Of a stretch of 64,000 nucleotides of DNA, positions 1-64,000 are shown piece after piece (within the stretch, counting starts at the first letter, position 1; each line of letters opens with the position of its first letter). Below the pieces are notes generated by a model. That model searched no databases and was not told where the DNA came from. It saw only the letters and a list, made by a program, of their open reading frames with translations. The DNA is from Verrucosispora sp. WMMD573 (lineage in GTDB: Bacteria > Actinomycetota > Actinomycetes > Mycobacteriales > Micromonosporaceae): positions 3,162,001 to 3,226,000 of the forward strand of contig NZ_CP114901.1 of the NCBI RefSeq assembly GCF_027497175.1, in the 5' to 3' direction. Both the position numbers and the translations under genes were made by a program.

Positions 1-192
1 CGGCGTGACCGCGTCCAGTGCGTTGTCGGGTCGGAACGTCGTGGGGTCGGTGAGCACCTGCCGGACCAGGGCGTGTCGGGTCACCAGCAGGTGCTCGACG
101 CCCACGTGGTCGGCGACCCGGGCCACTTCGGGCCAGTGGCCGACGCCGGCCCCGGATTCTGCCGGGACCTGCTCCCAGCTGCGGAACAGCAC
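1..192 (-). CDS. Cytochrome P450, N-terminal fragment (runs off the window)
   Basis: The minus frame opening with GTG at 192 gives a protein beginning VLFRSWEQVPAES, with VTRHALVRQVLTDPTTF and RPDNALDAVTP further on. That pattern (a histidine-led HxLVRQVLTDPxxF segment, then RPDNAL) is typical of the first 60 residues of actinobacterial P450s. The rest, including the heme-binding cysteine, lies left of the window. It starts 9 bases after the stop of the upstream methyltransferase gene, in the same frame, so the two are probably one transcript. The start could instead lie elsewhere. Family assignment rests on about 64 residues only. Confidence 0.55.
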   Translation of the reverse strand, partial: MLFRSWEQVPAESGAGVGHWPEVARVADHVGVEHLLVTRHALVRQVLTDPTTFRPDNALDAVTP

Positions 193-201
193 GGCGTCAC
201 G

Positions 202-870
202 CTAGTCGGCCGCCTCCGGCCGCCCGGCGCGCAACCGCCACACCGTGGTGCGCTTCACCCGTACGCTCTCCAGCGCCTCGCTGACCGGCACGTCGTAGGC
301 GGCGAGTTCGTCGAAGCGTCCCCGGGGAAGGAAGGCCCGTCCCGGGTCGCCGACCAGCACCGACGCCCCGGCCCGGGTGGCGCGCAGCAGGAACCGCAGC
401 ACCCGGCTGGCCATCGCCCCGCTGTAGAAGACGTCGCCGGCCAGGATCACCTCGGCGTCGCCCGCGTCGCCGTCGAGAATGTCGCCGAGTTCGGCGTCGA
501 CGCGTACCCCGTTCGCCTCGGCGTTCAGCGCGACGGCCGCGACGGCAAGTTCGTCTACCTCCACGGCGCGGACGGCGGTCGCGCCGGCCCGGGCGGCGGC
601 GATGGCCACCAGACCGGAACCGGAGGCCAGGTCGAGCACCCGGCGGCCGGCGACGGTCTGCGGGTGATCGGTGACGTAGCGCGCCAGGCCCTGGCCGCCG
701 GCCCAGGCGAAGGCCCAGAACGGTGGCGGTCGGTCGCTACGGAACTCGCCCTCGGTCAGCTCCCACAACCCGATCGGCTCGTCCGCCTGGTGCAGCCGCA
801 CCTCGGGTACGAACGCGACGGGGGTGAGTCGGGCATGCAGCCGGACGAAGGCGGTGGAGAGGGCGGACAT
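202..870 (-). CDS. Class I SAM-dependent methyltransferase (Nnt1/ETFB lysine methyltransferase-like)
   Basis: 222 residues from ATG at 870 (MSALSTAFVRLHARLTP); a longer open frame to 1095 exists but its extra N-terminus is low-complexity and overlaps the promoter of the divergent gene. The SAM-binding motif I is VLDLASGSGLVAIAAA, followed by an acidic motif (AVEVDELAV) and the post-motif IILAGDVFYS-like strand (VILAGDVFYS). The upstream FWAFAWAGGQGLARY segment is typical of the nicotinamide N-methyltransferase-like and L11/ETFB-type protein methyltransferases. The substrate cannot be told from sequence. It is transcribed away from the secreted-protein gene at 1047 and leads directly into the P450 fragment. 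Confidence 0.75.
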   Translation of the reverse strand: MSALSTAFVRLHARLTPVAFVPEVRLHQADEPIGLWELTEGEFRSDRPPPFWAFAWAGGQGLARYVTDHPQTVAGRRVLDLASGSGLVAIAAARAGATAVRAVEVDELAVAAVALNAEANGVRVDAELGDILDGDAGDAEVILAGDVFYSGAMASRVLRFLLRATRAGASVLVGDPGRAFLPRGRFDELAAYDVPVSEALESVRVKRTTVWRLRAGRPEAAD

Positions 871-1046
871 CCGGTGATTGTCCACCGGGACCGGGCTCGG
901 CGTGTCGCGGGTGCGCCGTGAACGGTTCACTACCGTACGTGAAATCGGGCATCTCGCTTCACGGTACGTGCGAACACGCCCGTCTACCGGGTGGCCTCCC
1001 GCGCTCCTAGCGTTGCCAATGGAGGCGACCAACGGGAGGACGGATC

Positions 1047-1949
1047 GTGAAGAGGCTGTGGCGTTACACGCTACGGATCGGGGTGGCGCTGGCATGTCTC
1101 ACCGGGGTGGACTTCGCCATGGCCGCGCCGGCGCACGCGGCGTTCGCCACCGAACTCGGCGGCCTGCCGGACCAGTTCACCGCCGGTGGGCGGGTGGCGA
1201 CGGTCTCCGCCGTGGTGTCCCGCGACGACCAGGGCGACTGCATCAAGGTGCGCTGGTCCCTGGTGCTGGGTGTGCAGGGGCTGCGACTGGACCAGGTCCG
1301 GGTGGATCGGATCGAGGAGACCGGATCGTTCCCGGTGGAGGTGCGCGCCGAGGGTGACGCGGCACGGTTGACCGACCGTCAGCTCGACCCGGGCACGCTC
1401 TGCCCGGGGCGTACGGTCACCGCGAAGTACCGGATCGCGTTCGACCGGGACGTCGACCGGGGGCGGGTGAGCCTTGCCGCTGAGGCGTACGACCGGAACC
1501 TGCGGTTGTTGTCCCGTCAGACGGCGACCCGCGAGGTGGTGGGTCGGGGGGCGGAAGCCCGCCCCACGACCGCGTCACCCACCCCGTCCCAGGTGCCGAC
1601 GGTGGACCCGACGGAGGAGCCGGTCGAGGTGCCGACGGTGGATCCGACCGAGGAGGAGAGCGACCCCGCCGACGACGCGGGGTACGCGGGTGGGGCGGCC
1701 GACCCGCCGGACGCCGATGCGGCCGGTAGCCAGACCGGCAGCGGGCTGGGTCTGACCGAGGTGGCCTTCCTCCTCGGCGGTCTGCTGCTCTTCCTCGGGG
1801 TGGGCCTGCTGCTGCGGCTGCGGCAGCTGACTCGGGAGCCCGAGGCCGCGGTCGACGCCGGCGGTCCGACGCCCGGCCGTTGGGAACGGCGGTCGGACCC
1901 GCGCAGCCGGTGGCGGACGGTTCCCCGCGACGGCGGTTACCTGAGTTGA
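1047..1949 (+). CDS. Secreted, membrane-anchored protein of unknown function
   Basis: 300 residues from a GTG with a GGGAGGA ribosome site just upstream. Residues 1-32 are a signal peptide (basic KRLWR, hydrophobic core, AHAA cleavage region). Residues 33-165 form a beta-rich extracellular domain with two cysteines (in GDCIKVRW and GTLCPGRT) that could pair. A Thr/Pro/Glu-rich linker follows, with a nine-residue motif VPTVDPTEE repeated. One transmembrane helix (about 235-258) and a basic cytoplasmic tail end the protein. This is the architecture of actinobacterial cell-surface stalk proteins. No enzyme motif is seen and I do not recognise the family. Confidence 0.7.
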   Translation: MKRLWRYTLRIGVALACLTGVDFAMAAPAHAAFATELGGLPDQFTAGGRVATVSAVVSRDDQGDCIKVRWSLVLGVQGLRLDQVRVDRIEETGSFPVEVRAEGDAARLTDRQLDPGTLCPGRTVTAKYRIAFDRDVDRGRVSLAAEAYDRNLRLLSRQTATREVVGRGAEARPTTASPTPSQVPTVDPTEEPVEVPTVDPTEEESDPADDAGYAGGAADPPDADAAGSQTGSGLGLTEVAFLLGGLLLFLGVGLLLRLRQLTREPEAAVDAGGPTPGRWERRSDPRSRWRTVPRDGGYLS

Positions 1950-2007
1950 CCTGGGCCACAGCAGGGCGGGCGGCTGCCGTCCGTCCCCACCGTGGCGTCC
2001 GGTCACG

Positions 2008-2583
2008 TCACGGGGCCCAGTCGGGGTCGCGGCCGAAGGCAGCCAGGAGGCGGTCCTGTTCACCGGCCCCGGCGGGCAGTTCGACCTCGGGCTGGACGAG
2101 CCCGTTGCTCCGGTAGTCCTCGACGTGGCGGGAGTACCAGCGGGCCGCCTCGGCGACCGCGTCGGCGTCCATCGTCGGGTCCGCGCCGATCGCCACCGCC
2201 AGGTCCCAGCCGTGTACGAGGTGTTCGGCCAGCAGTTGGTGCAGGTACTCCTCGGCGGAGGTGGCGCCGGCCGACAGGTGCACCGTCCGGTCCAGGGTCC
2301 CCGGGCTGGTCGCGGCGACCTCGGCCTGCGCCGCGGCCTCACGGGCGGTCTGGATCGGGTCGGCACCCAGCTGGTCGCCGTCGTAGCGGTCGCCGACCTC
2401 GTCGATGGTGCGTCCGGCCAGCAGCGGCACGCTCCAGCGCTCCTCGTTGACCACGTGATTGACAAGTGTGCGGACGTCCCAGCCGGGGCAGGGGGTGGCG
2501 GCCGACCATTGTCCGGGGTGCACCTGTTCCACCCGGTCGGTGAACTCGGCCAGGCTGCGCCGGTACGTCTTCAGCAGCTCCAT
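2008..2583 (-). CDS. TIGR03086-type metal-binding protein (mycothiol-dependent maleylpyruvate isomerase / DinB fold)
   Basis: 191 residues. The N-terminal TPCPGWDVRTLVNHVVNEE segment and the later HLVHGWDLAVAIG motif are hallmarks of the actinobacterial DinB/MDMPI superfamily, in which three histidines bind a divalent metal. These proteins are thought to be thiol (mycothiol)-dependent S-transferases or isomerases; the substrate here is unknown. It lies 61 bases downstream of a TetR regulator on the same strand, so the TetR protein may control it. Confidence 0.75.
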   Translation of the reverse strand: MELLKTYRRSLAEFTDRVEQVHPGQWSAATPCPGWDVRTLVNHVVNEERWSVPLLAGRTIDEVGDRYDGDQLGADPIQTAREAAAQAEVAATSPGTLDRTVHLSAGATSAEEYLHQLLAEHLVHGWDLAVAIGADPTMDADAVAEAARWYSRHVEDYRSNGLVQPEVELPAGAGEQDRLLAAFGRDPDWAP

Positions 2584-2644
2584 GCCGCCTTTGTTCCCGC
2601 CGGTGGCTCGGGTAACCCGCCGGATTCGGTGGCGTCGGTCGCGG

Positions 2645-3256
2645 CTAGTCCAGCTGCTCGGGGTCCAGCCCCAACTCGCGGGCGGTCACCAGGCGCACCC
2701 ACTCGGCGAACTGCCGGCGGGAAATCACCCGGTCGTGCACCGCGAGCTGCACCGCCAGGCCGTCCATCACGGCGCTGATCCGCCAGGCCGCGCCGGCCGG
2801 GTCGGTGCAGACGAAGCTGCCCTCCCGGACCCCGTCGGCGATCACCGTGGCGAGGTCCTGCCGCCACCGTAGGTCCAGCTTGCGGGAGACCTTCTCCAAC
2901 TCGGGGGTACGCAGGGACTCCGCCCAACCGTCGATCCACATGGACCAGGAGGTGGCACGCCCGGCCGGGGTGTAGAGGCGCAGGATGCGGCGGAGCTTGC
3001 TCAGCGGCGGGGCGCTGGAGCGGGTGACCGCGTCGAGTCGGGCCAGATCCTGCTCGACGGCGTACGCGAAGGCCTGGGCGAGTAGTCGTTCCTTCGTGGC
3101 AAAGTGATAGAAGACAAGTGCCTGGCTCACCCCGGCGGCCTGCGCGACGTCAGCAGTGCGGGTGTTCGCCAACCCGCGCTGCCCGATCACGTCACATGCG
3201 GTGCGCAGCAGGGCATCCAGGCGGATCTCGGCCGCACGTCTCGTCACGCCCGTCAC
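2645..3256 (-). CDS. TetR family transcriptional regulator (BetI-like C-terminus)
   Basis: About 203 residues from GTG at 3256 (VTGVTRRAAEIRLDALL); a GTG at 3247 is also possible. A longer open frame to 3397 adds a non-conserved N-terminus. The helix-turn-helix is at about residues 30-55 (TRTADVAQAAGVSQALVFYHF), the classic TetR pattern including the YxHF signature. The C-terminal ligand domain has the WxxWxDGWAESLR pattern seen in BetI-type TetR_C_6 proteins. It is likely a ligand-responsive repressor of itself and of the downstream DinB-fold gene. Confidence 0.8.
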   Translation of the reverse strand: MTGVTRRAAEIRLDALLRTACDVIGQRGLANTRTADVAQAAGVSQALVFYHFATKERLLAQAFAYAVEQDLARLDAVTRSSAPPLSKLRRILRLYTPAGRATSWSMWIDGWAESLRTPELEKVSRKLDLRWRQDLATVIADGVREGSFVCTDPAGAAWRISAVMDGLAVQLAVHDRVISRRQFAEWVRLVTARELGLDPEQLD

Positions 3257-3422
3257 CGTATCCGATCGAGGCGGATACGGCCGGTCACCAAACCCCTGCT
3301 GATCCGGCTTGCGACAGTCGGAAGCCGGACAGTTCCGGACTCGCCGGGACGGGAGCCCGATTTGGCATCCGTTCCACCGCTCGGCTAGAGTTCTCATCCG
3401 TCACCGGGAATGCCCGGGGCGT

Positions 3423-3495
3423 GCGGACGTAGCGCAGTTGGTAGCGCATCACCTTGCCAAGGTGAGGGTCGCGGGTTCGAGTCCCGTCGTCCGCT
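3423..3495 (+). tRNA. tRNA-Gly (GCC)
   Basis: 73-nt cloverleaf. The acceptor GCGGACG pairs with CGTCCGC, the anticodon loop TTGCCAA gives GCC, the T-loop is TTCGAGT, and the discriminator base is T. No CCA is encoded. It is first of a Gly-Cys-Val cluster and differs from the copy at 6120 by two bases (D-arm AGTTGG versus AGCTGG; T-loop GAGT versus GAAT). Confidence 0.95.
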
Positions 3496-3529
3496 CGGAG
3501 CTGCCGCCACGCGTGACGGGGGCAACCTC

Positions 3530-3600
3530 GGTGGGGTGGCCGAGAGGCGAGGCAACGGCCTGCAAAGCCGTGTACGCGGGTTCAAATCCCGTCCCCACCT
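3530..3600 (+). tRNA. tRNA-Cys (GCA)
   Basis: 71-nt cloverleaf. The acceptor GGTGGGG pairs with CCCCACC, anticodon stem ACGGC/GCCGT carries loop CTGCAAA (anticodon GCA), the T-loop is TTCAAAT, and the discriminator is T as expected for tRNA-Cys. It sits 34 bases after tRNA-Gly and 16 before tRNA-Val. It is absent from the second cluster. Confidence 0.95.
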
Positions 3601-3616
3601 CGGTAAGAACAGGCAA

Positions 3617-3691
3617 GGGCGATTGGCGCAGTGGGAGCGCGCTTCCTTGACACGGAAGAGGTCACTGGTTCAAACCCAGTATCGCCCACCA
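3617..3691 (+). tRNA. tRNA-Val (GAC)
   Basis: Cloverleaf with acceptor GGGCGAT/ATCGCCC, anticodon loop TTGACAC (GAC), T-loop TTCAAAC and an encoded CCA end. The 75 bases are identical to the copy at 6232-6306. Confidence 0.95.
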
Positions 3692-3700
3692 GCAGATGAG

Positions 3701-3734
3701 GGCCCGTTACCGGAGATCCGGTAGCGGGCCTTTC
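3701..3734 (+). terminator. Rho-independent terminator of the tRNA cluster
   Basis: A 13-bp stem (GGCCCGTTACCGG with CCGGTAGCGGGCC, one G-T pair) around an AGAT loop, followed by a short T run (TTTCGC), begins nine bases after the tRNA-Val CCA. Confidence 0.8.
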
Positions 3735-3763
3735 GCATGTCCACGTCACACCCCGGGAGCGGG

Positions 3764-3805
3764 TTGACGCTCTATTGGTCAGTCCTGCATAGTCAGCACT
3801 GACTA
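3764..3805 (+). promoter_or_regulatory. Promoter and palindromic operator of the PadR-monooxygenase operon
   Basis: TTGACG at 3764-3769 and CATAGT at 3788-3793 form a promoter with an 18-base spacer. A perfect palindrome TAGTCAG-CA-CTGACTA (3790-3805) overlaps the -10 and runs into the ribosome site AAGGAG. A lone half-site-like GGTCAGT precedes it. The placement fits self-repression by the PadR protein. Confidence 0.65.
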
Positions 3806-3815
3806 AGGAGTTGTG

Positions 3816-4412
3816 GTGGAGCGACGTCGGAGAGTGCCCAACCCGCTGGCCCTGGCCGTGCTGGCCTGGTTGCTGTGGGAGCCGATGCACCCCTACGAGT
3901 TGGGCCGGCGGCTCAAGCAGACCGGCAAGGACCGGCACATCCGCTACACCCGCAGCTCGCTCTACATGGTCGTCGAGCAGCTCGCCCGGGCCGGATTCGT
4001 CGCCGCGCAGGAGACCGTCCGGGACAGCGCCCGGCCCGAGCGCACGGTGTACGCGATCACCGAAGAGGGCCGGCACGAGGTGCACGACTGGCTGCGCTCC
4101 CTGCTCGCCCAGCCCCGCGACGAATATCCGCACTTCGCCGTCGCGCTGTCGCTGCTCAGCCTGCTCCCGCCCGACGAGGCGGTCGAGGTGTTGCGTCGCC
4201 GGTCGGCGGCGCTGGCCGGCCGGATCGAGGAGACCCGCACGACCATGGACGAGGCCCGCGCCGACGGCGTCGCCTGGATCTTCCTGGTCGAGGAGCAGTA
4301 CGCGCTCGCGCTGCTGGAGGCCGAGCGCCGGTTCGTCACCGAGCTGATCGAGTCACTCAAGCAGCCGGACTATGCGAAGTCCTGGCAGGAGACCATGGGG
4401 GGTCGCGCATGA
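3816..4412 (+). CDS. PadR family transcriptional repressor
   Basis: 198 residues. There are two adjacent GTG codons; 3816 is preferred because AAGGAG (3805-3810) lies five bases before it, against two for 3813. The N-terminal winged helix (LAVLAWLLWEPMHPYELGRRL, then a wing around RPERTVYAITEEGR) is the PadR signature. The C-terminal half is helical and charged, as in the Vir_C-type dimerisation domain. It overlaps the next gene by four bases (ATGA), so regulator and flavin monooxygenase are translationally coupled. It probably represses its own operon through the palindrome at 3790 and is released by a drug-like substrate of the monooxygenase. Confidence 0.85.
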   Translation: MERRRRVPNPLALAVLAWLLWEPMHPYELGRRLKQTGKDRHIRYTRSSLYMVVEQLARAGFVAAQETVRDSARPERTVYAITEEGRHEVHDWLRSLLAQPRDEYPHFAVALSLLSLLPPDEAVEVLRRRSAALAGRIEETRTTMDEARADGVAWIFLVEEQYALALLEAERRFVTELIESLKQPDYAKSWQETMGGRA

Positions 4413-5629
4413 CAGCCGTCCGAACCGCGCTGGTGATCGGCGGCGGGATAGCCGGGCCGGTGACCGCGATGGCGCTGGCCCGCGCCGGGATCGAGGCCAC
4501 CGTCCACGAGGCGTACCCGTCGGCGGCCGAGGGGAGCGGAGTCACCCTGACCATGGCGCCCAACGGGCTTGCCGCGTTGCGCTGGGTCGAGGCCGCGCGG
4601 TCCGTCGAGGGCGTGGGGCTGCCCATGCGACGGACCGTGGTGACCGACGGTCGCGGGGGACGCATCGGTGCCTTTCCGCACGTGGCGGTGGAACCGGTCA
4701 CGCTCGGGCTGTGGCGCGACGACCTGGCCCGGGTGCTGCGCGAACGGGCCGAGGCGCAGGGCGTGCGAATCGTGTACGACAAGCGCCTGGTCGACGCCGA
4801 GCAGCGCGGCGACCGCGTCCTTGCCCGGTTCGCCGACGGCTCCACGTCCAGCGCCGATGTGCTGATCGGCGCGGACGGCATCCGCTCCCGGGTGCGTACC
4901 CTTATCGACCCGCAGGCGCCCGGGCCGCAGGTGCTGCCACTGCTGAACCTCGGTGGCGCGGCCCGGTACGCGGTGCCCGACGCCGATCCGGAGGCGATGT
5001 ACTTCGTCTTCGGTTCCCGTGCCTTCTTCGGCTACTGGGTGCAGCCCGATGGTCGCACCGCCTGGTTTGCCAACGTGCCGGAGCCCCGGCCGACCAGCTA
5101 CGCGGAGGCGAGCCAGATCCCACGGTCGCAGTGGTTGCACCGGCTCCGCGAGGTGTTCGCCGACGACGTGCCGGCCCGGCAGGTGCTCGCCCACACCGAG
5201 CCGGACGACCTGGTGGCCATCGGATCGATCGAGAGCATGCCGTCGGTGCCGCGTTGGTACGGCGGTCGGATGGTGCTGGTGGGTGACGCGGTGCACGCGC
5301 CGTCACCGAGTTCCGGCCAGGGCGCGTCGCTGGCCGTGGAGAGCGCCGTGCAGTTGGCCCGCTGTCTGCGGGACCACTCCGACGTGCCGGCCGCGTTCGA
5401 CGCGTACGAGCGGCTGCGCCGTGGGCGGGTCGAGAAGGTGCTCCGGCGCGGACGGCAGACCACCTCCACCAAGACGGTCGGCCCGATCGCGAAGCGAATG
5501 ATGCGGCTCATGATGCCGTTGGCGTTGCGTACCTTCCTCGACCCGGAGCGAACGCTCGGCCCGGAGCAGCGCTACCGGATCGACTGGGACGCGCCGGTCA
5601 CCACGGAACTGGCCGCCGGCCGTTCCTGA
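4409..5629 (+). CDS. FAD-dependent monooxygenase (p-hydroxybenzoate hydroxylase fold)
   Basis: 406 residues from ATG at 4409, overlapping the PadR stop; the frame is open further upstream but that part shadows PadR. The Rossmann motif ALVIGGGIAGPVTAMALARA lies at residues 7-26. The DG motif (LIGADGIRSRVR) is near 155 and the second FAD motif LVGDAVHAPSPSSGQGASL near 290. These define group A aromatic or antibiotic hydroxylases that use NAD(P)H and O2 and act in the cytoplasm. Coupling to PadR suggests inducible detoxification of an aromatic compound. The substrate is not deducible. Confidence 0.85.
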   Translation: MTAVRTALVIGGGIAGPVTAMALARAGIEATVHEAYPSAAEGSGVTLTMAPNGLAALRWVEAARSVEGVGLPMRRTVVTDGRGGRIGAFPHVAVEPVTLGLWRDDLARVLRERAEAQGVRIVYDKRLVDAEQRGDRVLARFADGSTSSADVLIGADGIRSRVRTLIDPQAPGPQVLPLLNLGGAARYAVPDADPEAMYFVFGSRAFFGYWVQPDGRTAWFANVPEPRPTSYAEASQIPRSQWLHRLREVFADDVPARQVLAHTEPDDLVAIGSIESMPSVPRWYGGRMVLVGDAVHAPSPSSGQGASLAVESAVQLARCLRDHSDVPAAFDAYERLRRGRVEKVLRRGRQTTSTKTVGPIAKRMMRLMMPLALRTFLDPERTLGPEQRYRIDWDAPVTTELAAGRS

Positions 5630-5672
5630 GTCGACGAGCTGTGCGTGCCGCGCCGGGACGCCGACGCGTGGC

Positions 5673-5706
5673 GGTGGCGGCCACCCTCCGGAGGGTGGCC
5701 GCCACC
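5673..5706. terminator. Bidirectional terminator between convergent genes
   Basis: A perfect 17+17-base inverted repeat with no loop bases beyond the turn (GGTGGCGGCCACCCTCC and its complement) lies between the monooxygenase stop (5629) and the stop of the convergent DUF6458 gene (5719). Confidence 0.75.
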
Positions 5707-5718
5707 ACCCGCAGTCGG

Positions 5719-5964
5719 TCACATCGGCGGTGCGACGTCCCGCCGCTCCTCGACCCGGCGGTACTCCACCGGCTCCTCCGTGGTGGTGGCGACCGTCTGG
5801 CGACGGCGGCCCCAGACGAGCGTCGTCAGGATCAGGCCGAGCACGCCGGCGGCCATCAGGATCCAGCCGACCACGTCAATATCGAGCCCGCCGATGCTGG
5901 CGTTGACCGCGAAGGTGAGGATGGCGCCGAGCGCCAACAGAAAGATGCTGGTGCCGATACCCAT
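5719..5964 (-). CDS. DUF6458 family small membrane protein
   Basis: 81 residues with two transmembrane helices (about 3-22 and 30-49) and a charged cytoplasmic tail rich in Arg and Glu. The N-terminus MGIGTSIFLLALGAILTFAV and the following DIDVVGWILMAAGVLG are diagnostic of this actinobacterial family. The start is supported by AAAGGAGG seven bases upstream. Function is unknown. Confidence 0.85.
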   Translation of the reverse strand: MGIGTSIFLLALGAILTFAVNASIGGLDIDVVGWILMAAGVLGLILTTLVWGRRRQTVATTTEEPVEYRRVEERRDVAPPM

Positions 5965-6119
5965 GACAGCCTCCTTTGTCCGGGGGGTGCGGTGTGCTGT
6001 CGGGGAAGTTCTGTACCCGGGGGATTAGCGGCGCAATCACGGTGGACCCGGGGGTGGCGCCCCCGGCGATCTTGCCATCGGGTACAGTTGGCCCCGTTCC
6101 CGGCGCTTGACGGGAGCAG

Positions 6120-6192
6120 GCGGACGTAGCGCAGCTGGTAGCGCATCACCTTGCCAAGGTGAGGGTCGCGGGTTCGAATCCCGTCGTCCGCT
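6120..6192 (+). tRNA. tRNA-Gly (GCC), second copy
   Basis: Same cloverleaf and GCC anticodon as the gene at 3423, with two base differences. It is the first of a second, Cys-less Gly-Val cluster. Confidence 0.95.
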
Positions 6193-6231
6193 CGCGGTCC
6201 GGCGCACCTGCTGGTGTCGCCGGTGCACCAC

Positions 6232-6306
6232 GGGCGATTGGCGCAGTGGGAGCGCGCTTCCTTGACACGGAAGAGGTCACTGGTTCAAACCCAGTATCGC
6301 CCACCA
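6232..6306 (+). tRNA. tRNA-Val (GAC), second copy
   Basis: Identical over 75 bases, including the encoded CCA, to the copy at 3617-3691. It marks the left edge of the accessory island; the 3' end of a tRNA gene is a common integration site, but no matching direct repeat was found further right in the window. Confidence 0.95.
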
Positions 6307-6357
6307 ATACAGTTTGGGTCCGGGCCTAGCGTGTGCGGTGCGACCTAGCCTGTTCGT

Positions 6358-7083
6358 ATGCGACGCTTCCACGATGAGGACCTCACCGACGCTGAGTTCC
6401 GCGAGTGCGACCTGAGTAGAGCGCGGATAGTCGGCGTGGTCATGCAGAACGCCGAGATCGACGGCCTGGTCACCAATCTTGTGGTCAACGGGGTCGAAGT
6501 GATGTCGTACGTCGAGGCGGAACTCGACCGTCGTCACCCGGTGCGGCTGCTGATCCGCTCCGATCAGCCGGCCGACCTGCGAGATGCCTGGCAGCAACTG
6601 GGCGACAATTGGGCGAGGACTACCGAGCGGGTTCGGTCCATGCCCGAGGACAGCGAACACCGCGGCGTCGACGGCGAGTGGTCCATGGTCGAGACCCTGC
6701 GCCACCTTGTCTTCGTGCACGACTCTTGGTTCCGACGCTGCATGCTCGGGCTCACCGAGCCGTTCACGGCCATGGGACTGGGTCCACCGTTGGTCTCGGC
6801 CCAGGAGGACGGGCTCGACCCGTCCGCCCAACCGAGCCTCGACGAGGTGCTCGCCGTACGAGTCCGGCAGGCTTCAGCGATCGAGACATGGCTGGCCGAG
6901 GTCACGCCTGATCAGCTCGCGAAGACCGCGCCGGTCCCGGACGACGACAGGTGGCCCCCGTACGCCAAGGGGCGGACAGTGCGGCAATGCCTCGGCACTG
7001 TGCTCAACGAGGAATGGGAACACCACCGGTTCTGCGAGCGTGACCTGGACAAGCTGTCACACCAGGGGTCTTCACCGGGTTGA
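6358..7083 (+). CDS. DinB family protein with a pentapeptide-like N-terminus
   Basis: 241 residues. The first 50 residues (LTDAEFRECDLSRARIVGVV, MQNAEIDG) read as imperfect pentapeptide repeats. The rest is a four-helix DinB domain with candidate metal histidines in ETLRHLVFVHDSW and NEEWEHHRFCERDL. DinB-fold proteins are metal-dependent and often act in thiol transfer or stress responses. There is no ribosome site before the ATG; a possible leaderless start follows a TAGCCT -10 about 14 bases upstream. First gene of the island. Confidence 0.75.
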   Translation: MRRFHDEDLTDAEFRECDLSRARIVGVVMQNAEIDGLVTNLVVNGVEVMSYVEAELDRRHPVRLLIRSDQPADLRDAWQQLGDNWARTTERVRSMPEDSEHRGVDGEWSMVETLRHLVFVHDSWFRRCMLGLTEPFTAMGLGPPLVSAQEDGLDPSAQPSLDEVLAVRVRQASAIETWLAEVTPDQLAKTAPVPDDDRWPPYAKGRTVRQCLGTVLNEEWEHHRFCERDLDKLSHQGSSPG

Positions 7084-7425
7084 TGATCGAACTCTGAGCT
7101 TGCCGAGCACCTCCCGAGAGATCCGGTGTCGCTGCGGCCAAGACCGCTACGTCCCCAAGGGTGACTACAGCGGGTGTCGGAGAGAGAGCCTGGTGCGGGT
7201 GGGTGTAGCCAGCAGTTCAGACGACCGGAAGGTCGATCCGTCGTCCGGTTCCGCCCGGATCCCTGTCATCCTTGACTACGGCGAACGCGCCGGTCGGCAC
7301 GCCGTCGAGAGCCGCTACCCGTGACGCGGCGGTCAGCAGGCTAATGCCCACCTTCATCGAAGACGACGAGATTCGCCGTACCTGCGAGCCCTCAACGCGG
7401 CCAGAAGAGTGCGTCGCGTGATGTC
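7084..7425. other. Intergenic stretch without a recognisable gene
   Basis: 342 bases. No open frame here looks like a protein. A possible C-terminal relic (VILDYGERAGRHAVESRYP, plus strand, ending 7324) is too short to assign. Confidence 0.5.
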
Positions 7426-7674
7426 TTAGGTGGGTCCCTGACGTGCGGCAGCGATCTCGGCATGGTGGTCGACCGCCCAGCCGGCCAGTGCGGAGAGTGG
7501 TTCTAGAAGGCTGACACCGAGTGGTGTCACCCGGTACTCGACGCTCGGCGGCAACGTCGGAAAGACTTCCCGTTCGACCAGGCCGTCGCTTTCCAGTGTG
7601 CGTAACGTCCGGGTGAGCATGCGGGGGCTGATGCCTTCCACGGCCACGACCGCCAGAACATCACGTTCAGTCAC
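7426..7674 (-). pseudogene. HxlR family regulator, 5'-truncated
   Basis: 82 residues matching the C-terminal two-thirds of HxlR winged-helix proteins: GISPRMLTRTLRTLESDGLV (recognition helix), then REVFPTLPPSVEYRVTPLG (wing). The usual first 30 residues, with the redox-sensing cysteine and the GGKW segment, are missing, and the upstream frame does not supply them. It is probably a remnant, though a short GTG-started product is possible. Confidence 0.6.
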
Positions 7675-7721
7675 GCTCGGTCGGCGGCATGAGCGCGAAA
7701 GCCGTGCCCGTCGCTAGCCAG

Positions 7722-8228
7722 TTACGGCGTTTGCGGAGGATCGGCCGGGCGGCTGCTGGCGTTGTATGAGTTTTTTGCGGCGACTACGGCCGGCTGGATG
7801 TGTTCGGGGTCGACGCCGTGGACGTTCAGCGGCGGGTGCAGCCGCCGGACAAGTTCGGTCTCGATGGTCCCCGGCTCCGGGTCCTCCGCCCATGTCAAGC
7901 GCAGGTGTGTGTGCATCCACGTGGTCAGCCGCGCCTCGTCCTCGGGGACCAGGACGACCCGGTCGGTCCAGGTCGTCCGGTAGCTCTCGGACACCAGAAG
8001 CCCGGCCAGGGTACGGCGCAGCGTCGAGCTGCCCGAACGCCTCAGATGGTTGCGCAGGATCCGTCCTCGTAGGCTGGTCGCCCGTCCGAGGTACAGCAGC
8101 CGTAACGACGGGACGTTCTCATTCGGCAGCCCGGGGAGATCGGGCAGGACCGACGGGGCAGCCCACCAGGCGTAGACACCGCTGCCCCGGCTGAGCCGCT
8201 TGACGGCAGCGTTGAGCTCGACCGGCAG
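7722..8228 (-). CDS. GIY-YIG nuclease domain protein, start codon missing or CTG
   Basis: The conventional start (GTG at 7994) gives only 90 residues and omits the catalytic core. Reading the same frame upstream, without a stop as far as 8265, gives LPVELNAAVKRLSRGSGVYAWW, then LRLLYLGRAT and RGRILRNHLRRSGSSTL. These are the GIY (GVY), YIG (YLG), arginine and histidine elements. The C-terminal ETELVRRLHPPLNV supplies the metal-binding glutamate. No ATG, GTG or TTG lies between the stop and the core, so either CTG (8228) is used or the 5' end was lost when the divergent kinase gene (8247) was placed there. The fold is that of a stand-alone endonuclease, perhaps host-defence or DNA-repair related. 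Confidence 0.65.
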   Translation of the reverse strand: MPVELNAAVKRLSRGSGVYAWWAAPSVLPDLPGLPNENVPSLRLLYLGRATSLRGRILRNHLRRSGSSTLRRTLAGLLVSESYRTTWTDRVVLVPEDEARLTTWMHTHLRLTWAEDPEPGTIETELVRRLHPPLNVHGVDPEHIQPAVVAAKNSYNASSRPADPPQTP

Positions 8229-8246
8229 TGTACGAGGGGACGCTTG

Positions 8247-9149
8247 ATGGAAGAGGCCAGGGAGCTATCGAGAAGCATCCAGGTTCCCGACTCTTTTAGA
8301 CGGGTGCCTCGATGGTGGACCGACCCATCGTGGCTAGACAGCATCCCGGGTATCGCGTCGGTGATGTGTCGCAGGTGGAGGCTTCAGATTGCTGGTGAGC
8401 CTGTTCACGGGTCGAACGCTCTCGTTTTCCCCGTCCGGCAGGGTGACTCCATGTTCGTTCTACGCTTGACACCGCCTGGAGACGAAGTCGCCGAGCAGGT
8501 GAGGGCATTGCGTTTCTGGGACGGTCGGGGCACCGTCGAACTCGTTGACGCCGACGTGGGTACCGGGGCCATGCTGCTTGAGCAGCTGGACTCCACCCGA
8601 TCGCTGCTGCATGTACCTGCCCGCGAGGCGATGGTGGTCCTTGGCGCGATGATGCGACGCCTGGCGGTGCCGGCCCCCATCGACGTGGTCAGCACCGCGG
8701 ATGTCGCGAATAGGCGAGCTGCGGCCCTACGACAGGAGTGGCTGGAGTTAGGCAGGCCGTTCGACGAGTCCTTCCTCCGTCAGGCCGTGGTCGCGGGATC
8801 AACCTTGCGGCGGTCCGAGTCGGCGCTTGCGGTTAACGCTGACTTGCACTCAGCGCAGGTTCTCCGAGGGGTCAGGGGACCCTGGTCGACGGTAGACCCT
8901 GTGCTGATGCGCGGCGACATCGCTTTCGACCTCGCCCGAGTGCTCTGGACCCGCATCGACGAGATGCCCGGTCGGAGGAGCATCGTGAGTCACTTCGAGG
9001 ACGTGGTGGAGGCGGCCGGGTTCGGCGTTGACCACGGGCGAGATTGGGTGGTCTTCCGGGCAGTCGACTATTGGCTCTGGGGCCTGCGCGCAGGTCTCAC
9101 CGAGGATCCCGAGCGGTGCCGCCGTCTGGTGCAGACCTTCAGCAACTAA
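8247..9149 (+). CDS. Aminoglycoside 6-phosphotransferase-like (APH/hydroxyurea kinase) protein
   Basis: 300 residues from ATG at 8247 with GAGGGGA upstream. The N-lobe has WRLQIAGEPVHGSNALVFPV and FVLRLTPPG. The catalytic loop reads NADLHSAQVL where relatives have HGDLHPGNVL, keeping the catalytic Asp and His but losing the first His-Gly. The metal loop is VDPVLMRGDIAFDLARVLW, the DP-xxx-GD pattern of streptomycin 6-kinases. It is likely a cytoplasmic small-molecule kinase; antibiotic resistance is possible but unproven given the altered loop. Confidence 0.75.
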   Translation: MEEARELSRSIQVPDSFRRVPRWWTDPSWLDSIPGIASVMCRRWRLQIAGEPVHGSNALVFPVRQGDSMFVLRLTPPGDEVAEQVRALRFWDGRGTVELVDADVGTGAMLLEQLDSTRSLLHVPAREAMVVLGAMMRRLAVPAPIDVVSTADVANRRAAALRQEWLELGRPFDESFLRQAVVAGSTLRRSESALAVNADLHSAQVLRGVRGPWSTVDPVLMRGDIAFDLARVLWTRIDEMPGRRSIVSHFEDVVEAAGFGVDHGRDWVVFRAVDYWLWGLRAGLTEDPERCRRLVQTFSN

Positions 9150-9787
9150 CCAAGAGACCTGAGCGATGAACTGAACTGGGGACGCGCTCAACTCGGCACG
9201 GTCGGACGCGGGGTGTCCGCAATCTCCATCACCGAGGGTACCGAGCGGTACCGGCATTACCTGATGGTGCCGTAGGTCGCGTTCAGCCGACGTCAACTCT
9301 GCCGGGGCAGGTTGCGTGACGCTTTCGGCAGGGTGTGCGACACACTGCCAACGTGTTGCTGGCGAGTCGCGGTCGCGCCGATCGATGGCAAGGTCCGACG
9401 ACGATCGGAGGCCCTATTTTCGTCCATCCGACGACTGTTCAGTCGCCGAAATGCCACCCGATGCCCGGCCGGACGCCCACTACTCGGCACGTCCGTACGG
9501 AACTCGGGCTGGCTCGGCGGGACGGTGCGTAGCGTCCGGCTCTGGTCAGGCGATCACCATGTACGAAGGTCTGTCCATACGAGGAACTGCTTCGATCGCC
9601 GAAATCTTGACACCGCGCTGAGGACGGCGACGATGGGCGCTCACCGCAAGCGCGTAGCGTTGGCGAACGACACTCACTCCGAAGCCCCGCATGGCCGTCA
9701 CCGCCACGGCCACGAGCGGACGGCGGCAGATGAGCGCCACGCTGAGGTTCTCTCCGCCGTGCAGAACCCGCTTCTGTCGCCGATCGG
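9150..9787. other. Non-coding island spacer with repeat elements
   Basis: 638 bases without a convincing gene; the open frames present are Arg/Cys-rich and look like noise. It holds a copy of the CTCAACTCGGCACG element (9187-9200) and a GGCGGCAGAT element (9722-9731), discussed under repeats. Confidence 0.5.
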
Positions 9788-10402
9788 CTATGCGCCCCAG
9801 CCAGGATCTGGAGGGGTGCCGGCGTCGGTTCGCAGCCGCGCGTGTATGTGGACGTCGTGCCACCCGTCGGCGTGTCGTAGGTAACCGCGTAGGGTGCCCT
9901 CGATGCCGAACGCGGCTTTGTGCGCGACCCGGCATGACGCCGAGTTGGCGGTCGAATGGACCAGGAAGAGCCGGTTCATCCGCAGCGTGCCGAACGCCCA
10001 TGATGTCAGCGTGTGGACGGCGCGTACGGCGACACCTCTCCCGCGAGCAGCGGGCAGGACCCAGTACGAAAGTTGCGCTGACGCTTCCGACAACATGATC
10101 GTCCGAAGACCGACCTGACCGACGACTTGATCATCGGTGCTGCGGACGATGGCCCAACTGGCGTCTGATTCGTTCGCCCACCGTCCGGCCCAGTGCGCGA
10201 TCCAGCCGTGCGCTTCGTCGTCGCTGTCCATTCGGCGTACATGCCACCGTTGTATGTCGGGGCATGCGAACGCGGCCCGCACCGTCGCGGCGTCGGCGGT
10301 GCACCACGGCCGTAGGAGCAGGTGCTCATCGATGCCAAGACAGGGCTGGCCGGTGGTCCGGAGGGACCCGGCGGGCAGGGCAGGGTCGACGAGGAGTGGC
10401 AT
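9788..10402 (-). CDS. GNAT family N-acetyltransferase (RimJ/RimL-like)
   Basis: 204 residues from ATG at 10402 (MPLLVDPALPAGSL); the frame is open to 10591 but the extra part is unlike the family. LLLRPWCTADAATVRAAF is the RimJ-type N-terminus, and the acetyl-CoA loop is SYWVLPAARGRGVAVRAV followed by WAFGTLRMNRLFL and NSASCRVAHKAAF. These enzymes acetylate N-terminal or small-molecule amines in the cytoplasm. The substrate is unknown. It is convergent with the kinase gene across a 638-base spacer. Confidence 0.8.
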   Translation of the reverse strand: MPLLVDPALPAGSLRTTGQPCLGIDEHLLLRPWCTADAATVRAAFACPDIQRWHVRRMDSDDEAHGWIAHWAGRWANESDASWAIVRSTDDQVVGQVGLRTIMLSEASAQLSYWVLPAARGRGVAVRAVHTLTSWAFGTLRMNRLFLVHSTANSASCRVAHKAAFGIEGTLRGYLRHADGWHDVHIHARLRTDAGTPPDPGWGA

Positions 10403-10688
10403 GGCTCCATCATCGCCAATCAGCGATCGCCGCGTGCCGGCTACGGCCGGGCACCCCCCGGGTATGGGCGCCTGCGGCGTTACGGACGAGCCAAGCCTCG
10501 ATGAATTTCGATGCCAAGGGTGTTGGTCGGGGATCAAAGAGTGAGTCCGACCGGGCGGTCCGCTCATCGGCAGTTCGGGACGGTCTTGCACCGGTCAGGG
10601 AGCGCGAGCGTCTCCCCGTCGGCCGGCGCGCACGGCCGGCGGCAGATCCGGATGGCGGGTCATGGGGTGCGGGGGGCATGATTCTCGT

Positions 10689-10829
10689 GTGGGTGCCAGC
10701 CGAATGGTCGTTTTGGTCGATGACCTGCGTTCGATCGTGGACGGTCGCGACGTCGAGGTGGCTCGGACGAGTGCTGCCGGAGTCGAGCTTCTCGGTCGGT
10801 GGCGGGACGGGTTTCTGGACGAGTTCTGA
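10689..10829 (+). pseudogene. Truncated copy of the cREC gene
   Basis: 46 residues (MVVLVDDLRSIVDGRDVEV, then AAGVELLGRWRDGFLDEF) match the first third of the intact gene at 12910, after which a stop ends the frame. The 60 bases upstream, with the GGCGGCAGATCCGGATG element, also match the region upstream of 12910, so the spacer and gene start were duplicated together. Its TGA overlaps the ATG of the next gene. Confidence 0.7.
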
Positions 10830-11242
10830 TGGACATGCTGATCGGTTGCCGCCTGGCCGCGGTCACGCGGCTGGCCTGGCATTGGCCCGGTGACCCGGTC
10901 GATCTCACCACCGGGCCGGTCCACCTCGTCGTGGACGACGGCCGTGGCCTGCTGTTCGACGGGCGCAGTGACTGGTCCCTGGCGATCGTGCCGACGGCTC
11001 CGGGTGACGAGGGCTGGCGGTCGGCCTACGACTACGACTACGACGGTGGCCGCTGGGTCGGGCGGGACGCCTCCGGCGAGGAGCCCTTCGCCTCGGTGAT
11101 CGCGGGAGTGCTGAGCGGTTGGAACCCGGAGCACGACGAGGTCGGCCAACTGGTCGGCGGCACCATGCACGTCGGCGACCGTGCAGTGCGGTTGGGAATG
11201 TGGGAGGGCGAGGTGATCTCGTACGTTGCCGGGCGTGGGTGA
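10829..11242 (+). CDS. Hypothetical protein, possible immunity-type
   Basis: 137 residues from ATG at 10829, which overlaps the stop of the truncated cREC copy; ATG at 10835 is an alternative. The protein is acidic and Trp/Tyr-rich (YDYDYDGGRW, WNPEHDEVGQLVGG), without membrane segments or recognisable catalytic motifs. It overlaps the next gene by 17 bases. Small acidic proteins beside SUKH genes are often toxin-immunity proteins, but the family is not one I recognise. Confidence 0.55.
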   Translation: MDMLIGCRLAAVTRLAWHWPGDPVDLTTGPVHLVVDDGRGLLFDGRSDWSLAIVPTAPGDEGWRSAYDYDYDGGRWVGRDASGEEPFASVIAGVLSGWNPEHDEVGQLVGGTMHVGDRAVRLGMWEGEVISYVAGRG

Positions 11243-11873
11243 CTTCCTCAAGACGACGCTGGCCCGGGTGCCGGACGGATTCGACCTGCCGGAGCCGCTG
11301 CGCCTGCTCTTCGCCTGGGTTGACGAGCAGGGTTTCGTGGTGAAAGGGCACGACGGGGACCTGTACGGCTCGTTGAGCGACAACGGCTGGGTGGGCACCT
11401 CGATCGAGTTGCGTGGCTACACCGCCGAGCAAACCCTGTCGTACGTACGGTCCTGGTTCGACGAGTCGGTCCCGGATGCGGCTGCACGGTTGTGGCCGTT
11501 CGCGCAGACCGGTGGCGAGGGCTCGATGGCCGCGCTGTGGCGCGACGGTCAGGGACAGGTGAGGACCGTTCATCTCGGTTCGGGCAGCGGTTCCATGATG
11601 ACGTGTGTGCTCGCCGACGATGCGGTCGACTTTCTGCGGCTGTTGGCGATCGGTTACCGGGAGATCTGCTGGAACGAGGAGTTCAGCGCGCCGCCCGAGC
11701 CGTGGGACGCCGACCACGAGATCGTCAACGCGCCCTACCGGGACTGGCTGCACCGCACCTTCGGTGCCACCGCCCCGGCGACCGGGCTGGAGATCGTGGC
11801 GGAGCCCGCCGAGATGGGCGACGACGACACGACAGACCCGTTTTGTCGCTGGGTCGACAATAAGGAAGTCTGA
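11226..11873 (+). CDS. SMI1/KNR4 (SUKH)-like protein
   Basis: 215 residues from TTG at 11226 (GTG at 11235 is possible). The pattern of FDLPEPLRLLFAWVDEQGF, a Trp-rich centre (LWPFAQTGGEGSMAALW), then VLADDAVDFLRLLAIGYREIC and PYRDWLHRTFG resembles the C-terminal half of SUKH-superfamily proteins. SUKH domains in bacteria act mostly as immunity proteins against secreted nuclease toxins. It overlaps the preceding gene, suggesting co-expression. No partner toxin is in the window. Confidence 0.6.
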   Translation: MPGVGDFLKTTLARVPDGFDLPEPLRLLFAWVDEQGFVVKGHDGDLYGSLSDNGWVGTSIELRGYTAEQTLSYVRSWFDESVPDAAARLWPFAQTGGEGSMAALWRDGQGQVRTVHLGSGSGSMMTCVLADDAVDFLRLLAIGYREICWNEEFSAPPEPWDADHEIVNAPYRDWLHRTFGATAPATGLEIVAEPAEMGDDDTTDPFCRWVDNKEV

Positions 11874-12011
11874 GCCCGTCACCGGGTCAGGACGCCATGG
11901 CGAGCTCCGGCTACGAAAATCTTGCCGGAGCCAACTTCATGCCGAGGCAGATACGCCAGATGTGCAGAGGTTCCGCCGGCCAGGCGCTGGGGACGGCACG
12001 ACGGCGGCGGA

Positions 12012-12038
12012 TCGGCCACCCACGTCCGAGGTGGCCGA
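12012..12038. terminator. Hairpin between convergent genes
   Basis: A nine-base stem TCGGCCACC/GGTGGCCGA with a nine-base loop lies in the 227-base spacer between the SUKH-like gene and the convergent gene at 12101. Confidence 0.5.
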
Positions 12039-12100
12039 CCCTAAGCGCTCGGACGGCGGCAAGGGCGGATGCCCGAGGTAGAGGTACAGGCCGCCAGTTG

Positions 12101-12694
12101 CTAACTGTCGAACCACACAATCAGCCGTACGTTGTCGCCGCCGTACCGCTCGGCGAGATCACGCATGGTGTCCAGCAGTGCCCGCAACTGAGGGTCGGCG
12201 CGTAGAACGTCACTGTGGGAGAGGCGCTCCACCCGCCATAGCCGATCGCCGGCACGCCATTCGGTTCCCTCCGGGTAGGCGCTGCCCTTGAAATCGGCAT
12301 GCTCGCCGGCCACCGCGCGCCAGTGATGCTCATGACCGCTGGCCTTGCCAACGAGGCGCGGCCCCTCGCTTGTCAGCCTGTACTCGTGAATCCGGTCGTC
12401 CACGCGGGGAGCTTGTGCGCTCCAGTCAATGTGGTCCAGTTCCGTCCATGACACCCACGTGTGACCGTGTTCGCTGTCCCCGAACCGGAGGCCAAGCAGC
12501 TCCGGGCTGGCGTCTTCCGGTAGACCGCGGCCGGGCGCAACGGGCTCGAACCCGGCGAAGTTTCGTACGCCGAACAGCAGCCCGAAGGCATCATAGTGGC
12601 GAGGTAGGGCGTCCGGATTGACATCGGCCAGTAGCCACGGCGAGCCACGACCGTGCGGGCGGATTTCTACTCCACCAGCGATATCAGTGCCCAT
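12101..12694 (-). CDS. Conserved hypothetical protein of the MGTDI family
   Basis: 197 residues from ATG at 12694. The start is chosen because MGTDIAGGVEIRP resembles a conserved N-terminus I recall from actinobacterial and phage proteins (MGTDIHG). The open frame to 12823 adds a stretch that overlaps a repeat element. HYDAFGLLFGVRNFAGFEPV and RGLPEDASPE are further family-like stretches. The C-terminus RLIVWFDS closes it. No biochemical function is known to me. In phages and islands such proteins tend to sit among defence or counter-defence genes. Confidence 0.65.
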   Translation of the reverse strand: MGTDIAGGVEIRPHGRGSPWLLADVNPDALPRHYDAFGLLFGVRNFAGFEPVAPGRGLPEDASPELLGLRFGDSEHGHTWVSWTELDHIDWSAQAPRVDDRIHEYRLTSEGPRLVGKASGHEHHWRAVAGEHADFKGSAYPEGTEWRAGDRLWRVERLSHSDVLRADPQLRALLDTMRDLAERYGGDNVRLIVWFDS

Positions 12695-12909
12695 GTTCAG
12701 CTCGCCTCCACCCACGATGGTCCGGACGATGCCCAGCGCGGAGACCTCCCACGGCTCGAGCAGCGACGAGATTACGTGAGCTCTGGCGAACGCACTCAAC
12801 TCGGCACGTCCGCGCGTCGCCACCGGTAGACACCCGCCGCACCCCCCTGACGCCCGGTCGGCGGCAAATCCGGATGTCGCATCGCGGTGCTGTCAGTCAT
12901 TATCATTGC

Positions 12910-13272
12910 GTGGATGCCCGCCGAACGATCGTGCTGGTCGATGATCTTCGTTCGTTCGTGGATGGCCGTAATGCCCAGGTGGCCCGTACCAGCGTCGCCG
13001 GGGTTGAACTTCTCGGTCGGTACCGGGACCGGCGCTTGGACGAGCTGTGGTTGGACCACGATCTCGGTGGGGATGACACGATCTGGCCGGTCGTGGAGGT
13101 TTTGGAGCGGTCCGCCTTCGACAAGCGTCCCTTTGACGTCGGCGTCATCAACGTCCACTCGGCCAACCCGGCCGGTGCCGCGAAGATCGTCCAGGTCTTG
13201 CGGCACTGGGGGTATCGCGTCCGCGTCGCGTCGGGGTCTACCGACGTCGGCTATCTCGACGGCCTTGCGTGA
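12910..13272 (+). CDS. Cyclic-phosphate processing receiver (cREC) domain protein
   Basis: 120 residues from GTG at 12910. The receiver-like fold shows VLVDDLRSFVDGR (acidic pair after strand 1), ELWLDHDLGGDDT (the phospho-acceptor-like LDHDL), then DVGVINVHSANPAGAAKI. This LDHDL-containing stand-alone receiver is the cREC family, which comparative genomics links to 2',3'-cyclic phosphate processing in RNA repair. A truncated paralogue lies at 10689. A strong hairpin follows the gene. Confidence 0.75.
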   Translation: MDARRTIVLVDDLRSFVDGRNAQVARTSVAGVELLGRYRDRRLDELWLDHDLGGDDTIWPVVEVLERSAFDKRPFDVGVINVHSANPAGAAKIVQVLRHWGYRVRVASGSTDVGYLDGLA

Positions 13273-13287
13273 GCTGACCGGGTCGAA

Positions 13288-13321
13288 CGCCCGTCCGACG
13301 GCCGCCACACTCGGACGGGCG
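13288..13321 (+). terminator. Terminator of the cREC gene
   Basis: An 11-base perfect stem CGCCCGTCCGA/TCGGACGGGCG with a 12-base loop begins 15 bases after the cREC stop. The rest of the 299-base spacer up to 13571 shows nothing coding. Confidence 0.6.
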
Positions 13322-13553
13322 GTAGACCCGGATGCCTGTCCAGGCGGCGATGACAGGCCGCTGGGAGCCCGGCAGCCAGTGGGGTCCAGATCTTCAGCGG
13401 GCATATCGCAGGCGCAGCCGAGGCTGGCCGTCTCGGCGCTGACCTCGGTCGCAAGTCGCATCTTGGGGTCGGGGTTCTTGCTGTTCAACGGCGGTGAGAG
13501 ACGGTCGCGAGGTCGGCCTGGACGACTTCTTCTGGGACACCTATTAGACGACG

Positions 13554-13574
13554 CATAGTACCGGCCGTACTATG
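13554..13574 (+). promoter_or_regulatory. Palindromic operator before the second PadR gene
   Basis: CATAGTAC-CGGCC-GTACTATG, with perfect eight-base arms, lies directly upstream of the PadR start and overlaps an ATG at 13572. PadR repressors bind such palindromes over their own promoters, so this is the likely autoregulatory site. Confidence 0.6.
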
Positions 13575-13580
13575 TGGCAC

Positions 13581-13988
13581 ATGGTAGTGAAAGGCGAGTC
13601 GGGCGAGTCGGGCGAGTCGGCCGAGCGGCAGGCTCAGCTCCTGCGCGGCTGCTTGGACATGTGCCTGCTTGCGCTGCTTGCCGCCGAGCCTGCGCACGGC
13701 TACCAACTCGTCCGCCGACTCGACACCGCTGGATTCGGAACGGTGAGCTACGGCACCGTCTACCCGTTGATCACCCGACTGCACCGCTTGGGACTCGTGG
13801 CCAACGCGATGCAGCCCAGCCCCACCGGCCCACCCCGCAAGGTCTACCGGCTCACCGACACCGGCCATGACCGACTGAACGTCTGGCGCGAGCAGTGGAC
13901 CCAGTTCGCCAGCGTCGTGAACGAAACCCTCACCGTCCGTCCACTGAATCCAGGAGATGACCATGAGCACGTCGACGCCGGCCGTTGA
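13581..13988 (+). CDS. PadR family transcriptional repressor
   Basis: About 135 residues from ATG at 13581 (13572 and GTG 13587 are alternatives); no ribosome site, so possibly leaderless. After a Gly-Glu-Ser tripeptide repeated three times, the winged helix runs LRGCLDMCLLALLAAEPAHGYQLVRRL, with YGTVYPLITRLHRLGLV as recognition region and PPRKVYRLTDTG as wing. It lacks a long C-terminal domain, as in PadR subfamily 1. Its end overlaps the following membrane-protein gene by 26 bases, a common arrangement of a PadR regulator and its target. Confidence 0.8.
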   Translation: MVVKGESGESGESAERQAQLLRGCLDMCLLALLAAEPAHGYQLVRRLDTAGFGTVSYGTVYPLITRLHRLGLVANAMQPSPTGPPRKVYRLTDTGHDRLNVWREQWTQFASVVNETLTVRPLNPGDDHEHVDAGR

Positions 13989-14622
13989 CAACCTCCTCGC
14001 CGCCGCAGACCGAGAATGGCGCGCTCTCGGCATACACCGCCGCGACCGGGCCACTCTGGCTGCCGACCTGCGAAGCGAACTCGACGCCGCAACTGCCGAC
14101 GGGATCGATCCTGCGCAGCTTCTCAGCACTGACCCCACCGAGTTCGCCCTGAGGATCGCCGAAGAAGCCGGCGTGCAGCGGATCCCACCGCGGTACGGCC
14201 AGGTGCTTGGCGTGGCGAGCGCGGGCGCTGTGCTCTCCCTCATCGTGGGATACGTCCTGGTCATCGGCCTGCACCAGGCATTCGTGGCGGCATTCGACCT
14301 GCCGCGCGACGTACGCGTACCGGTGTGGCTCGCCGCTGGTGTCTTCTACGCCGGCGTCGCAGCGGTCGTCGTCACCGGCGCCGCCCTCGCCGTGCGCATC
14401 ACCCTGCGCGACGTACCCCGCATCCGACACACCGCTACACGAATGACACTGCTACTGCCACCCACGATCGCCGCCGCGACCGCTGCCGCAGCCGCATTCG
14501 GCTGGGCGCTCGACTTCCCGCTCACCCCACTGGCGATCGGAACCGAAGCCGCGATCGTCCTCGCCGCCTTCCTCGCCGCAACGGCGCTGGCCCGCCGCAA
14601 GTCGGCCACATCGGCGGGCTAA
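13963..14622 (+). CDS. Four-helix membrane protein co-transcribed with PadR
   Basis: 219 residues. ATG at 13963 is chosen over 13957 because AGGAG (13952-13956) is then six bases away. A soluble N-terminal helical part (residues 1-80, LAAADREWRALGIHRRDR) resembles the DUF1700/permease-associated helical domains next to PadR genes. Four transmembrane helices follow (about 88-108, 125-148, 165-185, 192-212). It is probably an envelope-stress membrane protein under PadR control; the exact function is unknown. Confidence 0.65.
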   Translation: MSTSTPAVDNLLAAADREWRALGIHRRDRATLAADLRSELDAATADGIDPAQLLSTDPTEFALRIAEEAGVQRIPPRYGQVLGVASAGAVLSLIVGYVLVIGLHQAFVAAFDLPRDVRVPVWLAAGVFYAGVAAVVVTGAALAVRITLRDVPRIRHTATRMTLLLPPTIAAATAAAAAFGWALDFPLTPLAIGTEAAIVLAAFLAATALARRKSATSAG

Positions 14623-14822
14623 GCCAGCCGATGTGACGCATCAGCAAAGGGCGACGCAGCCACGCGTCGGCTCAACCCCGCAGCATGCCCCGATTTCCAA
14701 GCACCTGCGGTACCGGCCAGAACCGTCGCCGGCCACGCAGCCACTCAGATGCCGTGACGGTGTGTCGAGCGACCTGCGGCGAAGAGCGGACGAGCCGAAC
14801 CCGCGATGGACGGCGCAACGGA

Positions 14823-15347
14823 TCAAGCCGCCCCGCCTCGGTGGTCGAGCCACTGCCGCACTGCCGTGAGGTCGGTGTCGGTCAGTCCCAGGTGCGGGTC
14901 GACGCGGTGCAGCAGCGCCGGGTGTGGATAGTGTGCGGCGACCCATCGCCGGTCGCCGTCGGTGATCTCGTCGTCGAGCCAGACGAACGGACGCCCTGCC
15001 GCCCACCGCACCAACGACGCGGTCTTCCAGTGCGCCCCGCTTGGTGGTTGTCGGTCATCGTCGATCCAGTCGACCACGGGCAGGACGGGTAGGCCGAGCC
15101 GAGGGGCCACCACCTCGTTCGCCTCAGTCATCCACGTACTCGCCCAGACCAGTTCACCCGGCAAGGCGAGCAGCCCGCGACCGTCGTCGGGCTGGAGACG
15201 ATCCAGCAGAGGATTGCCGGCGCAGTCGGGACCATCACCCGCGCTGCCCCTATGGCGGTCAGAGGCTCCGGCTGGCCGGGCCCGCAGCGGAATGAGCACA
15301 CCGTCGACGTCGATAAAAATCAACGCTCGACCATCCCAGGCAGACAC
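14823..15347 (-). CDS. HAD-fold phosphatase (Swiss Army Knife RNA repair HAD type)
   Basis: 174 residues. The nucleophile motif is IFIDVDGVLIPL (Asp13 and Asp15). ELVWASTWMTEANEVVAPRLG is the WASTW-xxxAN signature of the HAD_SAK family, and FVWLDDEITDGDR supplies motif IV acidic residues. Relatives are tied to RNA-end healing or act as stand-alone phosphatases. A short relic of a second copy lies at about 20100-20156. Together with the cREC gene it hints at an RNA-damage response theme in the island. The 200-base spacer on its 3' side holds nothing recognisable. Confidence 0.75.
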   Translation of the reverse strand: MSAWDGRALIFIDVDGVLIPLRARPAGASDRHRGSAGDGPDCAGNPLLDRLQPDDGRGLLALPGELVWASTWMTEANEVVAPRLGLPVLPVVDWIDDDRQPPSGAHWKTASLVRWAAGRPFVWLDDEITDGDRRWVAAHYPHPALLHRVDPHLGLTDTDLTAVRQWLDHRGGAA

Positions 15348-15491
15348 CGCCGAACCGTACCGCTCATCGGCGTCAGCGACCCGTCCTTGGCGCAGCGCGC
15401 CAAGCGTGAGCGTGCATTGTCACCGAGGTCTCGGAGACGCCCTGAAGGTGCGTGATGTTGTTGTCGTGCTGTTTCGGCGTAGGTTCTCCGG

Positions 15492-16173
15492 GTGACCGTG
15501 TACGACATCGCCGCCATGCTGCCCTCCATCGACGTACTGCGAGACCGCTGCAAGGCGCTTGCCGTGCTGGAATGCATCGTCAACGGTGGCGAGCCCTACT
15601 ACGCCTACACCCGCGCCTGGGGTGACGACGAGGCGGCACTGATGAACAACGGCAGCGGCGACGAGTGGGCGGTCGTGTTCACCGCCGACGGCGCGTTCAT
15701 CCGGGTGTTCGCCCACGAGTCGGCGATGACGCCCTACCGCGATCCGGACCACGAGTTGTGGCCCGGACTGCTCGACGGCATTCCGTCGGCGTTCCGTCCG
15801 CAGATCGAGGAACCAGCGTTCGGCGACGAGGAGGGACAGTTCCTTGCCACCGCCGTATTGTGGCGGCTCTGCGGTGACGACCGCTGGTACGCAGGCGAAG
15901 ACATCACCTTCCCCGCGCTCCACAGGCCGTACGACGACAACGCCTTGGACGGCTCTGGCCTACTCGAGATCCTGCTCGACGACATCGCCGACCAGTACGT
16001 CACGTTCGCCGAGGAATACTACGAGATCGAGGTGGACCGGACGGTGGTCGAGCACGTCGTCGCGCACCCGCCCGCTCACTGACGCCGATGTGCAGGCATT
16101 GAACCCGGAAGTAACAGTTGCCGGACTGCACGAGGACATCGCCACCATTGGATATCCGATCGCAGCAGCGTGA
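15492..16173 (+). pseudogene. Hypothetical protein gene with a C-terminal frameshift
   Basis: GTG at 15492 opens a 196-residue frame (WAVVFTADGAFIRVFAHES, a central FLATAVLWRLCGDD, then EEYYEIEVDRTVVEHVV) that ends at 16082 in HPPAH. Another frame continues smoothly with LTDADVQALNPEVTVAGLHE and IATIGYPIAA to 16173. Removing one C from the CACCCGCCCGCTC run near 16070 joins the two, so a one-base insertion (or sequencing error) truncated the protein by about 30 residues. The family is not one I can name; the size and acidity fit island immunity-like proteins. Confidence 0.6.
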
Positions 16174-16373
16174 CGTCAGACCCACACCTGGGCCCACTGC
16201 GACAGCACGCTCGTCCCTCGCCGGGCAGATCTCGACCGCCCCGACCAGACCCCGCGCGGCTTGCGGCATGTGCGGACGACTCGTCGACTACGAGGGAGGC
16301 CCATTGGGCCTGACCCGGTTTGACGGACATCCCAGCTCAGAGGGGCTGTGTGCTCCTCGGGAGGATGTTCATC

Positions 16374-16685
16374 ATGGAAGGCATGGGTAAGAAACCACGC
16401 CGGCCGCGTCGGGCGTTCACGCCGGAGTTCAAGGCGGAGATCGTTGAGGTGTGTCGGCGGGGTGACCGGACGGTGGCGCAGGTCGCGAGGGACTTCGATC
16501 TGACCGAGACCGCGGTGCGGGAGTGGGTCAGGCAGGCCGATCTCGACGCCGGCACCCGGTCGGATGGGTTGACCAGCGACGAGCGGGATGAGTTGGCGCG
16601 GCTGCGGCGGGAGAACCGTCGGCTGCGGGAGGACGTCGACATCCTGAAGCGGGCCACGGCTTTCTTCGCGAAGGAGACCCGGTGA
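16374..16685 (+). CDS. IS3 transposase subunit OrfA
   Basis: About 103 residues from ATG at 16374 (MEGMGKKPRRPRRAFTPEFK). The helix-turn-helix (VAQVARDFDLTETAVREWVRQ) binds the element ends, and a C-terminal leucine-zipper-like coil (LARLRRENRRLREDVDILKR) mediates multimerisation. The stop overlaps the orfB start as GTGA at 16682-16685. Confidence 0.9.
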   Translation: MEGMGKKPRRPRRAFTPEFKAEIVEVCRRGDRTVAQVARDFDLTETAVREWVRQADLDAGTRSDGLTSDERDELARLRRENRRLREDVDILKRATAFFAKETR

Positions 16686-17577
16686 ACGTGTATCCGTTCA
16701 TCGAGGCGGAGAAGGCACGGCCCGACGGGAATGTGAAGCGTTCCTGTGAGCTGTTGGAGGTCTCCCGGTCCGCCTACTACCAGCACCGCGCCGGCCCGTC
16801 GCGGCGGGAGCGTGACGATGCCGAGCTGATCGACCGGATCTCCGACATTCACGCCGTCTCGGCCGGCACCTACGGCGCGCCTCGGGTGCACGCCGAACTC
16901 GCCGCGCAGGGCCGGCGGCACTCCCGTAAACGGGTCGCCCGACTGATGCGGGGCGCCGGGTTGTGCGGACGGATGCCGAAGCGGTGGCGAACCACGACCG
17001 TGCCCGATCCGACAGCGGCCCTGGCCGCCGACCGGATCCGCCGGAACTTCACCACCTCCGCGACTGAGGTCGACACCCGCTGGTGCGGTGACATCACCTA
17101 CATCCTACGTGGGAGGGCTGGTTGTACCTCGCGACCGTGATCGACATCGCCTCACGTCGGGTCGTCGGCTGGGCCACCGCCGACCATCTCCGCACCGACC
17201 TGCCGGCCCAAGCCCTGTCCAACGCCATCGCCACCCGCCGCCCGACCGGTCAGGTGATCTTCCACAGCGACCGAGGCTGCCAGTACACCTCGACGCAGTA
17301 CGCCCGCCTCGCCCGACAGCACAAGGTGCTGCTGTCGGTCGGTTCCCGGGGACAGTGCTGGGACAACGCCGTCGCGGAGTCGTTCTTCGCCACGATCAAG
17401 ACCGAACTGTTGGACCGGAGGGCGTGGCCAACCCGTGCTGCCGCCCGCGCGGCGATCTTCGACTGGATCGAGGGGTGGTACAACACCCGCCGCCGCCACT
17501 CCACCCTGGACTACATGAGTCCCGCCGAGTACGAGGAGACCGCCTATTTCCGCAGGCCAACCCGCAAGGTAGCGTGA
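16682..17577 (+). pseudogene. IS3 transposase OrfB, broken by a one-base deletion
   Basis: The N-terminal half (MNVYPFIEAEKARPDGNVKR, the HTH_21 region TYGAPRVHAEL, then WCGDITYI with the first catalytic Asp) ends early at 17140. The second half continues in another frame with YLATVIDIASRRVVGWA, the second Asp (FHSDRGCQYTS) and the Glu (FFATIKTELLD), to 17577. Adding one C near 17105 restores DITYIPTWEGWLYLATVID, so this is a decayed rather than programmed frameshift. The element should be immobile unless helped in trans. Confidence 0.85.
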
Positions 17578-17665
17578 GATCCACTTATCGACCCTGTCCG
17601 TCAAACCGGGTCAACCCCACATTTCGTCGGCATGGTCGACACCACGCTGATCGTCGACTGACACT

Positions 17666-18127
17666 GTGCGGATGGAAGCAGATGCCGCCAAGCACCGTGA
17701 GTCGCAACCTGCGGGTTCGGCAGTGCCGGGCTGGACATATGGCCGAGGTGGGCGCCTCATCTTCACTGGAGAGTCAGGTATCCCTGATCCGCCGCTTCCC
17801 GGAGCGCTGCGTGGCACCGTGTGCAACTCACTGGTGGGCACCACCGTCGGCCTGGTGATCTGCCTGACGGCTGTCGGCTTCGGGTGGGCAGAGCATGCGG
17901 GCGTAGCCGCCCTGGCCGCTACTGGGATACCTCAAGTCCGCCGGGGATACCGGCTACGAGTGGCGCTCCTTTTTCTGGTCACGACGGCAGCCTGCCTGGT
18001 AGTTGGCATCGTTGCCGGAGGCGGACTGCGGGCGCCGTGGGACTTGTTCTTCCCGCTGGCCTTCGCCCTGTCCGTCGGCAGCCTCGCGGGGACGACTGCC
18101 GCCTACTTACCGTGGCGGACTCGTTAA
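17666..18127 (+). CDS. Hypothetical membrane protein
   Basis: 153 residues, start uncertain (ATG at 17666 or 17672). After about 55 polar residues come four hydrophobic segments (near 57-72, 76-88, 98-117, 124-146), so an integral membrane protein. No motif is recognisable. It stands alone between the IS3 element and a decayed gene. Confidence 0.45.
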   Translation: MRMEADAAKHRESQPAGSAVPGWTYGRGGRLIFTGESGIPDPPLPGALRGTVCNSLVGTTVGLVICLTAVGFGWAEHAGVAALAATGIPQVRRGYRLRVALLFLVTTAACLVVGIVAGGGLRAPWDLFFPLAFALSVGSLAGTTAAYLPWRTR

Positions 18128-18277
18128 CACTGAGAATCAGGAGCAGCAGCCTCGAACCCCGAGCCCGGACATCCGCTGTCGCCACCGCCGCGCTCGATCC
18201 GCGGCAAATCCGTGCGTTGTTGCGGTGATCGACTGGGCGAGGCGTCCTCGACGTCGAGTCGAATGACTCGACGCGGC

Positions 18278-18839
18278 TCAGGCGTTGGCGGGGTGGTACT
18301 CCAAGCCGTCGGCGCGGGGCATCAGGACCGCGGCATACCGCTCGTCGCCGCTGATGCCGCAGTCCTCATCGACCTCGAAGCCGATGAGCGCGCGGTGGAA
18401 CGGCACCGCGTCGTATACGGCAATCGCGACGTCGGCCAGCCACCGGTCGAGCGTGCTACGCCACGTCAACGATTCCACGCCGCTGGATTCGTCGAGGGGT
18501 AGCCGCCGATGCGGCGGTCGACTCGGGCCAACGCGCCCAGCGGTAGGTACAGCTCCAAGGTGTCCAGGCCTTCGTACCGGGACAGGAACCACCGCAGACG
18601 ACGCGGGCGCCCGAGGGCAGCGTCAGCGCGCCGCGCAAGTGACCATGCGCATGGAGGGCGGCCACGCCAAGCTCGACCACCGCGAACCCGGACCCGTCGG
18701 CCCGACGCACATGGCAACCCTGAACGCCGGCAGCGCGCCACAGGGACCGTAGGGCCCGGTCGACGTTGTCATCGTCAGCTGCGCCGAGAACCAGGCAGAG
18801 TTCGTAGAAGCCACCCGTCCAGTTCTCGTTGTCGTTCAT
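18278..18839 (-). pseudogene. Decayed hypothetical gene with two frameshifts
   Basis: From ATG at 18839 the frame reads MNDNENWTGGFYELCLVLG, AALRSLWRAAGVQG-like sequence and FAVVELGVAALHAHGHL. It then shifts to RWFLSRYEGLDTLELYLP and LGALARVDRRIGGYP in a second frame, and to SLTWRSTLDRWLADVAIAVY and CGISGDERYAAVLMPRADG in a third, ending at 18278. The three pieces join in order as one protein of about 185 residues, so two indels have broken it. Function is unknown. The 349-base spacer to 19188 holds only a GCGGCAGATC repeat (18915) and a tRNA T-arm-like string near 19080. Confidence 0.65.
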
Positions 18840-19188
18840 GTCGTCCGCGATCCCCACCGCATCACCATCGCCGATTCGGCCGTAGACGTCACCCTGGTTC
18901 CTGCCGCACGCGTCGCGGCAGATCAGTGCGGGCATCGAACATTGTAAGGAACGAGCTGCATCTGTATGGGTTGCGGAATGCCCCTGCCCCACCCTCACCG
19001 TCGTGGATCTGCACTCGGTAGTGTGCCGTGCCCTGTGCGCCGTCACCTGTGTGCTGTGCTGGGCCTGCGTTGTGTGCTGGGGAGTCGAACCCCTGCGCCT
19101 GCCCTCGGCGCGCCAGGAGTGAACCGGATTACCCGCCGGCTCTCGGGTTCGTGCACGCCTCCACGTCGGCTACCTGCTCCGCAACCTC

Positions 19189-19653
19189 TCAGTCCAGCAG
19201 GTCGACCTCCCAGTTCGTCCGCTGGATCACGGTGTCGACCTCGCGAAGTTGTCGGGCGAGGTCGTCGGCCTGGCTCCGCAGCTGCGCCACGGGCAGCGCC
19301 GGGATCATCTTCAGCTCCGACCGCAACTGCCGAAACCCGCGCTGGCCCTCCCCAGCTGCGGCGTCGGCGGCAGAGGTGACCACGCTGTGCCGCAAGCGCA
19401 GCACGTCGCGGCGGGCGAGCGCGTCGGTGAGTGTGCCACCCTCAACATGCGTAGCGGCGTTCGTGCGGTTGATCCGCCGAATCAGCGACTCCAGTTCCCC
19501 AAGCACCTCGCCCGCCTCCACCAGAAGTGCCGCGGCGTCTTCGGCAGGCGTCTCACCCTCCTGGTATCGAGCACTGGCGACGATGCGGGCACGGAGTTGT
19601 TCGGCGCGACGCGCCGCATCCGCGCGCAGCGCAAGAGCCTCAGCGAGCTTCAT
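19189..19653 (-). CDS. DIP1984 family (septicolysin-like) protein
   Basis: 154 residues from ATG at 19653 (MKLAEALALRADAARRAEQL). Nearly all helix: two long coiled-coil segments separated by EVLGELESLIRRINRTNAAT, the RINRTN motif being diagnostic of the family. Bacterial members are cytosolic, of unknown role despite the septicolysin name; they occur next to defence and island genes. Confidence 0.85.
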   Translation of the reverse strand: MKLAEALALRADAARRAEQLRARIVASARYQEGETPAEDAAALLVEAGEVLGELESLIRRINRTNAATHVEGGTLTDALARRDVLRLRHSVVTSAADAAAGEGQRGFRQLRSELKMIPALPVAQLRSQADDLARQLREVDTVIQRTNWEVDLLD

Positions 19654-19699
19654 GGGCACCAGTATGCCCAGCGAAGATCACTACCGCCTTCCAATTGCC

Positions 19700-19757
19700 C
19701 GGACCACGGCACGACGGAGCAGCAAGATCGGCGCGCCGGTTGCGGCAGATACGGGCG
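19700..19757 (+). repeat. 58-base element shared with 22255-22315
   Basis: A CGGACCACGGCACGA-led 27-base segment matches 22255-22281 with one difference (C to A). In both copies a GCGGCAGATC core and GGGCG/GGACG follow about 15 bases later. Each copy lies at the 5' side of a minus-strand gene and upstream of a plus-strand gene. Confidence 0.6.
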
Positions 19758-19796
19758 TCCGCAGGCAGTACTTGAGCCGGTGGGGATACTTGGGCC

Positions 19797-20087
19797 GTGA
19801 GGCGGGATCGGCGACGGGCCAGCGACGATGCGTACCAGGCTGCTGTCAGCGGTGTCGCTGCGTACCTCGCGGACGAGGACGCCGACGTCCACAACATTGC
19901 TGACGCTGCGGTGCGCGACGACGGGCTCGCCTACGCGTTACACCTCATCGCTCTCGCCGCAACGGCGATCACTGCCTTGGCTGCGGAAACCGATCGCACG
20001 CCGACGGAGGTACTGAGGTTGATGAAACCTGGTGACGAAGACTTACGTGCAGGCCACGCACTATCGGCGGCAGATGTGCTCAGCTGA
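19797..20087 (+). CDS. Small hypothetical helical protein
   Basis: 96 residues from GTG at 19797. Predicted as mostly helix (SDDAYQAAVSGVAAYLADED, YALHLIALAATAITALAAET, RTPTEVLRLMK), no membrane segment certain. The family is not recognised; it resembles small actinobacterial proteins of unknown role. It is flanked by repeat cores at 19742 and 20068, so it looks like one unit of the island array. Confidence 0.5.
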   Translation: MRRDRRRASDDAYQAAVSGVAAYLADEDADVHNIADAAVRDDGLAYALHLIALAATAITALAAETDRTPTEVLRLMKPGDEDLRAGHALSAADVLS

Positions 20088-20099
20088 CCAACCGGCTTC

Positions 20100-20156
20100 G
20101 TGGCGCTGTCTGAGCCATTGACGCACTGCCGCAAGGTTGGCGCCGGTCAGTACCAC
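20100..20156 (-). pseudogene. C-terminal relic of a HAD (SAK-type) gene
   Basis: LTGANLAAVRQWLRQR on the minus strand matches the last residues of the HAD gene at 14823 (LTDTDLTAVRQWLDHR). About 50 bases of nucleotide similarity, including CGCACTGCCG and GGTCAGT, support common origin. Nothing of the catalytic part remains. The rest of 20157-20324 holds no recognisable gene. Confidence 0.5.
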
Positions 20157-20324
20157 CGTCGTGGTCGTCCACGCCCAGTCGAGAGCCCCGGCCATCGCTG
20201 GCGACAGCGGGACGAGGAGGAGGGAGTACTTTGCCTCCCTTGCCGCGCACGCGCAAGACACGGAGGCCGTGTTCCTCGCCGGGGTCGCCGATGTTGAGCT
20301 AGTGCGTGCTGTAAGGATCGGCCG

Positions 20325-20969
20325 GTGGACGGCGATCTGATTGCGGCGATAGCACAACTCCAGGAGGCGTTCGTCCGGTGCCCGGGCAGGGCGGTGCTCG
20401 ATGGCTGCCCGCATTGCCGGGGGCAGGTGGCCCTCGACGATCATGACTTGTTCTCTTTGACCATCAGCCTCGGCAACACGGTCGGAAGCCGCAACGACCT
20501 GAAGAGTCTGCTGCCCCTGCTGCTGGAGCGCACGGTCACCTCCACGGAACTCGACCCAGCAATCGTGTTGGGCAAGCTGCCTCGCGAGCAGTGGCGCACC
20601 TGGCCCGAAGCCGAGCAGGACGCCATTGACGGCTACATGGATGCCGTGTGGCGGTCCTTGCTGGCGGCGTACCCGTCGCAGGTCGGGTCGTTCCTCGACC
20701 CGACCACCTTCCTCGACGCGGTCGTCGCCGGCGGTGAAAGCGTCACACGATTCCTCGACGTCTGGGACGTCACGCTCAGCCCGGCGGCAGATCGCCACCT
20801 GGCCGACACGGTGAACGGACTAAACTTCGCGGACCGGAGGCCGGCCACTCTGGCCGCCTGGCTGCGCCGCGAGACGGTCCGCGACCGGCTGTATCGGGCG
20901 TTCGAGCATGACCACGCTATGTCCTGGGGTGACGACCTGGCCCGGGCCTACGACCTCGTCCGCTCGTAA
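20325..20969 (+). CDS. Conserved hypothetical protein with a Cys/His cluster
   Basis: 214 residues from GTG at 20325. Near the start is FVRCPGRAVLDGCPHCRGQ, a Cys-x(8)-CPHC arrangement that could hold zinc. Then come SLTISLGNTVGSRNDLKSLL and ILGKLPxEQW-like sequence (GKLPREQWRTWPEAEQDAI). The rest is helical. I believe this is a widespread but unnamed actinobacterial family; a metal-binding regulatory or immunity role is only a guess. Confidence 0.6.
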   Translation: MDGDLIAAIAQLQEAFVRCPGRAVLDGCPHCRGQVALDDHDLFSLTISLGNTVGSRNDLKSLLPLLLERTVTSTELDPAIVLGKLPREQWRTWPEAEQDAIDGYMDAVWRSLLAAYPSQVGSFLDPTTFLDAVVAGGESVTRFLDVWDVTLSPAADRHLADTVNGLNFADRRPATLAAWLRRETVRDRLYRAFEHDHAMSWGDDLARAYDLVRS

Positions 20970-21022
20970 CGACACTCGGTCTGCGGCAGATCAGCGTGCC
21001 GAGCTGGGTGGCCGCAAACCGC

Positions 21023-21247
21023 ATGCGGTCGGGTAACGACATTGCTACCTTGCCACCGGTGGCGAGGCGGAGGTACGTGGCGAGGGGCGTTGATGGCGGC
21101 TACCGGATCTGGGACAACCGGGCTCGCCGGTGGTGGGGCGACCTTTATGAGCTCTGCCCAGACGAGTTGCTCAATGAGCTGAACGGTGCCCGTGACTACG
21201 CCAAGATCACGGCGCTGCTCCGGAAGTACCGAGCACAGAAGCGGTAA
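21023..21247 (+). CDS. Small hypothetical protein
   Basis: 74 residues from ATG at 21023 (GTG at 20996 would overlap a repeat core). Basic, with a Trp-rich centre (GGYRIWDNRARRWWGDLYEL) and a C-terminal helix. It contains no known motif. It lies right after a GCGGCAGATCAG repeat, as do several island genes. Confidence 0.5.
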   Translation: MRSGNDIATLPPVARRRYVARGVDGGYRIWDNRARRWWGDLYELCPDELLNELNGARDYAKITALLRKYRAQKR

Positions 21248-21369
21248 CGCACAACAGCAATCAGCCAGCCCGCGTCGATCGTCAGGACGGACGCCGCCGT
21301 CCGGTCGATAAGCGATGGTGACGCCCTGATGATCTTTACAGGGATCGAAAGTCGTGCGAGCGTCGGTCT

Positions 21370-21642
21370 GTGCTCCCCATTGGCCTGAGCAACTGCGCAG
21401 ACGCATCACCGCAGGCTCCGCTCGGGGTCCTCGGGGTTCTGTTCCTGACGTTCACCCTCGGAAACGTCATCCTGTGGCTGTGGGCCAAGCGCCGGCTACG
21501 AGCAGGCAGAACGCTGCCGGGACCTTCCCGAGTGCTTCGCCTGTCCGTCAACCACCCGAAGCTCTTCTTCGGTGCCTTGTGCGCACAGATTACGATCGGC
21601 GTCCTGCTGGTGCTGACCACCATCGTCGCGACCGGTCGTTGA
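21370..21642 (+). CDS. Small two-helix membrane protein
   Basis: 90 residues from GTG at 21370. Two hydrophobic segments (about 18-37 and 66-86) separated by a basic loop (WAKRRLRAGRTLPGPSRVLR), so both termini probably face the same side. Family unknown. Confidence 0.45.
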   Translation: MLPIGLSNCADASPQAPLGVLGVLFLTFTLGNVILWLWAKRRLRAGRTLPGPSRVLRLSVNHPKLFFGALCAQITIGVLLVLTTIVATGR

Positions 21643-21732
21643 CAGTCGGCTCTCCCGTCGACCAGCTACGGAAGGCTGCCTCAAGGGCGCGGTTTCCTCA
21701 GTGCCCGCCTTGGCGGCAGATCAGTGCCCAGT

Positions 21733-22212
21733 TCAGGTGGCTGTGAAGACCACGGCACGCCCAGCGGCCGCGGCCCGCTTGTAGAGCGCCCGAACCTCGA
21801 CGAAGTTGTCCCAGGTGTAGTCGAAGTCGGCGTCGTCGAGGGCACCGCGATAGTCGGGGTCGTCGATTGCGTCGAACCGCTGGCGCAGCTGGCATCGGTC
21901 GACGGACTGCAGAGCGGCGGCCACGTCCCGGGCCTTGTCCACCGTGAGGTAGACCACGACGTACTCGTCGTGCAGCCGGCGCCCGCCGAGCACCGCATGG
22001 CTCAACGGATACTCACCACCGTCAGGTTTGAGGGCGCCGTCGGTCAGGCACCGGTGGATGCCGTCCCATGCCTTGTCGGTATCGACCTTCAGGCCGTCCT
22101 CGGCCCACGACTCCTCGATCTTCTCGATAAGTTCGTCAACCGCGTCGCTGTCGCCGGCCGCGAGCAGCGACCGCTCCTGCTCCGGCGCGATCGCGAAGTG
22201 CACTCCCAACAC
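21733..22212 (-). CDS. DUF1877 (YfbM) family protein
   Basis: 159 residues. The pattern MLGVHFAIAPEQERSLLAAG, then ESWAEDGLKVDTDKAWDGIH and PLSHAVLGGRRL is the YfbM/DUF1877 signature (W-xx-IH-xxL and avLGG). The fold is known but not the role; these genes are frequent in immunity-gene arrays beside nuclease-toxin systems. Cytoplasmic, monocistronic here. Confidence 0.8.
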   Translation of the reverse strand: MLGVHFAIAPEQERSLLAAGDSDAVDELIEKIEESWAEDGLKVDTDKAWDGIHRCLTDGALKPDGGEYPLSHAVLGGRRLHDEYVVVYLTVDKARDVAAALQSVDRCQLRQRFDAIDDPDYRGALDDADFDYTWDNFVEVRALYKRAAAAGRAVVFTAT

Positions 22213-22254
22213 GCAGAGATCCTATGCCGATCTTCAGGTTGCGGAGGTTCACCT

Positions 22255-22315
22255 CGGACCACGGCACGAAGGAGCAGCAAGGGTGGCCGCGCTCGATCCG
22301 CGGCAGATCCGGACG
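22255..22315 (+). repeat. 61-base element shared with 19700-19757 and partly with 18185-18215
   Basis: Carries the CGGACCACGGCACGA segment and the GCGGCAGATCCGGACG core. Its middle part CGCGCTCGATCCGCGGCA also occurs at about 18190-18206, so repeat blocks appear to have been recombined in pieces. Confidence 0.55.
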
Positions 22316-22370
22316 CAGGTGACACCATGGGCCGCGATAGCTGGGGAGGACGTCGATCGAGGTGGACAGG

Positions 22371-22850
22371 ATGACGGACGACGCGTGGCACGGTTTGAGT
22401 GATCCGCTCCTGGTCTGCTCACGCGGCTTCGTGGTGGAGTTGGCGGCGGTGTTACCGACGTCCGGCAGGTTCGTCGTCGCCCGCCTTGACGGTATGAGGA
22501 TGGCGGATGCCGGCCATGTCTTCTACGACTTCTCGGACGCGTTGTTCTTCCCCAGCTACTTCGGCTGGAACTGGAACGCCCTGTCCGACTGCCTCCGAGA
22601 TCTGCGCTGGCTGCCGGCGGACGGCTACCTGGTGATCGTCGACAACGCAACCCAGTTGTTGTCGGACAGCATCCAGGACCGGCACACGCTCTTCCGTGTC
22701 CTCGCCCGGGCAGTTCGCCACTGGGCGAGCCCGCTCGGCCGACCGCAAGGGCAGGTGACCCCGTTCATGGTGTTGCTGCTGTCCGACGGCGACGACGAGG
22801 CGGTGCAGCTACGGCAGGACATCGCGCAGGCATTGTCCGGTGGGCACTGA
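22371..22850 (+). CDS. Barstar-like ribonuclease inhibitor
   Basis: 159 residues from ATG at 22371, with GAGGTGG five bases upstream; GTG at 22362 is an alternative. It has the barstar core: FVVARLDGMRMADAGHVFYD (strand-helix), SYFGWNWNALSDCLRDL (the FG-x-NWNAL-x-DCL signature) and a final strand LVIVDNATQLL. Barstars bind and block secreted RNases of the barnase type. No barnase-like toxin lies nearby, so it may protect against toxins from neighbouring bacteria. Confidence 0.9.
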   Translation: MTDDAWHGLSDPLLVCSRGFVVELAAVLPTSGRFVVARLDGMRMADAGHVFYDFSDALFFPSYFGWNWNALSDCLRDLRWLPADGYLVIVDNATQLLSDSIQDRHTLFRVLARAVRHWASPLGRPQGQVTPFMVLLLSDGDDEAVQLRQDIAQALSGGH

Positions 22851-22986
22851 AGTCCGAACCGTACCCGGTGTCCGGCGTCTGCTGCTTGCGGCGAAGGATA
22901 TGCCTGAGAAGGGTTCAGCCGAGGCCTCCCCAGGCCCTTTGTGAGCGGACAGCGGCATGATCGGGCGCCCATCTCGGTCGCCCGTC

Positions 22987-23535
22987 TCAGTTCGGTCGCC
23001 CACCGAACCGCCACTGATGCACCTCGATTCCGGCGTATCGATCAGCGGAGAGGACTTCCCGCGCGCCGTCTCCGTCGGGCGCTTCCAGCAGAACTGCCGC
23101 CCCGAGCACCAGGGAACCGTCGTCGGACAAGAGCGGCCCACTGGCAATCAGCTCGTCGCGGAGCGGTAGTTCGGTGGCGTCCGCTGCTGGTTCCAAGGTG
23201 AACCCGAGGACGAGGTAGCGGTTGTCGTCAGGCCAGCCGCCACTGAAATCCCACATCGTGCGACCCAGGGAGTTGTGCCACCGTCGCAGCAGCACGTCGC
23301 GGTAGGCACCAGCCTGGTAACCGGGCTCCTCGAAGGCAAAGGTGCGGGCAGCGGTGGGATCTGGCAGATCGAGGATGTGCACGCTGCCGGTCAGAGTTCC
23401 GTCGCTGGTGAAGGTAGGGCCGCGGGCGATCATCGTCGCGGCGAACTGATCCATGTACGACCAATGCTGCTCCACCATCTGGCTCCGCAGCGGCGTCGAA
23501 CCGGGGCGATCGCGGTGGTAGCAGAAGAATTCCAT
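22987..23535 (-). CDS. YciI family protein with two YCII domains
   Basis: 182 residues. The first unit (MEFFCYHRDRPGSTPLRSQM, VEQHWSYMDQFAATMIARGP, GSVHILDLPDPTAARTFAFE) and the second (LVLGFTLEPAADATELPLRD, SGPLLSDDGSLVLGAAVLLEA) are both dimeric alpha-beta barrels of the YCII type, each with the His/Asp pair region. Such proteins are small cytoplasmic enzymes or binding proteins, often linked to ECF sigma factors; none is nearby here. Confidence 0.8.
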   Translation of the reverse strand: MEFFCYHRDRPGSTPLRSQMVEQHWSYMDQFAATMIARGPTFTSDGTLTGSVHILDLPDPTAARTFAFEEPGYQAGAYRDVLLRRWHNSLGRTMWDFSGGWPDDNRYLVLGFTLEPAADATELPLRDELIASGPLLSDDGSLVLGAAVLLEAPDGDGAREVLSADRYAGIEVHQWRFGGRPN

Positions 23536-23621
23536 GGGTCGAGCGTTGCTGAGGCTCCTGAGGCGCGCAATAGGATTGCTCGCAGCGTCGGGCTCGCTCG
23601 CTCATCGGCACGACCGCATGT

Positions 23622-23675
23622 TGGATGCCGCCGCCCTTGGTCACGTTCTGTGACGCACGGTTGGCGGCAGATCCG
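23622..23675 (+). repeat. 54-base element shared with 27430-27480
   Basis: GGATGCCGCCGCCC, TTGGTCACGTTCTGTGACG and CGGTTGGCGGCAGATCCG match 27430-27480 with about 10 differences. The central GTCACGTTCTGTGAC is a near-palindrome, also present in the other copy. Confidence 0.6.
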
Positions 23676-23706
23676 TGCACTTCGTCGTCACAGTTCGCTG
23701 AGGCAC

Positions 23707-24216
23707 TCAGGACGGAGGGAATTTGAAGTCCGGCCCAGTGCCCGGCACGACGAACGGTGAATGTCCTTCGCCGATGATGTCAACGACGAGGTCGGCGAAG
23801 ACGAGTGAGAGTTTGTGTCCGTTTGTCTCGATGGCCACTTCGTGGAACGGGATCCCGATGGAGCGAGACCAGCGGTCGGCGTCAGGCGACTCCGTCACAA
23901 GCCTCATTCCCGGGTACAGGTTCTGCCATCTCACGCCCCATACGTATCCGTCGAGGTCGCGGCCCTGGTCGTGGTCGATGAGCCGGTCGTCGAGCGACTC
24001 GCGCCACACCTGTGCAGGGACGGCGGATACCGCCGTGGCACGAACGCAGTACGTGAACCGGTACCGCAGGTGCTGTGAGGCGATTCCGGTACGCGGGTCG
24101 GCGGTGGCGTAGATGAAGATGTCATAGTCGCGCAGGTGGTCGGCGAAGCCGTGAAACACGATGGCTTGGTCGAACACCTCGTCGAACGCGGTCTGGATGC
24201 CGGCTTCGTCCACCAC
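23707..24216 (-). CDS. YxiG-like protein
   Basis: 169 residues from GTG at 24216. IQTAFDEVFDQAIVFHGFAD and HLRDYDIFIYATADPRTGI are the conserved N-terminal stretches of the YxiG-like family. LRYRFTYCVRATAVSAVPAQ and WGVRWQNLYPGM follow. Family members cluster with WapA-type toxin immunity genes in firmicutes, so an immunity role is plausible. Family call is from memory and medium in certainty. Confidence 0.6.
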   Translation of the reverse strand: MVDEAGIQTAFDEVFDQAIVFHGFADHLRDYDIFIYATADPRTGIASQHLRYRFTYCVRATAVSAVPAQVWRESLDDRLIDHDQGRDLDGYVWGVRWQNLYPGMRLVTESPDADRWSRSIGIPFHEVAIETNGHKLSLVFADLVVDIIGEGHSPFVVPGTGPDFKFPPS

Positions 24217-24265
24217 CAGATCGTCCCCCGACTCGAAGGTGATTGCATGTCCCGGCTTCGGCGAG

Positions 24266-24730
24266 TTACGGCTCGTGGGCTTGTGCCAGATGCGTGATGC
24301 GGGCTGCCCGTTGTATCAACAGTCGGCGTAGGTACGGCGCGATGAGCGCCCAGGTCACTACTGCGCCCAGCGGCCCCAGGGGCGCGCTGATGGTCATGCG
24401 GTCGGTCATCTGTGTGCGTAGGTCGTCGATGTCCTGGAAGTGGTGCTCGTGGCGCAGAGCGCGGAAGGGGCCTCGCGTCTGCTCGTCAACAAAGTGGTAC
24501 GGCCGTTCGTAGGCGGTGATTCGGCTGGTCATGCGCCAGGGCAGTCCGAAATGACGGGCGCGGAAGGCGACCTCGTCGCCGAGGGCGAGTTGGCGTCGTC
24601 CGGTGCTGGTCGTGGCTGTCCCGCGGCTGGCGGGCAGGGACGCGGTGTGGACGTCCACGTCGAGGGTCAGGTCGAATACCACACTCGGGGCGGCGTTGAT
24701 GACGGACACGACCTCGATGAGCGCCGGCAC
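24266..24730 (-). CDS. SRPBCC family protein
   Basis: 154 residues from GTG at 24730. IEVVSVINAAPSVVFDLTLD is the first strand and helix of the START/Bet v1-like fold, RARHFGLPWRMTSRITAYER and FRALRHEHHFQDIDDL the central strands, and PLGAVVTWALIAPYLRRLL the long C-terminal helix. These bind hydrophobic small molecules. It overlaps no neighbour and probably shares a transcript with the YxiG-like gene 49 bases downstream. Confidence 0.75.
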   Translation of the reverse strand: MPALIEVVSVINAAPSVVFDLTLDVDVHTASLPASRGTATTSTGRRQLALGDEVAFRARHFGLPWRMTSRITAYERPYHFVDEQTRGPFRALRHEHHFQDIDDLRTQMTDRMTISAPLGPLGAVVTWALIAPYLRRLLIQRAARITHLAQAHEP

Positions 24731-24893
24731 ATGGCGAGCCTAGCCTTGGGCGATACCCCAGGCCGCCCGGCCATGACCGCGTCCTTACGCCACAGCGGTC
24801 GGGCACCAACGTCGTCTCCGCAGCGGGCGCTCTGCGGAAGGCCGTCGCCTCGGTAGGCTCGCTTCCGGCGAGCCGAAGCGAGACGATGTGTCG

Positions 24894-25268
24894 ATGGCCA
24901 GACCGAACGAAGAGAAGCAGGACGAGGTCGGCTGGTTCTGCGTTCGCTGCGTCTTCCGCGTGGGCGGCGACTCGTCGAGCCAGTTGTATGAAGAACGGCT
25001 GACGTTGTGGCGCGCCGCAGGTTTCGATGAGGCGATCGTGTTAGCCGAGGACGAGGCCCTCGGCTATGCGGCGGAGCAGCCCGACATGGACTTTGTAGGG
25101 CTTTCCCAGGCGTATCGCCTGTTTGATGATCCCGGGCATGGGGCGGAGGTCTTCTCGCTGGTGCGGGCAAGCGAACTGGATCCACCGGCCTACCTGACGA
25201 GGTTTTTCGACACCGGCGAGGAAAAACAGGGCGAGCTTAGAGCGTGTTTGAGAAGGGTCAGGCTTTGA
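24894..25268 (+). CDS. DUF4288 family protein, C-terminus rewritten by an IS5 element
   Basis: 124 residues from ATG at 24894. DEVGWFCVRCVFRVGG, YEERLTLWRAAGFDEAI and EDEALGYAAE mark the DUF4288 family, commonly found with SUKH-type immunity genes. The IS5 element enters at 25240. Joining the bases on either side (minus one TTA copy) restores GELNPGT and a stop at 26188, so the original protein ended EEKQGELNPGT. Now the last residues RACLRRVRL come from the element. The change affects only the tail, so the protein may still work. Confidence 0.75.
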   Translation: MARPNEEKQDEVGWFCVRCVFRVGGDSSSQLYEERLTLWRAAGFDEAIVLAEDEALGYAAEQPDMDFVGLSQAYRLFDDPGHGAEVFSLVRASELDPPAYLTRFFDTGEEKQGELRACLRRVRL

Positions 25269-26173
25269 GGTTGTCGAGGGTCCAGGCTCGTTGACGGCGT
25301 GCGGGTCGGCCGCGGGTGAGGCGGCGGAGCATGCCGTTGATGGCGGCCCAGCGGATCATGGCTTCGGAGGTGGCGGGGTGGCGTTCGTAGTCGCGGGCCA
25401 GTCTGCGGTGGCCGGTCAGCCAGGCAAGGCTGCGCTCGACGACCCATCGGCGGGCGATTACGGCGAATCCTTTCTGGCCTGGGGCCTTGCGTACGATTTC
25501 CAGGGTGGTGCGCAGGATGCGTTGGCACCAGTCGACCAGGGTTCCGGCGAAGCCGGCGTCGGCGTAGACGAACCGGACCGGGGTGAACAGGTACGCCGAC
25601 AGCAGAGTCGTCTTCGCTCCGTCGCGGTCCTGCACGCTCGCGGCCATCACGCACACGACTAGGAGCAGACCCAGGGTGTCGGTGACGATGAACCGTTTGC
25701 GGCCGTTGACCTTCTTGCCCGCGTCGTAGCCACGGGTGTCCCGGCCGACGGTGTCGGCGCCTTTGACGCTCTGGGAGTCGATGATGCCTGCCGTGGGTTC
25801 GGCGGCGCGGCCTTGGGCGGCGCGGACCCTTCGGCGCAGCGCGACGAGGATCCGCTCGGTGACATCGTCTTCCTCCCAGCGGGTGAAGTACCAGTACACC
25901 GTCTGCCACGGCGGGAAGTCGACCGGCAGTTGCCGCCACGAGCAGCCGGTCCGCACCACGTACAGGATCGCGTTCACCACGTCGCGGCGTGGATGTTTCT
26001 CCGGCCGGCCACCGGTTCTCGGTGGTGGCAGCAGCGGCTCGACCAGCGCCCATTGGGCGTCGGTCAGGTCCGAGGGGTAGCGACGCTGACGCGACATCGA
26101 GCCACTATGGACCAACGGCCGCTAACCGACGGCGCGACACGCCACCCATCACGAGAACTTCTCAAACACCCTC
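25240..26173 (-). mobile_element. IS5 family insertion sequence, apparently intact
   Basis: 934 bp with 16-base terminal inverted repeats GAG(C/G)GTGTTTGAGAAG (one mismatch) and a TTA target duplication on both sides (25237-25239 and 26174-26176). It carries one transposase gene on the minus strand. The three-base TNA-type duplication fits the IS1031-like branch of IS5. Confidence 0.9.
25258..26097 (-). CDS. IS5 family transposase
   Basis: 279 residues from ATG at 26097 (MSRQRRYPSDLTDAQWALVE, the DUF4096 N-terminal domain). The DDE residues appear in order: IIDSQSVKG, FVYADAGFAG and WVVERSLAWLTGHRRL, with the Y-(2)-R-(3)-E-(6)-K-like region of IS4/IS5 enzymes. No frameshift is present, so the element may be active. 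Confidence 0.92.
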   Translation of the reverse strand: MSRQRRYPSDLTDAQWALVEPLLPPPRTGGRPEKHPRRDVVNAILYVVRTGCSWRQLPVDFPPWQTVYWYFTRWEEDDVTERILVALRRRVRAAQGRAAEPTAGIIDSQSVKGADTVGRDTRGYDAGKKVNGRKRFIVTDTLGLLLVVCVMAASVQDRDGAKTTLLSAYLFTPVRFVYADAGFAGTLVDWCQRILRTTLEIVRKAPGQKGFAVIARRWVVERSLAWLTGHRRLARDYERHPATSEAMIRWAAINGMLRRLTRGRPARRQRAWTLDNLKA

Positions 26174-26301
26174 TTAATCCCGGCACCTGACCGAGCGCCG
26201 CCCCTGTTCCCAGCAAGCTTGCGCCGATCTCGCACCCGATCTGCGGCAGATCAGTGCGTCCGGATGACTGCACGGCCACGTGCCCTGGCAAACTCAGCCG
26301 C

Positions 26302-26487
26302 GTGTTGACCACCATCACCCTCGGGAACGTCGGTACCGCCGCAATCGTCGTCGGTCTGCTCATCGCCCTGTTGACTCTCGGCACAACCACCGACCGTCCA
26401 TTTACGCTGGCCTGGCTGCTCGTACTCGTCGGTACCGGCCTGCGGTTGGAGGCCGCCATCCGTGCCCCGAAACGCCAGGCACGATAG
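26302..26487 (+). CDS. Small two-helix membrane protein
   Basis: 61 residues from GTG at 26302 (GTG at 26254 would start in a repeat core). Two hydrophobic helices (about 5-26 and 33-50) and a basic tail (RAPKRQAR). Similar in build to the protein at 21370 but not clearly homologous. Confidence 0.45.
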   Translation: MLTTITLGNVGTAAIVVGLLIALLTLGTTTDRPFTLAWLLVLVGTGLRLEAAIRAPKRQAR

Positions 26488-26887
26488 CCCAACCGCTGAC
26501 CTTCCCGGCAGTACAGCAGCCCAGGTGTCGGTGCGGCAGGGGTGGAGGCTGGCGCAGTCCCCTCGGTGGGAGCGTGCTCCGACAGGTTGCCCGACAACGT
26601 GCCGAATATCGGACGATCTGTGCGTGGAGATCATCCATCTGCTGCGGGCGGGAGTGGCCCGGCCGGCCGATCCGCTTCCGTTGTCGTAGTCGACCACGCC
26701 AGGTACTGTCGCCTGTCGTGAACACCGGACCGGCGCAACGCCACACACGGATCGGCGACCCGGTGGACAGCTGACCGACCGGCGGGTGCCTGGTGGGCAC
26801 CCCGCTGATTCGGCACGCGGGCCTCCAAGCAATCAACGCTCACCAGGTCCCGTCATAGCCGTGTCGAACAACAGCGAGGTCAGCCGA
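26488..26887. other. Spacer without a recognisable gene
   Basis: 400 bases. No convincing frame on either strand; the long minus-strand frames are low-complexity. Nothing repeat-like was seen. Confidence 0.45.
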
Positions 26888-27262
26888 ATGGCAGTCAGGT
26901 TCAACCACACCATCATCGCCGCCAAGGATCGCAACGAGTCAGCCCGGTTCTACCGTGAGTTGCTTGAAGTTCCGGAGGCGCCGCCCTGGGGTGTGTTCAC
27001 CAACATCCAGCTCAGCGACGGTGTGCTACTCCAGTTCGCCGAACCGCCGGTGGAGATTCAGATGCAGCACTACGCGTTCCTGATCGACGACAACCTGTTC
27101 GATCGGGCATACGCGCGACTGCGCGAGCACGGCATAGAGCACTGGGCCGATCCGCAGATGCGTCGCCCTGGCGAGATCAACAACGAGCACGGTGGCCGGG
27201 GAGTCTACTTCAAAGACCCCGCAGGCCACGCGATCGAACTGATCACCCGCCCGTACCTGTAG
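26888..27262 (+). CDS. VOC (glyoxalase/bleomycin-resistance fold) protein
   Basis: 124 residues from ATG at 26888. FNHTIIAAKDRNESARFYRE gives the first metal histidine, HYAFLIDDNLFDRAYARL the second strand pair, and GRGVYFKDPAGHAIELITRPY the last with the metal-binding Glu. The fold binds a divalent metal and may be a dioxygenase, isomerase or drug-binding protein. The long upstream open frame is spacer. Confidence 0.85.
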   Translation: MAVRFNHTIIAAKDRNESARFYRELLEVPEAPPWGVFTNIQLSDGVLLQFAEPPVEIQMQHYAFLIDDNLFDRAYARLREHGIEHWADPQMRRPGEINNEHGGRGVYFKDPAGHAIELITRPYL

Positions 27263-27401
27263 CAGATGCCTCTGGCCGGGCGCCCGTCACTCGGTGCCCG
27301 GCCAGGGTGCCCACAGCCGCACCGGCGATCGTGCACAGCCGCCACCACCTTCTTGTCTTTTCAGGACGCGCAACCCCCGGTGCCGCAATCTGAGCATCAG
27401 G

Positions 27402-27430
27402 CAACGCACTGAACTCGGCGCGATCGCGCT
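27402..27430 (+). repeat. ACTCAACTCGGCACG-type element, also at 9181 and 12788
   Basis: AACGCACTGAACTCGGCGCG here matches ACGCGCTCAACTCGGCACG at 9183-9201 and AACGCACTCAACTCGGCACG at 12789-12808. In the copies at 12788 and 27402 a GGTCGGCGGC core follows 50-60 bases later, so this is probably the left end of a unit of 80-90 bases. Confidence 0.55.
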
Positions 27431-27480
27431 GGATGCTGCCGTCCATGGTCACGTTCTCTGACGTGCGGTCGGCGGCCGAA
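27430..27480 (+). repeat. 51-base element shared with 23622-23675
   Basis: Second copy of the GGATGCYGCCG...GTCACGTTCTSTGACG...GGCGGC block. It lies in the 311-base spacer between the VOC and histidine phosphatase genes, which otherwise holds nothing recognisable. Confidence 0.6.
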
Positions 27481-27573
27481 CGAGTACACCGGGCGGTGTT
27501 CTGGGCCGGGTCGTCCGTGCCTCCGTGATCTATGGTGCTCCTCGTCACACAAGGACCCGGAGGGCGGCGCACG

Positions 27574-28146
27574 ATGGCTCGTACACAGCTGTACCTCGTC
27601 CGCCACGGCGAACAGGGTTCGGTCTCCGACCACGCCCCGGACGAAGGTCTGTCGCAGCTCGGCCGCGACCAGGCCGACCGGCTGGGCAGACGGCTCCGCA
27701 CCGTGCCTTTCTCGGCCGTCCACCACAGCTCACTGGCCCGGGCGGCCCAAACCGCCGACATCGTCGCCCGCTACCTCCCACAGGTACCACGACACGACTG
27801 CGACTTCGTCGCAGACCGTACGCCGGTGCCTTCTGCCGCCGAACGTGGCCGATACCCGGGACGGTGGCATGCATGGCTTGACGGTGTGCTCGACGACGAG
27901 CGCGACGAAGACGCCGTGGCCCTACGGGCCGCCGTTGAGCACTTCGGGGTCACCGGCGAGGAGGACCGGCATGAACTGCTGATCACGCACAACTTAGTGA
28001 TCGGCTGGTTCGTCCGCCACGTGCTTGACGCCCCGGTGTGGCGGTGGATAGGCCTCAATCAAGCCAACTGCGCTATCACCATCGTGCAGTGGGATTCCGA
28101 TCGACCGCCAACCTTGGTCAGCTTCAACGACACCGGACACCTGTAG
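27574..28146 (+). CDS. Histidine phosphatase family protein
   Basis: 190 residues from ATG at 27574, preceded by GGAGGG. The catalytic LYLVRHGEQG (RHG) motif, HHSSLARAAQTADIVARYLP and HELLITHNLVIGWFVRHVL with the second His are the phosphoglycerate-mutase-like phosphatase core. It acts on small phosphates or phosphoproteins; the substrate is unknown. It ends the island and is convergent with the 1352-aa gene. Confidence 0.88.
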   Translation: MARTQLYLVRHGEQGSVSDHAPDEGLSQLGRDQADRLGRRLRTVPFSAVHHSSLARAAQTADIVARYLPQVPRHDCDFVADRTPVPSAAERGRYPGRWHAWLDGVLDDERDEDAVALRAAVEHFGVTGEEDRHELLITHNLVIGWFVRHVLDAPVWRWIGLNQANCAITIVQWDSDRPPTLVSFNDTGHL

Positions 28147-28153
28147 CCGAAGA

Positions 28154-28192
28154 GCATCCGCTATGGCGGATGCCCGAGATCGCGTTTCGGGC
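28154..28192. terminator. Double hairpin between convergent genes
   Basis: GCATCCGC/GCGGATGC (loop TATG, 28154-28173) and GCCCGA/TCGGGC (28172-28192) sit in the 57-base gap between the phosphatase and WD40-protein stops. Confidence 0.65.
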
Positions 28193-28203
28193 ACGGCCCT
28201 GCG

Positions 28204-31200
28204 TCATTGGGCGATCGCGAGCGCGAGCAGACCCTGGTCCAGGCCCACCACCAGGGTGTCGCCAATGGCGCAGCAGGTCAGCGCCGGATGGTAGACGGGG
28301 ATGGTGTGCACCGCCCGGCCGGTCGTCGGATCCCAGACTCGGACCGTGCGGTCCCGGCTGGTCGATGCGATCAAGTTGCGACCGCCGATCCGCACCAGGC
28401 TCAGCCCGGTGACCGGGCCGCGGTGCCCGGTGAACCATCGAACCGGCTGGCCCCACTCCGCGTCCCACATCCGGATCGTGTGGTCCGCGCTGGCCGATAC
28501 CAGCATCGGGCGACCGGCCACCACCACTCCGCACAGCGCGTTGACCGCATCCTGATGTCCCTGCTGTAACCAGAGCGGGGTATCTCCACCGGCCCACAGC
28601 ATCACGGTGCCGCTCTTGTCCGCCGAGGCGAGCGCCTCGAAACCCGGCCACCTGACCGTGGCCAAGGCGGTCACCCAGGCGCGGGTGACGTGGCCGAGGA
28701 GCACCGCGCGTACGGTGCCGGTGTGCGGGTTCCACAACCGGATTGCCTGGTCGTCGCCGGCCGAGGCGATCAGGGTTTCACCCTTGACGACGATCGGGCA
28801 GACCGCGGCCACCGGGGCGTGGTGTTCGGTCATCTCCCAACCCAACGTGCCGTCCCGGGCGTTCCACGCGCCGACGGTGTTGTCCTCCTGCGCGGTGAAG
28901 ATCAGCGGCTCCTCGTCGTCGGCGACCGCACACATCGCGTTGACCGCGCTGCCCTCCGTCTTGAACTCCAGGACCCGCTCGCCGGTGCTGACATCCCAAC
29001 AGCGCACCTGGCCGTCGACCCCGCCTGCGGCTACCAGTGCTGGCTGCCCACTGGGCACGGGGCAGAGCGCGCTCACCGGACCGTACCGGTCCGGGTCGGT
29101 GACCGTGTCCGGCTGACCGCCGGCCGGATCCCACAGCCGCACCGTGCCGTCGTCGCCGGCGGTGGCGAGCATCCGTTCCTTCGCGGTACGCAGCTCGCAG
29201 ACCGCACGGACCCAGTTCGCATGCCCCTGCAGGCTGGGACGGCTGACCCAGGTCTGTACCTCCCACAGCCGGATGAAACCGTCCTCGCCTGTCGACACCA
29301 GCAGGCATCCGCCGTCGACGTCGACAGTGCACAGGTCGGTGATCGGTCCGCCGGTGTCGAGGGTCTGTACCAGCCGGCCGGTCAGGGGATTCCACAGGCG
29401 GACGGTGCCGTCGTAGCCCGCCGAAGCGAGCAACGTGCCCTCGGGCGAGCGGACGGGGTAGAGGGTCGTGACCCAGCCAGCATGGCCGACGAGGGTCAGC
29501 ATTGGTCGGCCACCGGCGCTCGGTTCCCAGATCCGGATCACACTGTCGAAGCCGGTGGAAGCCAACAGGTGCCGGCCGCCGGCGGGAACATACGTCACCG
29601 CCGTCACCCAGCCGACGTGTCCGGTCAACACGTACCGCTGATCGCCCGTATCCGGATCCCAGACGCGTACCGTACGGTCGTCGCCGGCCGAGACGAGCAG
29701 ATCACCGGCGGGCAGCGGAATGACGCAGATGTTGCGTACCCAGTCGTGGTGCCCACGCAACTCATGCCGGCGGCGGCCGGTCCGTGGTTCCCACAACCCC
29801 ACCGTGCCGTCGTGGCTGGCGGTGGCGATCAGCACCTCGCCGGCACCGGTCCGGACCGCGCACACGCCACGGATCGTGTCAGCGTGGCAGGTGAAGACCG
29901 ACTCGACCTGGTTGGTCAGCGGATCCCAGAGCCGGACGGTGCCGTCGTCACCGGCCGAGGCGAGGAGCCGGCGGTTGTCGATCTCGATGGCCGCGACGTC
30001 GTAGACCGCCTGTGAGTGCCCGTCCAGCACGCTGCGTTCCTGTCGCGGCGGTGTGTGCGCCCACCGCGCCCGGTACGGTGCCTCGTCCGCCACGATTCCG
30101 CTGTTCAGGCCATCGAGGCGGTCGACGACCGAGAGGAGCGCGGCGCGCTCGGCCGGTTCCGCCGCCACCGCCAGCGGGGTGCGTTGCAGCAGCCTTGCTC
30201 GGGCCTGCGCGAGCGGTGCGGTAGGCGTGTGTTCTGCGTCGACCACGGTGAGCAACCGGTCGAGGTGCGCGTGCAGCAGGTAACCCTCGTCGGTGAGCAG
30301 CCGTTCCACCAGACCGGCCCGGGCGGCGTGCTGCGGTAGCGAGCGCAGCAGGTAATCCGGACAGGCCGCCCATCCGGTGACGCCGGCCAGGTCGACCCAG
30401 GCGGACACCAGTCGGCGCTGGTCGTCGCGGCGCAAGGCCCGCACGTCGCGGTCGGCCAGCAACGCGTCGTTGAGGGCCTGGTGGAACAGCCGGTACGCGG
30501 GCTGCGCGCCTCCGCCGCTCTCGACCAGGAAGTTCGCAGCGGCGGTACGGGCGAACCCGAGCAGTTCCGACTCGGTGACGGTCCCGCCCAATGCTGTCAC
30601 CGCCGCCTGCCACAGTGGCAGCGGCAGTCCCGGTGTCTCGGCGTATGCGAGCACGGTCAGGGCCAGTCGGGCGGGTGTCGAGCCCGCCGCAGGCAGCCCG
30701 GCGAGGTAGGCGTCCAGCGCGTGCGCCACGGTGGCGGTGAACGACACCGTTGCCGGGTCGACGGGTTCGGTGTCGCGCAACGCGTGTGTCCGGGCGACCA
30801 GGCCGGCGACGAGAAAGTTGCCCTTGGCCAGGGCGGCGATGCGGCGGGCGAGTGGGGCGGCGGTCCCCGGATCGGCGTACGGGTTGGCGGGCCGCTCGAC
30901 ACCGAGCAGTTGCAGGGTCGCCTGGGCATAGTTGACGAGATCGGCTTCGGCGAAGTACTCCGGTGCGTCCAGGTCGATCAGCTCCGCGTCGTCGCCGAAA
31001 CAGGTGACCAGATTGCCCTGGTCGTCGGAGCGTCGGGTGCCGACCACCACCCGGACCCCGTACCGGCCGCAGTCGCGGGCCAGCGGCAGCAGGATGTCGT
31101 CGATGATCTGCCGGGCGTGGCCGGGGTCGACGGCCTCGTCGAGCGCGTCGATGATCAGCGCGAATCGGTTGGGCCGGCGCTCCAGCCGGTCGCGTACCGC

Positions 31201-32262
31201 CGGCATCAGGTCGGCGGGAGCACCGGGCAGGTCGACGGCGACTGCCTGCGCGATCTCGGTGGCAACCTCGATGGCGGTCTTGCCCTTGGCATGCACGGCA
31301 CACGACACCGAGCCGACCTTGGCCCGGACGGCTACGTCGTCGCGCGGCAGCGTCGCCCGGATCTGCCGGTCGGCGGTGGTGACGACCCGGCCGAGGGCAG
31401 CGGACTTACCCACGCCGGGTGAGCCTGTGACGATCAGTGGTCGTTCGACAGGCCCCGAATCGTCAAGCCAGCTCACGATGCTGCGCAGGGCTGCGGTCCG
31501 GCCACGGAACCAGGCGCCGCCTTCGGTGTCCACTCCCACACCCCGGGCCCGGGGAAGCCAGTGCCGACCGGCCTCGCCGTCGCTGCTCAGCGCCCATCCC
31601 CAGGCGGACAGGGCGCTGTCGTCGGCGTCCTCGACCCGCCAGGCGGACAGGCTGCCCAGCTTCATCTCGGGTAGCTGTTCGTCCGCGTGGTGGAGGGTCA
31701 CGGCCTGGCCCTTGCCCTGGCTGTCGGCAGAGACCACGACGCCGATCACCGCCTGGTATTCCGGCGACCAGACGGCACCGCCGCTGAAGCCTCTGCTCAG
31801 TCCGCCGCTCGCGCCACTGTCGATCATGACGTGCCCGTAACCGCCGATCTTGGTGAAGGTGCCAGTGGCCGAGGTGCCACCGGGGATCGCGGTAGGAAAG
31901 CCGTACGCCCAGAAGGGGCGATCGACCAGTGGCCGGGGTTCCAGGCAGCGTAGCCGGGCTGCCGAGACCGTGGCCGGCACCGGCTCGACGAGTTCGAGCA
32001 CGACCAGATCGACGTGTGCGGCTTGCTTGCCGTCGTGCAGACACTGCCGGACCTTACGTCGATCGAAGTAGCTGACCTTCGATGCGAGCGGAAAGGCGAC
32101 CCACAGATCGTCGTGGAAGTTTCCGTCCGCGCCGAAGGCGACGTGATGGCAGGTGAGGACGAGATTCGTGTCGATGACGATTCCGGCGCCGACCGGGATG
32201 TGCTGATCGGGTCCGCGATGTAGGGCTACCGACCACGGGCTTCCGTCAGGGGCTGCTGTCAC
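28204..32262 (-). CDS. Trypsin-like protease - STAND NTPase - WD40 repeat protein
   Basis: 1352 residues from GTG at 32262. Residues 15-200 are a trypsin-like domain with the triad His40 (VLTCHHVAF), Asp85 (HVDLVVLEL) and Ser160 (GFSGGAVW); there is no signal peptide, so it is cytosolic. Residues 255-560 are a NACHT/STAND-type NTPase with Walker A GSPGVGKS (280-287) and Walker B ALIIDALDE (368-376). After a helical arm, about 14 WD40 repeats (745-1350, motifs such as GHxxWVxxV and DDGTVRLWD) would form two propellers. The family builds self-activated conflict systems: sensor repeats, oligomerising NTPase, protease effector. It is 15 bases downstream of its small partner gene. Confidence 0.88.
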   Translation of the reverse strand: MTAAPDGSPWSVALHRGPDQHIPVGAGIVIDTNLVLTCHHVAFGADGNFHDDLWVAFPLASKVSYFDRRKVRQCLHDGKQAAHVDLVVLELVEPVPATVSAARLRCLEPRPLVDRPFWAYGFPTAIPGGTSATGTFTKIGGYGHVMIDSGASGGLSRGFSGGAVWSPEYQAVIGVVVSADSQGKGQAVTLHHADEQLPEMKLGSLSAWRVEDADDSALSAWGWALSSDGEAGRHWLPRARGVGVDTEGGAWFRGRTAALRSIVSWLDDSGPVERPLIVTGSPGVGKSAALGRVVTTADRQIRATLPRDDVAVRAKVGSVSCAVHAKGKTAIEVATEIAQAVAVDLPGAPADLMPAVRDRLERRPNRFALIIDALDEAVDPGHARQIIDDILLPLARDCGRYGVRVVVGTRRSDDQGNLVTCFGDDAELIDLDAPEYFAEADLVNYAQATLQLLGVERPANPYADPGTAAPLARRIAALAKGNFLVAGLVARTHALRDTEPVDPATVSFTATVAHALDAYLAGLPAAGSTPARLALTVLAYAETPGLPLPLWQAAVTALGGTVTESELLGFARTAAANFLVESGGGAQPAYRLFHQALNDALLADRDVRALRRDDQRRLVSAWVDLAGVTGWAACPDYLLRSLPQHAARAGLVERLLTDEGYLLHAHLDRLLTVVDAEHTPTAPLAQARARLLQRTPLAVAAEPAERAALLSVVDRLDGLNSGIVADEAPYRARWAHTPPRQERSVLDGHSQAVYDVAAIEIDNRRLLASAGDDGTVRLWDPLTNQVESVFTCHADTIRGVCAVRTGAGEVLIATASHDGTVGLWEPRTGRRRHELRGHHDWVRNICVIPLPAGDLLVSAGDDRTVRVWDPDTGDQRYVLTGHVGWVTAVTYVPAGGRHLLASTGFDSVIRIWEPSAGGRPMLTLVGHAGWVTTLYPVRSPEGTLLASAGYDGTVRLWNPLTGRLVQTLDTGGPITDLCTVDVDGGCLLVSTGEDGFIRLWEVQTWVSRPSLQGHANWVRAVCELRTAKERMLATAGDDGTVRLWDPAGGQPDTVTDPDRYGPVSALCPVPSGQPALVAAGGVDGQVRCWDVSTGERVLEFKTEGSAVNAMCAVADDEEPLIFTAQEDNTVGAWNARDGTLGWEMTEHHAPVAAVCPIVVKGETLIASAGDDQAIRLWNPHTGTVRAVLLGHVTRAWVTALATVRWPGFEALASADKSGTVMLWAGGDTPLWLQQGHQDAVNALCGVVVAGRPMLVSASADHTIRMWDAEWGQPVRWFTGHRGPVTGLSLVRIGGRNLIASTSRDRTVRVWDPTTGRAVHTIPVYHPALTCCAIGDTLVVGLDQGLLALAIAQ

Positions 32263-32277
32263 GGATCACCCCATCCG

Positions 32278-32607
32278 TCAAAGCCGCGACACGGTGCCGT
32301 GAGCCGGTGAGCCGCCTCCGTGCCAGGTCAGGGTGACCTCGAAGTTCGCCTCACCGGTCGCCTTGGCTATAACCCAGTTCGCCGTCCCGGTCGCCTTGAT
32401 CCCGAATCGCACCTCGACCACGTCCGGTGCCGCGGCCTTCACCTGCTCGAGTAACTCCCGCGCGGCAGCGACAGCCGGCGCCGCGGACTCCCGCACCCAT
32501 CCGGCGACATCGCCGGTGCCCGCAGGCTGAAAGCCCGGAGGCGGCTCGACTTCGATCAGCGCGACCGTCTTGTCGTCGACCTGGTAGCGGACCATCTCAG
32601 ACTGCAC
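32278..32607 (-). CDS. Trypsin-co-occurring domain (Trypco1, CU044_2847 family) protein
   Basis: 109 residues from GTG at 32607 with GGAGAGG upstream. VRYQVDDKTVALIEVEPPPG, APAVAAARELLEQVKAAAPD and VEVRFGIKATGTANWVIAKA form the family pattern: a beta pair, a helix, then the EVRFGIK and ANFEVTLTW strands. The domain is known for sitting beside trypsin-STAND proteins, and here it is first in a two-gene operon with one. It may present or gate the protease. Biochemical role undetermined. Confidence 0.8.
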   Translation of the reverse strand: MQSEMVRYQVDDKTVALIEVEPPPGFQPAGTGDVAGWVRESAAPAVAAARELLEQVKAAAPDVVEVRFGIKATGTANWVIAKATGEANFEVTLTWHGGGSPAHGTVSRL

Positions 32608-32985
32608 CGGTCACCTCTCCGTGGCGCTTCTCCGATACGGCAGGAGAGGCCGCGGTTTCGTGCACTCGCGGCTGGCCTCTCGCCGATCAGCCATGCTGCC
32701 TGTTGTCGTGGATATTTGGCAACGGCCGATTACCTGATTACCCGACAACGCTCCGAACAGGTGTTTCAGCCACCCGGCCCAGGCTGCGCCACTGAAGATC
32801 CGCTCAGCCGTGCTGTCGGTTTTCGTCAGCTCGAATGACGACCTTGCGCTTGCCGGTGACCGTCGGCAGAATCGGCCCGGGCGTGGGGCCATTCCCGTTG
32901 CCGCGCCAGGATCACGGCCACCCCTCCGAGTCTTCGATCATCACCGTCGACGTGGTGAGAGCTCGTGCCACAGAGGAGCATCCGC
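32608..32985. promoter_or_regulatory. Divergent control region of the two conflict operons
   Basis: 378 bases shared by the protease-STAND operon (minus) and the HerA-like operon (plus), with no gene of its own. CCTCTCC/GGAGAGG repeats occur near the minus-strand start. No clear -10/-35 pair could be assigned with confidence. Confidence 0.4.
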
Positions 32986-33651
32986 ATGTCGGAAAGAGAA
33001 CTGACCCTCGTTGAACGGTGCATTCTGATCACATTAATGATCAAGGCGACCCCGTTGCCGCAGACGTACTTCACCAACGTCGCCAAGATCTCGCTGAAAC
33101 CCGATCACCGTCGCCGCCTACGGTCCCTCGACCTTATCGACGTCGTCGAGAAGCCGAGGATCACATTGGAACTCACCGATAAGGGGTGGCGTCGGGCCGC
33201 CGAGGAGTTGGGTTCGGAGCCGCCGAAGGGCGCGGGTACGGCCGGCGGGGTGCTCTACGTCGCATTGGATTTCCTGCGCCGCCTGATCGACCACTCCGGC
33301 AGTGCCGTCGACGACCTGTTTCGACTCCAGATCAAGGGAGAAGCCGTCGTCTCCGCGCTCACCGTGCCGTCGCCGGTCACGGCCCCGACAGTCGACGCCG
33401 TCGCGCTGGTTCGGCAGGCGTACCACGGCCTGGCCGGTCGACCGGGGGCCTACGTAATGCTGTCCGATCTGCGTGCCGCGCTGGACAGCCTGGGGCGTGC
33501 GGAGGTGGACGCCGCTCTGGTCAAACTCAACCGGGACCGCAACGTGCACCTGGTGCCGGAGTCCAACCAGAAGGTGCTCCGACCGGAGGAGCGGGCCGCT
33601 GCGGTGAACATCGGCAACCAGGACAAGCACCTCATCGCCATCTCGTCATGA
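32986..33651 (+). CDS. Winged-helix-like partner of the dual ATPase
   Basis: 221 residues from ATG at 32986, with GAGGAG nine bases upstream. The N-terminal 90 residues (LTLVERCILITLMIKATPLP, ISLKPDHRRRLRSLDLIDVV, ITLELTDKGWRRAAEE) read as a winged helix. A linker follows, then a second helical domain (ALVRQAYHGLAGRPGAYVML, DLRAALDSLGRAEVDAALVK) with a DRNVHLVPE wing, so two winged-helix units. Its stop overlaps the ATPase start (ATGA), implying a stoichiometric complex. Probable DNA- or partner-binding subunit; no named family recognised. Confidence 0.6.
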   Translation: MSERELTLVERCILITLMIKATPLPQTYFTNVAKISLKPDHRRRLRSLDLIDVVEKPRITLELTDKGWRRAAEELGSEPPKGAGTAGGVLYVALDFLRRLIDHSGSAVDDLFRLQIKGEAVVSALTVPSPVTAPTVDAVALVRQAYHGLAGRPGAYVMLSDLRAALDSLGRAEVDAALVKLNRDRNVHLVPESNQKVLRPEERAAAVNIGNQDKHLIAISS

Positions 33652-36600
33652 TGACCGAGGAGGAACGGCGGGCCCTGGCCGCGCTGAGGTTCAACTGGGC
33701 CCCGACCCCGGACGATGTGTGGAAGCCGACGCCGTTCCATGTCGACGGACTGCACCATGACGTCGTCGCCACGGTGCTGGACAGCTTCGCGGAGGCGGAC
33801 CACAGCGCCGACTCCAGTCCTGTCGGCGTCGCAGTCCTCGGCCAGCGGGGCACCGGCAAGACCCACCTGCTCGGCACGGTGCGTCAGCAGGTGCAGCAGC
33901 GCAACGGGTTCTTCTTCCTGGTCGAGCTGCTGGAGGCCCGCGCGTTCTGGCACAGCACCGCGATGTCGATGCTCGCGGGTTTTGCCAGGCCGATGCCCGA
34001 CGGCGCGACACAGCTGCGTACGTTCCTGCGCCGGCTGGCCGATCAGATGGATGCTCCGCGGACGGTACGGCGGGCGGTGACCGGGGAGACCGAGCTCAGC
34101 CGACCCGCGCTCGACGCCTTCGTCGACCTGATCCGCAAGACGAATCGGCAGATCGGCACCGAGTGCCAGGACACCGCCAGGGCGCTGGTCCTCTACGCCG
34201 CCGAGCAGCCGGCGCTGCAGGACATCGGCTACTACTTCCTCTGCTCCAACGACGAGGAGGAGCCGGGGCTGCGGGCCGGGTGGGGTCTGCGGCGCAGCCG
34301 GCGGGCCCCACAGGAGGTGGTCAAGGACACCTCCAGACTGCTCGCCATGGTCGGCCCGACGGTGATCGCGGTCGACCAGATCGACCTGATGGTCGCCCAG
34401 TCGGTCAAGACCACTCACAAGGACGTCCGCGGCGAGGTCGACTGGCAGACGTCGTTGCTGTTGGAGCAGGTCGCCAGCGGCCTGATGGCGCTGCGCGAAA
34501 CCACCCGCAGGTCGCTTTCCGTGGTCTCCTGCCTCCCGCAGACCTGGCAGGACGTCAAGGAGCAGGCCACCGACACGGTGCAGGACCGGTTCCGGGAGGC
34601 AGCCTTCCTCAAGGAGATCCCCTCCGTCGAGGTCGGACGCGAACTGGTTGAGAAGCGGTTCGCCGTGCTCTTCGACGGGCTCGGGTTCTCACCGCCGTAC
34701 CCGACCTGGCCCATCCATCCGTCCGCATTCGACGAGGTCGTCGGCTTCACCCCGCGCGAGTTGCTGCGCCGCATCGACACGCACGTCCGGGCCTGCCTGG
34801 CGGCCGGTGAGGTACGCGAACTCCGGCACCTGCTGCTCTCCGCCGTCGGTCAGCGGGCCCCGGCGGTAGAGGCGACGCCGGTCCGGCCGGCAACGGCGGC
34901 GAGCCTGGCCGACGAGTACGGGAAGATCGACGCCCGGTACGCGGAGCTGATTGCCGCAGCGGACCCTGAGCCCGCGGTACACCAGCAGTCCGAGGACGCC
35001 CGGGTGCCGGAGTTGCTCAAGGCTGGGCTGACCGCCTGGATCGCCGAGCAGGGCAGCGCAGTCGAGGCGTTCAGCCTCGACCCGATACCGGCGGGCGGAA
35101 AGCCGGCACTGCACGCACGGCTGCGGCACAGCCTCGACGACGAGAGCGAGGACGAGGAGCACTGGTCGTTCCGGGCGATCTGCGCGCCGCACCACATCGC
35201 CGCGCTCAATCGGATCCGCAACGCCATCACCACCGCCGGACTCACCGAGGGTGTCGCAAAGCGGCGGCTCTTCCTGCTCCGCAGCGACGACTGGTCGGCT
35301 GGTGCGCGTACCCGGGAGGTGCTGGACGCTTTCGAGCGGGCCGGAGGCCGGACGCTCGGCTTCCCGGCCGCGGACATCAGCCGGCTGGCCGCCCTGGAGC
35401 AGCTCATCCAGACGTACGGGCTGGAGACGCTGCGGCCGTGGTTCGCCGAACGGCGACCGGCGGCGGACATCGGCTGCCTGCGCGACGCGCTGGGCAGCCG
35501 TCACCAGGCCTCCGAGGGGGCAGCACACCGAGTGGTCGGCCGGGCATCGGTCTCGACACCGCCTGCTGTGCATCCGCCGCCTGCCGTGCGGCCGGTGACC
35601 GACCTGCCGCGGCCCGACGACGTGCCGGTGATCGGGTCCGCCGCCGGACCGCCCGCCGCAGGTGTGGATCCGCAGCACCTGGTGCTCGGCACCGTCACCG
35701 GGCGACCGGATCCGGTACGGGTCGGTCTCGAATCGCTGCGTCGGCACACGGTCATCTTCGCCGGTTCCGGCTCCGGCAAGACCGTCCTGATCCGCCGGCT
35801 GGTCGAGGAGTGTGCCCTGCGCGGTGTCTCTGCCATCGTTCTCGACCCGAACAACGACCTGGCCAGGCTCGGCGAAGCGTGGCCGGCAACCCCGGACGGG
35901 TGGGGGTCGGATGACGCGGACCTGGCTGACGCCTACCTGTCCGGCACCGACGTGGTGATCTGGACGCCGGGTCGACAGGCGGGCCGGCCGTTGAGCTTCC
36001 AGCCGTTGCCCCGGTTCGCCGACGTACTCGACGATCCGGACGGATTCACCGCCGCGGTGAACGCCGCCGTCGCCACCCTCGCGCCGCACGCCCGGGTAGA
36101 CGGCGGGACGGACAAGGCCCGGCTCGGCCGGGCGGTGTTGCGCGAGGCGTTGATCGGCTACGCCCACACCGGCGGCAACGACCTGCCCGAGTTCACCGAG
36201 TTGCTCAACGAGTTGCCCGACGGGATGAGTCAGCTCGATGGCGCGCCGAAGCTGGCAGCGAGCATGGCGCAGTTGCTCAAGGCGGCATTGATCAACGATC
36301 CGCTGTTCGGTGGTGCCGGCACGCCGGTCGACCCTGGTGAACTGCTCACCCCGCCGCCGGGCCGGCGGGCCCGGATATCGGTGATCAGCTTCGTGGGTCT
36401 ACCCGACGACCACCAGCGGCAGAGCTTCGTGAACCAGTTGCAGCTCGCCCTGTTCACCTGGATAAAGCGTCATCCGGCAGGTGACCGGCCGCTGGGTGGG
36501 CTCTTCGTGATGGACGAGGCGCAGACCCTGGCTCCCTCCGGGACCGTCACCGCGTGCACGCAGAGCACCCTGGCCTTGACCTCGCAGGCGCGCAAGTACG

Positions 36601-36899
36601 GGCTGGGTCTGGTCTTCGCCACCCAGTCACCGAAGGCACTGCACAATCAGATCCCCGGGAACGCGGCCACCCAACTCTTCGGCCTGTTGACCGCGCCGGT
36701 GCAGATCGAGGCGGCCCGGGACGTCGCCCGGGCCAAGGGCGCCGACGTGCCCGACGTCGGCAAGATGCGGACCGGGCAGTTCTACGCCGCGGTAGAGGGC
36801 AGCCGATTCGTCAAGATGCAGGCCCCGATGTGTCTGAGCCATCACCCCCGCAGTCCGCTGACCAGCGAGGAAGTCGTTAGGCGTGCGGCGCGCCAATAG
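33648..36899 (+). CDS. Fused ORC/AAA-like and HerA/TraG-like dual P-loop ATPase
   Basis: 1083 residues from ATG at 33648, overlapping the previous stop. Module 1 (about 25-400) has Walker A GQRGTGKTH (65-73) and Walker B TVIAVDQIDL (238-247), followed by a helical bundle as in ORC/Cdc6-type AAA proteins. A middle region (450-600, EEHWSFRAICAPHHIAALNR, RRLFLLRSDDWSAGARTREV) resembles no domain I can name. Module 2 (about 675-1075) has Walker A GSGSGKT (706-712), DPNNDLARLGEAW (733-745), Walker B GGLFVMDEAQTL (950-961) and the sensor LGLVFATQSPKAL (986-998), the HerA/TraG/VirB4 pattern. Likely a DNA-translocating or DNA-loading motor of a defence system. Confidence 0.75.
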   Translation: MMTEEERRALAALRFNWAPTPDDVWKPTPFHVDGLHHDVVATVLDSFAEADHSADSSPVGVAVLGQRGTGKTHLLGTVRQQVQQRNGFFFLVELLEARAFWHSTAMSMLAGFARPMPDGATQLRTFLRRLADQMDAPRTVRRAVTGETELSRPALDAFVDLIRKTNRQIGTECQDTARALVLYAAEQPALQDIGYYFLCSNDEEEPGLRAGWGLRRSRRAPQEVVKDTSRLLAMVGPTVIAVDQIDLMVAQSVKTTHKDVRGEVDWQTSLLLEQVASGLMALRETTRRSLSVVSCLPQTWQDVKEQATDTVQDRFREAAFLKEIPSVEVGRELVEKRFAVLFDGLGFSPPYPTWPIHPSAFDEVVGFTPRELLRRIDTHVRACLAAGEVRELRHLLLSAVGQRAPAVEATPVRPATAASLADEYGKIDARYAELIAAADPEPAVHQQSEDARVPELLKAGLTAWIAEQGSAVEAFSLDPIPAGGKPALHARLRHSLDDESEDEEHWSFRAICAPHHIAALNRIRNAITTAGLTEGVAKRRLFLLRSDDWSAGARTREVLDAFERAGGRTLGFPAADISRLAALEQLIQTYGLETLRPWFAERRPAADIGCLRDALGSRHQASEGAAHRVVGRASVSTPPAVHPPPAVRPVTDLPRPDDVPVIGSAAGPPAAGVDPQHLVLGTVTGRPDPVRVGLESLRRHTVIFAGSGSGKTVLIRRLVEECALRGVSAIVLDPNNDLARLGEAWPATPDGWGSDDADLADAYLSGTDVVIWTPGRQAGRPLSFQPLPRFADVLDDPDGFTAAVNAAVATLAPHARVDGGTDKARLGRAVLREALIGYAHTGGNDLPEFTELLNELPDGMSQLDGAPKLAASMAQLLKAALINDPLFGGAGTPVDPGELLTPPPGRRARISVISFVGLPDDHQRQSFVNQLQLALFTWIKRHPAGDRPLGGLFVMDEAQTLAPSGTVTACTQSTLALTSQARKYGLGLVFATQSPKALHNQIPGNAATQLFGLLTAPVQIEAARDVARAKGADVPDVGKMRTGQFYAAVEGSRFVKMQAPMCLSHHPRSPLTSEEVVRRAARQ

Positions 36900-36932
36900 G
36901 CAGTGACTGGGGGTACCTCGGTGACGGCGCGG

Positions 36933-37601
36933 TCAGCGGCCGTCCGCGCTGGCCGGTAGCGCGAAGCGCCAACCGTCCGCGTGCAGGGTGGGGATGGCCC
37001 GGTCGACGGCTTCCACGGTCTGGCTGCGGTCGCCACCGCCGTCGTGCAGCAGCACCACCGCGCCCGGGGCGACGCCCTCGATGAGACGCCGCAGCAGCTC
37101 GTCGGTGCCGGGCGGTTCCCAGTCGGTCACGGCGAGCCGCCAGCCCATCGGCCGCATCCCGAGCGCCGTGGCCACGCTGGGCGTCTGGCCCCAGGCGCCG
37201 TACGGTGCCCGGAAGTAGGGGACCCGGACGTGCGGGACGGCGTGCCGGATGACGGCGTTGGTCTCCAGCAGGTCCGAGGCGATCCGCCCGGCGGCCCAGG
37301 CGCCCATGTCGTCGTGGTGCATGCTGTGGTTGCCCAGCGCGTGTCCGGCCGCGACGATCCGGCGTACCAGCTCGGGGTGCTCGATGACCCGATCGCCCTG
37401 AAGGAAGAAGACCGCCCGGATGGCGTGGGCGGCCAAGATGTCGAGTAGGTGCGGGGTGTGCTCCGGGTGTGGTCCGTCGTCGAAGGTGAGGCACACGACC
37501 CGCTCGGTGCCGATCACCTCGGTGGGCCGTACCGGTGGCGGTCCGACGCCCAGCCTGGACGCGGCACGCGGGGGACGCAGGGGCTGCGTGGTGGACGACA
37601 T
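36933..37601 (-). CDS. Polysaccharide deacetylase (NodB domain, CE4)
   Basis: 222 residues from ATG at 37601 (MSSTTQPLRPPRAASRLG). The NodB motifs are present: CLTFDDGPHPEHTPHLLD (catalytic and metal Asp), ALGNHSMHHDDM (the H-x3-H metal pair region), RVPYFRAPYGAWGQT and GAVVLLHDGGG. No signal peptide is predicted, although these enzymes usually act on wall or plant polymers, so export may use another route. It follows the GH10 gene but a strong hairpin separates them. Deacetylation of xylan or chitin-like polymers would complement the neighbouring glycosidases. Confidence 0.8.
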   Translation of the reverse strand: MSSTTQPLRPPRAASRLGVGPPPVRPTEVIGTERVVCLTFDDGPHPEHTPHLLDILAAHAIRAVFFLQGDRVIEHPELVRRIVAAGHALGNHSMHHDDMGAWAAGRIASDLLETNAVIRHAVPHVRVPYFRAPYGAWGQTPSVATALGMRPMGWRLAVTDWEPPGTDELLRRLIEGVAPGAVVLLHDGGGDRSQTVEAVDRAIPTLHADGWRFALPASADGR

Positions 37602-37621
37602 CGATCGGACCTTCCGCTGGT

Positions 37622-37656
37622 GGGCCGTGTGGGGCGCCGAGCGCCCCACACGGCCC
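37622..37656 (-). terminator. Strong hairpin after the GH10 gene
   Basis: A perfect 15-base stem (GGGCCGTGTGGGGCG and complement) with a five-base loop lies between the GH10 stop and the deacetylase start, so the two are probably separate transcripts. Confidence 0.7.
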
Positions 37657-37694
37657 GCTGGTGGTGGATGGCTGGTCCGCCGCCGTGACGAGGG

Positions 37695-38888
37695 TCAGCG
37701 GCGAGGCTTGGGTGCGATGCGGGGCAGGACGTACGGCGGGCCGGCGAGGATCAGGTCGGACTTGATCTCGTGGTAGGCCAGCTTGGGCTGGTAGTTCTCG
37801 TCCATGATGGTGGCCAGGCCCTCGGGCGGGTCGTCGAACCAGCCCGGCACCCAGGAGTGCTTGTCGCTGAAGCCCCAGACGGTGTACGAGAGGCAGCTGC
37901 GCACGGCCAGGCAGGCCTTCATCAGCACGCTGTGGTTGGCGGCCGACGCCTGCAACCTGGGGTTGATCTCCTCGGAGTTGCCGGCCTGGACCGCCTCGGT
38001 CATCTGGCTGCGGACGTCCACCTCGGTGAACGCGGTCGCCACCCCGAGCGAGGTGAACTTCTTCAGCGCCTCGGTCACCTGGAAGGTGTTGAAGTTGCCG
38101 TACTGGGTGCCGAGGTGGCCCTGCGCGCCGACACCGTCGATCGGTACGCCCTGGGCGCGCAGCCGCTTGACCATGTCGTACACGAACTGGGTCTTGTCGT
38201 CGGCCGGGTTCCCGGAGCCGAACGCCTCGATGTTGTAGTCGTTGTAGAACAGCAGCGCCCTGGGGTCGGCGGCGCGGGCCCACCGGAACGCGTCAGCGAT
38301 GTAGCCGGGCCCGAGGTTCTCGGCCCAGAAACCCTTGTAGCGCAGGGTGGGCGGAGTGTCCCAGGGGTCGCTGACCGCCTCGTTCACGACGTCCCACTGC
38401 CAGATCTTGCCCTTGTAGCGCTTGACCACCGTGGTGATGTGCTTGCGCAGCAGCTCGCGCAGCTCCTGCTTGCTGATGGAGCCGTCGGCGACCCCCTCGG
38501 TCAGCCACTGCGGCAGCTGGTTGTGCCAGACGAGCACGTGGCCCCGTACGCTCTGGCGGTTGCGCTTGGCGAAGTTGATGAGCTGGTCGGCCGGCTCCCA
38601 GTTGTAGGTGCCGCGGGTGGGTTCGAGGCTTTCCCACTTCATGGCGTTCTCAGCGGTGACCGAGACGAACTCGGATCCGGCGATCTTGCGGTATTCCGGG
38701 TCGGCGGCGTCGTTGAGGGCGTCCGCGCTTACCGCGGTACCGATCTGTAGACCGTGGCGCAGGCCGAGGGCGCCCAGGGTCTTCGCGGTCGGGTCGTACG
38801 GCCGGCCGGCCGTGGCCGGCACCATGTTCAACGTCGCAGCGGTCGCGACGGCGACCGCACCGACGGCCATCCACCGTCTCAACTTCAT
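37695..38888 (-). CDS. Secreted endo-1,4-beta-xylanase, GH10
   Basis: 397 residues from ATG at 38888 (two codons upstream, 38894, is possible). A signal peptide (MKLRRWMAVGAVAVATAATL to about 30) precedes a GH10 barrel. VTAENAMKWESLEPTRGTYN and VRGHVLVWHNQLPQWL are conserved GH10 segments. IWQWDVVNEAVSD holds the acid/base Glu and TAFTEVDVRSQM the nucleophile Glu. There is no carbohydrate-binding module. It cleaves xylan outside the cell. Palindromic sites upstream suggest LacI-type control. Confidence 0.93.
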   Translation of the reverse strand: MKLRRWMAVGAVAVATAATLNMVPATAGRPYDPTAKTLGALGLRHGLQIGTAVSADALNDAADPEYRKIAGSEFVSVTAENAMKWESLEPTRGTYNWEPADQLINFAKRNRQSVRGHVLVWHNQLPQWLTEGVADGSISKQELRELLRKHITTVVKRYKGKIWQWDVVNEAVSDPWDTPPTLRYKGFWAENLGPGYIADAFRWARAADPRALLFYNDYNIEAFGSGNPADDKTQFVYDMVKRLRAQGVPIDGVGAQGHLGTQYGNFNTFQVTEALKKFTSLGVATAFTEVDVRSQMTEAVQAGNSEEINPRLQASAANHSVLMKACLAVRSCLSYTVWGFSDKHSWVPGWFDDPPEGLATIMDENYQPKLAYHEIKSDLILAGPPYVLPRIAPKPRR

Positions 38889-39090
38889 CTGCATTCCTCT
38901 CGATCTTCAATCGACATACGTCGATCATGAAGCGCCGGTTCGGGCCGGTGCTGAGCAGGTTGGCAGCGGTACGCGGCGCCATGGTCGGACGTGTCACGTG
39001 GTCGCGGAGGGCGCCGATATCTTTCCGGATGTCGATCGGTAACTTGGTCGAAACATTAGGGCTATCGATGCCCGCAGTCAACCACGAAGA

Positions 39091-39150
39091 CTTCCGGAAG
39101 CGGCCTTTGTGCACTGCTGGAACGTCCGGTTTACAACCGGGAACTTCCGG
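39091..39150. promoter_or_regulatory. Candidate LacI-type operators upstream of the xylanase
   Basis: CTTCCGGAAG (39091-39100, a perfect 10-base palindrome) and ACTTCCGGAT (39143-39152) lie in the 424-base spacer between GH43 and GH10. The same core recurs near the GH43/lipoprotein spacer (40979), before the second LacI gene (43647) and after it (44776). Nothing coding is seen in this spacer. Confidence 0.5.
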
Positions 39151-39312
39151 ATCCACTCCGGCTTCGGGGCCGCTGATCGGCACCCCACCCCGGTACGAAG
39201 TGGCCGGGCCGACTCGCTCCCGCGGGTTCCGTGGACGGGTTCGAGCCGGCCCGGGTCCAGGGCCCGCCGCGGCGGGTCGGTCGGACGATGCGCGCCGTCG
39301 ACCGATGCGGGA

Positions 39313-40935
39313 TCAGTGTTCGAGATAGGTGGCGTGGTCGAAGTCGGCGTAGCGCCCGTCGCCGCCGATGTCCTGCACCCAGAGGCCGAGCAGGGCGCCG
39401 GTGAAACCCCACGCCGCCGGTTCGCCGTCGACGATCCGGGCCGCGTGTTCGTCCGACAGGATGGTGGCGTCCAGTTCCACCGGCAGCCGCCGCCAACCGT
39501 CGCCGAGGTCGTACGCGAAGCTCAGCACCGGACCGTCGAAGGTGACCCGCAGGCCGACCCGCAGCCGGCCGCCGGTGTCGACGGTCAGGTTCGGGTACGC
39601 GGTGCGGTGGCCACCGTCGCAGCTGAGCAGCTCCAGCACCGACCGTCCGTCGTCGGCCCGGGTCAGGTAGAGGTGGTGCCAGTTCTCGGTGTTGTAGTAG
39701 CCGGTGATGCCCGCCAGGTGCCGGTGGTCGCCCGGGTCGAACTCGACGACGGTCTCCAGAGAGCAACGGACCGCACCCACCGGCCGCGCCACCAGGCTCG
39801 GCGTCTGCTTACCGACGGGAGACTGACCACCGTGCACCCGCAGGTGCGACGGACGGGCGCGCAGGTCGATCCAGTCGTCGGTCGCCGGCCGCCGCAGGGT
39901 CGACCAGCCGGCGCCCAGCTGCGGAGCGTCGAAGTGGTCGGTGGTCGGCTCGTCGGGCCATGGATGGGCCGGCAGGTCCGGGGCGGGGATCTCGTCGGCC
40001 GGAACCCGGCCGGACACGCACGGCCAGCCTCCCGGTGACCAGTCGACCTTCTGTATCGCGGTCTCTCGCCCGAGGACACAGTTGCCGAGCGGCGTGTAGG
40101 GGCGAGCCGCCAGGTGGGCCAGATACCACTCACCACGCTGGGTGCGGACCAGACTGCCGTGGCCGGCCTTCTGTAGCGTCAGTTCGGGGCGGCCGACCGA
40201 GGTGAGCAGGGGCCCGGCCGGGTCCACTTCGTACGGCCCGAACAGGTCTCGCGACCGGGCCACGGTGACCTGGTGTTCCCAGCTGGTGCCGCCCTCGGCG
40301 GTCACCAGCCAGTACCAGTCGTCGTGCCGGTAGATGTGTGGACCCTCGGTCAGCCCTACCTCGGTGCCGGTGAAGATGATCCGGGGTCGGCCGACCAGTT
40401 GCCGCCGGGCCGGGTCATACTGCTGAATCTCGATGCCACCGAAGCGGTCGCGCCCCGGCCGCCAGTCAGCACTCATCGCCAGCAGCCAGGAGGTGCCGTC
40501 GTCGTCGTGGAACAGCGCGGCGTCGAAGCCGTGCGAGTGCAGCCGTACCGGGTCCGACCACGGTCCCGTGATGGTCGGCGCGGTGGTGAGGAAGTTCTGT
40601 GCGTCCCAGTAGCCGCTGGCGAAGCTGGCGACATCGCTGTAGACCAGGTAGAACAGTCCGTCGTGGTACGTGAGGTCAGGCGCCCAGATCCCGTTGGAGT
40701 CGCCGCACCCGCGCAGGTCGAGCAGGCGTCGTTCGGTGATGATCCCGCCGAGCTCCCGCCAGTGGACGAGATCCTTGGAGTGGTGCACCCGTACGCCGGG
40801 GTACCACTCGAACGTCGAGGTCGCCAGATAGTAGTCGTCATCGACCCGCAGGATGGACGGGTCCGGATGGAAGCCGGTAAGGACGGGGTTGCGGATCGAC
40901 CGGGCGATAGCCACGTCTGCGATCTCGGTCGACAT
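39313..40935 (-). CDS. GH43 beta-xylosidase / arabinofuranosidase (GH43_11-like)
   Basis: 540 residues from ATG at 40935 (MSTEIADVAIARSIRNPVLT). The five-bladed propeller carries the catalytic Asp (TGFHPDPSILRVDDDYYLA), the pKa Asp (GIWAPDLTYHDGLFYLVYS) and the acid Glu (GLTEGPHIYRHDDWYWL). The C-terminal 200 residues are the beta-sandwich domain of GH43_11 xylosidases (GITGYYNTENWHHLYLT). There is no signal peptide, so it probably acts inside the cell on imported xylo-oligosaccharides. Confidence 0.9.
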   Translation of the reverse strand: MSTEIADVAIARSIRNPVLTGFHPDPSILRVDDDYYLATSTFEWYPGVRVHHSKDLVHWRELGGIITERRLLDLRGCGDSNGIWAPDLTYHDGLFYLVYSDVASFASGYWDAQNFLTTAPTITGPWSDPVRLHSHGFDAALFHDDDGTSWLLAMSADWRPGRDRFGGIEIQQYDPARRQLVGRPRIIFTGTEVGLTEGPHIYRHDDWYWLVTAEGGTSWEHQVTVARSRDLFGPYEVDPAGPLLTSVGRPELTLQKAGHGSLVRTQRGEWYLAHLAARPYTPLGNCVLGRETAIQKVDWSPGGWPCVSGRVPADEIPAPDLPAHPWPDEPTTDHFDAPQLGAGWSTLRRPATDDWIDLRARPSHLRVHGGQSPVGKQTPSLVARPVGAVRCSLETVVEFDPGDHRHLAGITGYYNTENWHHLYLTRADDGRSVLELLSCDGGHRTAYPNLTVDTGGRLRVGLRVTFDGPVLSFAYDLGDGWRRLPVELDATILSDEHAARIVDGEPAAWGFTGALLGLWVQDIGGDGRYADFDHATYLEH

Positions 40936-40965
40936 GTTCCACTCCTTCAGGTCACGATCCCGGTA

Positions 40966-41097
40966 TATTCCCGGAAATACTCCGGAAGTGCCAAGATTGC
41001 GCTCACGGTATCGGCTGGTGTCCCCTCGCGACACCCCCTTGACCGGCGACGCAAGCCCGTCGTAACGTGCCGGCCATCACGTCGAAAATACCGGTAT
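40966..41097. promoter_or_regulatory. Divergent operator region, GH43 / binding protein
   Basis: The 253-base spacer between the divergent GH43 and lipoprotein genes holds TATTCCCGGAAATA (40966-40979), ACTCCGGAAGT (40979-40989) and the perfect palindrome ATACCGGTAT (41088-41097). These are likely binding sites for one or both LacI regulators and place both genes in one regulon. Confidence 0.5.
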
Positions 41098-41188
41098 CGA
41101 AGCGAAACTTGCGATCCCGTTTTCATGGCCGCCGCCGCGTGCGGTGGTGTTCCCTCCGCGCAACTACGCCTTCCCGAAGGGATGAACC

Positions 41189-42481
41189 ATGACATCGCAC
41201 CTCTCCCGCCGGTCGCTGCTGGGGTTGGCCGGCGCGGGCGCCGGCGCACTCCTGCTCGGCGCCTGCGGGGATGGGGACAGCGGCGCCTCCGCGAGCCCGC
41301 AGAAGATCAGATGGTGGCACGTCCAGGACGCCGAGCCGATGCTCAGCGTCTGGGCTGATCTGGCTCGACAGTACGAGAACGAGCACACCCACGTCACCGT
41401 CGAGGTGCAGCCGTTGGAGGTCGAGGCGTTCAAGACCAAGCTCAACGGGGCGGTCGAGGCGTCGATGCCACCGGACCTGTTCCAGTCGTGGGGCGGCGGC
41501 GCACTGCAACAGCAGGTCGAGGCCGGCCTCGTCAAGGACATCACCAGCGAGGTCCAGGGTTGGATCGGTCAGCTGCTGCCCGCCTCGTTGCAGCCGTACA
41601 CGGTGAACGACAAGATCTACGGAATCCCGTTCGACATCGGCATGGTCGGCTTCTGGTACAACCGGGACCACTTCGCCAAGGCCAACATCGAGACGCCGCC
41701 GAAGACCTGGGGCGAGCTGCTGGAAGTGGTCAACAAGCTCAAGGCCGTCAACATCGCCCCGATCGCGCTCGCCGGCAAGGACAAGTGGCCCGGGCACTAC
41801 TACTGGGCGTACCTGGCGATGCGGATCGGCGGTCTCGAGGCGTTGCAGCGCGCGGCCGAGGACCGCAACTTCGACACGCCGGCCTTCATCGCCGCCGGTG
41901 AACGCCTCCGGGAACTGGTTGACATGGAGCCGTTCCAGAAGGGCTACCTGCGCGCGGAGTACGGGTCCGAGACCGGGCAGGCCGCGACGATGGGCAACGA
42001 GGAGGCCGCCATGGAGCTGATGGGCCAGTGGGCGCCATCGGTGCAGGCGTCCTCCTCGACCAGCCAGCGGGGCCTCGGTGACCGGCTCGCCTTCTTCCCC
42101 TTCCCGGCCGTCGAGGACGGCAAGGGCTCGGCCACCGACGCGTTCGGTGGCGGCAACGGCTTCGTGGTCGGCCGCGACGCGCCGCCCGCAACCGTGGAAT
42201 TCCTGCGGACGCTGCTGCAGGCGAGGAACCAGCGCCGGGCCGCGCAGACCGGCGCGGTGCTGCCCACCAACCAGGCCGCAGTCGGCGGGATCAAGGACCT
42301 GAACAATCAGGTTGTGGCGGCGAACCTGGGCATCGCGACCGGCTTCCAGCTCTACCTCGACCAGGCGTACCCGCCGGCGGTGGGCGCGCAGGTCAACGAG
42401 AGCGTGGCGCAGCTGATCGCGGGCACCAAGCGCCCGGACCAGATCGTCAAGGACATCACCAGGGTGGCGAAGAAGCAGTAA
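41189..42481 (+). CDS. Sugar ABC transporter substrate-binding lipoprotein (family 1)
   Basis: 430 residues. The N-terminus SRRSLLGLAGAGAGALLLGA ends in a lipobox before the Cys of ACGDG, with a twin-arginine pair, so a Tat-type lipoprotein. WWHVQDAEPMLSVWADLARQ and NGAVEASMPPDLFQSWGGGA are typical of family-1 binding proteins for oligosaccharides. YGIPFDIGMVGFWYNRDHF forms the hinge region. Placement between xylosidase and LacI genes suggests xylobiose or xylo-oligosaccharide uptake (BxlE-like). The expected two permease genes are absent next door. Confidence 0.85.
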   Translation: MTSHLSRRSLLGLAGAGAGALLLGACGDGDSGASASPQKIRWWHVQDAEPMLSVWADLARQYENEHTHVTVEVQPLEVEAFKTKLNGAVEASMPPDLFQSWGGGALQQQVEAGLVKDITSEVQGWIGQLLPASLQPYTVNDKIYGIPFDIGMVGFWYNRDHFAKANIETPPKTWGELLEVVNKLKAVNIAPIALAGKDKWPGHYYWAYLAMRIGGLEALQRAAEDRNFDTPAFIAAGERLRELVDMEPFQKGYLRAEYGSETGQAATMGNEEAAMELMGQWAPSVQASSSTSQRGLGDRLAFFPFPAVEDGKGSATDAFGGGNGFVVGRDAPPATVEFLRTLLQARNQRRAAQTGAVLPTNQAAVGGIKDLNNQVVAANLGIATGFQLYLDQAYPPAVGAQVNESVAQLIAGTKRPDQIVKDITRVAKKQ

Positions 42482-42580
42482 CGGGCGTCGTCGGCGCTCG
42501 GGCACCGCGCCGTCGCCGTACGTCAGCCCGTCGGCGCTCCCGCCGGCGGTGTCGGAGGATGAGCGAAGTAGGGAGGGCGC

Positions 42581-43618
42581 ATGGCTGCCAACGACAACCG
42601 GACAGTGACCATCGCGGCCATCGCCCGCCTGGCGGGGGTGTCGGTGCCGACGGTGTCCCGGGTGATCAATGGTCGTTCGGATGTGGCTCCGCAGACCCGT
42701 GAGCGGGTGGAGGAGTTGCTGACTCGGCATGGTTACCGGCGTCGGCCGCCGAGTATGCGGGCGAGTTCGGGGTTGGTGGATCTGGTCTTCAACGACCTGG
42801 ACAGTCCGTGGGCGGTGGAGATCATCCGGGGTGTGGAGGATGTGGCGCACGCTGCGGGGGTGGGCACCGTCGTGTCGGCCATCCACCGACGCTCGTCCTC
42901 GGCGAAGCAGTGGCTGGACAACATCCGGACCCGGTCCACCGAGGGGGTCATCTTCGTGACCTCCACCCTCGAACCGCCGCAGCAGGCGGAGTTGCGCCGG
43001 CTCAACATCCCGGCCGTGATCGTCGACCCGGCGGGTGTCCCCGCCCAGGACGCGCCGACCATCGGTGCCACCAACTGGGCGGGAAGCCTGCGGGCGACGG
43101 AGTATCTGATCGGGCTTGGGCATCGGCGGATCGGGTTCATCGCCGGTCCGCCGCAGTTGATGTGCAGCCGGGCTCGGATGGACGGCTACCGGGCGGCCCT
43201 GGAAGCCGCCGGGATCCCCATCGACGACCGGTTGATTCAGGCGGGCAACTTCTACCACGAGGCCGGTTTCTCCGGCGGGGTGCGGTTGCTGGGGCTGACC
43301 GAGCCGCCGACGGCGATTTTCGCGTCGAGCGACCAGATGGCGCTGGGCGTGTACGAGGCGGTCCGGCAGCGCGGTCTGCGGATGCCGGACGACATCAGCG
43401 TGGTCGGTTTCGACGACCTGCCGGAGGTCCGCTGGTGCTCGCCGCCGTTGACCACGGTGCGTCAGCCGCTGGCCGAGATGGGCATGTTGGCGGCGCGGAC
43501 GGTGCTACGGCTGGCCCGCGGGGAGAAGGTGGAGAGCCCCCGGGTGGAACTCGCCACCGAACTCGTCATCCGCGACAGCGCGGCCGCGCCGCGGGTCGAT
43601 CGCGGGTCGTCGGAGTGA
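42581..43618 (+). CDS. LacI family transcriptional regulator 1
   Basis: 345 residues from ATG at 42581 with GGGAGG upstream. The helix-turn-helix VTIAAIARLAGVSVPTVSRV plus hinge (INGRSDVAPQTRERVEELLT) is followed by the periplasmic-binding-like sensor domain (EIIRGVEDVAHAAGVGTVVS, TIGATNWAGSLRATEYLIGL, TAIFASSDQMALGVYEAVRQ). It likely represses the xylan genes until a xylo-oligosaccharide binds. It shares long identical nucleotide blocks with the next gene. Confidence 0.9.
   Translation: MAANDNRTVTIAAIARLAGVSVPTVSRVINGRSDVAPQTRERVEELLTRHGYRRRPPSMRASSGLVDLVFNDLDSPWAVEIIRGVEDVAHAAGVGTVVSAIHRRSSSAKQWLDNIRTRSTEGVIFVTSTLEPPQQAELRRLNIPAVIVDPAGVPAQDAPTIGATNWAGSLRATEYLIGLGHRRIGFIAGPPQLMCSRARMDGYRAALEAAGIPIDDRLIQAGNFYHEAGFSGGVRLLGLTEPPTAIFASSDQMALGVYEAVRQRGLRMPDDISVVGFDDLPEVRWCSPPLTTVRQPLAEMGMLAARTVLRLARGEKVESPRVELATELVIRDSAAAPRVDRGSSE
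42628..42888 (+). repeat. 261-base block identical in both LacI genes
   Basis: By eye, 42628-42888 is identical to 43793-44053 (offset 1165), covering the HTH through the first sensor strand. Later blocks (for example around 43090-43200 and 44255-44365) are also near-identical, with divergent stretches between. This mosaic pattern points to gene conversion between the paralogues. Confidence 0.85.
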
Positions 43619-43745
43619 ACTGCGCCAACTACCGATAGGCGAGTGAAATTTCCGGCACTAGGGTGTGGGCGGGCGGCTGGTTGCCCGCCCTGGCCGCCCG
43701 CAGCATGGTGCGGGCTGTCGCCGTACCGGTTGGTTGGGGAGTGCC

Positions 43746-44762
43746 GTGGTTGCCAGAGACACCCGGAAGATCACTATTTCCGCGATAGCGGACCTGGCGG
43801 GGGTGTCGGTGCCGACGGTGTCCCGGGTGATCAATGGTCGTTCGGATGTGGCTCCGCAGACCCGTGAGCGGGTGGAGGAGTTGCTGACTCGGCATGGTTA
43901 CCGGCGTCGGCCGCCGAGTATGCGGGCGAGTTCGGGGTTGGTGGATCTGGTCTTCAACGACCTGGACAGTCCGTGGGCGGTGGAGATCATCCGGGGTGTG
44001 GAGGATGTGGCGCACGCTGCGGGGGTGGGCACCGTCGTGTCGGCCATCCACCGGCAGACCTCCTCCGCGGAGCAGTGGCTCGATGGGATGCGTCGCCGGG
44101 GCACCGAGGGCGTGATCTTCGTGACCTCGATGGTCGAGCCACCCTTGCAGGCCGAACTACGCCGGCTGAGCATCCCGGTGGTGATCGTCGACGCGGACGG
44201 CCTGCCGGCCCGGGAGGCGACGACTATCGGTGCCACCAACTGGGCAGGTGGCCTGCGGGCGACCGAGTATCTGATCGGGCTTGGGCATCGGCGGATCGGG
44301 TTCATCGCCGGTCCGCCGCAGTTGATGTGCAGCCGGGCTCGGATGGACGGCTACCGGGCGGCCCTGGAAGCCGCCGGGATCTCCTTCGACGAGGATCTGA
44401 TCTGCCCGGGCGACTTCTACCACGAGGCCGGTTTCAACGGCGGGGTGCGGTTGCTGGGACTCAGCGAGCCGCCGACGGCGATCTTCGCGTCGAGCGACCA
44501 GATGGCGCTGGGCGTGTACGAGGCGGTCCGGCAGCGCGGTCTGCGCGTACCGGACGACATCAGCGTGGTCGGTTTCGACGACCTGCCGGAGGTCCGCTGG
44601 TGCTCGCCGCCGTTGACCACGGTGCGTCAGCCGCTGGCCGAGATGGGCATGTTGGCGGCGCGGACGGTGCTACGGCTGGCCCGCGGGGAGAAGGTGGAGA
44701 GCCCTCGGGTGGAACTCGCCACCGAACTCGTCATCCGCGACAGCGCGGCCCCGACCCAATGA
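43746..44762 (+). CDS. LacI family transcriptional regulator 2
   Basis: 338 residues from GTG at 43746 (VVARDTRKITISAIADLAGV), preceded by GGGGA. Domain build is as in regulator 1. The effector-facing variable segments differ (QTSSAEQWLDGMRRRGTEGV, ATTIGATNWAGGLRATE, ISFDEDLICPGDFYHEAG), so ligand specificity may differ while the DNA-reading helix is the same. AAATTTCCGG (43647-43656) lies upstream and TTCCGGAA (44776-44783) downstream. Confidence 0.9.
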   Translation: MVARDTRKITISAIADLAGVSVPTVSRVINGRSDVAPQTRERVEELLTRHGYRRRPPSMRASSGLVDLVFNDLDSPWAVEIIRGVEDVAHAAGVGTVVSAIHRQTSSAEQWLDGMRRRGTEGVIFVTSMVEPPLQAELRRLSIPVVIVDADGLPAREATTIGATNWAGGLRATEYLIGLGHRRIGFIAGPPQLMCSRARMDGYRAALEAAGISFDEDLICPGDFYHEAGFNGGVRLLGLSEPPTAIFASSDQMALGVYEAVRQRGLRVPDDISVVGFDDLPEVRWCSPPLTTVRQPLAEMGMLAARTVLRLARGEKVESPRVELATELVIRDSAAPTQ

Positions 44763-45035
44763 GCTACCGATATTTTTCCGGAAGTTGTTGACGCCGCATC
44801 CGGAGGGGACCGACGATGGGACTCGCCGTCCTTTCACCAAGGAACTGGCTGGTGGTGCCCGCCGTGCCCGCGGCACCGCCCGGCCGTGTCCGGCGGACGC
44901 CCACGCCGCCCGCCGGACACGGCACCCACCTTCCACCCGGCCCTGCACAGGTCGTCGTCGGCTTCTGCCGTTGGCAGATCCGCTGACGGTGAACGAGCCA
45001 CCCCGACACCGTCGACACGGGGCAGGGTGGCTCAC

Positions 45036-45236
45036 ATGCAACTCCTCATGCTGGGGCGGGTCGGGATTCGTGGGCGGGGCGGTGGTAGCCGAGGCGATCC
45101 ACCGGGCTGGGCGGTGACGGCGTTCAACCGGGGGCGGCACGGGGCGCCCCCGGATGGCGTATGGCACCTGGTGGGTGACCGCACCGCCGTCGGCAGGTTG
45201 GCCGCGTTGGCCGAGTGGGAGTGGGATCTGGCGTGA
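45036..45236 (+). pseudogene. N-terminal relic of an NAD-dependent epimerase/dehydratase
   Basis: MQLLMLG in one frame, GGSGFVGGAVVAEAIHR in the next, then WAVTAFNRGRHGAPP and AEWEWDLA back in the first frame. Together they spell the Rossmann start of an epimerase (LLMLGGSGFVGGAVVAEAIH). Two indels and loss of everything after residue 66 make it a relic. The rest of 44763-45264 holds no gene. Confidence 0.6.
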
Positions 45237-45264
45237 AACCGTGGAACGCTTCTGGACGCCCGCG

Positions 45265-46239
45265 CTAGGCGAGGTGCACCGGCAGATCCAGCACCTCGTC
45301 CACCAGGCGGCGCGGGGTGGGCCAGCCCGGCTGGCCGTACCCGATCCGCATCACCATCTGCGGGGTGCCGAACCGTCCCAGTGACAGCCGGAGCTGCTCC
45401 CGGGCCGACGGCACCTCGATCGGTTGGGACAGCATCGATACGGACAGCCCGGCGTCGGTGGCGGTCAGCAGCACCCGCTGCAACGCCTGGCCCGCGACCA
45501 CCTGGTCGACTGCGGTGTTGCCGGCGGAGCCGAGCACCGCGACGAGCGGCTCCGGCTCGAAGTCGCGTCCCGGTGCCCGCTGGGTGCCGCCGAAGCCACG
45601 CGACGGAAGCAGGTCCTGCGGCTCGGCCAGGGGACCGCTGGCGGTGACCGGGACGCCGTCCGGTTCGTCCCCGGCGCGTACCCACGCCTCACGCTCCGCC
45701 CGGTAGGCGGGGTCGCGTTCGAGCACCCGGTGTGCGCCACGAGCGATCTCGGCGAAGGCGTTGACGGCGCTCACCCCGATGAGCAACTCCAGCCAGCAGT
45801 GCTCGGCCCGAGCCGCCTCACCCAGCCGCCAGCGGGAGTCGGCCGGGACCGGGTCGGGCCAGAACGGGGCACGGTTGCTGAACCGGCGTGGAACGGCCGC
45901 GTAGAGGCTCTGCTCGGCGGGGCTGGGTCGGCGCGGCAGGTCCGGCACCAGCCGGGCCAGCACGTCCGGTTCCGACGGGTACGGACGCAGTCGTAGCGTA
46001 GCCGGGGCGCCGGCCACGGCCAGGGCGAGGCGCAGGTTGAACAGCGCCGCACCGCCCGCGACGCGGGCACCCCAGCCGCTCGGGTCGGTGGCGGGCAGGC
46101 GTCGGGTCGGGTCGAGGAGCACCTCGATCCCGCCGTCGCGCAGCCGGAACCGCCACGGCTGGACGTTGTGCAGGGACGGTGCCCGGACCGCGTCGGTCAC
46201 GGCAGCCCGCAGCTGTTCGACGGTGTAGCCGGTCTCCAT
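45265..46239 (-). CDS. Acg family FMN-binding nitroreductase-like protein 1
   Basis: 324 residues from ATG at 46239 (METGYTVEQLRAAVTDAVRA); the frame is open to 46605 without support. APSLHNVQPWRFRLRDGGIE is the nitroreductase FMN-binding start, and QVVAGQALQRVLLTATDAGL with FGTPQMVMRIGYGQPG closes the fold. The Acg group (Rv2032-like) binds FMN but has a lid blocking the active site and may store flavin during dormancy. Its position beside DevR fits DevR control. Confidence 0.88.
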   Translation of the reverse strand: METGYTVEQLRAAVTDAVRAPSLHNVQPWRFRLRDGGIEVLLDPTRRLPATDPSGWGARVAGGAALFNLRLALAVAGAPATLRLRPYPSEPDVLARLVPDLPRRPSPAEQSLYAAVPRRFSNRAPFWPDPVPADSRWRLGEAARAEHCWLELLIGVSAVNAFAEIARGAHRVLERDPAYRAEREAWVRAGDEPDGVPVTASGPLAEPQDLLPSRGFGGTQRAPGRDFEPEPLVAVLGSAGNTAVDQVVAGQALQRVLLTATDAGLSVSMLSQPIEVPSAREQLRLSLGRFGTPQMVMRIGYGQPGWPTPRRLVDEVLDLPVHLA

Positions 46240-46303
46240 GGTCGGGCCCCCTCGCATTCGCCTGGTACCTCCCCACGGTGCGCCCCGCGCACCCCCACCC
46301 AGC

Positions 46304-46318
46304 AGGGCCACACGTCCC
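46304..46318 (-). promoter_or_regulatory. Candidate DevR box before Acg 1 / DevR
   Basis: AGGGCCACACGTCCC lies 65 bases upstream of the Acg start and 180 before DevR. It matches the site before the phosphoketolase gene (AGGGCCGTTGGTCCC) at 10 or more of 15 positions. Confidence 0.45.
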
Positions 46319-46365
46319 GACCTCCCAGGACCCCCCGCCCTCCCCTGCCCACCCACCGAAGGGTC

Positions 46366-46420
46366 GATCATGAAGTTGTTGTCGCGCCAGGCCGCCGCGA
46401 GTGGTAACAACTTCATGATC
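46366..46420. repeat. Long inverted repeat GATCATGAAGTTGTT
   Basis: Perfect 15-base arms (46366-46380 and 46406-46420) around a 25-base loop in the Acg-DevR spacer. The AT-rich arms stand out against their surroundings. A similar string recurs, I believe, in other Micromonospora genomes. Confidence 0.7.
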
Positions 46421-46496
46421 AACGGGGTCGAGGTGGGTGGGGAGGTTGGGACTTTTGGCCCGGGTGGGGGTTGGGGGGAGAGGGTAGAAAGGGGGA

Positions 46497-47135
46497 ATGA
46501 TCCGGGTGTTTCTGCTTGACGACCACGAGGTGGTCCGTCGTGGTCTGGCCGACCTGCTGCATGCCAGTGGGGACATCGAGGTGGTCGGTGAGTCCGGCTC
46601 CGCACCGGAGGCGGCCCGTCGGATTCCGGCGCTGCGACCCGACGTGGCGATCCTCGACGCCCGGCTGCCCGACGGCAACGGCATCGACGTGTGCCGGGAC
46701 ATCCGGGCCGTGGACTCCTCGATCAAGGGCCTGATCCTCACCTCGTACGAGGACGACGAGGCGCTGTTCGCGGCGATCATGGCGGGTGCCTCCGGGTACG
46801 TGCTCAAGCAGATTCGGGGCACCGACCTCGTCGACGCGGTACGCCGGGTGGCGGCCGGCCAGTCGCTGCTCGACCCGGCGATCACCACCCGGGTGTTGGA
46901 TCGCATCCGCAGCGGCGTGGAGCAGCCCCGTGAGTTGCAGTCCCTCACCGAGCAGGAGCGGCGCATCCTGGAGTACGTCGCCGAGGGGCTGACCAACCGG
47001 GAGATCGCCAGCAAGATGTTCCTGGCCGAGAAGACGGTGAAGAACTACGTCTCCAGCGTGCTGGCCAAGCTCGGCCTGGAACGCCGTACCCAGGCCGCGG
47101 TGCTGGCCACCCGCCTGCTCGGCAAGACCCACTGA
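46497..47135 (+). CDS. devR: DevR/DosR-like NarL-family response regulator
   Basis: 212 residues from ATG at 46497 after an AAAGGGGGA site. The receiver has the DD pair (RVFLLDDHEVVRRGL), phospho-Asp (VAILDARLPDG), switch Thr/Ser (ILTSYEDDE) and Lys (YVLKQIRG). The LuxR helix-turn-helix is LTEQERRILEYVAEGLTNRE to KTVKNYVSSVLAKLGLERRT. The whole pattern matches mycobacterial DosR. It would bind boxes at dormancy genes and is phosphorylated by the convergent kinase. Confidence 0.9.
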   Translation: MIRVFLLDDHEVVRRGLADLLHASGDIEVVGESGSAPEAARRIPALRPDVAILDARLPDGNGIDVCRDIRAVDSSIKGLILTSYEDDEALFAAIMAGASGYVLKQIRGTDLVDAVRRVAAGQSLLDPAITTRVLDRIRSGVEQPRELQSLTEQERRILEYVAEGLTNREIASKMFLAEKTVKNYVSSVLAKLGLERRTQAAVLATRLLGKTH

Positions 47136-47147
47136 CCCGACCCGAGG

Positions 47148-47197
47148 GGCCCGGCCCGGCCCGGCGCGGCGCGGCGCGGCCCGGCGCGGCGCGGCGC
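47148..47197. repeat. Ten tandem GGCSC pentamers
   Basis: Three GGCCC, three GGCGC, one GGCCC and three GGCGC units in a row fill the gap between the convergent devR and devS genes. Such a run could fold as a terminator or be prone to slippage. Confidence 0.8.
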
Positions 47198-47226
47198 GGT
47201 CAGGGGCAGGGGCGAGCCGCAGCGGC

Positions 47227-48957
<1,731 letters not shown>

Positions 48958-49004
48958 CTATCCGGCGACCGGCGGCGCGGAACGCCCCGAGGCTGGCGGA
49001 CGCG

Positions 49005-49049
49005 GCGGCCCGGACGCCGCGCTAGACAGCGGCCCGGACGCCGCGCTAG
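49005..49049. repeat. Two direct 21-base repeats at the end of Acg 2
   Basis: GCGGCCCGGACGCCGCGCTA plus G occurs at 49005-49025 and 49029-49049. On the minus strand each ends in TAG, and the second copy provides the Acg 2 stop codon. Confidence 0.75.
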
Positions 49050-50053
49050 GCGGCGTCGCCGGACACCGCCGAGGTGTCCACCACCTGCTCGCGGGGCAGT
49101 CGCGGGGTGTGCGGCGGACCGGCGTGGGCCGGGTCGGCGACCCCCAGGCGCAGGCCGAGGTACGGGTGACCGAGACCGGAGAGCAGCTGGCGCAGGGTCT
49201 GCCGGGTCGCCGGCACCTCGACCACGCCGCTGAGCGGCACCATCGAGACACCCAGTCGGGTGGCGGCCAGCCAGGCGGCCGACAGCGCCTCGCCGGCACG
49301 CAACCAGTCGGCCGGCTCGTCCTGGTCGCCGTAGAGCACCGCGTAGGACGCCGCCTGGTCGTGCCCCGGCCCGACCGGCAGGGTGCCCGGGCGACCGAAG
49401 TCCCGGCCCGGCACGGTGGTCTGCGAGGGCTGCTCCGGCAGCACCTCCGGAGGGAGCCCGGCGCCGCCCGCGCGGCTGGTCCAGTACTCCAGTTCCTCCC
49501 GCAGCCGGGAGTCCTCCGCCTCGACGGTGGCGGCGTGCGAGGCGGACGCGGCCAGTTGCAGCACCTGGTCGCGGTCGAGGATCTCCAACCGGGCACCCTC
49601 CCGGCCGGCAGCCGACACGATGGCGTTCAACGAGTCATCGGAGACCGACTCGTCGCTGACCGGACGCCGGTCGGTGTGCCGTACCTGCATGCACTGCACC
49701 GACCGCATCGCGTCCGGGTCGGCGCCGGTGGCTCGCGGCTCGGTGAGCCGGGCGAGCAGGTCGGGATCGTGCGGGTCGGGCACCCGCTGCACGCTTGTCG
49801 CCCACCCCTCGGCGGCCAACGCCAGCCGCGCGTGGTGCAGCGCCGCACCGCAGCTCAGGGTGACCAGCTCGCCCTGCGGATCGGTGGCGGCCAACCTGCT
49901 GTCACGCACCATCCGCAGTTCCAACGCGTCGGGTAGCACCCGCCAGCGCCACGGCTGGCTGTTGTGCACCGACGGCGCGTGACCGGCCATCGCGGCGGCC
50001 TCCGCGAGGGCGGTGGTCAGCGGGCGGTGGGTAGCCGGCGTCTGGTGGCTCAT
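49046..50053 (-). CDS. Acg family FMN-binding nitroreductase-like protein 2
   Basis: 335 residues from ATG at 50053 (MSHQTPATHRPLTTALAEAA); a 984-codon open frame extends to 52000 but is antisense to the ATPase. AGHAPSVHNSQPWRWRVLPD marks the FMN site, and LSAAWLAATRLGVSMVPLSG with HPYLGLRLGVADPAH the C-terminal part. About a third identical to Acg 1 by eye in the conserved blocks. Divergent from the ATPase across a spacer with a candidate DevR box. Confidence 0.88.
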   Translation of the reverse strand: MSHQTPATHRPLTTALAEAAAMAGHAPSVHNSQPWRWRVLPDALELRMVRDSRLAATDPQGELVTLSCGAALHHARLALAAEGWATSVQRVPDPHDPDLLARLTEPRATGADPDAMRSVQCMQVRHTDRRPVSDESVSDDSLNAIVSAAGREGARLEILDRDQVLQLAASASHAATVEAEDSRLREELEYWTSRAGGAGLPPEVLPEQPSQTTVPGRDFGRPGTLPVGPGHDQAASYAVLYGDQDEPADWLRAGEALSAAWLAATRLGVSMVPLSGVVEVPATRQTLRQLLSGLGHPYLGLRLGVADPAHAGPPHTPRLPREQVVDTSAVSGDAA

Positions 50054-50171
50054 CCTCACGACCTTTCCGTCTCTGCCCATCGTGCCGCACCCCGGTACGG
50101 CTGCGGGCGCGGTCCGGTTCATCGTGCGACATCGGTCGGCGGCACGCAGGATCCGCACGTCCCGACCGGGC

Positions 50172-50185
50172 GGGACCTGTGACCC
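50172..50185. promoter_or_regulatory. Candidate DevR box between Acg 2 and the P-type ATPase
   Basis: GGGACCTGTGACCC, an imperfect palindrome with the GGGAC...CCC ends of DosR boxes, lies 119 bases before Acg 2 and 44 before the ATPase start. The rest of the 175-base spacer is unremarkable. Confidence 0.4.
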
Positions 50186-50228
50186 GCGTTCCGCTCCGCC
50201 CGCCCGACCGGGTTGAGACGATCCGCAA

Positions 50229-52154
50229 GTGGGGCAGCGGCGGTCGGCAGGTGACCCGGGCGCGGGTGAGTGCCTGCCGGACCAGCCGGCGCGACCCGAA
50301 CCGGAGGGGTCGGGTGCGCAGCGCCGGACCTGGTGGCTGTGGACCCCACTGGCCGGACTCACGCTGCTGGTGCTGGCCGGTGCGGCGGCGCGACTGGCCG
50401 GGCAGCCGGGCGCCGCCGACGCGCTCTGGGCGGCTGCCACGCTGGTCGCCTTGCTGCCGGCTGCCGCGTCGGTGCTGCGGGAGCTGCTGCGACGGCGGTT
50501 CGGTGTGGACGTGATCGCCGTGCTTGCGCTGGGCGGCGCACTTGTCGTCGGCGAGTACCTGGCCGGTGCGGTGGTCGCGCTGATGCTGGCCACCGGGCGG
50601 ACCCTGGAGGCGTACGCGCAGCGCCGGGCGACCCGGGACCTGCGGGCGCTGCTGGAGCGGGCACCGCGTACCGCGCGGCGGCGTACCGCCGAAGGTGGCG
50701 TCGAGGTGGTGCCGGTGGCCCGGGTGGCGGTCGGTGACCGGTTGTTGGTCGGCCCGGGTGACGTGGTCGCCGTCGACGGCGTCACCGAGGCCGCCGCGAC
50801 GTTGGACGAGTCGGTGGTGACCGGGGAGTCCCGGCTCGTCGAGCGGGCGGCCGGGGCCCGGGTGTCCAGCGGTGTGGTCAACGCCGGGGCCGCGTTCGGC
50901 CTGCGGGCCACGGAGAGCGCCGAGCGCAGCACGTACGCCGGAATCGTCCGGCTGGCCGAGGAGGCGACCGCCCGCAAGGCGCCGACAGTGCGGCTGGCCG
51001 ACCGGTACGCTGCCGCTTTCGTGCCGTTCACGCTGGTGATTGCCGGGCTGGGCTGGGCGCTCTCCGGCGAGTTCCTCCGCGCGGTGGCGGTGCTGGTGGT
51101 GGCGACACCGTGTCCGTTGCTGCTGGCCACTCCGATCGCCATCGTCTCCGGGCTGTCCCGGGTGGCCCGGCGCGGGGTGCTGGTTCGCGACGGCGGCTCG
51201 CTGGAGCTCCTCGGTCGGGCGAGCACCCTGCTGGTCGACAAGACCGGCACGCTCACCGCCGGCCGTCCCCGGGTCGCCGACACCATCGTGGCTCCCGGCG
51301 GTGATCCCGACGAGGTGCTGCGGGTGGCCGCATCGGTGGAGCAGCTGTCGTCGCATGTGCTGGGGGCGGCACTGGTGCGCGCCGCCGGTGAGCGCGGCCT
51401 GCGACTGGTCACCCCGGCTGAGGTGACCGAGGAGCCGGGCCGGGGGGTGAGCGGGCGGATCGACGGGCGGCGGATCCGGGTCGGCCAGTTCTCCGGGACG
51501 TTGCCGGAGTGGGCCGAGCAGGCCGGCCACCGGGCCGGCCCGGCGGGACACTCGCTGGTCTGGGTGGCCGACGAGGGCGGGCCGCTCGGCGTGGTCCTGC
51601 TGGAGGATCCGGTACGCCCCGACGCCCACCGGACCGTGGCTCGGCTGCGTGCCGCCGGGCTCACCCGGATCGTGATGGTCACCGGGGACCGGCCGGAGGA
51701 GGCCCGCCGGGTCGCCAACGTGGTGGGTGTCGACGACGTGCTGGCCCGGTGCACCCCGCAGGAGAAGGTGAGCCGGGTTCGAGCCGAGGCCGGCCGGGCG
51801 GTGACCGTGATGGTGGGTGACGGGGTGAACGACGCTCCGGCGCTGGCGGAGGCGCATGTCGGCGTGGCGATGGGGGCCACCGGGGCGACCGCCTCGGCCG
51901 ATGTCGCCGACGCCGTGCTGAGCCTCGACCGCATCGATCCGCTGGCCGACGCCGTCGAGGTGGCCAGGTACGCCCGCCGGATCGCGGTGCAGAGCGCCAC
52001 GGTGGGGATGGGGTTGGCGCTACTGGCGATGGGATTCGCGGCGGCCGGTCGGCTGCCCCCGGTGGCGGGCGCGTTCCTTCAGGAGGGCATCGACGTGCTG
52101 GTGATCCTCAACGCGCTGCGCGCGCTCCGGGGCGGGCGCCGTGGGCCGGCCTGA
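50229..52154 (+). CDS. P1B-type heavy-metal translocating ATPase
   Basis: 641 residues from GTG at 50229. Two membrane helices (37-60 and 63-83) lead into the helix pair before the actuator domain (VDGVTEAAATLDESVVTGES with the TGES loop). The metal-transport helix is AVLVVATPCPLLLATPIAIV (CPL rather than CPC or CPH). The phosphorylation site is LLVDKTGTLTAGRP, the hinge MVGDGVNDAPALAEA. There is no N-terminal metal-binding domain. The metal is uncertain; TPCPLLLATP variants resemble CtpF/MerT-neighbour and cobalt-type pumps. Being in the DevR cluster it recalls DosR-controlled CtpF. Confidence 0.88.
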   Translation: MGQRRSAGDPGAGECLPDQPARPEPEGSGAQRRTWWLWTPLAGLTLLVLAGAAARLAGQPGAADALWAAATLVALLPAAASVLRELLRRRFGVDVIAVLALGGALVVGEYLAGAVVALMLATGRTLEAYAQRRATRDLRALLERAPRTARRRTAEGGVEVVPVARVAVGDRLLVGPGDVVAVDGVTEAAATLDESVVTGESRLVERAAGARVSSGVVNAGAAFGLRATESAERSTYAGIVRLAEEATARKAPTVRLADRYAAAFVPFTLVIAGLGWALSGEFLRAVAVLVVATPCPLLLATPIAIVSGLSRVARRGVLVRDGGSLELLGRASTLLVDKTGTLTAGRPRVADTIVAPGGDPDEVLRVAASVEQLSSHVLGAALVRAAGERGLRLVTPAEVTEEPGRGVSGRIDGRRIRVGQFSGTLPEWAEQAGHRAGPAGHSLVWVADEGGPLGVVLLEDPVRPDAHRTVARLRAAGLTRIVMVTGDRPEEARRVANVVGVDDVLARCTPQEKVSRVRAEAGRAVTVMVGDGVNDAPALAEAHVGVAMGATGATASADVADAVLSLDRIDPLADAVEVARYARRIAVQSATVGMGLALLAMGFAAAGRLPPVAGAFLQEGIDVLVILNALRALRGGRRGPA

Positions 52155-52173
52155 CAGCGGCCGGCCCACGGCG
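52137..52173. terminator. Bidirectional terminator between ATPase and USP
   Basis: A perfect 15-base stem (CGCCGTGGGCCGGCC and complement) with loop TGACAGC overlaps the ATPase stop and ends five bases from the convergent USP stop. Confidence 0.75.
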
Positions 52174-52177
52174 TGCC

Positions 52178-53065
52178 TCAGCGTTCGCGGACCACCGCGA
52201 CCGGACAGTGGGCGTGTTGGAGGAGCTGCTGGCTGACCGAGCCGAGCAGCATGCCCCGCAGCCCACCGCGTCCCCGGCTGCCGACGACGACCAGTTGCGC
52301 GTTGCGGCTGGCGTCGATGAGCAGACCGGCCGGCGCGGCGGCGGCCGTCTCGACGGTCACCTCGACGTCGGGGAAGCTGTCCTGCCCGCGACGCAGCGTT
52401 TCGTCCACCTCGGCGCGCTGGTCGGCCAGCGCCGCGTCGCGGGCCTGCTCGCCGCGCAGACTCCACTGTTCACGTCGTGGCTGCCAGGCCCGCACCACGT
52501 GCAGCGGCACCCGACGCAGGGCCGCCTGTTCGAAGCCGAAGCCGAGGGCCAGCAGCGAATGCTCCGAGCCGTCCACGCCGACCGCGACGTGCCCGGCCCG
52601 GTCACTCTCGGCGGGACGGCGACGGACCACCACCACCGGGCAGTGCGCGTGCGCGGTGACGTTGACCGCGGTCGAGCCGGCGAGCAGTCCGGCGAATCCG
52701 CCGTGCCCGCGGCTGCCCAACACCAGCAGGCCGGCCTGCGTCGACGCCTCCTCCAGGATCAGCGCGGGCGGGCCGTCCAGCACCTCGCCGCGTACGTTGA
52801 GACCCGGGTGGGTGGCGGCGGCGTCCGCTGCGGCCTTGCCGACCAGCTCCTCGACCTGCCGACGGGCCTGCTCGTCGGGCCACATCCCCGGCGTCACGCC
52901 CGGACCGACCCAGCCGGCCACGGTCAGCCACTCGAAGACGTACGCCAACCGGACCGGACGGCCGTCGTGGCGGGCCTGGTCCAGCGCCCACTCCAGGGCC
53001 GCCGCGGCGTCCGGCGAGCCGTCGTAGCCCACCAGAATCTCCGTGTCTGCGCCGTGCTCGCTCAT
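52178..53065 (-). CDS. Universal stress protein, two USP domains
   Basis: 295 residues from ATG at 53065 (GAGGAG nine bases upstream). Each half has the ATP loop: VLGSRGHGGFAGLLAGSTAV and VVGSRGRGGLRGMLLGSVSQ (G-2x-G-9x-G-S). Tandem USPs of this kind bind ATP and belong to the DosR regulon in mycobacteria. It follows phosphoketolase by 13 bases, so they form one operon. Confidence 0.92.
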   Translation of the reverse strand: MSEHGADTEILVGYDGSPDAAAALEWALDQARHDGRPVRLAYVFEWLTVAGWVGPGVTPGMWPDEQARRQVEELVGKAAADAAATHPGLNVRGEVLDGPPALILEEASTQAGLLVLGSRGHGGFAGLLAGSTAVNVTAHAHCPVVVVRRRPAESDRAGHVAVGVDGSEHSLLALGFGFEQAALRRVPLHVVRAWQPRREQWSLRGEQARDAALADQRAEVDETLRRGQDSFPDVEVTVETAAAAPAGLLIDASRNAQLVVVGSRGRGGLRGMLLGSVSQQLLQHAHCPVAVVRER

Positions 53066-53078
53066 GAAGGGCATCTCC

Positions 53079-55472
53079 TCACGGGTTGGTGGGGTCGGTC
53101 TCGCGGACCCAGCGCCACTCGGCCACCTTCGGGTCGTCCTCGCCGAACCGGCGGGTGTAGTCGCGGGCGGACTCGCGGGCGTCGGTCATCTCCTGCCGCA
53201 GGTGCGCGGCGCGGGCCGCCAGCCCCGGCACCCGGTCGATCACGTCGATGACGAGGTGAAATCGGTCCAGGTCGTTGAGCATCACCATGTCGAAGGGCGT
53301 GGTGGTGGTGCCCTCCTCCTTGTACCCGCGTACATGGAGGTTGTCGTGGTTGGTCCGGCGGTAGGTGAGCCGGTGGATCAGCCACGGGTAGCCGTGGTAC
53401 GCGAAGATGATCGGCTTGTCGCGGGTGAACAGCGTGTCGAACTCGGATTCCGGCAGGCCGTGCGGGTGCTCGGCGGCCGGCTGGAGCCGCATCAGGTCGA
53501 CGACGTTGATCACCCGGACCTTGAGCTCGGGCAGGTGCTGGCGCAGCAGGTCCGCCGCGGCCAGGGTCTCCAGCGTCGGCACGTCACCGGCGCAGGCGAG
53601 CACGACGTCCGGCTCGCTGCCGTCGTCGGTGCTGGCCCAGTCCCAGATACCCACGCCGCGCCGGCAGTGCGCGATGGCCTCGTCCATGGTGAGCCAGCTG
53701 GGCGCGGGCTGCTTGCCGGCCACCACCACGTTGATGTAGTGACGGCTGCGCAGGCAGTGATCCATGGTGGAGAGCAATGTGTTGGCGTCCGGCGGCAGGT
53801 AGACCCGTACCACCTCGGCCTTCTTGTTCATCACGTGATCGATGAAGCCCGGGTCCTGGTGGGAGAAACCGTTGTGGTCCTGCCGCCAGACATGGCTGGA
53901 GAGCAGGTAGTTCAGCGAGGCGACCGGCTGTCGCCAAGGGATGCCACGGGTGACCTTCAGCCACTTGGCGTGCTGGTTGACCATCGAGTCGACGATGTGG
54001 ATGAACGCCTCGTAGCTGGTGAAGATGCCGTGCCGGCCGGTGAGCAGGTAGCCCTCCAACCAGCCCTGGCACAGGTGCTCGGAGAGGACCTCCATCACCC
54101 GCCCGTCGGGGGAGAGGTGGTCGTCGCCGTCGACCGTGCCGGCCATCCAGGCCCGGCCGGTGACCTCGAAGGCCGCCTGGAGCCGGTTGGAGGCGACCTC
54201 GTCCGGGCCGAACAGCCGGAACGTCTGCGGGTTGGCGGTGATCACGTCGCGGATCCACTTGCCGAGTTCACCGGTGGCGCTGGTGATCGTGGCACCGGCA
54301 CGGGGTACCTCGACGGCGTAGTCGCGGAAGTCGGGCAGGACCAGATCGCGCAGCAGGGAGCCGCCGTTGGCGACCGGGTTCGCGCTCATCCGCCGTGGCC
54401 CCCGGGGCGGCAGTTCGGCCACCTCGGCCACCGGCGCGCCGGTGGCGTCGAACAGCTCCTGCGGTCGGTAGCTGCACAGCCACCGCTCCAGCTCGGCCAG
54501 GTGCTCCGGGTTGGTGCGGACTGCGGAGAGCGGCACCTGGTGTGCGCGGTAGGTGCCCTCCACCTGCTTGCCGTCGACGTCGCGGGGCCCGGTCCAGCCC
54601 TTCGGGGTACGCAGGACGATCATCGGCCAGCGCGGGCGTTCGACGGTCGACCCGGAGCGGGCTCGGCGCTGGATCTGCGCGATCTCGTCCAGCGCCCGGT
54701 CCAGGGTGGCGGCCAGGCTCTGATGCACCTCGGCCGGATCGTCGCCGGCCACCACGTACGGCTGGTAACCCTGGCCGCGCATCAGGTCGAGCAGGTCGGA
54801 CTCGGGGATGCGGTCCAGCACCGTCGGGTTGGCGATCTTGTATCCGTTGAGGTGCAGGATGGGCAGCACCGCACCGTCGCGGGCGGGGTTGAGGAACACG
54901 TTGGACAGCCAGCTGCCGGCGAGCGGACCGGTCTCCGCCTCGCCGTCGCCGACCACGCAGGCGACCAGCAGGTCGGGGTTGTCGAAGGCGGCGCCGTAGG
55001 CGTGACTGAGCGCGTACCCCAGCTCACCGCCCTCGTGGATCGAGCCCGGCACCTCCGCCGCGACGTGGCTCGGAATGCCGCCGGGGAAGGAGAACTGGCG
55101 GAACAGCCGGGCCATGCCGGCCTCGTCGCGGCCGATGTCGTGATACAGCTCGCTGTAGGTGCCTTCGAGCCAGGTGTTCGCCACCAGTGCCGGTCCGCCG
55201 TGACCGGGCCCGGTGATGTAGATGGCGCTGAGGTCCCGCGCCACGATGGCCCGGTTCAGGTGCGCGTAGATCAGATTCAGCCCGGGGGAGGTGCCCCAGT
55301 GCCCGAGCAGGCGGGGCTTGACGTGCTCGGGGGCCAGCGGTTCACGCAACAGGGGATTGTCCAGCAGGTAGATCTGCCCGACGGTGAGGTAGTTCGCCGC
55401 TCGCCAGTAGGCGTCCAGCCGGCGCAGCTCGTCATCGGTCAGGGGGCTTCGCAGGTCTACGGCGGTGTCCAT
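53079..55472 (-). CDS. xfp: Xylulose-5-phosphate / fructose-6-phosphate phosphoketolase
   Basis: 797 residues, the usual length. [40 protein letters not shown] and [20 protein letters not shown] are signature segments. [16 protein letters not shown] is the thiamine-diphosphate motif. [20 protein letters not shown] is in the second domain. It splits xylulose-5-P with phosphate into acetyl-P and glyceraldehyde-3-P, giving ATP without oxygen. That matches a role in a DevR (low-oxygen) regulon and also links to pentoses from xylan. A candidate DevR box lies 90 bases upstream. Confidence 0.95.
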
Positions 55473-55561
55473 ACTGCTCGAGCCTCTCGCGGGTCGGTGA
55501 ATCCTGCATCCGCAACGCGCGGTTTCCTCTGTCAGCTTGGCGGAGTCGGCGACCCTGGATC

Positions 55562-55576
55562 AGGGCCGTTGGTCCC
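55562..55576 (-). promoter_or_regulatory. Candidate DevR box before phosphoketolase
   Basis: AGGGCCGTTGGTCCC is an imperfect palindrome sited 90 bases upstream of the phosphoketolase start. It is like the boxes at 46304 and 50172. Confidence 0.5.
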
Positions 55577-55589
55577 GCCGGCCCGGGTG

Positions 55590-56426
55590 TCACGACCCGT
55601 GGAAGTCGGGTGTGTCGGTCACGCCCCGGATCACGAGCACCGGGGACGGGGCGTGGTAGAGCAGCGACTGGCTGACCGCGCCGAGCATCCCGCGCGACGG
55701 TTCCTCACCGCGGGCGGCGACCACCACGAGTTGCGCCGAGCGGGACTGGTCGACCAGCACGTCGTTGGGCTCGCCCCGGATGACGTGACACTCGACGGCG
55801 GCGTCGGGATGGCCGGCCCGGTGGCGGGACACCATCTCGCTGAGCCGTTCGGTGGCATCCTCGACGATGCCGTCGGAGTCGACCACCCAGATCGCCAGCA
55901 AGCGTGCCTGGTGCTGGGTGGCGCAGGTGAGCGCCCAGTCCAGCGCCATCTCGCCGGAGGCCGAACCGTCGACCCCGACCAGGACCGGGCCGGCGGGTGG
56001 GGGTTCCCGCCGGGCGACCAGCACCGGGCATTCAGCGCGGGCGGCCACCTGCACGGCGGGACTGTCCGCCGGGATGCAACGGTCGCAGTGGGCCATGCCG
56101 CCGTCGCCGACCACCACCAGGAAGGCGGACTCCGACCTGCGGACGAGGTTCGCCACCGCCGAGCCCTCGGCGATCTCGGCGGTGACCGCTACGCCCGGCT
56201 CGTTCTCGTTGGCCGTCGCGGTCGCCTCGGCGATCAACTGCTCTGCGGTCGCCCGGGAGCTGGAGACCGCTGGCGCGTCGAAGGCAGCCCAGTTGAAGGC
56301 GTGCAGCAGGTGCAGCCCGCGTCCGTGGGCGGCGGCGACCCGGGCGGCGAGGCGGGCCACCGGCAGGGCGTCCTCCGGGCCGACGCCGACGAGCACCGGC
56401 GCATCGCTGGCGGCGGCCATCCGCAT
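55590..56426 (-). CDS. Universal stress protein, two divergent USP domains
   Basis: 278 residues from ATG at 56426 (MRMAAASDAPVLVGVGPEDA; 56420 is possible). The second half keeps a partial ATP loop (VVAARGEEPSRGMLGAVSQS, missing one Gly). The first half has VVVGDGGMAHCDRCIPADSP, with two cysteines, in place of the loop, so it may not bind ATP there. Part of the dormancy cluster. Confidence 0.8.
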   Translation of the reverse strand: MRMAAASDAPVLVGVGPEDALPVARLAARVAAAHGRGLHLLHAFNWAAFDAPAVSSSRATAEQLIAEATATANENEPGVAVTAEIAEGSAVANLVRRSESAFLVVVGDGGMAHCDRCIPADSPAVQVAARAECPVLVARREPPPAGPVLVGVDGSASGEMALDWALTCATQHQARLLAIWVVDSDGIVEDATERLSEMVSRHRAGHPDAAVECHVIRGEPNDVLVDQSRSAQLVVVAARGEEPSRGMLGAVSQSLLYHAPSPVLVIRGVTDTPDFHGS

Positions 56427-56521
56427 CACCCCCGCAGCTGTGGCACCCGGCCTGCGTCTGAGGCTAGTCGCGCCGGTGCCGTCCCGGGGCGTGATCGCCG
56501 TACGGGTAGCCGGCCCGGTGG

Positions 56522-56568
56522 GTGTCAACTGGGGTTGACGCACTCGTGGTGTCAATGTAGGTTGACAC
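56522..56568 (+). promoter_or_regulatory. Promoter and twin operators of the HTH-ClpN operon
   Basis: Two inverted repeats GTGTCAA-n6-TTGACRC lie 27 bases apart (56522-56541 and 56549-56568). TTGACG (56535) and TAGGTT (56558) give a 17-base spacer, and the ATG at 56570 lies where transcription should begin, so the mRNA is probably leaderless. Repressor sites cover the -35 and the -10. Confidence 0.65.
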
Positions 56569-56569
56569 G

Positions 56570-56806
56570 ATGAGTCAGGCGACGGAACTCGCGGCGGCGG
56601 CCGGCAGCACCGACCCCCGGGTCGGTCTGCGTGCCGTCCGCGCCCTGCGCCGGCTGCTCGAACGGCTTGAGGTGGTCCAGGTCGACAACGCCCGACGACA
56701 GGGCTGGTCATGGCAGGAGATCGCCGACGCGCTCGAGGTCAGCCGGCAGGCGGTGCACAAGAAACATGCCGGGCGACCGGCGGTCGAATCCTCCTGGGAG
56801 GCGTGA
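56570..56806 (+). CDS. Small helix-turn-helix protein coupled to Clp-N gene
   Basis: 78 residues. RRLLERLEVVQVDNARRQGW leads to a helix-turn-helix WSWQEIADALEVSRQAVHKKHAGR that reads like a sigma-region-4 or XRE-type helix pair. Stop and next ATG overlap (TGATG). This gene pair is common in actinobacteria. It probably represses its own operon through the GTGTCAA repeats. Confidence 0.8.
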   Translation: MSQATELAAAAGSTDPRVGLRAVRALRRLLERLEVVQVDNARRQGWSWQEIADALEVSRQAVHKKHAGRPAVESSWEA

Positions 56807-57384
56807 TGTTCGAACGATTCACCGACCGTTCCCGCACCGTCGTGCGGCGGGCACGCGAGGAGGCCCACGCCGAGGGGCGGCGGCCCGTCGGCACCGAGCA
56901 TCTCCTGCTCGCCATCCTCGCCGACGGTGACGGCCTGGCCGTGCGGGTGCTCCGCGACGCGGGGGTCACCGACGACGACCTACGCGAGCGGATCCGCCGC
57001 CACACCGAGACCGGTGGCAGCGGCCTGGGCGAGGCCGACGCGGCGGCGCTGCGCGAGATCGGCATCGACCTGTCGGCCATCGTCGCCCGGATCGAGGAGT
57101 CGTTCGGCCCGGACGCCCTGCGCGAGGCGGTGCCGGCACCGCGCCGCCGATGGGGCCGACGGCGGCGGGCCGGTGGCCCCTTCTCCGACCGCGCGAAGAA
57201 GGCACTGGAGCTGTCGCTACGTGAGGCGATTCGGTTGCGTCACCACCACATCGGTACCGAACACATCCTGCTCGGCCTGCTGCGGGAGGGCAACGGACTC
57301 GCCGCGTTGGCGCTCACCGAGGCCGGGGTCGACCTGGCCGACGTACGCCACCGCGTCGAACTCGCCCTACGCGCCAGCGCATAA
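56806..57384 (+). CDS. Clp N-terminal domain protein (no ATPase)
   Basis: 192 residues from ATG at 56806. Two Clp-N repeats: FTDRSRTVVRRAREEAHAEG with VGTEHLLLAILADGDGLAVR, and FSDRAKKALELSLREAIRLR with IGTEHILLGLLREGNGLAAL. A basic linker (PRRRWGRRRRAGG) joins them. There is no AAA module, so it is likely an adaptor or decoy for ClpC in stress proteolysis. Confidence 0.88.
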   Translation: MFERFTDRSRTVVRRAREEAHAEGRRPVGTEHLLLAILADGDGLAVRVLRDAGVTDDDLRERIRRHTETGGSGLGEADAAALREIGIDLSAIVARIEESFGPDALREAVPAPRRRWGRRRRAGGPFSDRAKKALELSLREAIRLRHHHIGTEHILLGLLREGNGLAALALTEAGVDLADVRHRVELALRASA

Positions 57385-57419
57385 CCCCACCCCTCCTCCC
57401 GAACCCCCTCGTCACAGAT

Positions 57420-57481
57420 CTTGCAGTTTCGGTCGCCGAGATGCCCCTTCTCGCGGCTATTGCGCCGACGGAAAGTACAAG
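57420..57481. repeat. Imperfect inverted repeat downstream of the Clp-N gene
   Basis: CTTGCAGTTTCGGTCG (57420-57435) pairs with CGACGGAAAGTACAAG (57466-57481) at 13 of 16 positions. The 188-base spacer is otherwise non-coding. It may be a terminator or a mobile palindromic repeat. Confidence 0.5.
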
Positions 57482-57572
57482 ACCGCCGGGGGAGGTGGTG
57501 GTGGGGGGCGGGTGGGGCGAGGCGCGACGGTGTCGGGTCGCTGAACGCGGCACGGTGCTGCACACTGACGCG

Positions 57573-58568
57573 GTGAAAGCTGGACGGGACGAAGGGCCGC
57601 TGCGCAGCGCGGTGGTGGTCAATCCGGTGAAGGTGACCGACCTCGACGCGTTACGCCGTACCGTCGGCGACACGCTCGACGCGGCCGGCTGGCCGGAACC
57701 GCTGTGGTTCGAGACCACCCCCGACGATCCCGGTCGAGGCCAGACCGAGAAGGCCCTCGCCGCCGGGGTCGACGTGGTCTTCGCCTGCGGCGGCGACGGT
57801 ACGGTGATGGCCTGCGTCGACGCCCTGGTGGGCAGCGAGGTGGCGCTCGCCGTGCTGCCCCAGGGCACCGGCAACCTGCTCGCGGCCAACCTGGGACTCT
57901 CCGACGAGCTGCCCGCCGGGCTGGCGGTGGCGATCGAGCGTGGTCGGCGCCTGCTCGACGTCGGTGAGGTGGACGGGCACCACTTCGCGGTGATGGCCGG
58001 CATGGGCTTCGACGCCCAGATGCTCGATGCCACCAGCGAGACGACCAAGCGCCGGATCGGCTGGCCCGCGTACGTGGTGGGAGCCGCACGACATCTGCGG
58101 GACCGGCCGATGCGGGTGCGGATCCGGTTGGACGACCAGGCACCGCTGCGCCGTCGCGCCCGTTCGGTGCTGGTCGCCAACGTCGGCCGGCTCCAGGGCG
58201 GGGTTACTTTGCTCACCGAGGCGGAGCCCGACGACGGGTACCTTGATGTCGCCGTGCTGACTCCGCGCACGCTACGGCACTGGTTCTCCCTCGGCTGGGC
58301 GGTGCTGCGCCGCCGTGACCGGGTGCCTCGGATGGAGGTGTACCGCGCCCGTCGAGTGGAGATAACCAGCAACCGGAGTCAGCCCCGGGAGCTGGACGGC
58401 GACCTGATCGAACCAGGCCGCGAGCTGCGGGTGCAGATTCGGCGGCGGGCGTTGTGGCTGTGCGTACCGCGACCGGAGCAGGCTCCCGACCTGGCCGAGG
58501 ACGCGTCGGCCGCCGCCGAGCGGGGCGAACGCCTCGTCGAGGAGGGCCGAGGTGAGCGCGAGGAGTGA
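57573..58568 (+). CDS. Diacylglycerol kinase family lipid kinase
   Basis: 331 residues from GTG at 57573; the open frame to 57441 is spacer. LRSAVVVNPVKVTDLDALRR starts the catalytic domain. The nucleotide motif is VVFACGGDGTVMACVDAL, followed by LAVLPQGTGNLLAANLGLSD. GEVDGHHFAVMAGMGFDAQM and ELDGDLIEPG complete the DgkB/YegS pattern. It phosphorylates diacylglycerol or a related lipid at the membrane. The last residues (RGEREE) are encoded inside a 55-base tandem repeat. Confidence 0.88.
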   Translation: MKAGRDEGPLRSAVVVNPVKVTDLDALRRTVGDTLDAAGWPEPLWFETTPDDPGRGQTEKALAAGVDVVFACGGDGTVMACVDALVGSEVALAVLPQGTGNLLAANLGLSDELPAGLAVAIERGRRLLDVGEVDGHHFAVMAGMGFDAQMLDATSETTKRRIGWPAYVVGAARHLRDRPMRVRIRLDDQAPLRRRARSVLVANVGRLQGGVTLLTEAEPDDGYLDVAVLTPRTLRHWFSLGWAVLRRRDRVPRMEVYRARRVEITSNRSQPRELDGDLIEPGRELRVQIRRRALWLCVPRPEQAPDLAEDASAAAERGERLVEEGRGEREE

Positions 58569-58709
58569 GCTTGCGAGCCCCGCAGTCGCGATCGAAGGGT
58601 GGCTCGGTGAGCGCGAGGAGTGAGCTTGCGAGCCCCGCAGTCGCGAACGGAGGGTGGCTCGGTGAGCGCGAGGAGTGAGCTTGCGAGCCCCGCAGTCGCG
58701 AACGAAGGG
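58551..58709 (+). repeat. Three tandem 55-base repeats
   Basis: Copies begin at 58551, 58606 and 58661 (last one about 49 bases), each with GGTGAGCGCGAGGAGTGAGC, TTGCGAGCCCCGCAGTCGCG, then AWCGRAGGG. Differences are two or three bases per copy. The first copy supplies the kinase stop codon, and the array runs to nine bases before the next start. Confidence 0.9.
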
Positions 58710-58717
58710 GCCGCACG

Positions 58718-59734
58718 GTGAGCAGCACCAAGATCGTGCCGGAGACCCGGCTGATGTCCGACGAGCAGCTCTGCGCCGACCATGCCTGGCAGACCCTGCG
58801 CCGGGAGGGCGGCTGGCACCTGTTGCGTGACGCCTTCACCCGGTTCCGCTACGGCGACGGGTTCAGTCACTCCCGAGCCTTCGCGTTCCAGCTCTGTCTC
58901 GCGGTGGTGCCGTTCCTGATCGCCCTCACCGGACTGATCTCCGAGCTGGGCGTGGCCGAGGGGGGTGAGGTGGTCGCCGACACGGTGCTGGCGTTGACGC
59001 CCGGCACCAGTGACGAGATGGTCGCCGAGCTGCTCGGCGGGGGCGACGACGCGGGCGCCGAGCAGGTCGAGGAGACCGGCGAGGTGGCGCTCGTCCTCGG
59101 TCTGATCACCGGTCTGGTCGCGCTGACCAGCACCATGGCCCAGATCGAGCGGGGCGCCAACCGCATCTACGGCGTCGAACGGGACCGGCCGGCGCTGTGG
59201 AAGTACCTGCGGGCGGCCGTGCTAGCCGTGAGCGCCGGCCTGCCGGCCCTCGCCGGGTTCCTCATCCTGGTCGGCGGGGGCCCGATGGGCGACTCGGTGG
59301 AACGCCACTACGCCTGGGGTGATCTCGCCAGCATGGTGTGGGATCTGGTGCGTTGGCCGCTCAGCCTCGGCCTGACGGTGCTAGCCGTCGCGGTGCTGTT
59401 TCGCCACGCGCCCCGACGCCACCAGCCCGGCCTGTCGTGGTTGTTGTTCGGCGCCGGCATCGCCACCGCGCTGTGGTGGCTGGCCAGCCTGGGGCTGGCC
59501 GGCTACGTGCGGTTCAGCGAGGACTTCGGACAGACCTACGGCGCGCTGGCCGGCATCATGGCGTTGCTGCTCTGGGCGAACCTCACCGGCATAGCGCTGT
59601 TCGGGGGGCTCTCGTTCGCGGCGCAGCTCGAGGCGGTACGCATCGGCGTGCAGGAGCCGGCGCAGCCGGACCTGTGGGAACCGAACGCGCAGCGGATCCC
59701 CGTGCACGACACCGGTGAGATGACGGCGCTCTGA
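58718..59734 (+). CDS. YihY/virulence factor BrkB family membrane protein
   Basis: 338 residues from GTG at 58718. DGFSHSRAFAFQLCLAVVPF is the first helix with the family's S-x-AFY-like start. Five or six membrane helices follow (about 60-80, 120-143, 165-188, 205-230, 235-262, 270-295). The last part FGQTYGALAGIMALLLWANL and TGIALFGGLSFAAQLEAVR is diagnostic. Function unknown, perhaps envelope transport. The start lies just after the 55-base repeats. Confidence 0.88.
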   Translation: MSSTKIVPETRLMSDEQLCADHAWQTLRREGGWHLLRDAFTRFRYGDGFSHSRAFAFQLCLAVVPFLIALTGLISELGVAEGGEVVADTVLALTPGTSDEMVAELLGGGDDAGAEQVEETGEVALVLGLITGLVALTSTMAQIERGANRIYGVERDRPALWKYLRAAVLAVSAGLPALAGFLILVGGGPMGDSVERHYAWGDLASMVWDLVRWPLSLGLTVLAVAVLFRHAPRRHQPGLSWLLFGAGIATALWWLASLGLAGYVRFSEDFGQTYGALAGIMALLLWANLTGIALFGGLSFAAQLEAVRIGVQEPAQPDLWEPNAQRIPVHDTGEMTAL

Positions 59735-59806
59735 CCCACGGTGTCGCCGGGTGTACCGCGGCGGCGGACCGGGTACTGCGGCACGCCAGAAGCGAAGGAG
59801 GCTGCC

Positions 59807-61297
59807 GTGGGCGCGGTCAGGGACGTACTGCGACGACCCCTCGGACACTTCACCGAACGTACGCTCGCCGGCCTGGCGCTCGTGCTCGGTGCCGGGGTCG
59901 GATTCGGGTTGCTGCTGGTGCTGGTCCGGGTGCGGTGGTCACCGTTGTACGACGTGGACCACGGTGTCGCCGAGTGGCTCAACGACCAGATCGCGCCGAT
60001 CGGGCCGCTGGTTACGGTACTCAACGCCATCACCGGCCTCGGTGGGCGCACGGTGATCATCTGGTTGGTGACCGTGGCCGTGGTCGGGCTGCTGATCCGC
60101 CGGCAGGGTCGACTCGCGGTGTTCCTGATCGTCACGGGCGTGGGCGCGCTGGTCCTCGACCCGTCGCTCAAGACGCTCGTCGACCGGTTGCGTCCCGAGG
60201 TGGAGGTGCCGATCGGCGCGTACGCGGGGCAGAGCTTCCCCAGCGGCCACGCGCTCGGGTCGATGGTGGCCTACGGCGCGCTGCTGCTGGTGTTCCTGCC
60301 GGCGATGGCACCCCGCTGGCGTCGGCCGGCGATGGCCCTGGTCGCCACCGTCGTGTTCCTGATCGGGTTCACCCGGGTCGCGCTCGGCGTGCACTTCCTC
60401 TCCGATGTGATCGGTGCCTGGCTGCTCGGCGCGGCCTGGCTGGGCGTCACCGCGTACGCCTTCCGGTTGTGGCGGTTGGAGCGGGGCCGGCCCGCGGTGC
60501 CGCTGACCGAGGGGTTGGAGCCGGAGGCCGGGCACGAGGTCGCGCCCGCGCCGGACGAGGAGAAGCTGCTGCCGCACGCCCGGGCCGGCGTCGCCGAGAT
60601 CATCGTCGGCTGGGTGCTGGTGTTCGGCGCCCTGTACGGGTTCGGCATGTTCGTCAGCTATCACGCCGACAACACCTTCCTGGCCAGCCTCGACGAGACG
60701 GTGCCCAACTGGTTCGCCGAGCGGCGTACCGCCTCGCTCGACGATCTCAGCTGGTGGTGGAGCAAGGTCGGCGACACCCACGCCATCATGGCGATCTCGC
60801 TGGTCTTCTGCCCGCTGTTGCTGGCGATCTGGCGGCGTTGGCGGCCGGTGCTGTTCGTGGCGTTGACCATGTTCGGCGAGCTGACCCTCTTCCTGGCCAG
60901 CGCGGCGGCGGTGGACCGGCCGCGCCCGCCGGTGGAGAACCTGGACGGCCCGATGCCGACCTCGTCGTTCCCGTCCGGGCACATCGCGGCCAGCCTCTGC
61001 ATCTGGGTGGCGATCGCCGTCATCGTCTTCCCGCGGACCGATCGATGGTGGCGGTGGGTCTTCGTGGTGCTCGCCGTGGTGATGCCGGTCGGGGTGGCGA
61101 TCTCCCGGATGTACCGGGGCATGCACCACCCGACGGACTTCATGGGCGCGATCCTGCTCACCTCGCTCTGGATCGGGCTGTTGTACTGGGTGCTGCGCCC
61201 CAACGAGGACGTCCGGCAGGGCAACCAACCGGCCATCGAGTCGGAGGACGTGGACACGCTCGACGACGAGCTGGCTCGGGCCGGCCAGCCAGGCTGA
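59807..61297 (+). CDS. Membrane protein with two PAP2 phosphatase domains
   Basis: 496 residues from GTG at 59807, with AAGGAGG six bases upstream. Domain 1 has KTLVDRLRP, SFPSGHALGS and TRVALGVHFLSDVIGAW. Domain 2 has VDRPRPPVE, SSFPSGHIAAS and SRMYRGMHHPTDFMGA, each the three-part PAP2 signature. About ten membrane helices. An internal duplication with separate active sites is unusual. Substrates are probably undecaprenyl or phosphatidyl phosphates, fitting the lipid kinase two genes upstream. Confidence 0.88.
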   Translation: MGAVRDVLRRPLGHFTERTLAGLALVLGAGVGFGLLLVLVRVRWSPLYDVDHGVAEWLNDQIAPIGPLVTVLNAITGLGGRTVIIWLVTVAVVGLLIRRQGRLAVFLIVTGVGALVLDPSLKTLVDRLRPEVEVPIGAYAGQSFPSGHALGSMVAYGALLLVFLPAMAPRWRRPAMALVATVVFLIGFTRVALGVHFLSDVIGAWLLGAAWLGVTAYAFRLWRLERGRPAVPLTEGLEPEAGHEVAPAPDEEKLLPHARAGVAEIIVGWVLVFGALYGFGMFVSYHADNTFLASLDETVPNWFAERRTASLDDLSWWWSKVGDTHAIMAISLVFCPLLLAIWRRWRPVLFVALTMFGELTLFLASAAAVDRPRPPVENLDGPMPTSSFPSGHIAASLCIWVAIAVIVFPRTDRWWRWVFVVLAVVMPVGVAISRMYRGMHHPTDFMGAILLTSLWIGLLYWVLRPNEDVRQGNQPAIESEDVDTLDDELARAGQPG

Positions 61298-61304
61298 GCC
61301 GGCC

Positions 61305-62093
61305 GTGCTGAGGGTGATGACCTGGAACATCCGCACCGGTGGCCGGGACCGTGGCGGTCCGGACCGGCGCGAGCTGGTGGCCCGGGTGATCGCCCAGCAG
61401 CGGCCGGACGTGCTCGCGTTGCAGGAGCTTGGTGGTTTCGACATCGCGGGCTTCGCCAGCGGCGTCGGGCTCCGCCCGTTCCTGGCCCGTTCCTGGTTGG
61501 GGCAACCGGTCGCGCTGCTGGTGGCCCCGCGGTGGCCGGTGCTGGCCGCCGCACCGGTACGTCGGCCGTTCCACCACGCGGCCCAACGCGTGGTGGTGGG
61601 CACCGACGCCGGTCCGCTGACGGTGCTCGGCACCCACCTCGACCCGTACTCGGGCACCCGACGGCTGGTCGAGGCGGGGTGGGCGGTCGCCGCGCTGCGC
61701 CCCAGCCACGACGGCCTGGCGCTGCTCGCCGGTGACCTGAACACCCTCGACCCGTACGCCGAGCACGCCGACCGGGTGGGTCGGCTACCGCCCGCGTACC
61801 GGCGTCGGCATCTGCGTCGGGACGGTCGGACGGTGGAGACCCGCGCGGTGGCCCGGCTGCTCGCCACCGGGCTGGTGGATCTCGGCGCGGACGCCGGCCC
61901 GACGGTGCCCACCGCCCACGGTGGTGCCGAGTTCCCCGACGTGCGCCTGGACTACCAGCTCGCCACCCCCACCCTGGCCACCCGCTGCGCACACGTGGGA
62001 GTCGTCCGCGACCCCGACACCGAGCACGCCTCCGACCACTACCCTCTGCTCGCCGAGTTCGCCCTCACCCCACCCGTCACAGGAGCAGATTGA
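61305..62093 (+). CDS. Endonuclease/exonuclease/phosphatase (EEP) family protein
   Basis: 262 residues from GTG at 61305, seven bases after the PAP2 gene. LRVMTWNIRTGG, DVLALQELGGF, GTHLDPYSGTRR, LLAGDLNTLDP, VRLDYQLATP and EHASDHYPLLAEF are the EEP motifs in order. No signal peptide. It may cleave phosphodiesters of nucleic acids or lipid heads; operon position favours a lipid or sugar phosphate. Confidence 0.87.
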   Translation: MLRVMTWNIRTGGRDRGGPDRRELVARVIAQQRPDVLALQELGGFDIAGFASGVGLRPFLARSWLGQPVALLVAPRWPVLAAAPVRRPFHHAAQRVVVGTDAGPLTVLGTHLDPYSGTRRLVEAGWAVAALRPSHDGLALLAGDLNTLDPYAEHADRVGRLPPAYRRRHLRRDGRTVETRAVARLLATGLVDLGADAGPTVPTAHGGAEFPDVRLDYQLATPTLATRCAHVGVVRDPDTEHASDHYPLLAEFALTPPVTGAD

Positions 62094-62196
62094 GCAGCAC
62101 GGTCAGGACGATCGAGGCGATGAGGGAAAAGAGAATCATCAGGAGGCAGCCGATGCCGCCGCCGGCGGGGCGGATCTCCGTGTTGCCGATGCGCAT
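62077..62196 (-). CDS. Conserved 39-residue single-helix membrane protein
   Basis: ATG at 62196 gives MRIGNTEIRPAGGGIGCLLM followed by ILFSLIASIVLTVLLNLLL and TGA. There is a polar, Gly-rich N-terminus and one transmembrane helix reaching the C-terminus. It overlaps the convergent EEP gene by 17 bases and lies 17 bases after the LLM gene stop, as if the distal gene of that operon; GAGGAGTGATCG precedes the ATG. I believe near-identical short proteins occur in other Micromonospora. Confidence 0.6.
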   Translation of the reverse strand: MRIGNTEIRPAGGGIGCLLMILFSLIASIVLTVLLNLLL

Positions 62197-62213
62197 CGAT
62201 CACTCCTCGTCGT

Positions 62214-63176
62214 TCACAGGTCGCGTAGGCGGGGGAGCAGTTCGTCCTGCGCCCAGTCGAGGAACATCGGTTGGGTGTCGCCGCCGACCTGGACCAGTGC
62301 CACGTGGGTGAAGCCGGCGTCGACGAACTTCTTGAACGCCGCCACGTGCTTGTCCACGTCCGGGCCGCAGGAGAGCTCGGCCGCCACGTCCTCCTCGCGG
62401 ACGCTGCGGGTGGCCGCCGCGAAGGAGTCGGTGTCGGGCAGGTCGGAGTTGACCTTCCAGCCCAGTCCGAACCAGCGGAACTGGTCGTGGGCGATCTTGC
62501 GGCACTCGGCCTCGTCCGGTCCGTAGCAGACGGCCACCTGCCCGTAGCGCGGGCGTCCCGCCCCGCCGGCCTGCTCGTACATCTCGACCAGGTGCGGCTC
62601 CGGATCGGTGGCGATCATGCCGTCGGCGTACTCGGCGGCCAGGGTCGCCGACTGCCGGCCGGAGGCGGCCACCGCCATCGGCACCGGCGTGTCCGGGCGG
62701 TCCCAGAGGTAGGCGTCCGGCACGTCGAAGTGGTTGCCGGAGAAGGTGAGCGTCTCACCGTTCAGCAGCGGACGGATGATCTGCAACGCCTCCTCGAACA
62801 TCTCGTGCCGCTGCTGCACGTGCGGCCAGCCGCCCACCACGTGCTCGTTGAGGTTCTCCCCGGCACCGAGGCCGAGGGTGAACCGACCGTCGGAGAGCAC
62901 CCCCAGCGTCGACGCCTTCTGCGCCACCATCGCCGGGTGGTAGCGGCGGATCGGACAGGTGACGAACGACATGAGCGCCGCGCGGGAGGTGGCGTGTGCG
63001 ACCGCGCCCAGCACCGACCAGGCGTACGGCGAGTGCCCCTGCGACTCCAGCCAGGGGTAGTAGTGGTCGGACATGACGAGGTGGTCGAAGCCGGCCGCCT
63101 CGGCCCGCACGGCGTGGTCGACGAGTTCCTTCGGACCTGCCTGCTCGCACATCAGGGTGTAGCCGATGCTGACCAT
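62214..63176 (-). CDS. LLM class F420-dependent oxidoreductase (TIGR03557-like)
   Basis: 320 residues from ATG at 63176, with AAGGAG upstream. SIGYTLMCEQAGPKELVDHA, DHLVMSDHYYPWLESQGHSP and SRAALMSFVTCPIRRYHPAM are close to F420-dependent glucose-6-phosphate dehydrogenase-like proteins. LGLGAGENLNEHVVGGWPH and VAASGRQSATLAAEYADGMI line the F420 site. It transfers hydride between F420 and an unknown substrate. Confirms F420 use by the host. Confidence 0.9.
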   Translation of the reverse strand: MVSIGYTLMCEQAGPKELVDHAVRAEAAGFDHLVMSDHYYPWLESQGHSPYAWSVLGAVAHATSRAALMSFVTCPIRRYHPAMVAQKASTLGVLSDGRFTLGLGAGENLNEHVVGGWPHVQQRHEMFEEALQIIRPLLNGETLTFSGNHFDVPDAYLWDRPDTPVPMAVAASGRQSATLAAEYADGMIATDPEPHLVEMYEQAGGAGRPRYGQVAVCYGPDEAECRKIAHDQFRWFGLGWKVNSDLPDTDSFAAATRSVREEDVAAELSCGPDVDKHVAAFKKFVDAGFTHVALVQVGGDTQPMFLDWAQDELLPRLRDL

Positions 63177-63280
63177 TGACGTCTCCTTCGGGCCGGTGCG
63201 GGTCATTCCGGATACCCCGGCCGGGATCGGTCAACCCTGCCCGATGCTTGACGGTGTACCTGACCCGTGCCTACCGTTGT

Positions 63281-63394
63281 CTGAACCGGTTCAGATGCCG
63301 GCGTGGTGTGCATCCTGTGGTGGGGATGTCCGCGCCCGTGACGACTCGGTGTCTCCTGGGTCGTCACGGGTAGCCGGCGTACTGAACCGGTTGC
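63281..63394 (+). promoter_or_regulatory. Candidate LacI-type operators before the GH5 gene
   Basis: CTGAACCGGTTCAG (63281-63294) is a perfect 14-base palindrome, and CTGAACCGGTTGC (63382-63394) a second near-copy 101 bases on. The centred CCGG and spacing suggest looping by a LacI-family repressor of the secreted glycosidase. Confidence 0.55.
63335..63370. other. Hairpin between the two operators
   Basis: An 11-base perfect stem CCCGTGACGAC/GTCGTCACGGG with a 14-base loop lies in the 344-base spacer ahead of the GH5 gene. It could be an attenuator, or a terminator of an unseen transcript. Confidence 0.4.
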
Positions 63395-63520
63395 TTTCGC
63401 CATCCCATCGGCATACGCTGATGCCTCGCCGGGTCTGAACGCGGCTGTCGGGCTGCAGCCGCTCACCTGTCACTCACCGCACCCCCTGGGCACGGGGGAG
63501 ACACCTCCTGCGAGGAACGC

Positions 63521-64000
63521 ATGAGAAAACTGTTCGCGGCCGTCGGCGCCGTTCTGCTGGCGACCGTCGCCGCAGTCTTCGCCTTCGGACCTTCGGCACA
63601 CGCCGCCGCCGGCTTCACGGTCAGCAACGGGCGGCTCTACGACGCCAACGGCAACGAGTTCATCATGCGCGGGGTCAACCACGCGCACACCTGGTACACG
63701 AGCCAGACCAGTTCCTTTGCCAACATCAAAGCACTTGGCGCCAACTCGGTACGCGTCGTGCTCTCCAGCGGCGACCGGTGGACCCGGAACAGCGCCAGCG
63801 ATGTGTCCAATGTGATCCAGCTCTGCAAGGCCAACCGGCTGATCTGCGTGCTGGAGGTGCACGACACCACCGGGTACGGGGAGCAGAGCGGCGCGATCAC
63901 CCTGGACCGCGCGGTCGACTACTGGCTCAGTATCGCCAGCGCGCTGAACGGCCAGGAAGCGTACGTGATCGTCAACATCGGCAACGAGCCGTACGGCAAC
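63521..64000 (+). CDS. Secreted GH5 family mannanase/cellulase, N-terminal part
   Basis: 160 residues to the window edge from ATG at 63521 (CGAGGAA upstream). A signal peptide (MRKLFAAVGAVLLATVAAVF to AHAA) precedes the GH5 barrel: FTVSNGRLYDANGNEFIMRG, VNHAHTWYTSQTSSFANIKA, ANSVRVVLSSGDRW. VIVNIGNEPYGN holds the acid/base Glu. The NHAHTWY and IGNEPYGN forms fit GH5_8 beta-mannanases. The nucleophile and any binding module lie beyond the window. Confidence 0.88.
   Translation, partial: MRKLFAAVGAVLLATVAAVFAFGPSAHAAAGFTVSNGRLYDANGNEFIMRGVNHAHTWYTSQTSSFANIKALGANSVRVVLSSGDRWTRNSASDVSNVIQLCKANRLICVLEVHDTTGYGEQSGAITLDRAVDYWLSIASALNGQEAYVIVNIGNEPYGN

Follow-up and report, generated by a model that had tools for sequence, protein, structure and literature searches.

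Predicted capture neighbourhoods built around HerA/FtsK ATPases consist, according to the accessible part of PMC10853773 (2024), of an Orc/CDC6 ATPase, an inactive and an active REase, HerA/FtsK and a winged-helix (wHTH) protein. The active REase is usually present in the neighbourhood, and the inactive one lies between the AAA ATPase and its wHTH (same part of that paper). Predicted BREX-related capture systems add a STAND NTPase and also PglZ, DUF6079 and DUF4007, as described in the available portion of PMC12839542 (2026). Furthermore, Trypco1 was named as a neighbour of trypsin-like peptidases in predicted VMAP ternary systems (PMC7159879, 2020, accessible part), and it is called an adapter in the available part of PMC10907252.

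The locus studied here lies in a window of 64,000 nucleotides from Verrucosispora sp. WMMD573 (the window being the whole stretch of DNA that was analysed) and has the following features:

28204..32262, minus strand: gene of 1352 aa, open, for a protein with a trypsin-like domain, a STAND NTPase and WD40 repeats (P0001)
32278..32607, minus strand: Trypco1 (P0002), 109 aa, PF19493
32608..32985, no strand: divergent spacer of 378 bases with conserved blocks
32986..33651, plus strand: winged-helix (wHTH) protein, P0003 read from its second start, the constant partner of the motor
33648..36899, plus strand: dual P-loop motor (P0005), 1083 aa, AAA_22 and DUF87 above cut-off
6307..36925, no strand: variable segment from tRNA-Val to a conserved polysaccharide-deacetylase/GH10 flank; the four genes occupy the right end of the segment

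All four genes were open and arranged in two operons at these coordinates, as the original prediction had it, and its shared spacer of 378 bases was reproduced to the base with the wHTH start set at ATG 32986. This start, and not GTG 32965, is preceded in relatives by a conserved stretch resembling a ribosome site. Both gene pairs look coupled, judging from their spacing, because the wHTH stop and the motor start overlap by 4 bases on the right and 15 bases separate the Trypco1 and trypsin-STAND-WD40 genes on the left. The conserved blocks of the spacer were found across 17 aligned close relatives, window included, and an Rfam scan of 28000-37200 returned 0 matches.

P0001 carries the catalytic residues His40, Asp85 and Ser160, the P-loop Lys286 and the Walker B Asp372. 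Ser160 and Lys286, which had been proposed for mutation, were placed correctly, with His40 and Asp85 present in addition; the two ATPase lysines proposed along with them are Lys71 and Lys711 of the motor, both invariant across 46 aligned rows. Of the 49 Pfam families matching P0001, the best 25 were all propeller models (WD40). Its protease and STAND parts were assigned by these residues, by weak PADLOC matches to residues 18-192 of P0001 (protease part) and by an alignment of 73 relatives, in its triad and P-loop columns. Trypco1 matched PF19493 with 68.8 bits (cut-off 24.6, E 6.5e-19) and NF041216 with 67.3 bits.

The motor comprises an N-terminal AAA domain (Lys71), an untyped middle domain and a C-terminal HerA/DndH-like motor domain (Lys711, Asp956-Glu957). 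AAA_22 scored 38.3 bits against a cut-off of 27, and an ORC-CDC6-like match stayed below its cut-off of 27 with 15.7 bits. The top PADLOC match was mad8 (E 1.8e-18), followed by HerA models. Fold comparison gave the C-terminal half a HerA/DndH fold; the matches listed for the whole motor fell on this half and placed neither the N-terminal AAA nor the middle domain. The strand-helix order of the middle domain could suit an inactive REase, and a profile comparison of the motor with the DUF559 nuclease of its relatives (see below) found nothing. P0003 had 0 Pfam matches and was recognised as a MarR-like winged helix by fold match; Foldseek alone, run on the wHTH model, gave none at E 0.001 or better. 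HerA/DndH-type motors pump DNA, and MarR-like winged helices often act as regulators. Pairing and fold define the wHTH protein and the AAA-HerA motor as a constant core, which would be expected to bind and translocate DNA.

The locus shares parts with several described systems. As in VMAP ternary systems (PMC7159879, accessible part), a Trypco1 gene adjoins a gene with a trypsin-like domain, here with a catalytic triad; unlike those systems with their vWA, MoxR and VMAP parts (same portion of the paper), the window has a STAND-WD40 protein and a HerA-type motor, and VMAP, vWA and MoxR had no Pfam match in P0002, P0003 or P0005, nor in the best 25 of 49 for P0001. The HerA-SIR2 and HerA-DUF4297 defence complexes, known to us from the PDB entries in the fold comparison, likewise join a HerA-type motor to exchangeable partner enzymes. 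Unlike in those entries, the motor of the window has an extra N-terminal AAA domain and a wHTH partner, and among the matches listed for the four proteins neither Pfam (for P0001 the best 25 of 49) nor PADLOC included SIR2 or DUF4297. The mad8 match of the motor domain is a likeness to MADS; membership in MADS was rejected, as only mad8 and none of mad1 to mad7 was matched by PADLOC in the four proteins.

The four genes stop about 26 bases short of the right border of the variable segment, which begins next to tRNA-Val at 6232-6306. Five relatives were compared: in L218, L219 and L220 the left flank reaches tRNA-Val (6306-6317), the right flank starts again at 36926-36964, and the two flanks are separated by 2177, 461 and 116 bases, respectively; in L221 and L222 the left flank of the window was not shown. 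With junctions seen in three of the five, the position of the locus at the right edge of an island was borne out. None of the source genomes of L218-L220 is among the 65 genomes positive for the trypsin-STAND part (see below). The island had also been called repeat-rich, which found weak support: at seed 11, one 152-nt repeat pair (74%) and 7 copies of a degenerate 22-nt family appeared within 6310-28200, and two short tandem arrays lie in the region, but at an exact seed of 14 there was no repeat of at least 60 bases within 6000-40000. A scan of 14 of the 21 genes predicted in the island showed IS fragments, a PadR regulator and barstar-like and YxiG-like proteins, and none of the 14 was a phage-type integrase or conjugation gene. 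An att-flanked element was considered and rejected, with no direct repeat of at least 11 bases between 6101-6450 and 27001-40000.

Species genomes were scanned with a four-row motor alignment, which returned at least 295 relatives; the best 80 of these were analysed, and partner modules were counted within 6 kb of the motor. Among these best 80 of at least 295, the wHTH gene accompanied the motor in 80/80 loci. As further partner, 48 loci carry a DUF559 nuclease gene co-directional with the motor, 13 a STAND/TPR-like protein, and 11 Trypco1 with trypsin-STAND-WD40 on the opposite strand; other or no modules were found in 8 (L012, where the contig is cut, L048, L051, L059, L074, L082, L084 and L085), and two modules at one locus in 0/80. 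The wHTH-motor pair is a widespread, partner-swapping core, which the original prediction had missed.

DUF559 was above cut-off in all three nucleases scanned, all from plasmid-collection loci, and Asp295, Glu306 and Asp308 were invariant across 25 aligned rows, so that the nuclease is likely to be active. It is absent from positions 25001-40000 of the window, as well as within 6 kb at all 11 named loci of the trypsin type. The STAND/TPR-like family is a sequence cluster of 13 and its label is tentative, the matches to nSTAND3, AAA_16 and TPR all lying below Pfam cut-offs; the scanned member L058 had no match at all. Among the remaining loci, a TIR gene is present at L051 together with a gene that matches AAA_31 and CATASP, and L059 has a relative of the latter gene. 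An AIPR/AbiU gene lies downstream at L048, a single case that may be due to chance. In a tree of 84 motors, in which the 51 nuclease rows were the 48 named loci and three plasmid-collection loci, the 12 trypsin-type rows and L012 formed one group (support 100), the STAND/TPR-like label arose twice, and 9 label changes were needed versus a shuffled mean of 31.0. Outer genes were mostly unshared among the 11 trypsin-type loci (exceptions include L006 and L046), and flanks were common to some closely related nuclease loci.

From the side of the STAND protein, the trypsin-STAND part (740 aa, E <= 1e-60) was found at 73 places, distributed over 65 of 354 genomes from the window's family, and in 3 of 394 class genomes, one of the three being the window's own and one from its genus. 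The motor query matched 121 of 200 family genomes. It should be added that the named and family locus sets overlap and are not independent. The core adjoined 47 of the 73 STAND proteins, spread over 9 genera and with the divergent layout fixed; the motor frame was seen at 46 of the 47, and L145 shows the wHTH only, its contig ending there. Beside the other 26 the core was not found in the stretches read, which for L156 and L159 are contigs of 3013 and 3742 bases, too short to judge linkage. The 47 linked proteins occupied one side of a branch in a tree of the STAND region (support 97, from a quick method that gave warnings about long rows).

Pairwise distances were compared over 46 loci after a coverage filter. 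The motor N half correlated with STAND at 0.86, with WD40 at 0.91 and with the wHTH at 0.90, the motor C half with STAND at 0.88, and the wHTH with STAND at 0.80, the two motor halves, for comparison, correlating at 0.91 (Mantel p 0.001). Common host ancestry would push these values up as well. The wHTH was the fastest-diverging part, with a mean distance of 0.86, followed by WD40 (0.62), STAND and the motor N half (0.47 each), Trypco1 (0.42, 38 loci) and the motor C half (0.30); the faster divergence of wHTH and WD40 relative to STAND and motor would fit recognition parts. Chance adjacency of the two operons was ruled out by the 47 of 73 linked proteins in a single clade. This linkage and the congruent divergence upheld the proposal that the two operons belong together and, at the level of sequence, showed that the two gene pairs are inherited as one unit. 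The expectation that they would be frequent neighbours across genomes held in part: adjacency is not rare when counted from the STAND protein (47/73), but from the motor it is the minority arrangement (11/80 among the best 80 of at least 295).

The STAND P-loop lysine was retained in 73/73 proteins, those with dead trypsin included. An intact His/Asp/Ser triad was present in 57 of the 73 (L217 among them), and a Trypco1 gene lay with 52 of these 57; one or more triad residues or the entire trypsin domain were lost in 15 of the 73, and Trypco1 accompanied 0/15. L202, in which the trypsin region is broken across frames, was left out of these classes. The association gave a Fisher's p of 1.3e-11 with kinship ignored. 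Tree-based pairing yielded 4 supported independent pairs; of 200 pairings, 162 came out at 4 to 0 and 38 at 3 to 0, and a sign test on such pairs gave 0.125-0.25, which is not significant. Gene content showed Trypco1 to accompany predicted protease activity. Trypco1 was undetected beside five intact proteases, all unlinked (L154, L205, L207, L209 and L217), and these would run against a strict requirement for it.

Among the 47 linked loci, 38 have an intact protease, all with Trypco1, and 8 have a dead or missing protease and no Trypco1; the remaining one is L202. The 8 belong to two lineages (L161-L164, L215 and L216; L197 and L199), with L216 having no trypsin domain. A new effector in the motor linker of dead-protease loci was considered and rejected: the linker is of low complexity in L161, L162, L164, L215 and L216 (206-459 residues). 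It measures 55 residues in L163, the sixth locus of that lineage, and 5-106 elsewhere. Since motor, STAND P-loop and WD40 all persist in the 8 linked loci with dead or deleted trypsin, proteolysis is unlikely to be the essential output, and the originally envisaged execution of proteolysis by the STAND protein was not supported as the essential step. The protease is usually useful, being intact in 38 of the 47.

The four genes probably represent a variant, so far uncharacterised, of a predicted antiviral system. More specifically, we lean, at somewhat less than an even chance, towards a variant of the predicted HerA/FtsK-type capture systems in which all four genes would form one anti-invader unit, the STAND-WD40 protein would act with the motor and trypsin would be dispensable. 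STAND NTPases assemble upon a cue sensed by their repeat domain. Here the divergent STAND-WD40 protein would replace the DUF559 nuclease of most relatives, its WD40 propeller would sense an infection cue, NTP binding by the STAND domain would lead to assembly, and the assembled protein would cooperate with or license the motor on invading DNA. The trypsin domain would be an extra, dispensable arm for killing or processing, and Trypco1 may serve only the active protease, as an inhibitor, chaperone or release factor. Such a sensor and switch agrees better with the dead-protease loci and with the STAND/TPR-like form than an output by proteolysis alone would; it is weakened by the lack of a recognised nuclease in the window form and by the retention of the protease in 38 of 47 linked loci. 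A more elaborate version, which is conceivable though doubtful, would have an apoptosome-like STAND-WD40 sensor gate the HerA/DndH-type motor by STAND assembly and not by the protease, with trypsin and Trypco1 as a toxin-and-restraint arm kept or lost together, and one motor core taking interchangeable immune modules (nuclease, STAND/TPR, STAND-WD40-protease, TIR).

Abortive infection, in which the motor would sense or process DNA, the STAND protein would be the executor through proteolysis and Trypco1 would restrain the protease, appears unlikely from the same loci. The 38 intact triads in the 47 linked loci, each with Trypco1, would agree with this model, as would the predicted conflict systems in which trypsin-like effectors have Trypco partners (PMC7159879, accessible part); against it stand the 8 linked loci that keep motor, STAND and WD40 with no working protease, and the STAND/TPR-like partner, in which no effector was recognised, in 13/80 loci (best 80 of at least 295).

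That the operons are two independent defence systems, each acting alone and linked by co-transfer in a defence-rich island, we consider quite unlikely. The 47 loci in 9 genera with fixed divergent layout, single origin and matching divergence argue against it, and so does the exclusive occupation of the partner role, with two modules in 0/80 loci (best 80 of at least 295). Independence would nevertheless account for the 26 of 73 STAND proteins with no core in the stretch read, 14 of them having Trypco1 and an intact triad, for the many cores lacking a trypsin-STAND-WD40 protein (11/80 have one; best 80 of at least 295) and for the location in a variable island. A locus for mobile-element maintenance or regulation outside defence, with the MarR-like regulator controlling both operons, is highly improbable: the variable tRNA-Val island with IS fragments and the MarR-like fold match would suit it, but no phage-type integrase or conjugation gene was found in the 14 of 21 island genes scanned, and the partners elsewhere (nuclease, TIR, AbiU-like) point to conflict.

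The conserved unit unites two mainly predicted families, the Trypco1/trypsin-STAND proteins and the HerA/AAA capture motors. Cores with swapped partners and dead-protease loci without Trypco1 provide natural experiments, and both the role of Trypco1 and the way in which STAND sensor and DNA motor share the work become directly testable.

The favoured anti-invader unit, with the STAND-WD40 protein acting with the motor, has its nearest relatives among capture systems. No description of Trypco1/trypsin-STAND-WD40 beside a HerA-type motor was found among the literature matches listed, outside of which fall supplements and most subscription papers and preprints, and the main texts of PMC10853773 and PMC12839542 mention trypsin, WD40 and Trypco 0 times. 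The original remark that no described system with this pairing was known stood in so far as none was found, but nuclease-bearing wHTH-motor cores had already been predicted (PMC10853773, accessible part). Like the BREX-related capture systems (PMC12839542, available portion), the locus has a HerA/FtsK motor, a wHTH and a STAND NTPase, theirs occurring with an ORC/Cdc6-type ATPase; PglZ, DUF6079 and DUF4007 had no Pfam match in the four proteins (for P0001 the best 25 of 49). Unlike the HerA/FtsK capture systems, as far as the accessible part of PMC10853773 describes them, the window has a Trypco1/trypsin-STAND-WD40 pair and no adjoining DUF559 nuclease gene. Of the components that characterise those systems, a HerA/FtsK motor and a wHTH protein are present in the window. 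The nuclease form of the motor family (48/80, best 80 of at least 295) comes close to them, and the combination of a HerA/FtsK motor, an AAA ATPase and a fast-evolving wHTH in mobile neighbourhoods is shared with them (both by the same part of PMC10853773).

The tRNA-Val gene of the window is adjoined by a variable segment of about 30.6 kb (6307-36925), against 116, 461 and 2177 bases at the corresponding place in three relatives. The annotated features of this stretch and of the tRNA groups preceding it were as follows:

3423-3691, tRNA group Gly-Cys-Val
6120-6306, tRNA group Gly-Val
16350-17577, IS3-like pieces, within the variable segment
22362-22850, Barstar-like protein, within the variable segment
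23707-24216, YxiG-like protein, within the variable segment
25258-25980, piece of an IS4/5-type transposase, within the variable segment

The two tRNA groups are separated by 2.4 kb and carry identical Gly and Val anticodons. It should also be added that a 22-nt sequence was present in seven degenerate copies, scattered across 10629-26254 of the segment.

In five loci of relatives (L161, L162, L164, L215 and L216), the linker between the two ATPase halves of the motor was enlarged to 206-459 low-complexity residues; these motors belong to the lineage with the dead protease.

Further neighbours of the core, i.e. the winged-helix and motor genes, were seen in other genomes. In Tsukamurella tyrosinosolvens (L002, 5940-15719), the stretch bounded by rplN and rpsQ, both of which encode ribosomal proteins, holds the nuclease form of the system along with helicase and VapBC-like genes; the record that contains it bears the label plasmid 22. 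In Umezawaea endophytica (L048, 13208-14935), an AIPR/AbiU-type gene lies immediately downstream of the core. Immediately upstream of the core in one Amycolatopsis (L051, 7035-9278) are a TIR gene and a gene with AAA_31 and CATASP matches, a relative of the latter being found in another locus, L059. The TIR and AAA_31/CATASP genes of this Amycolatopsis possibly constitute a further partner module of the core.
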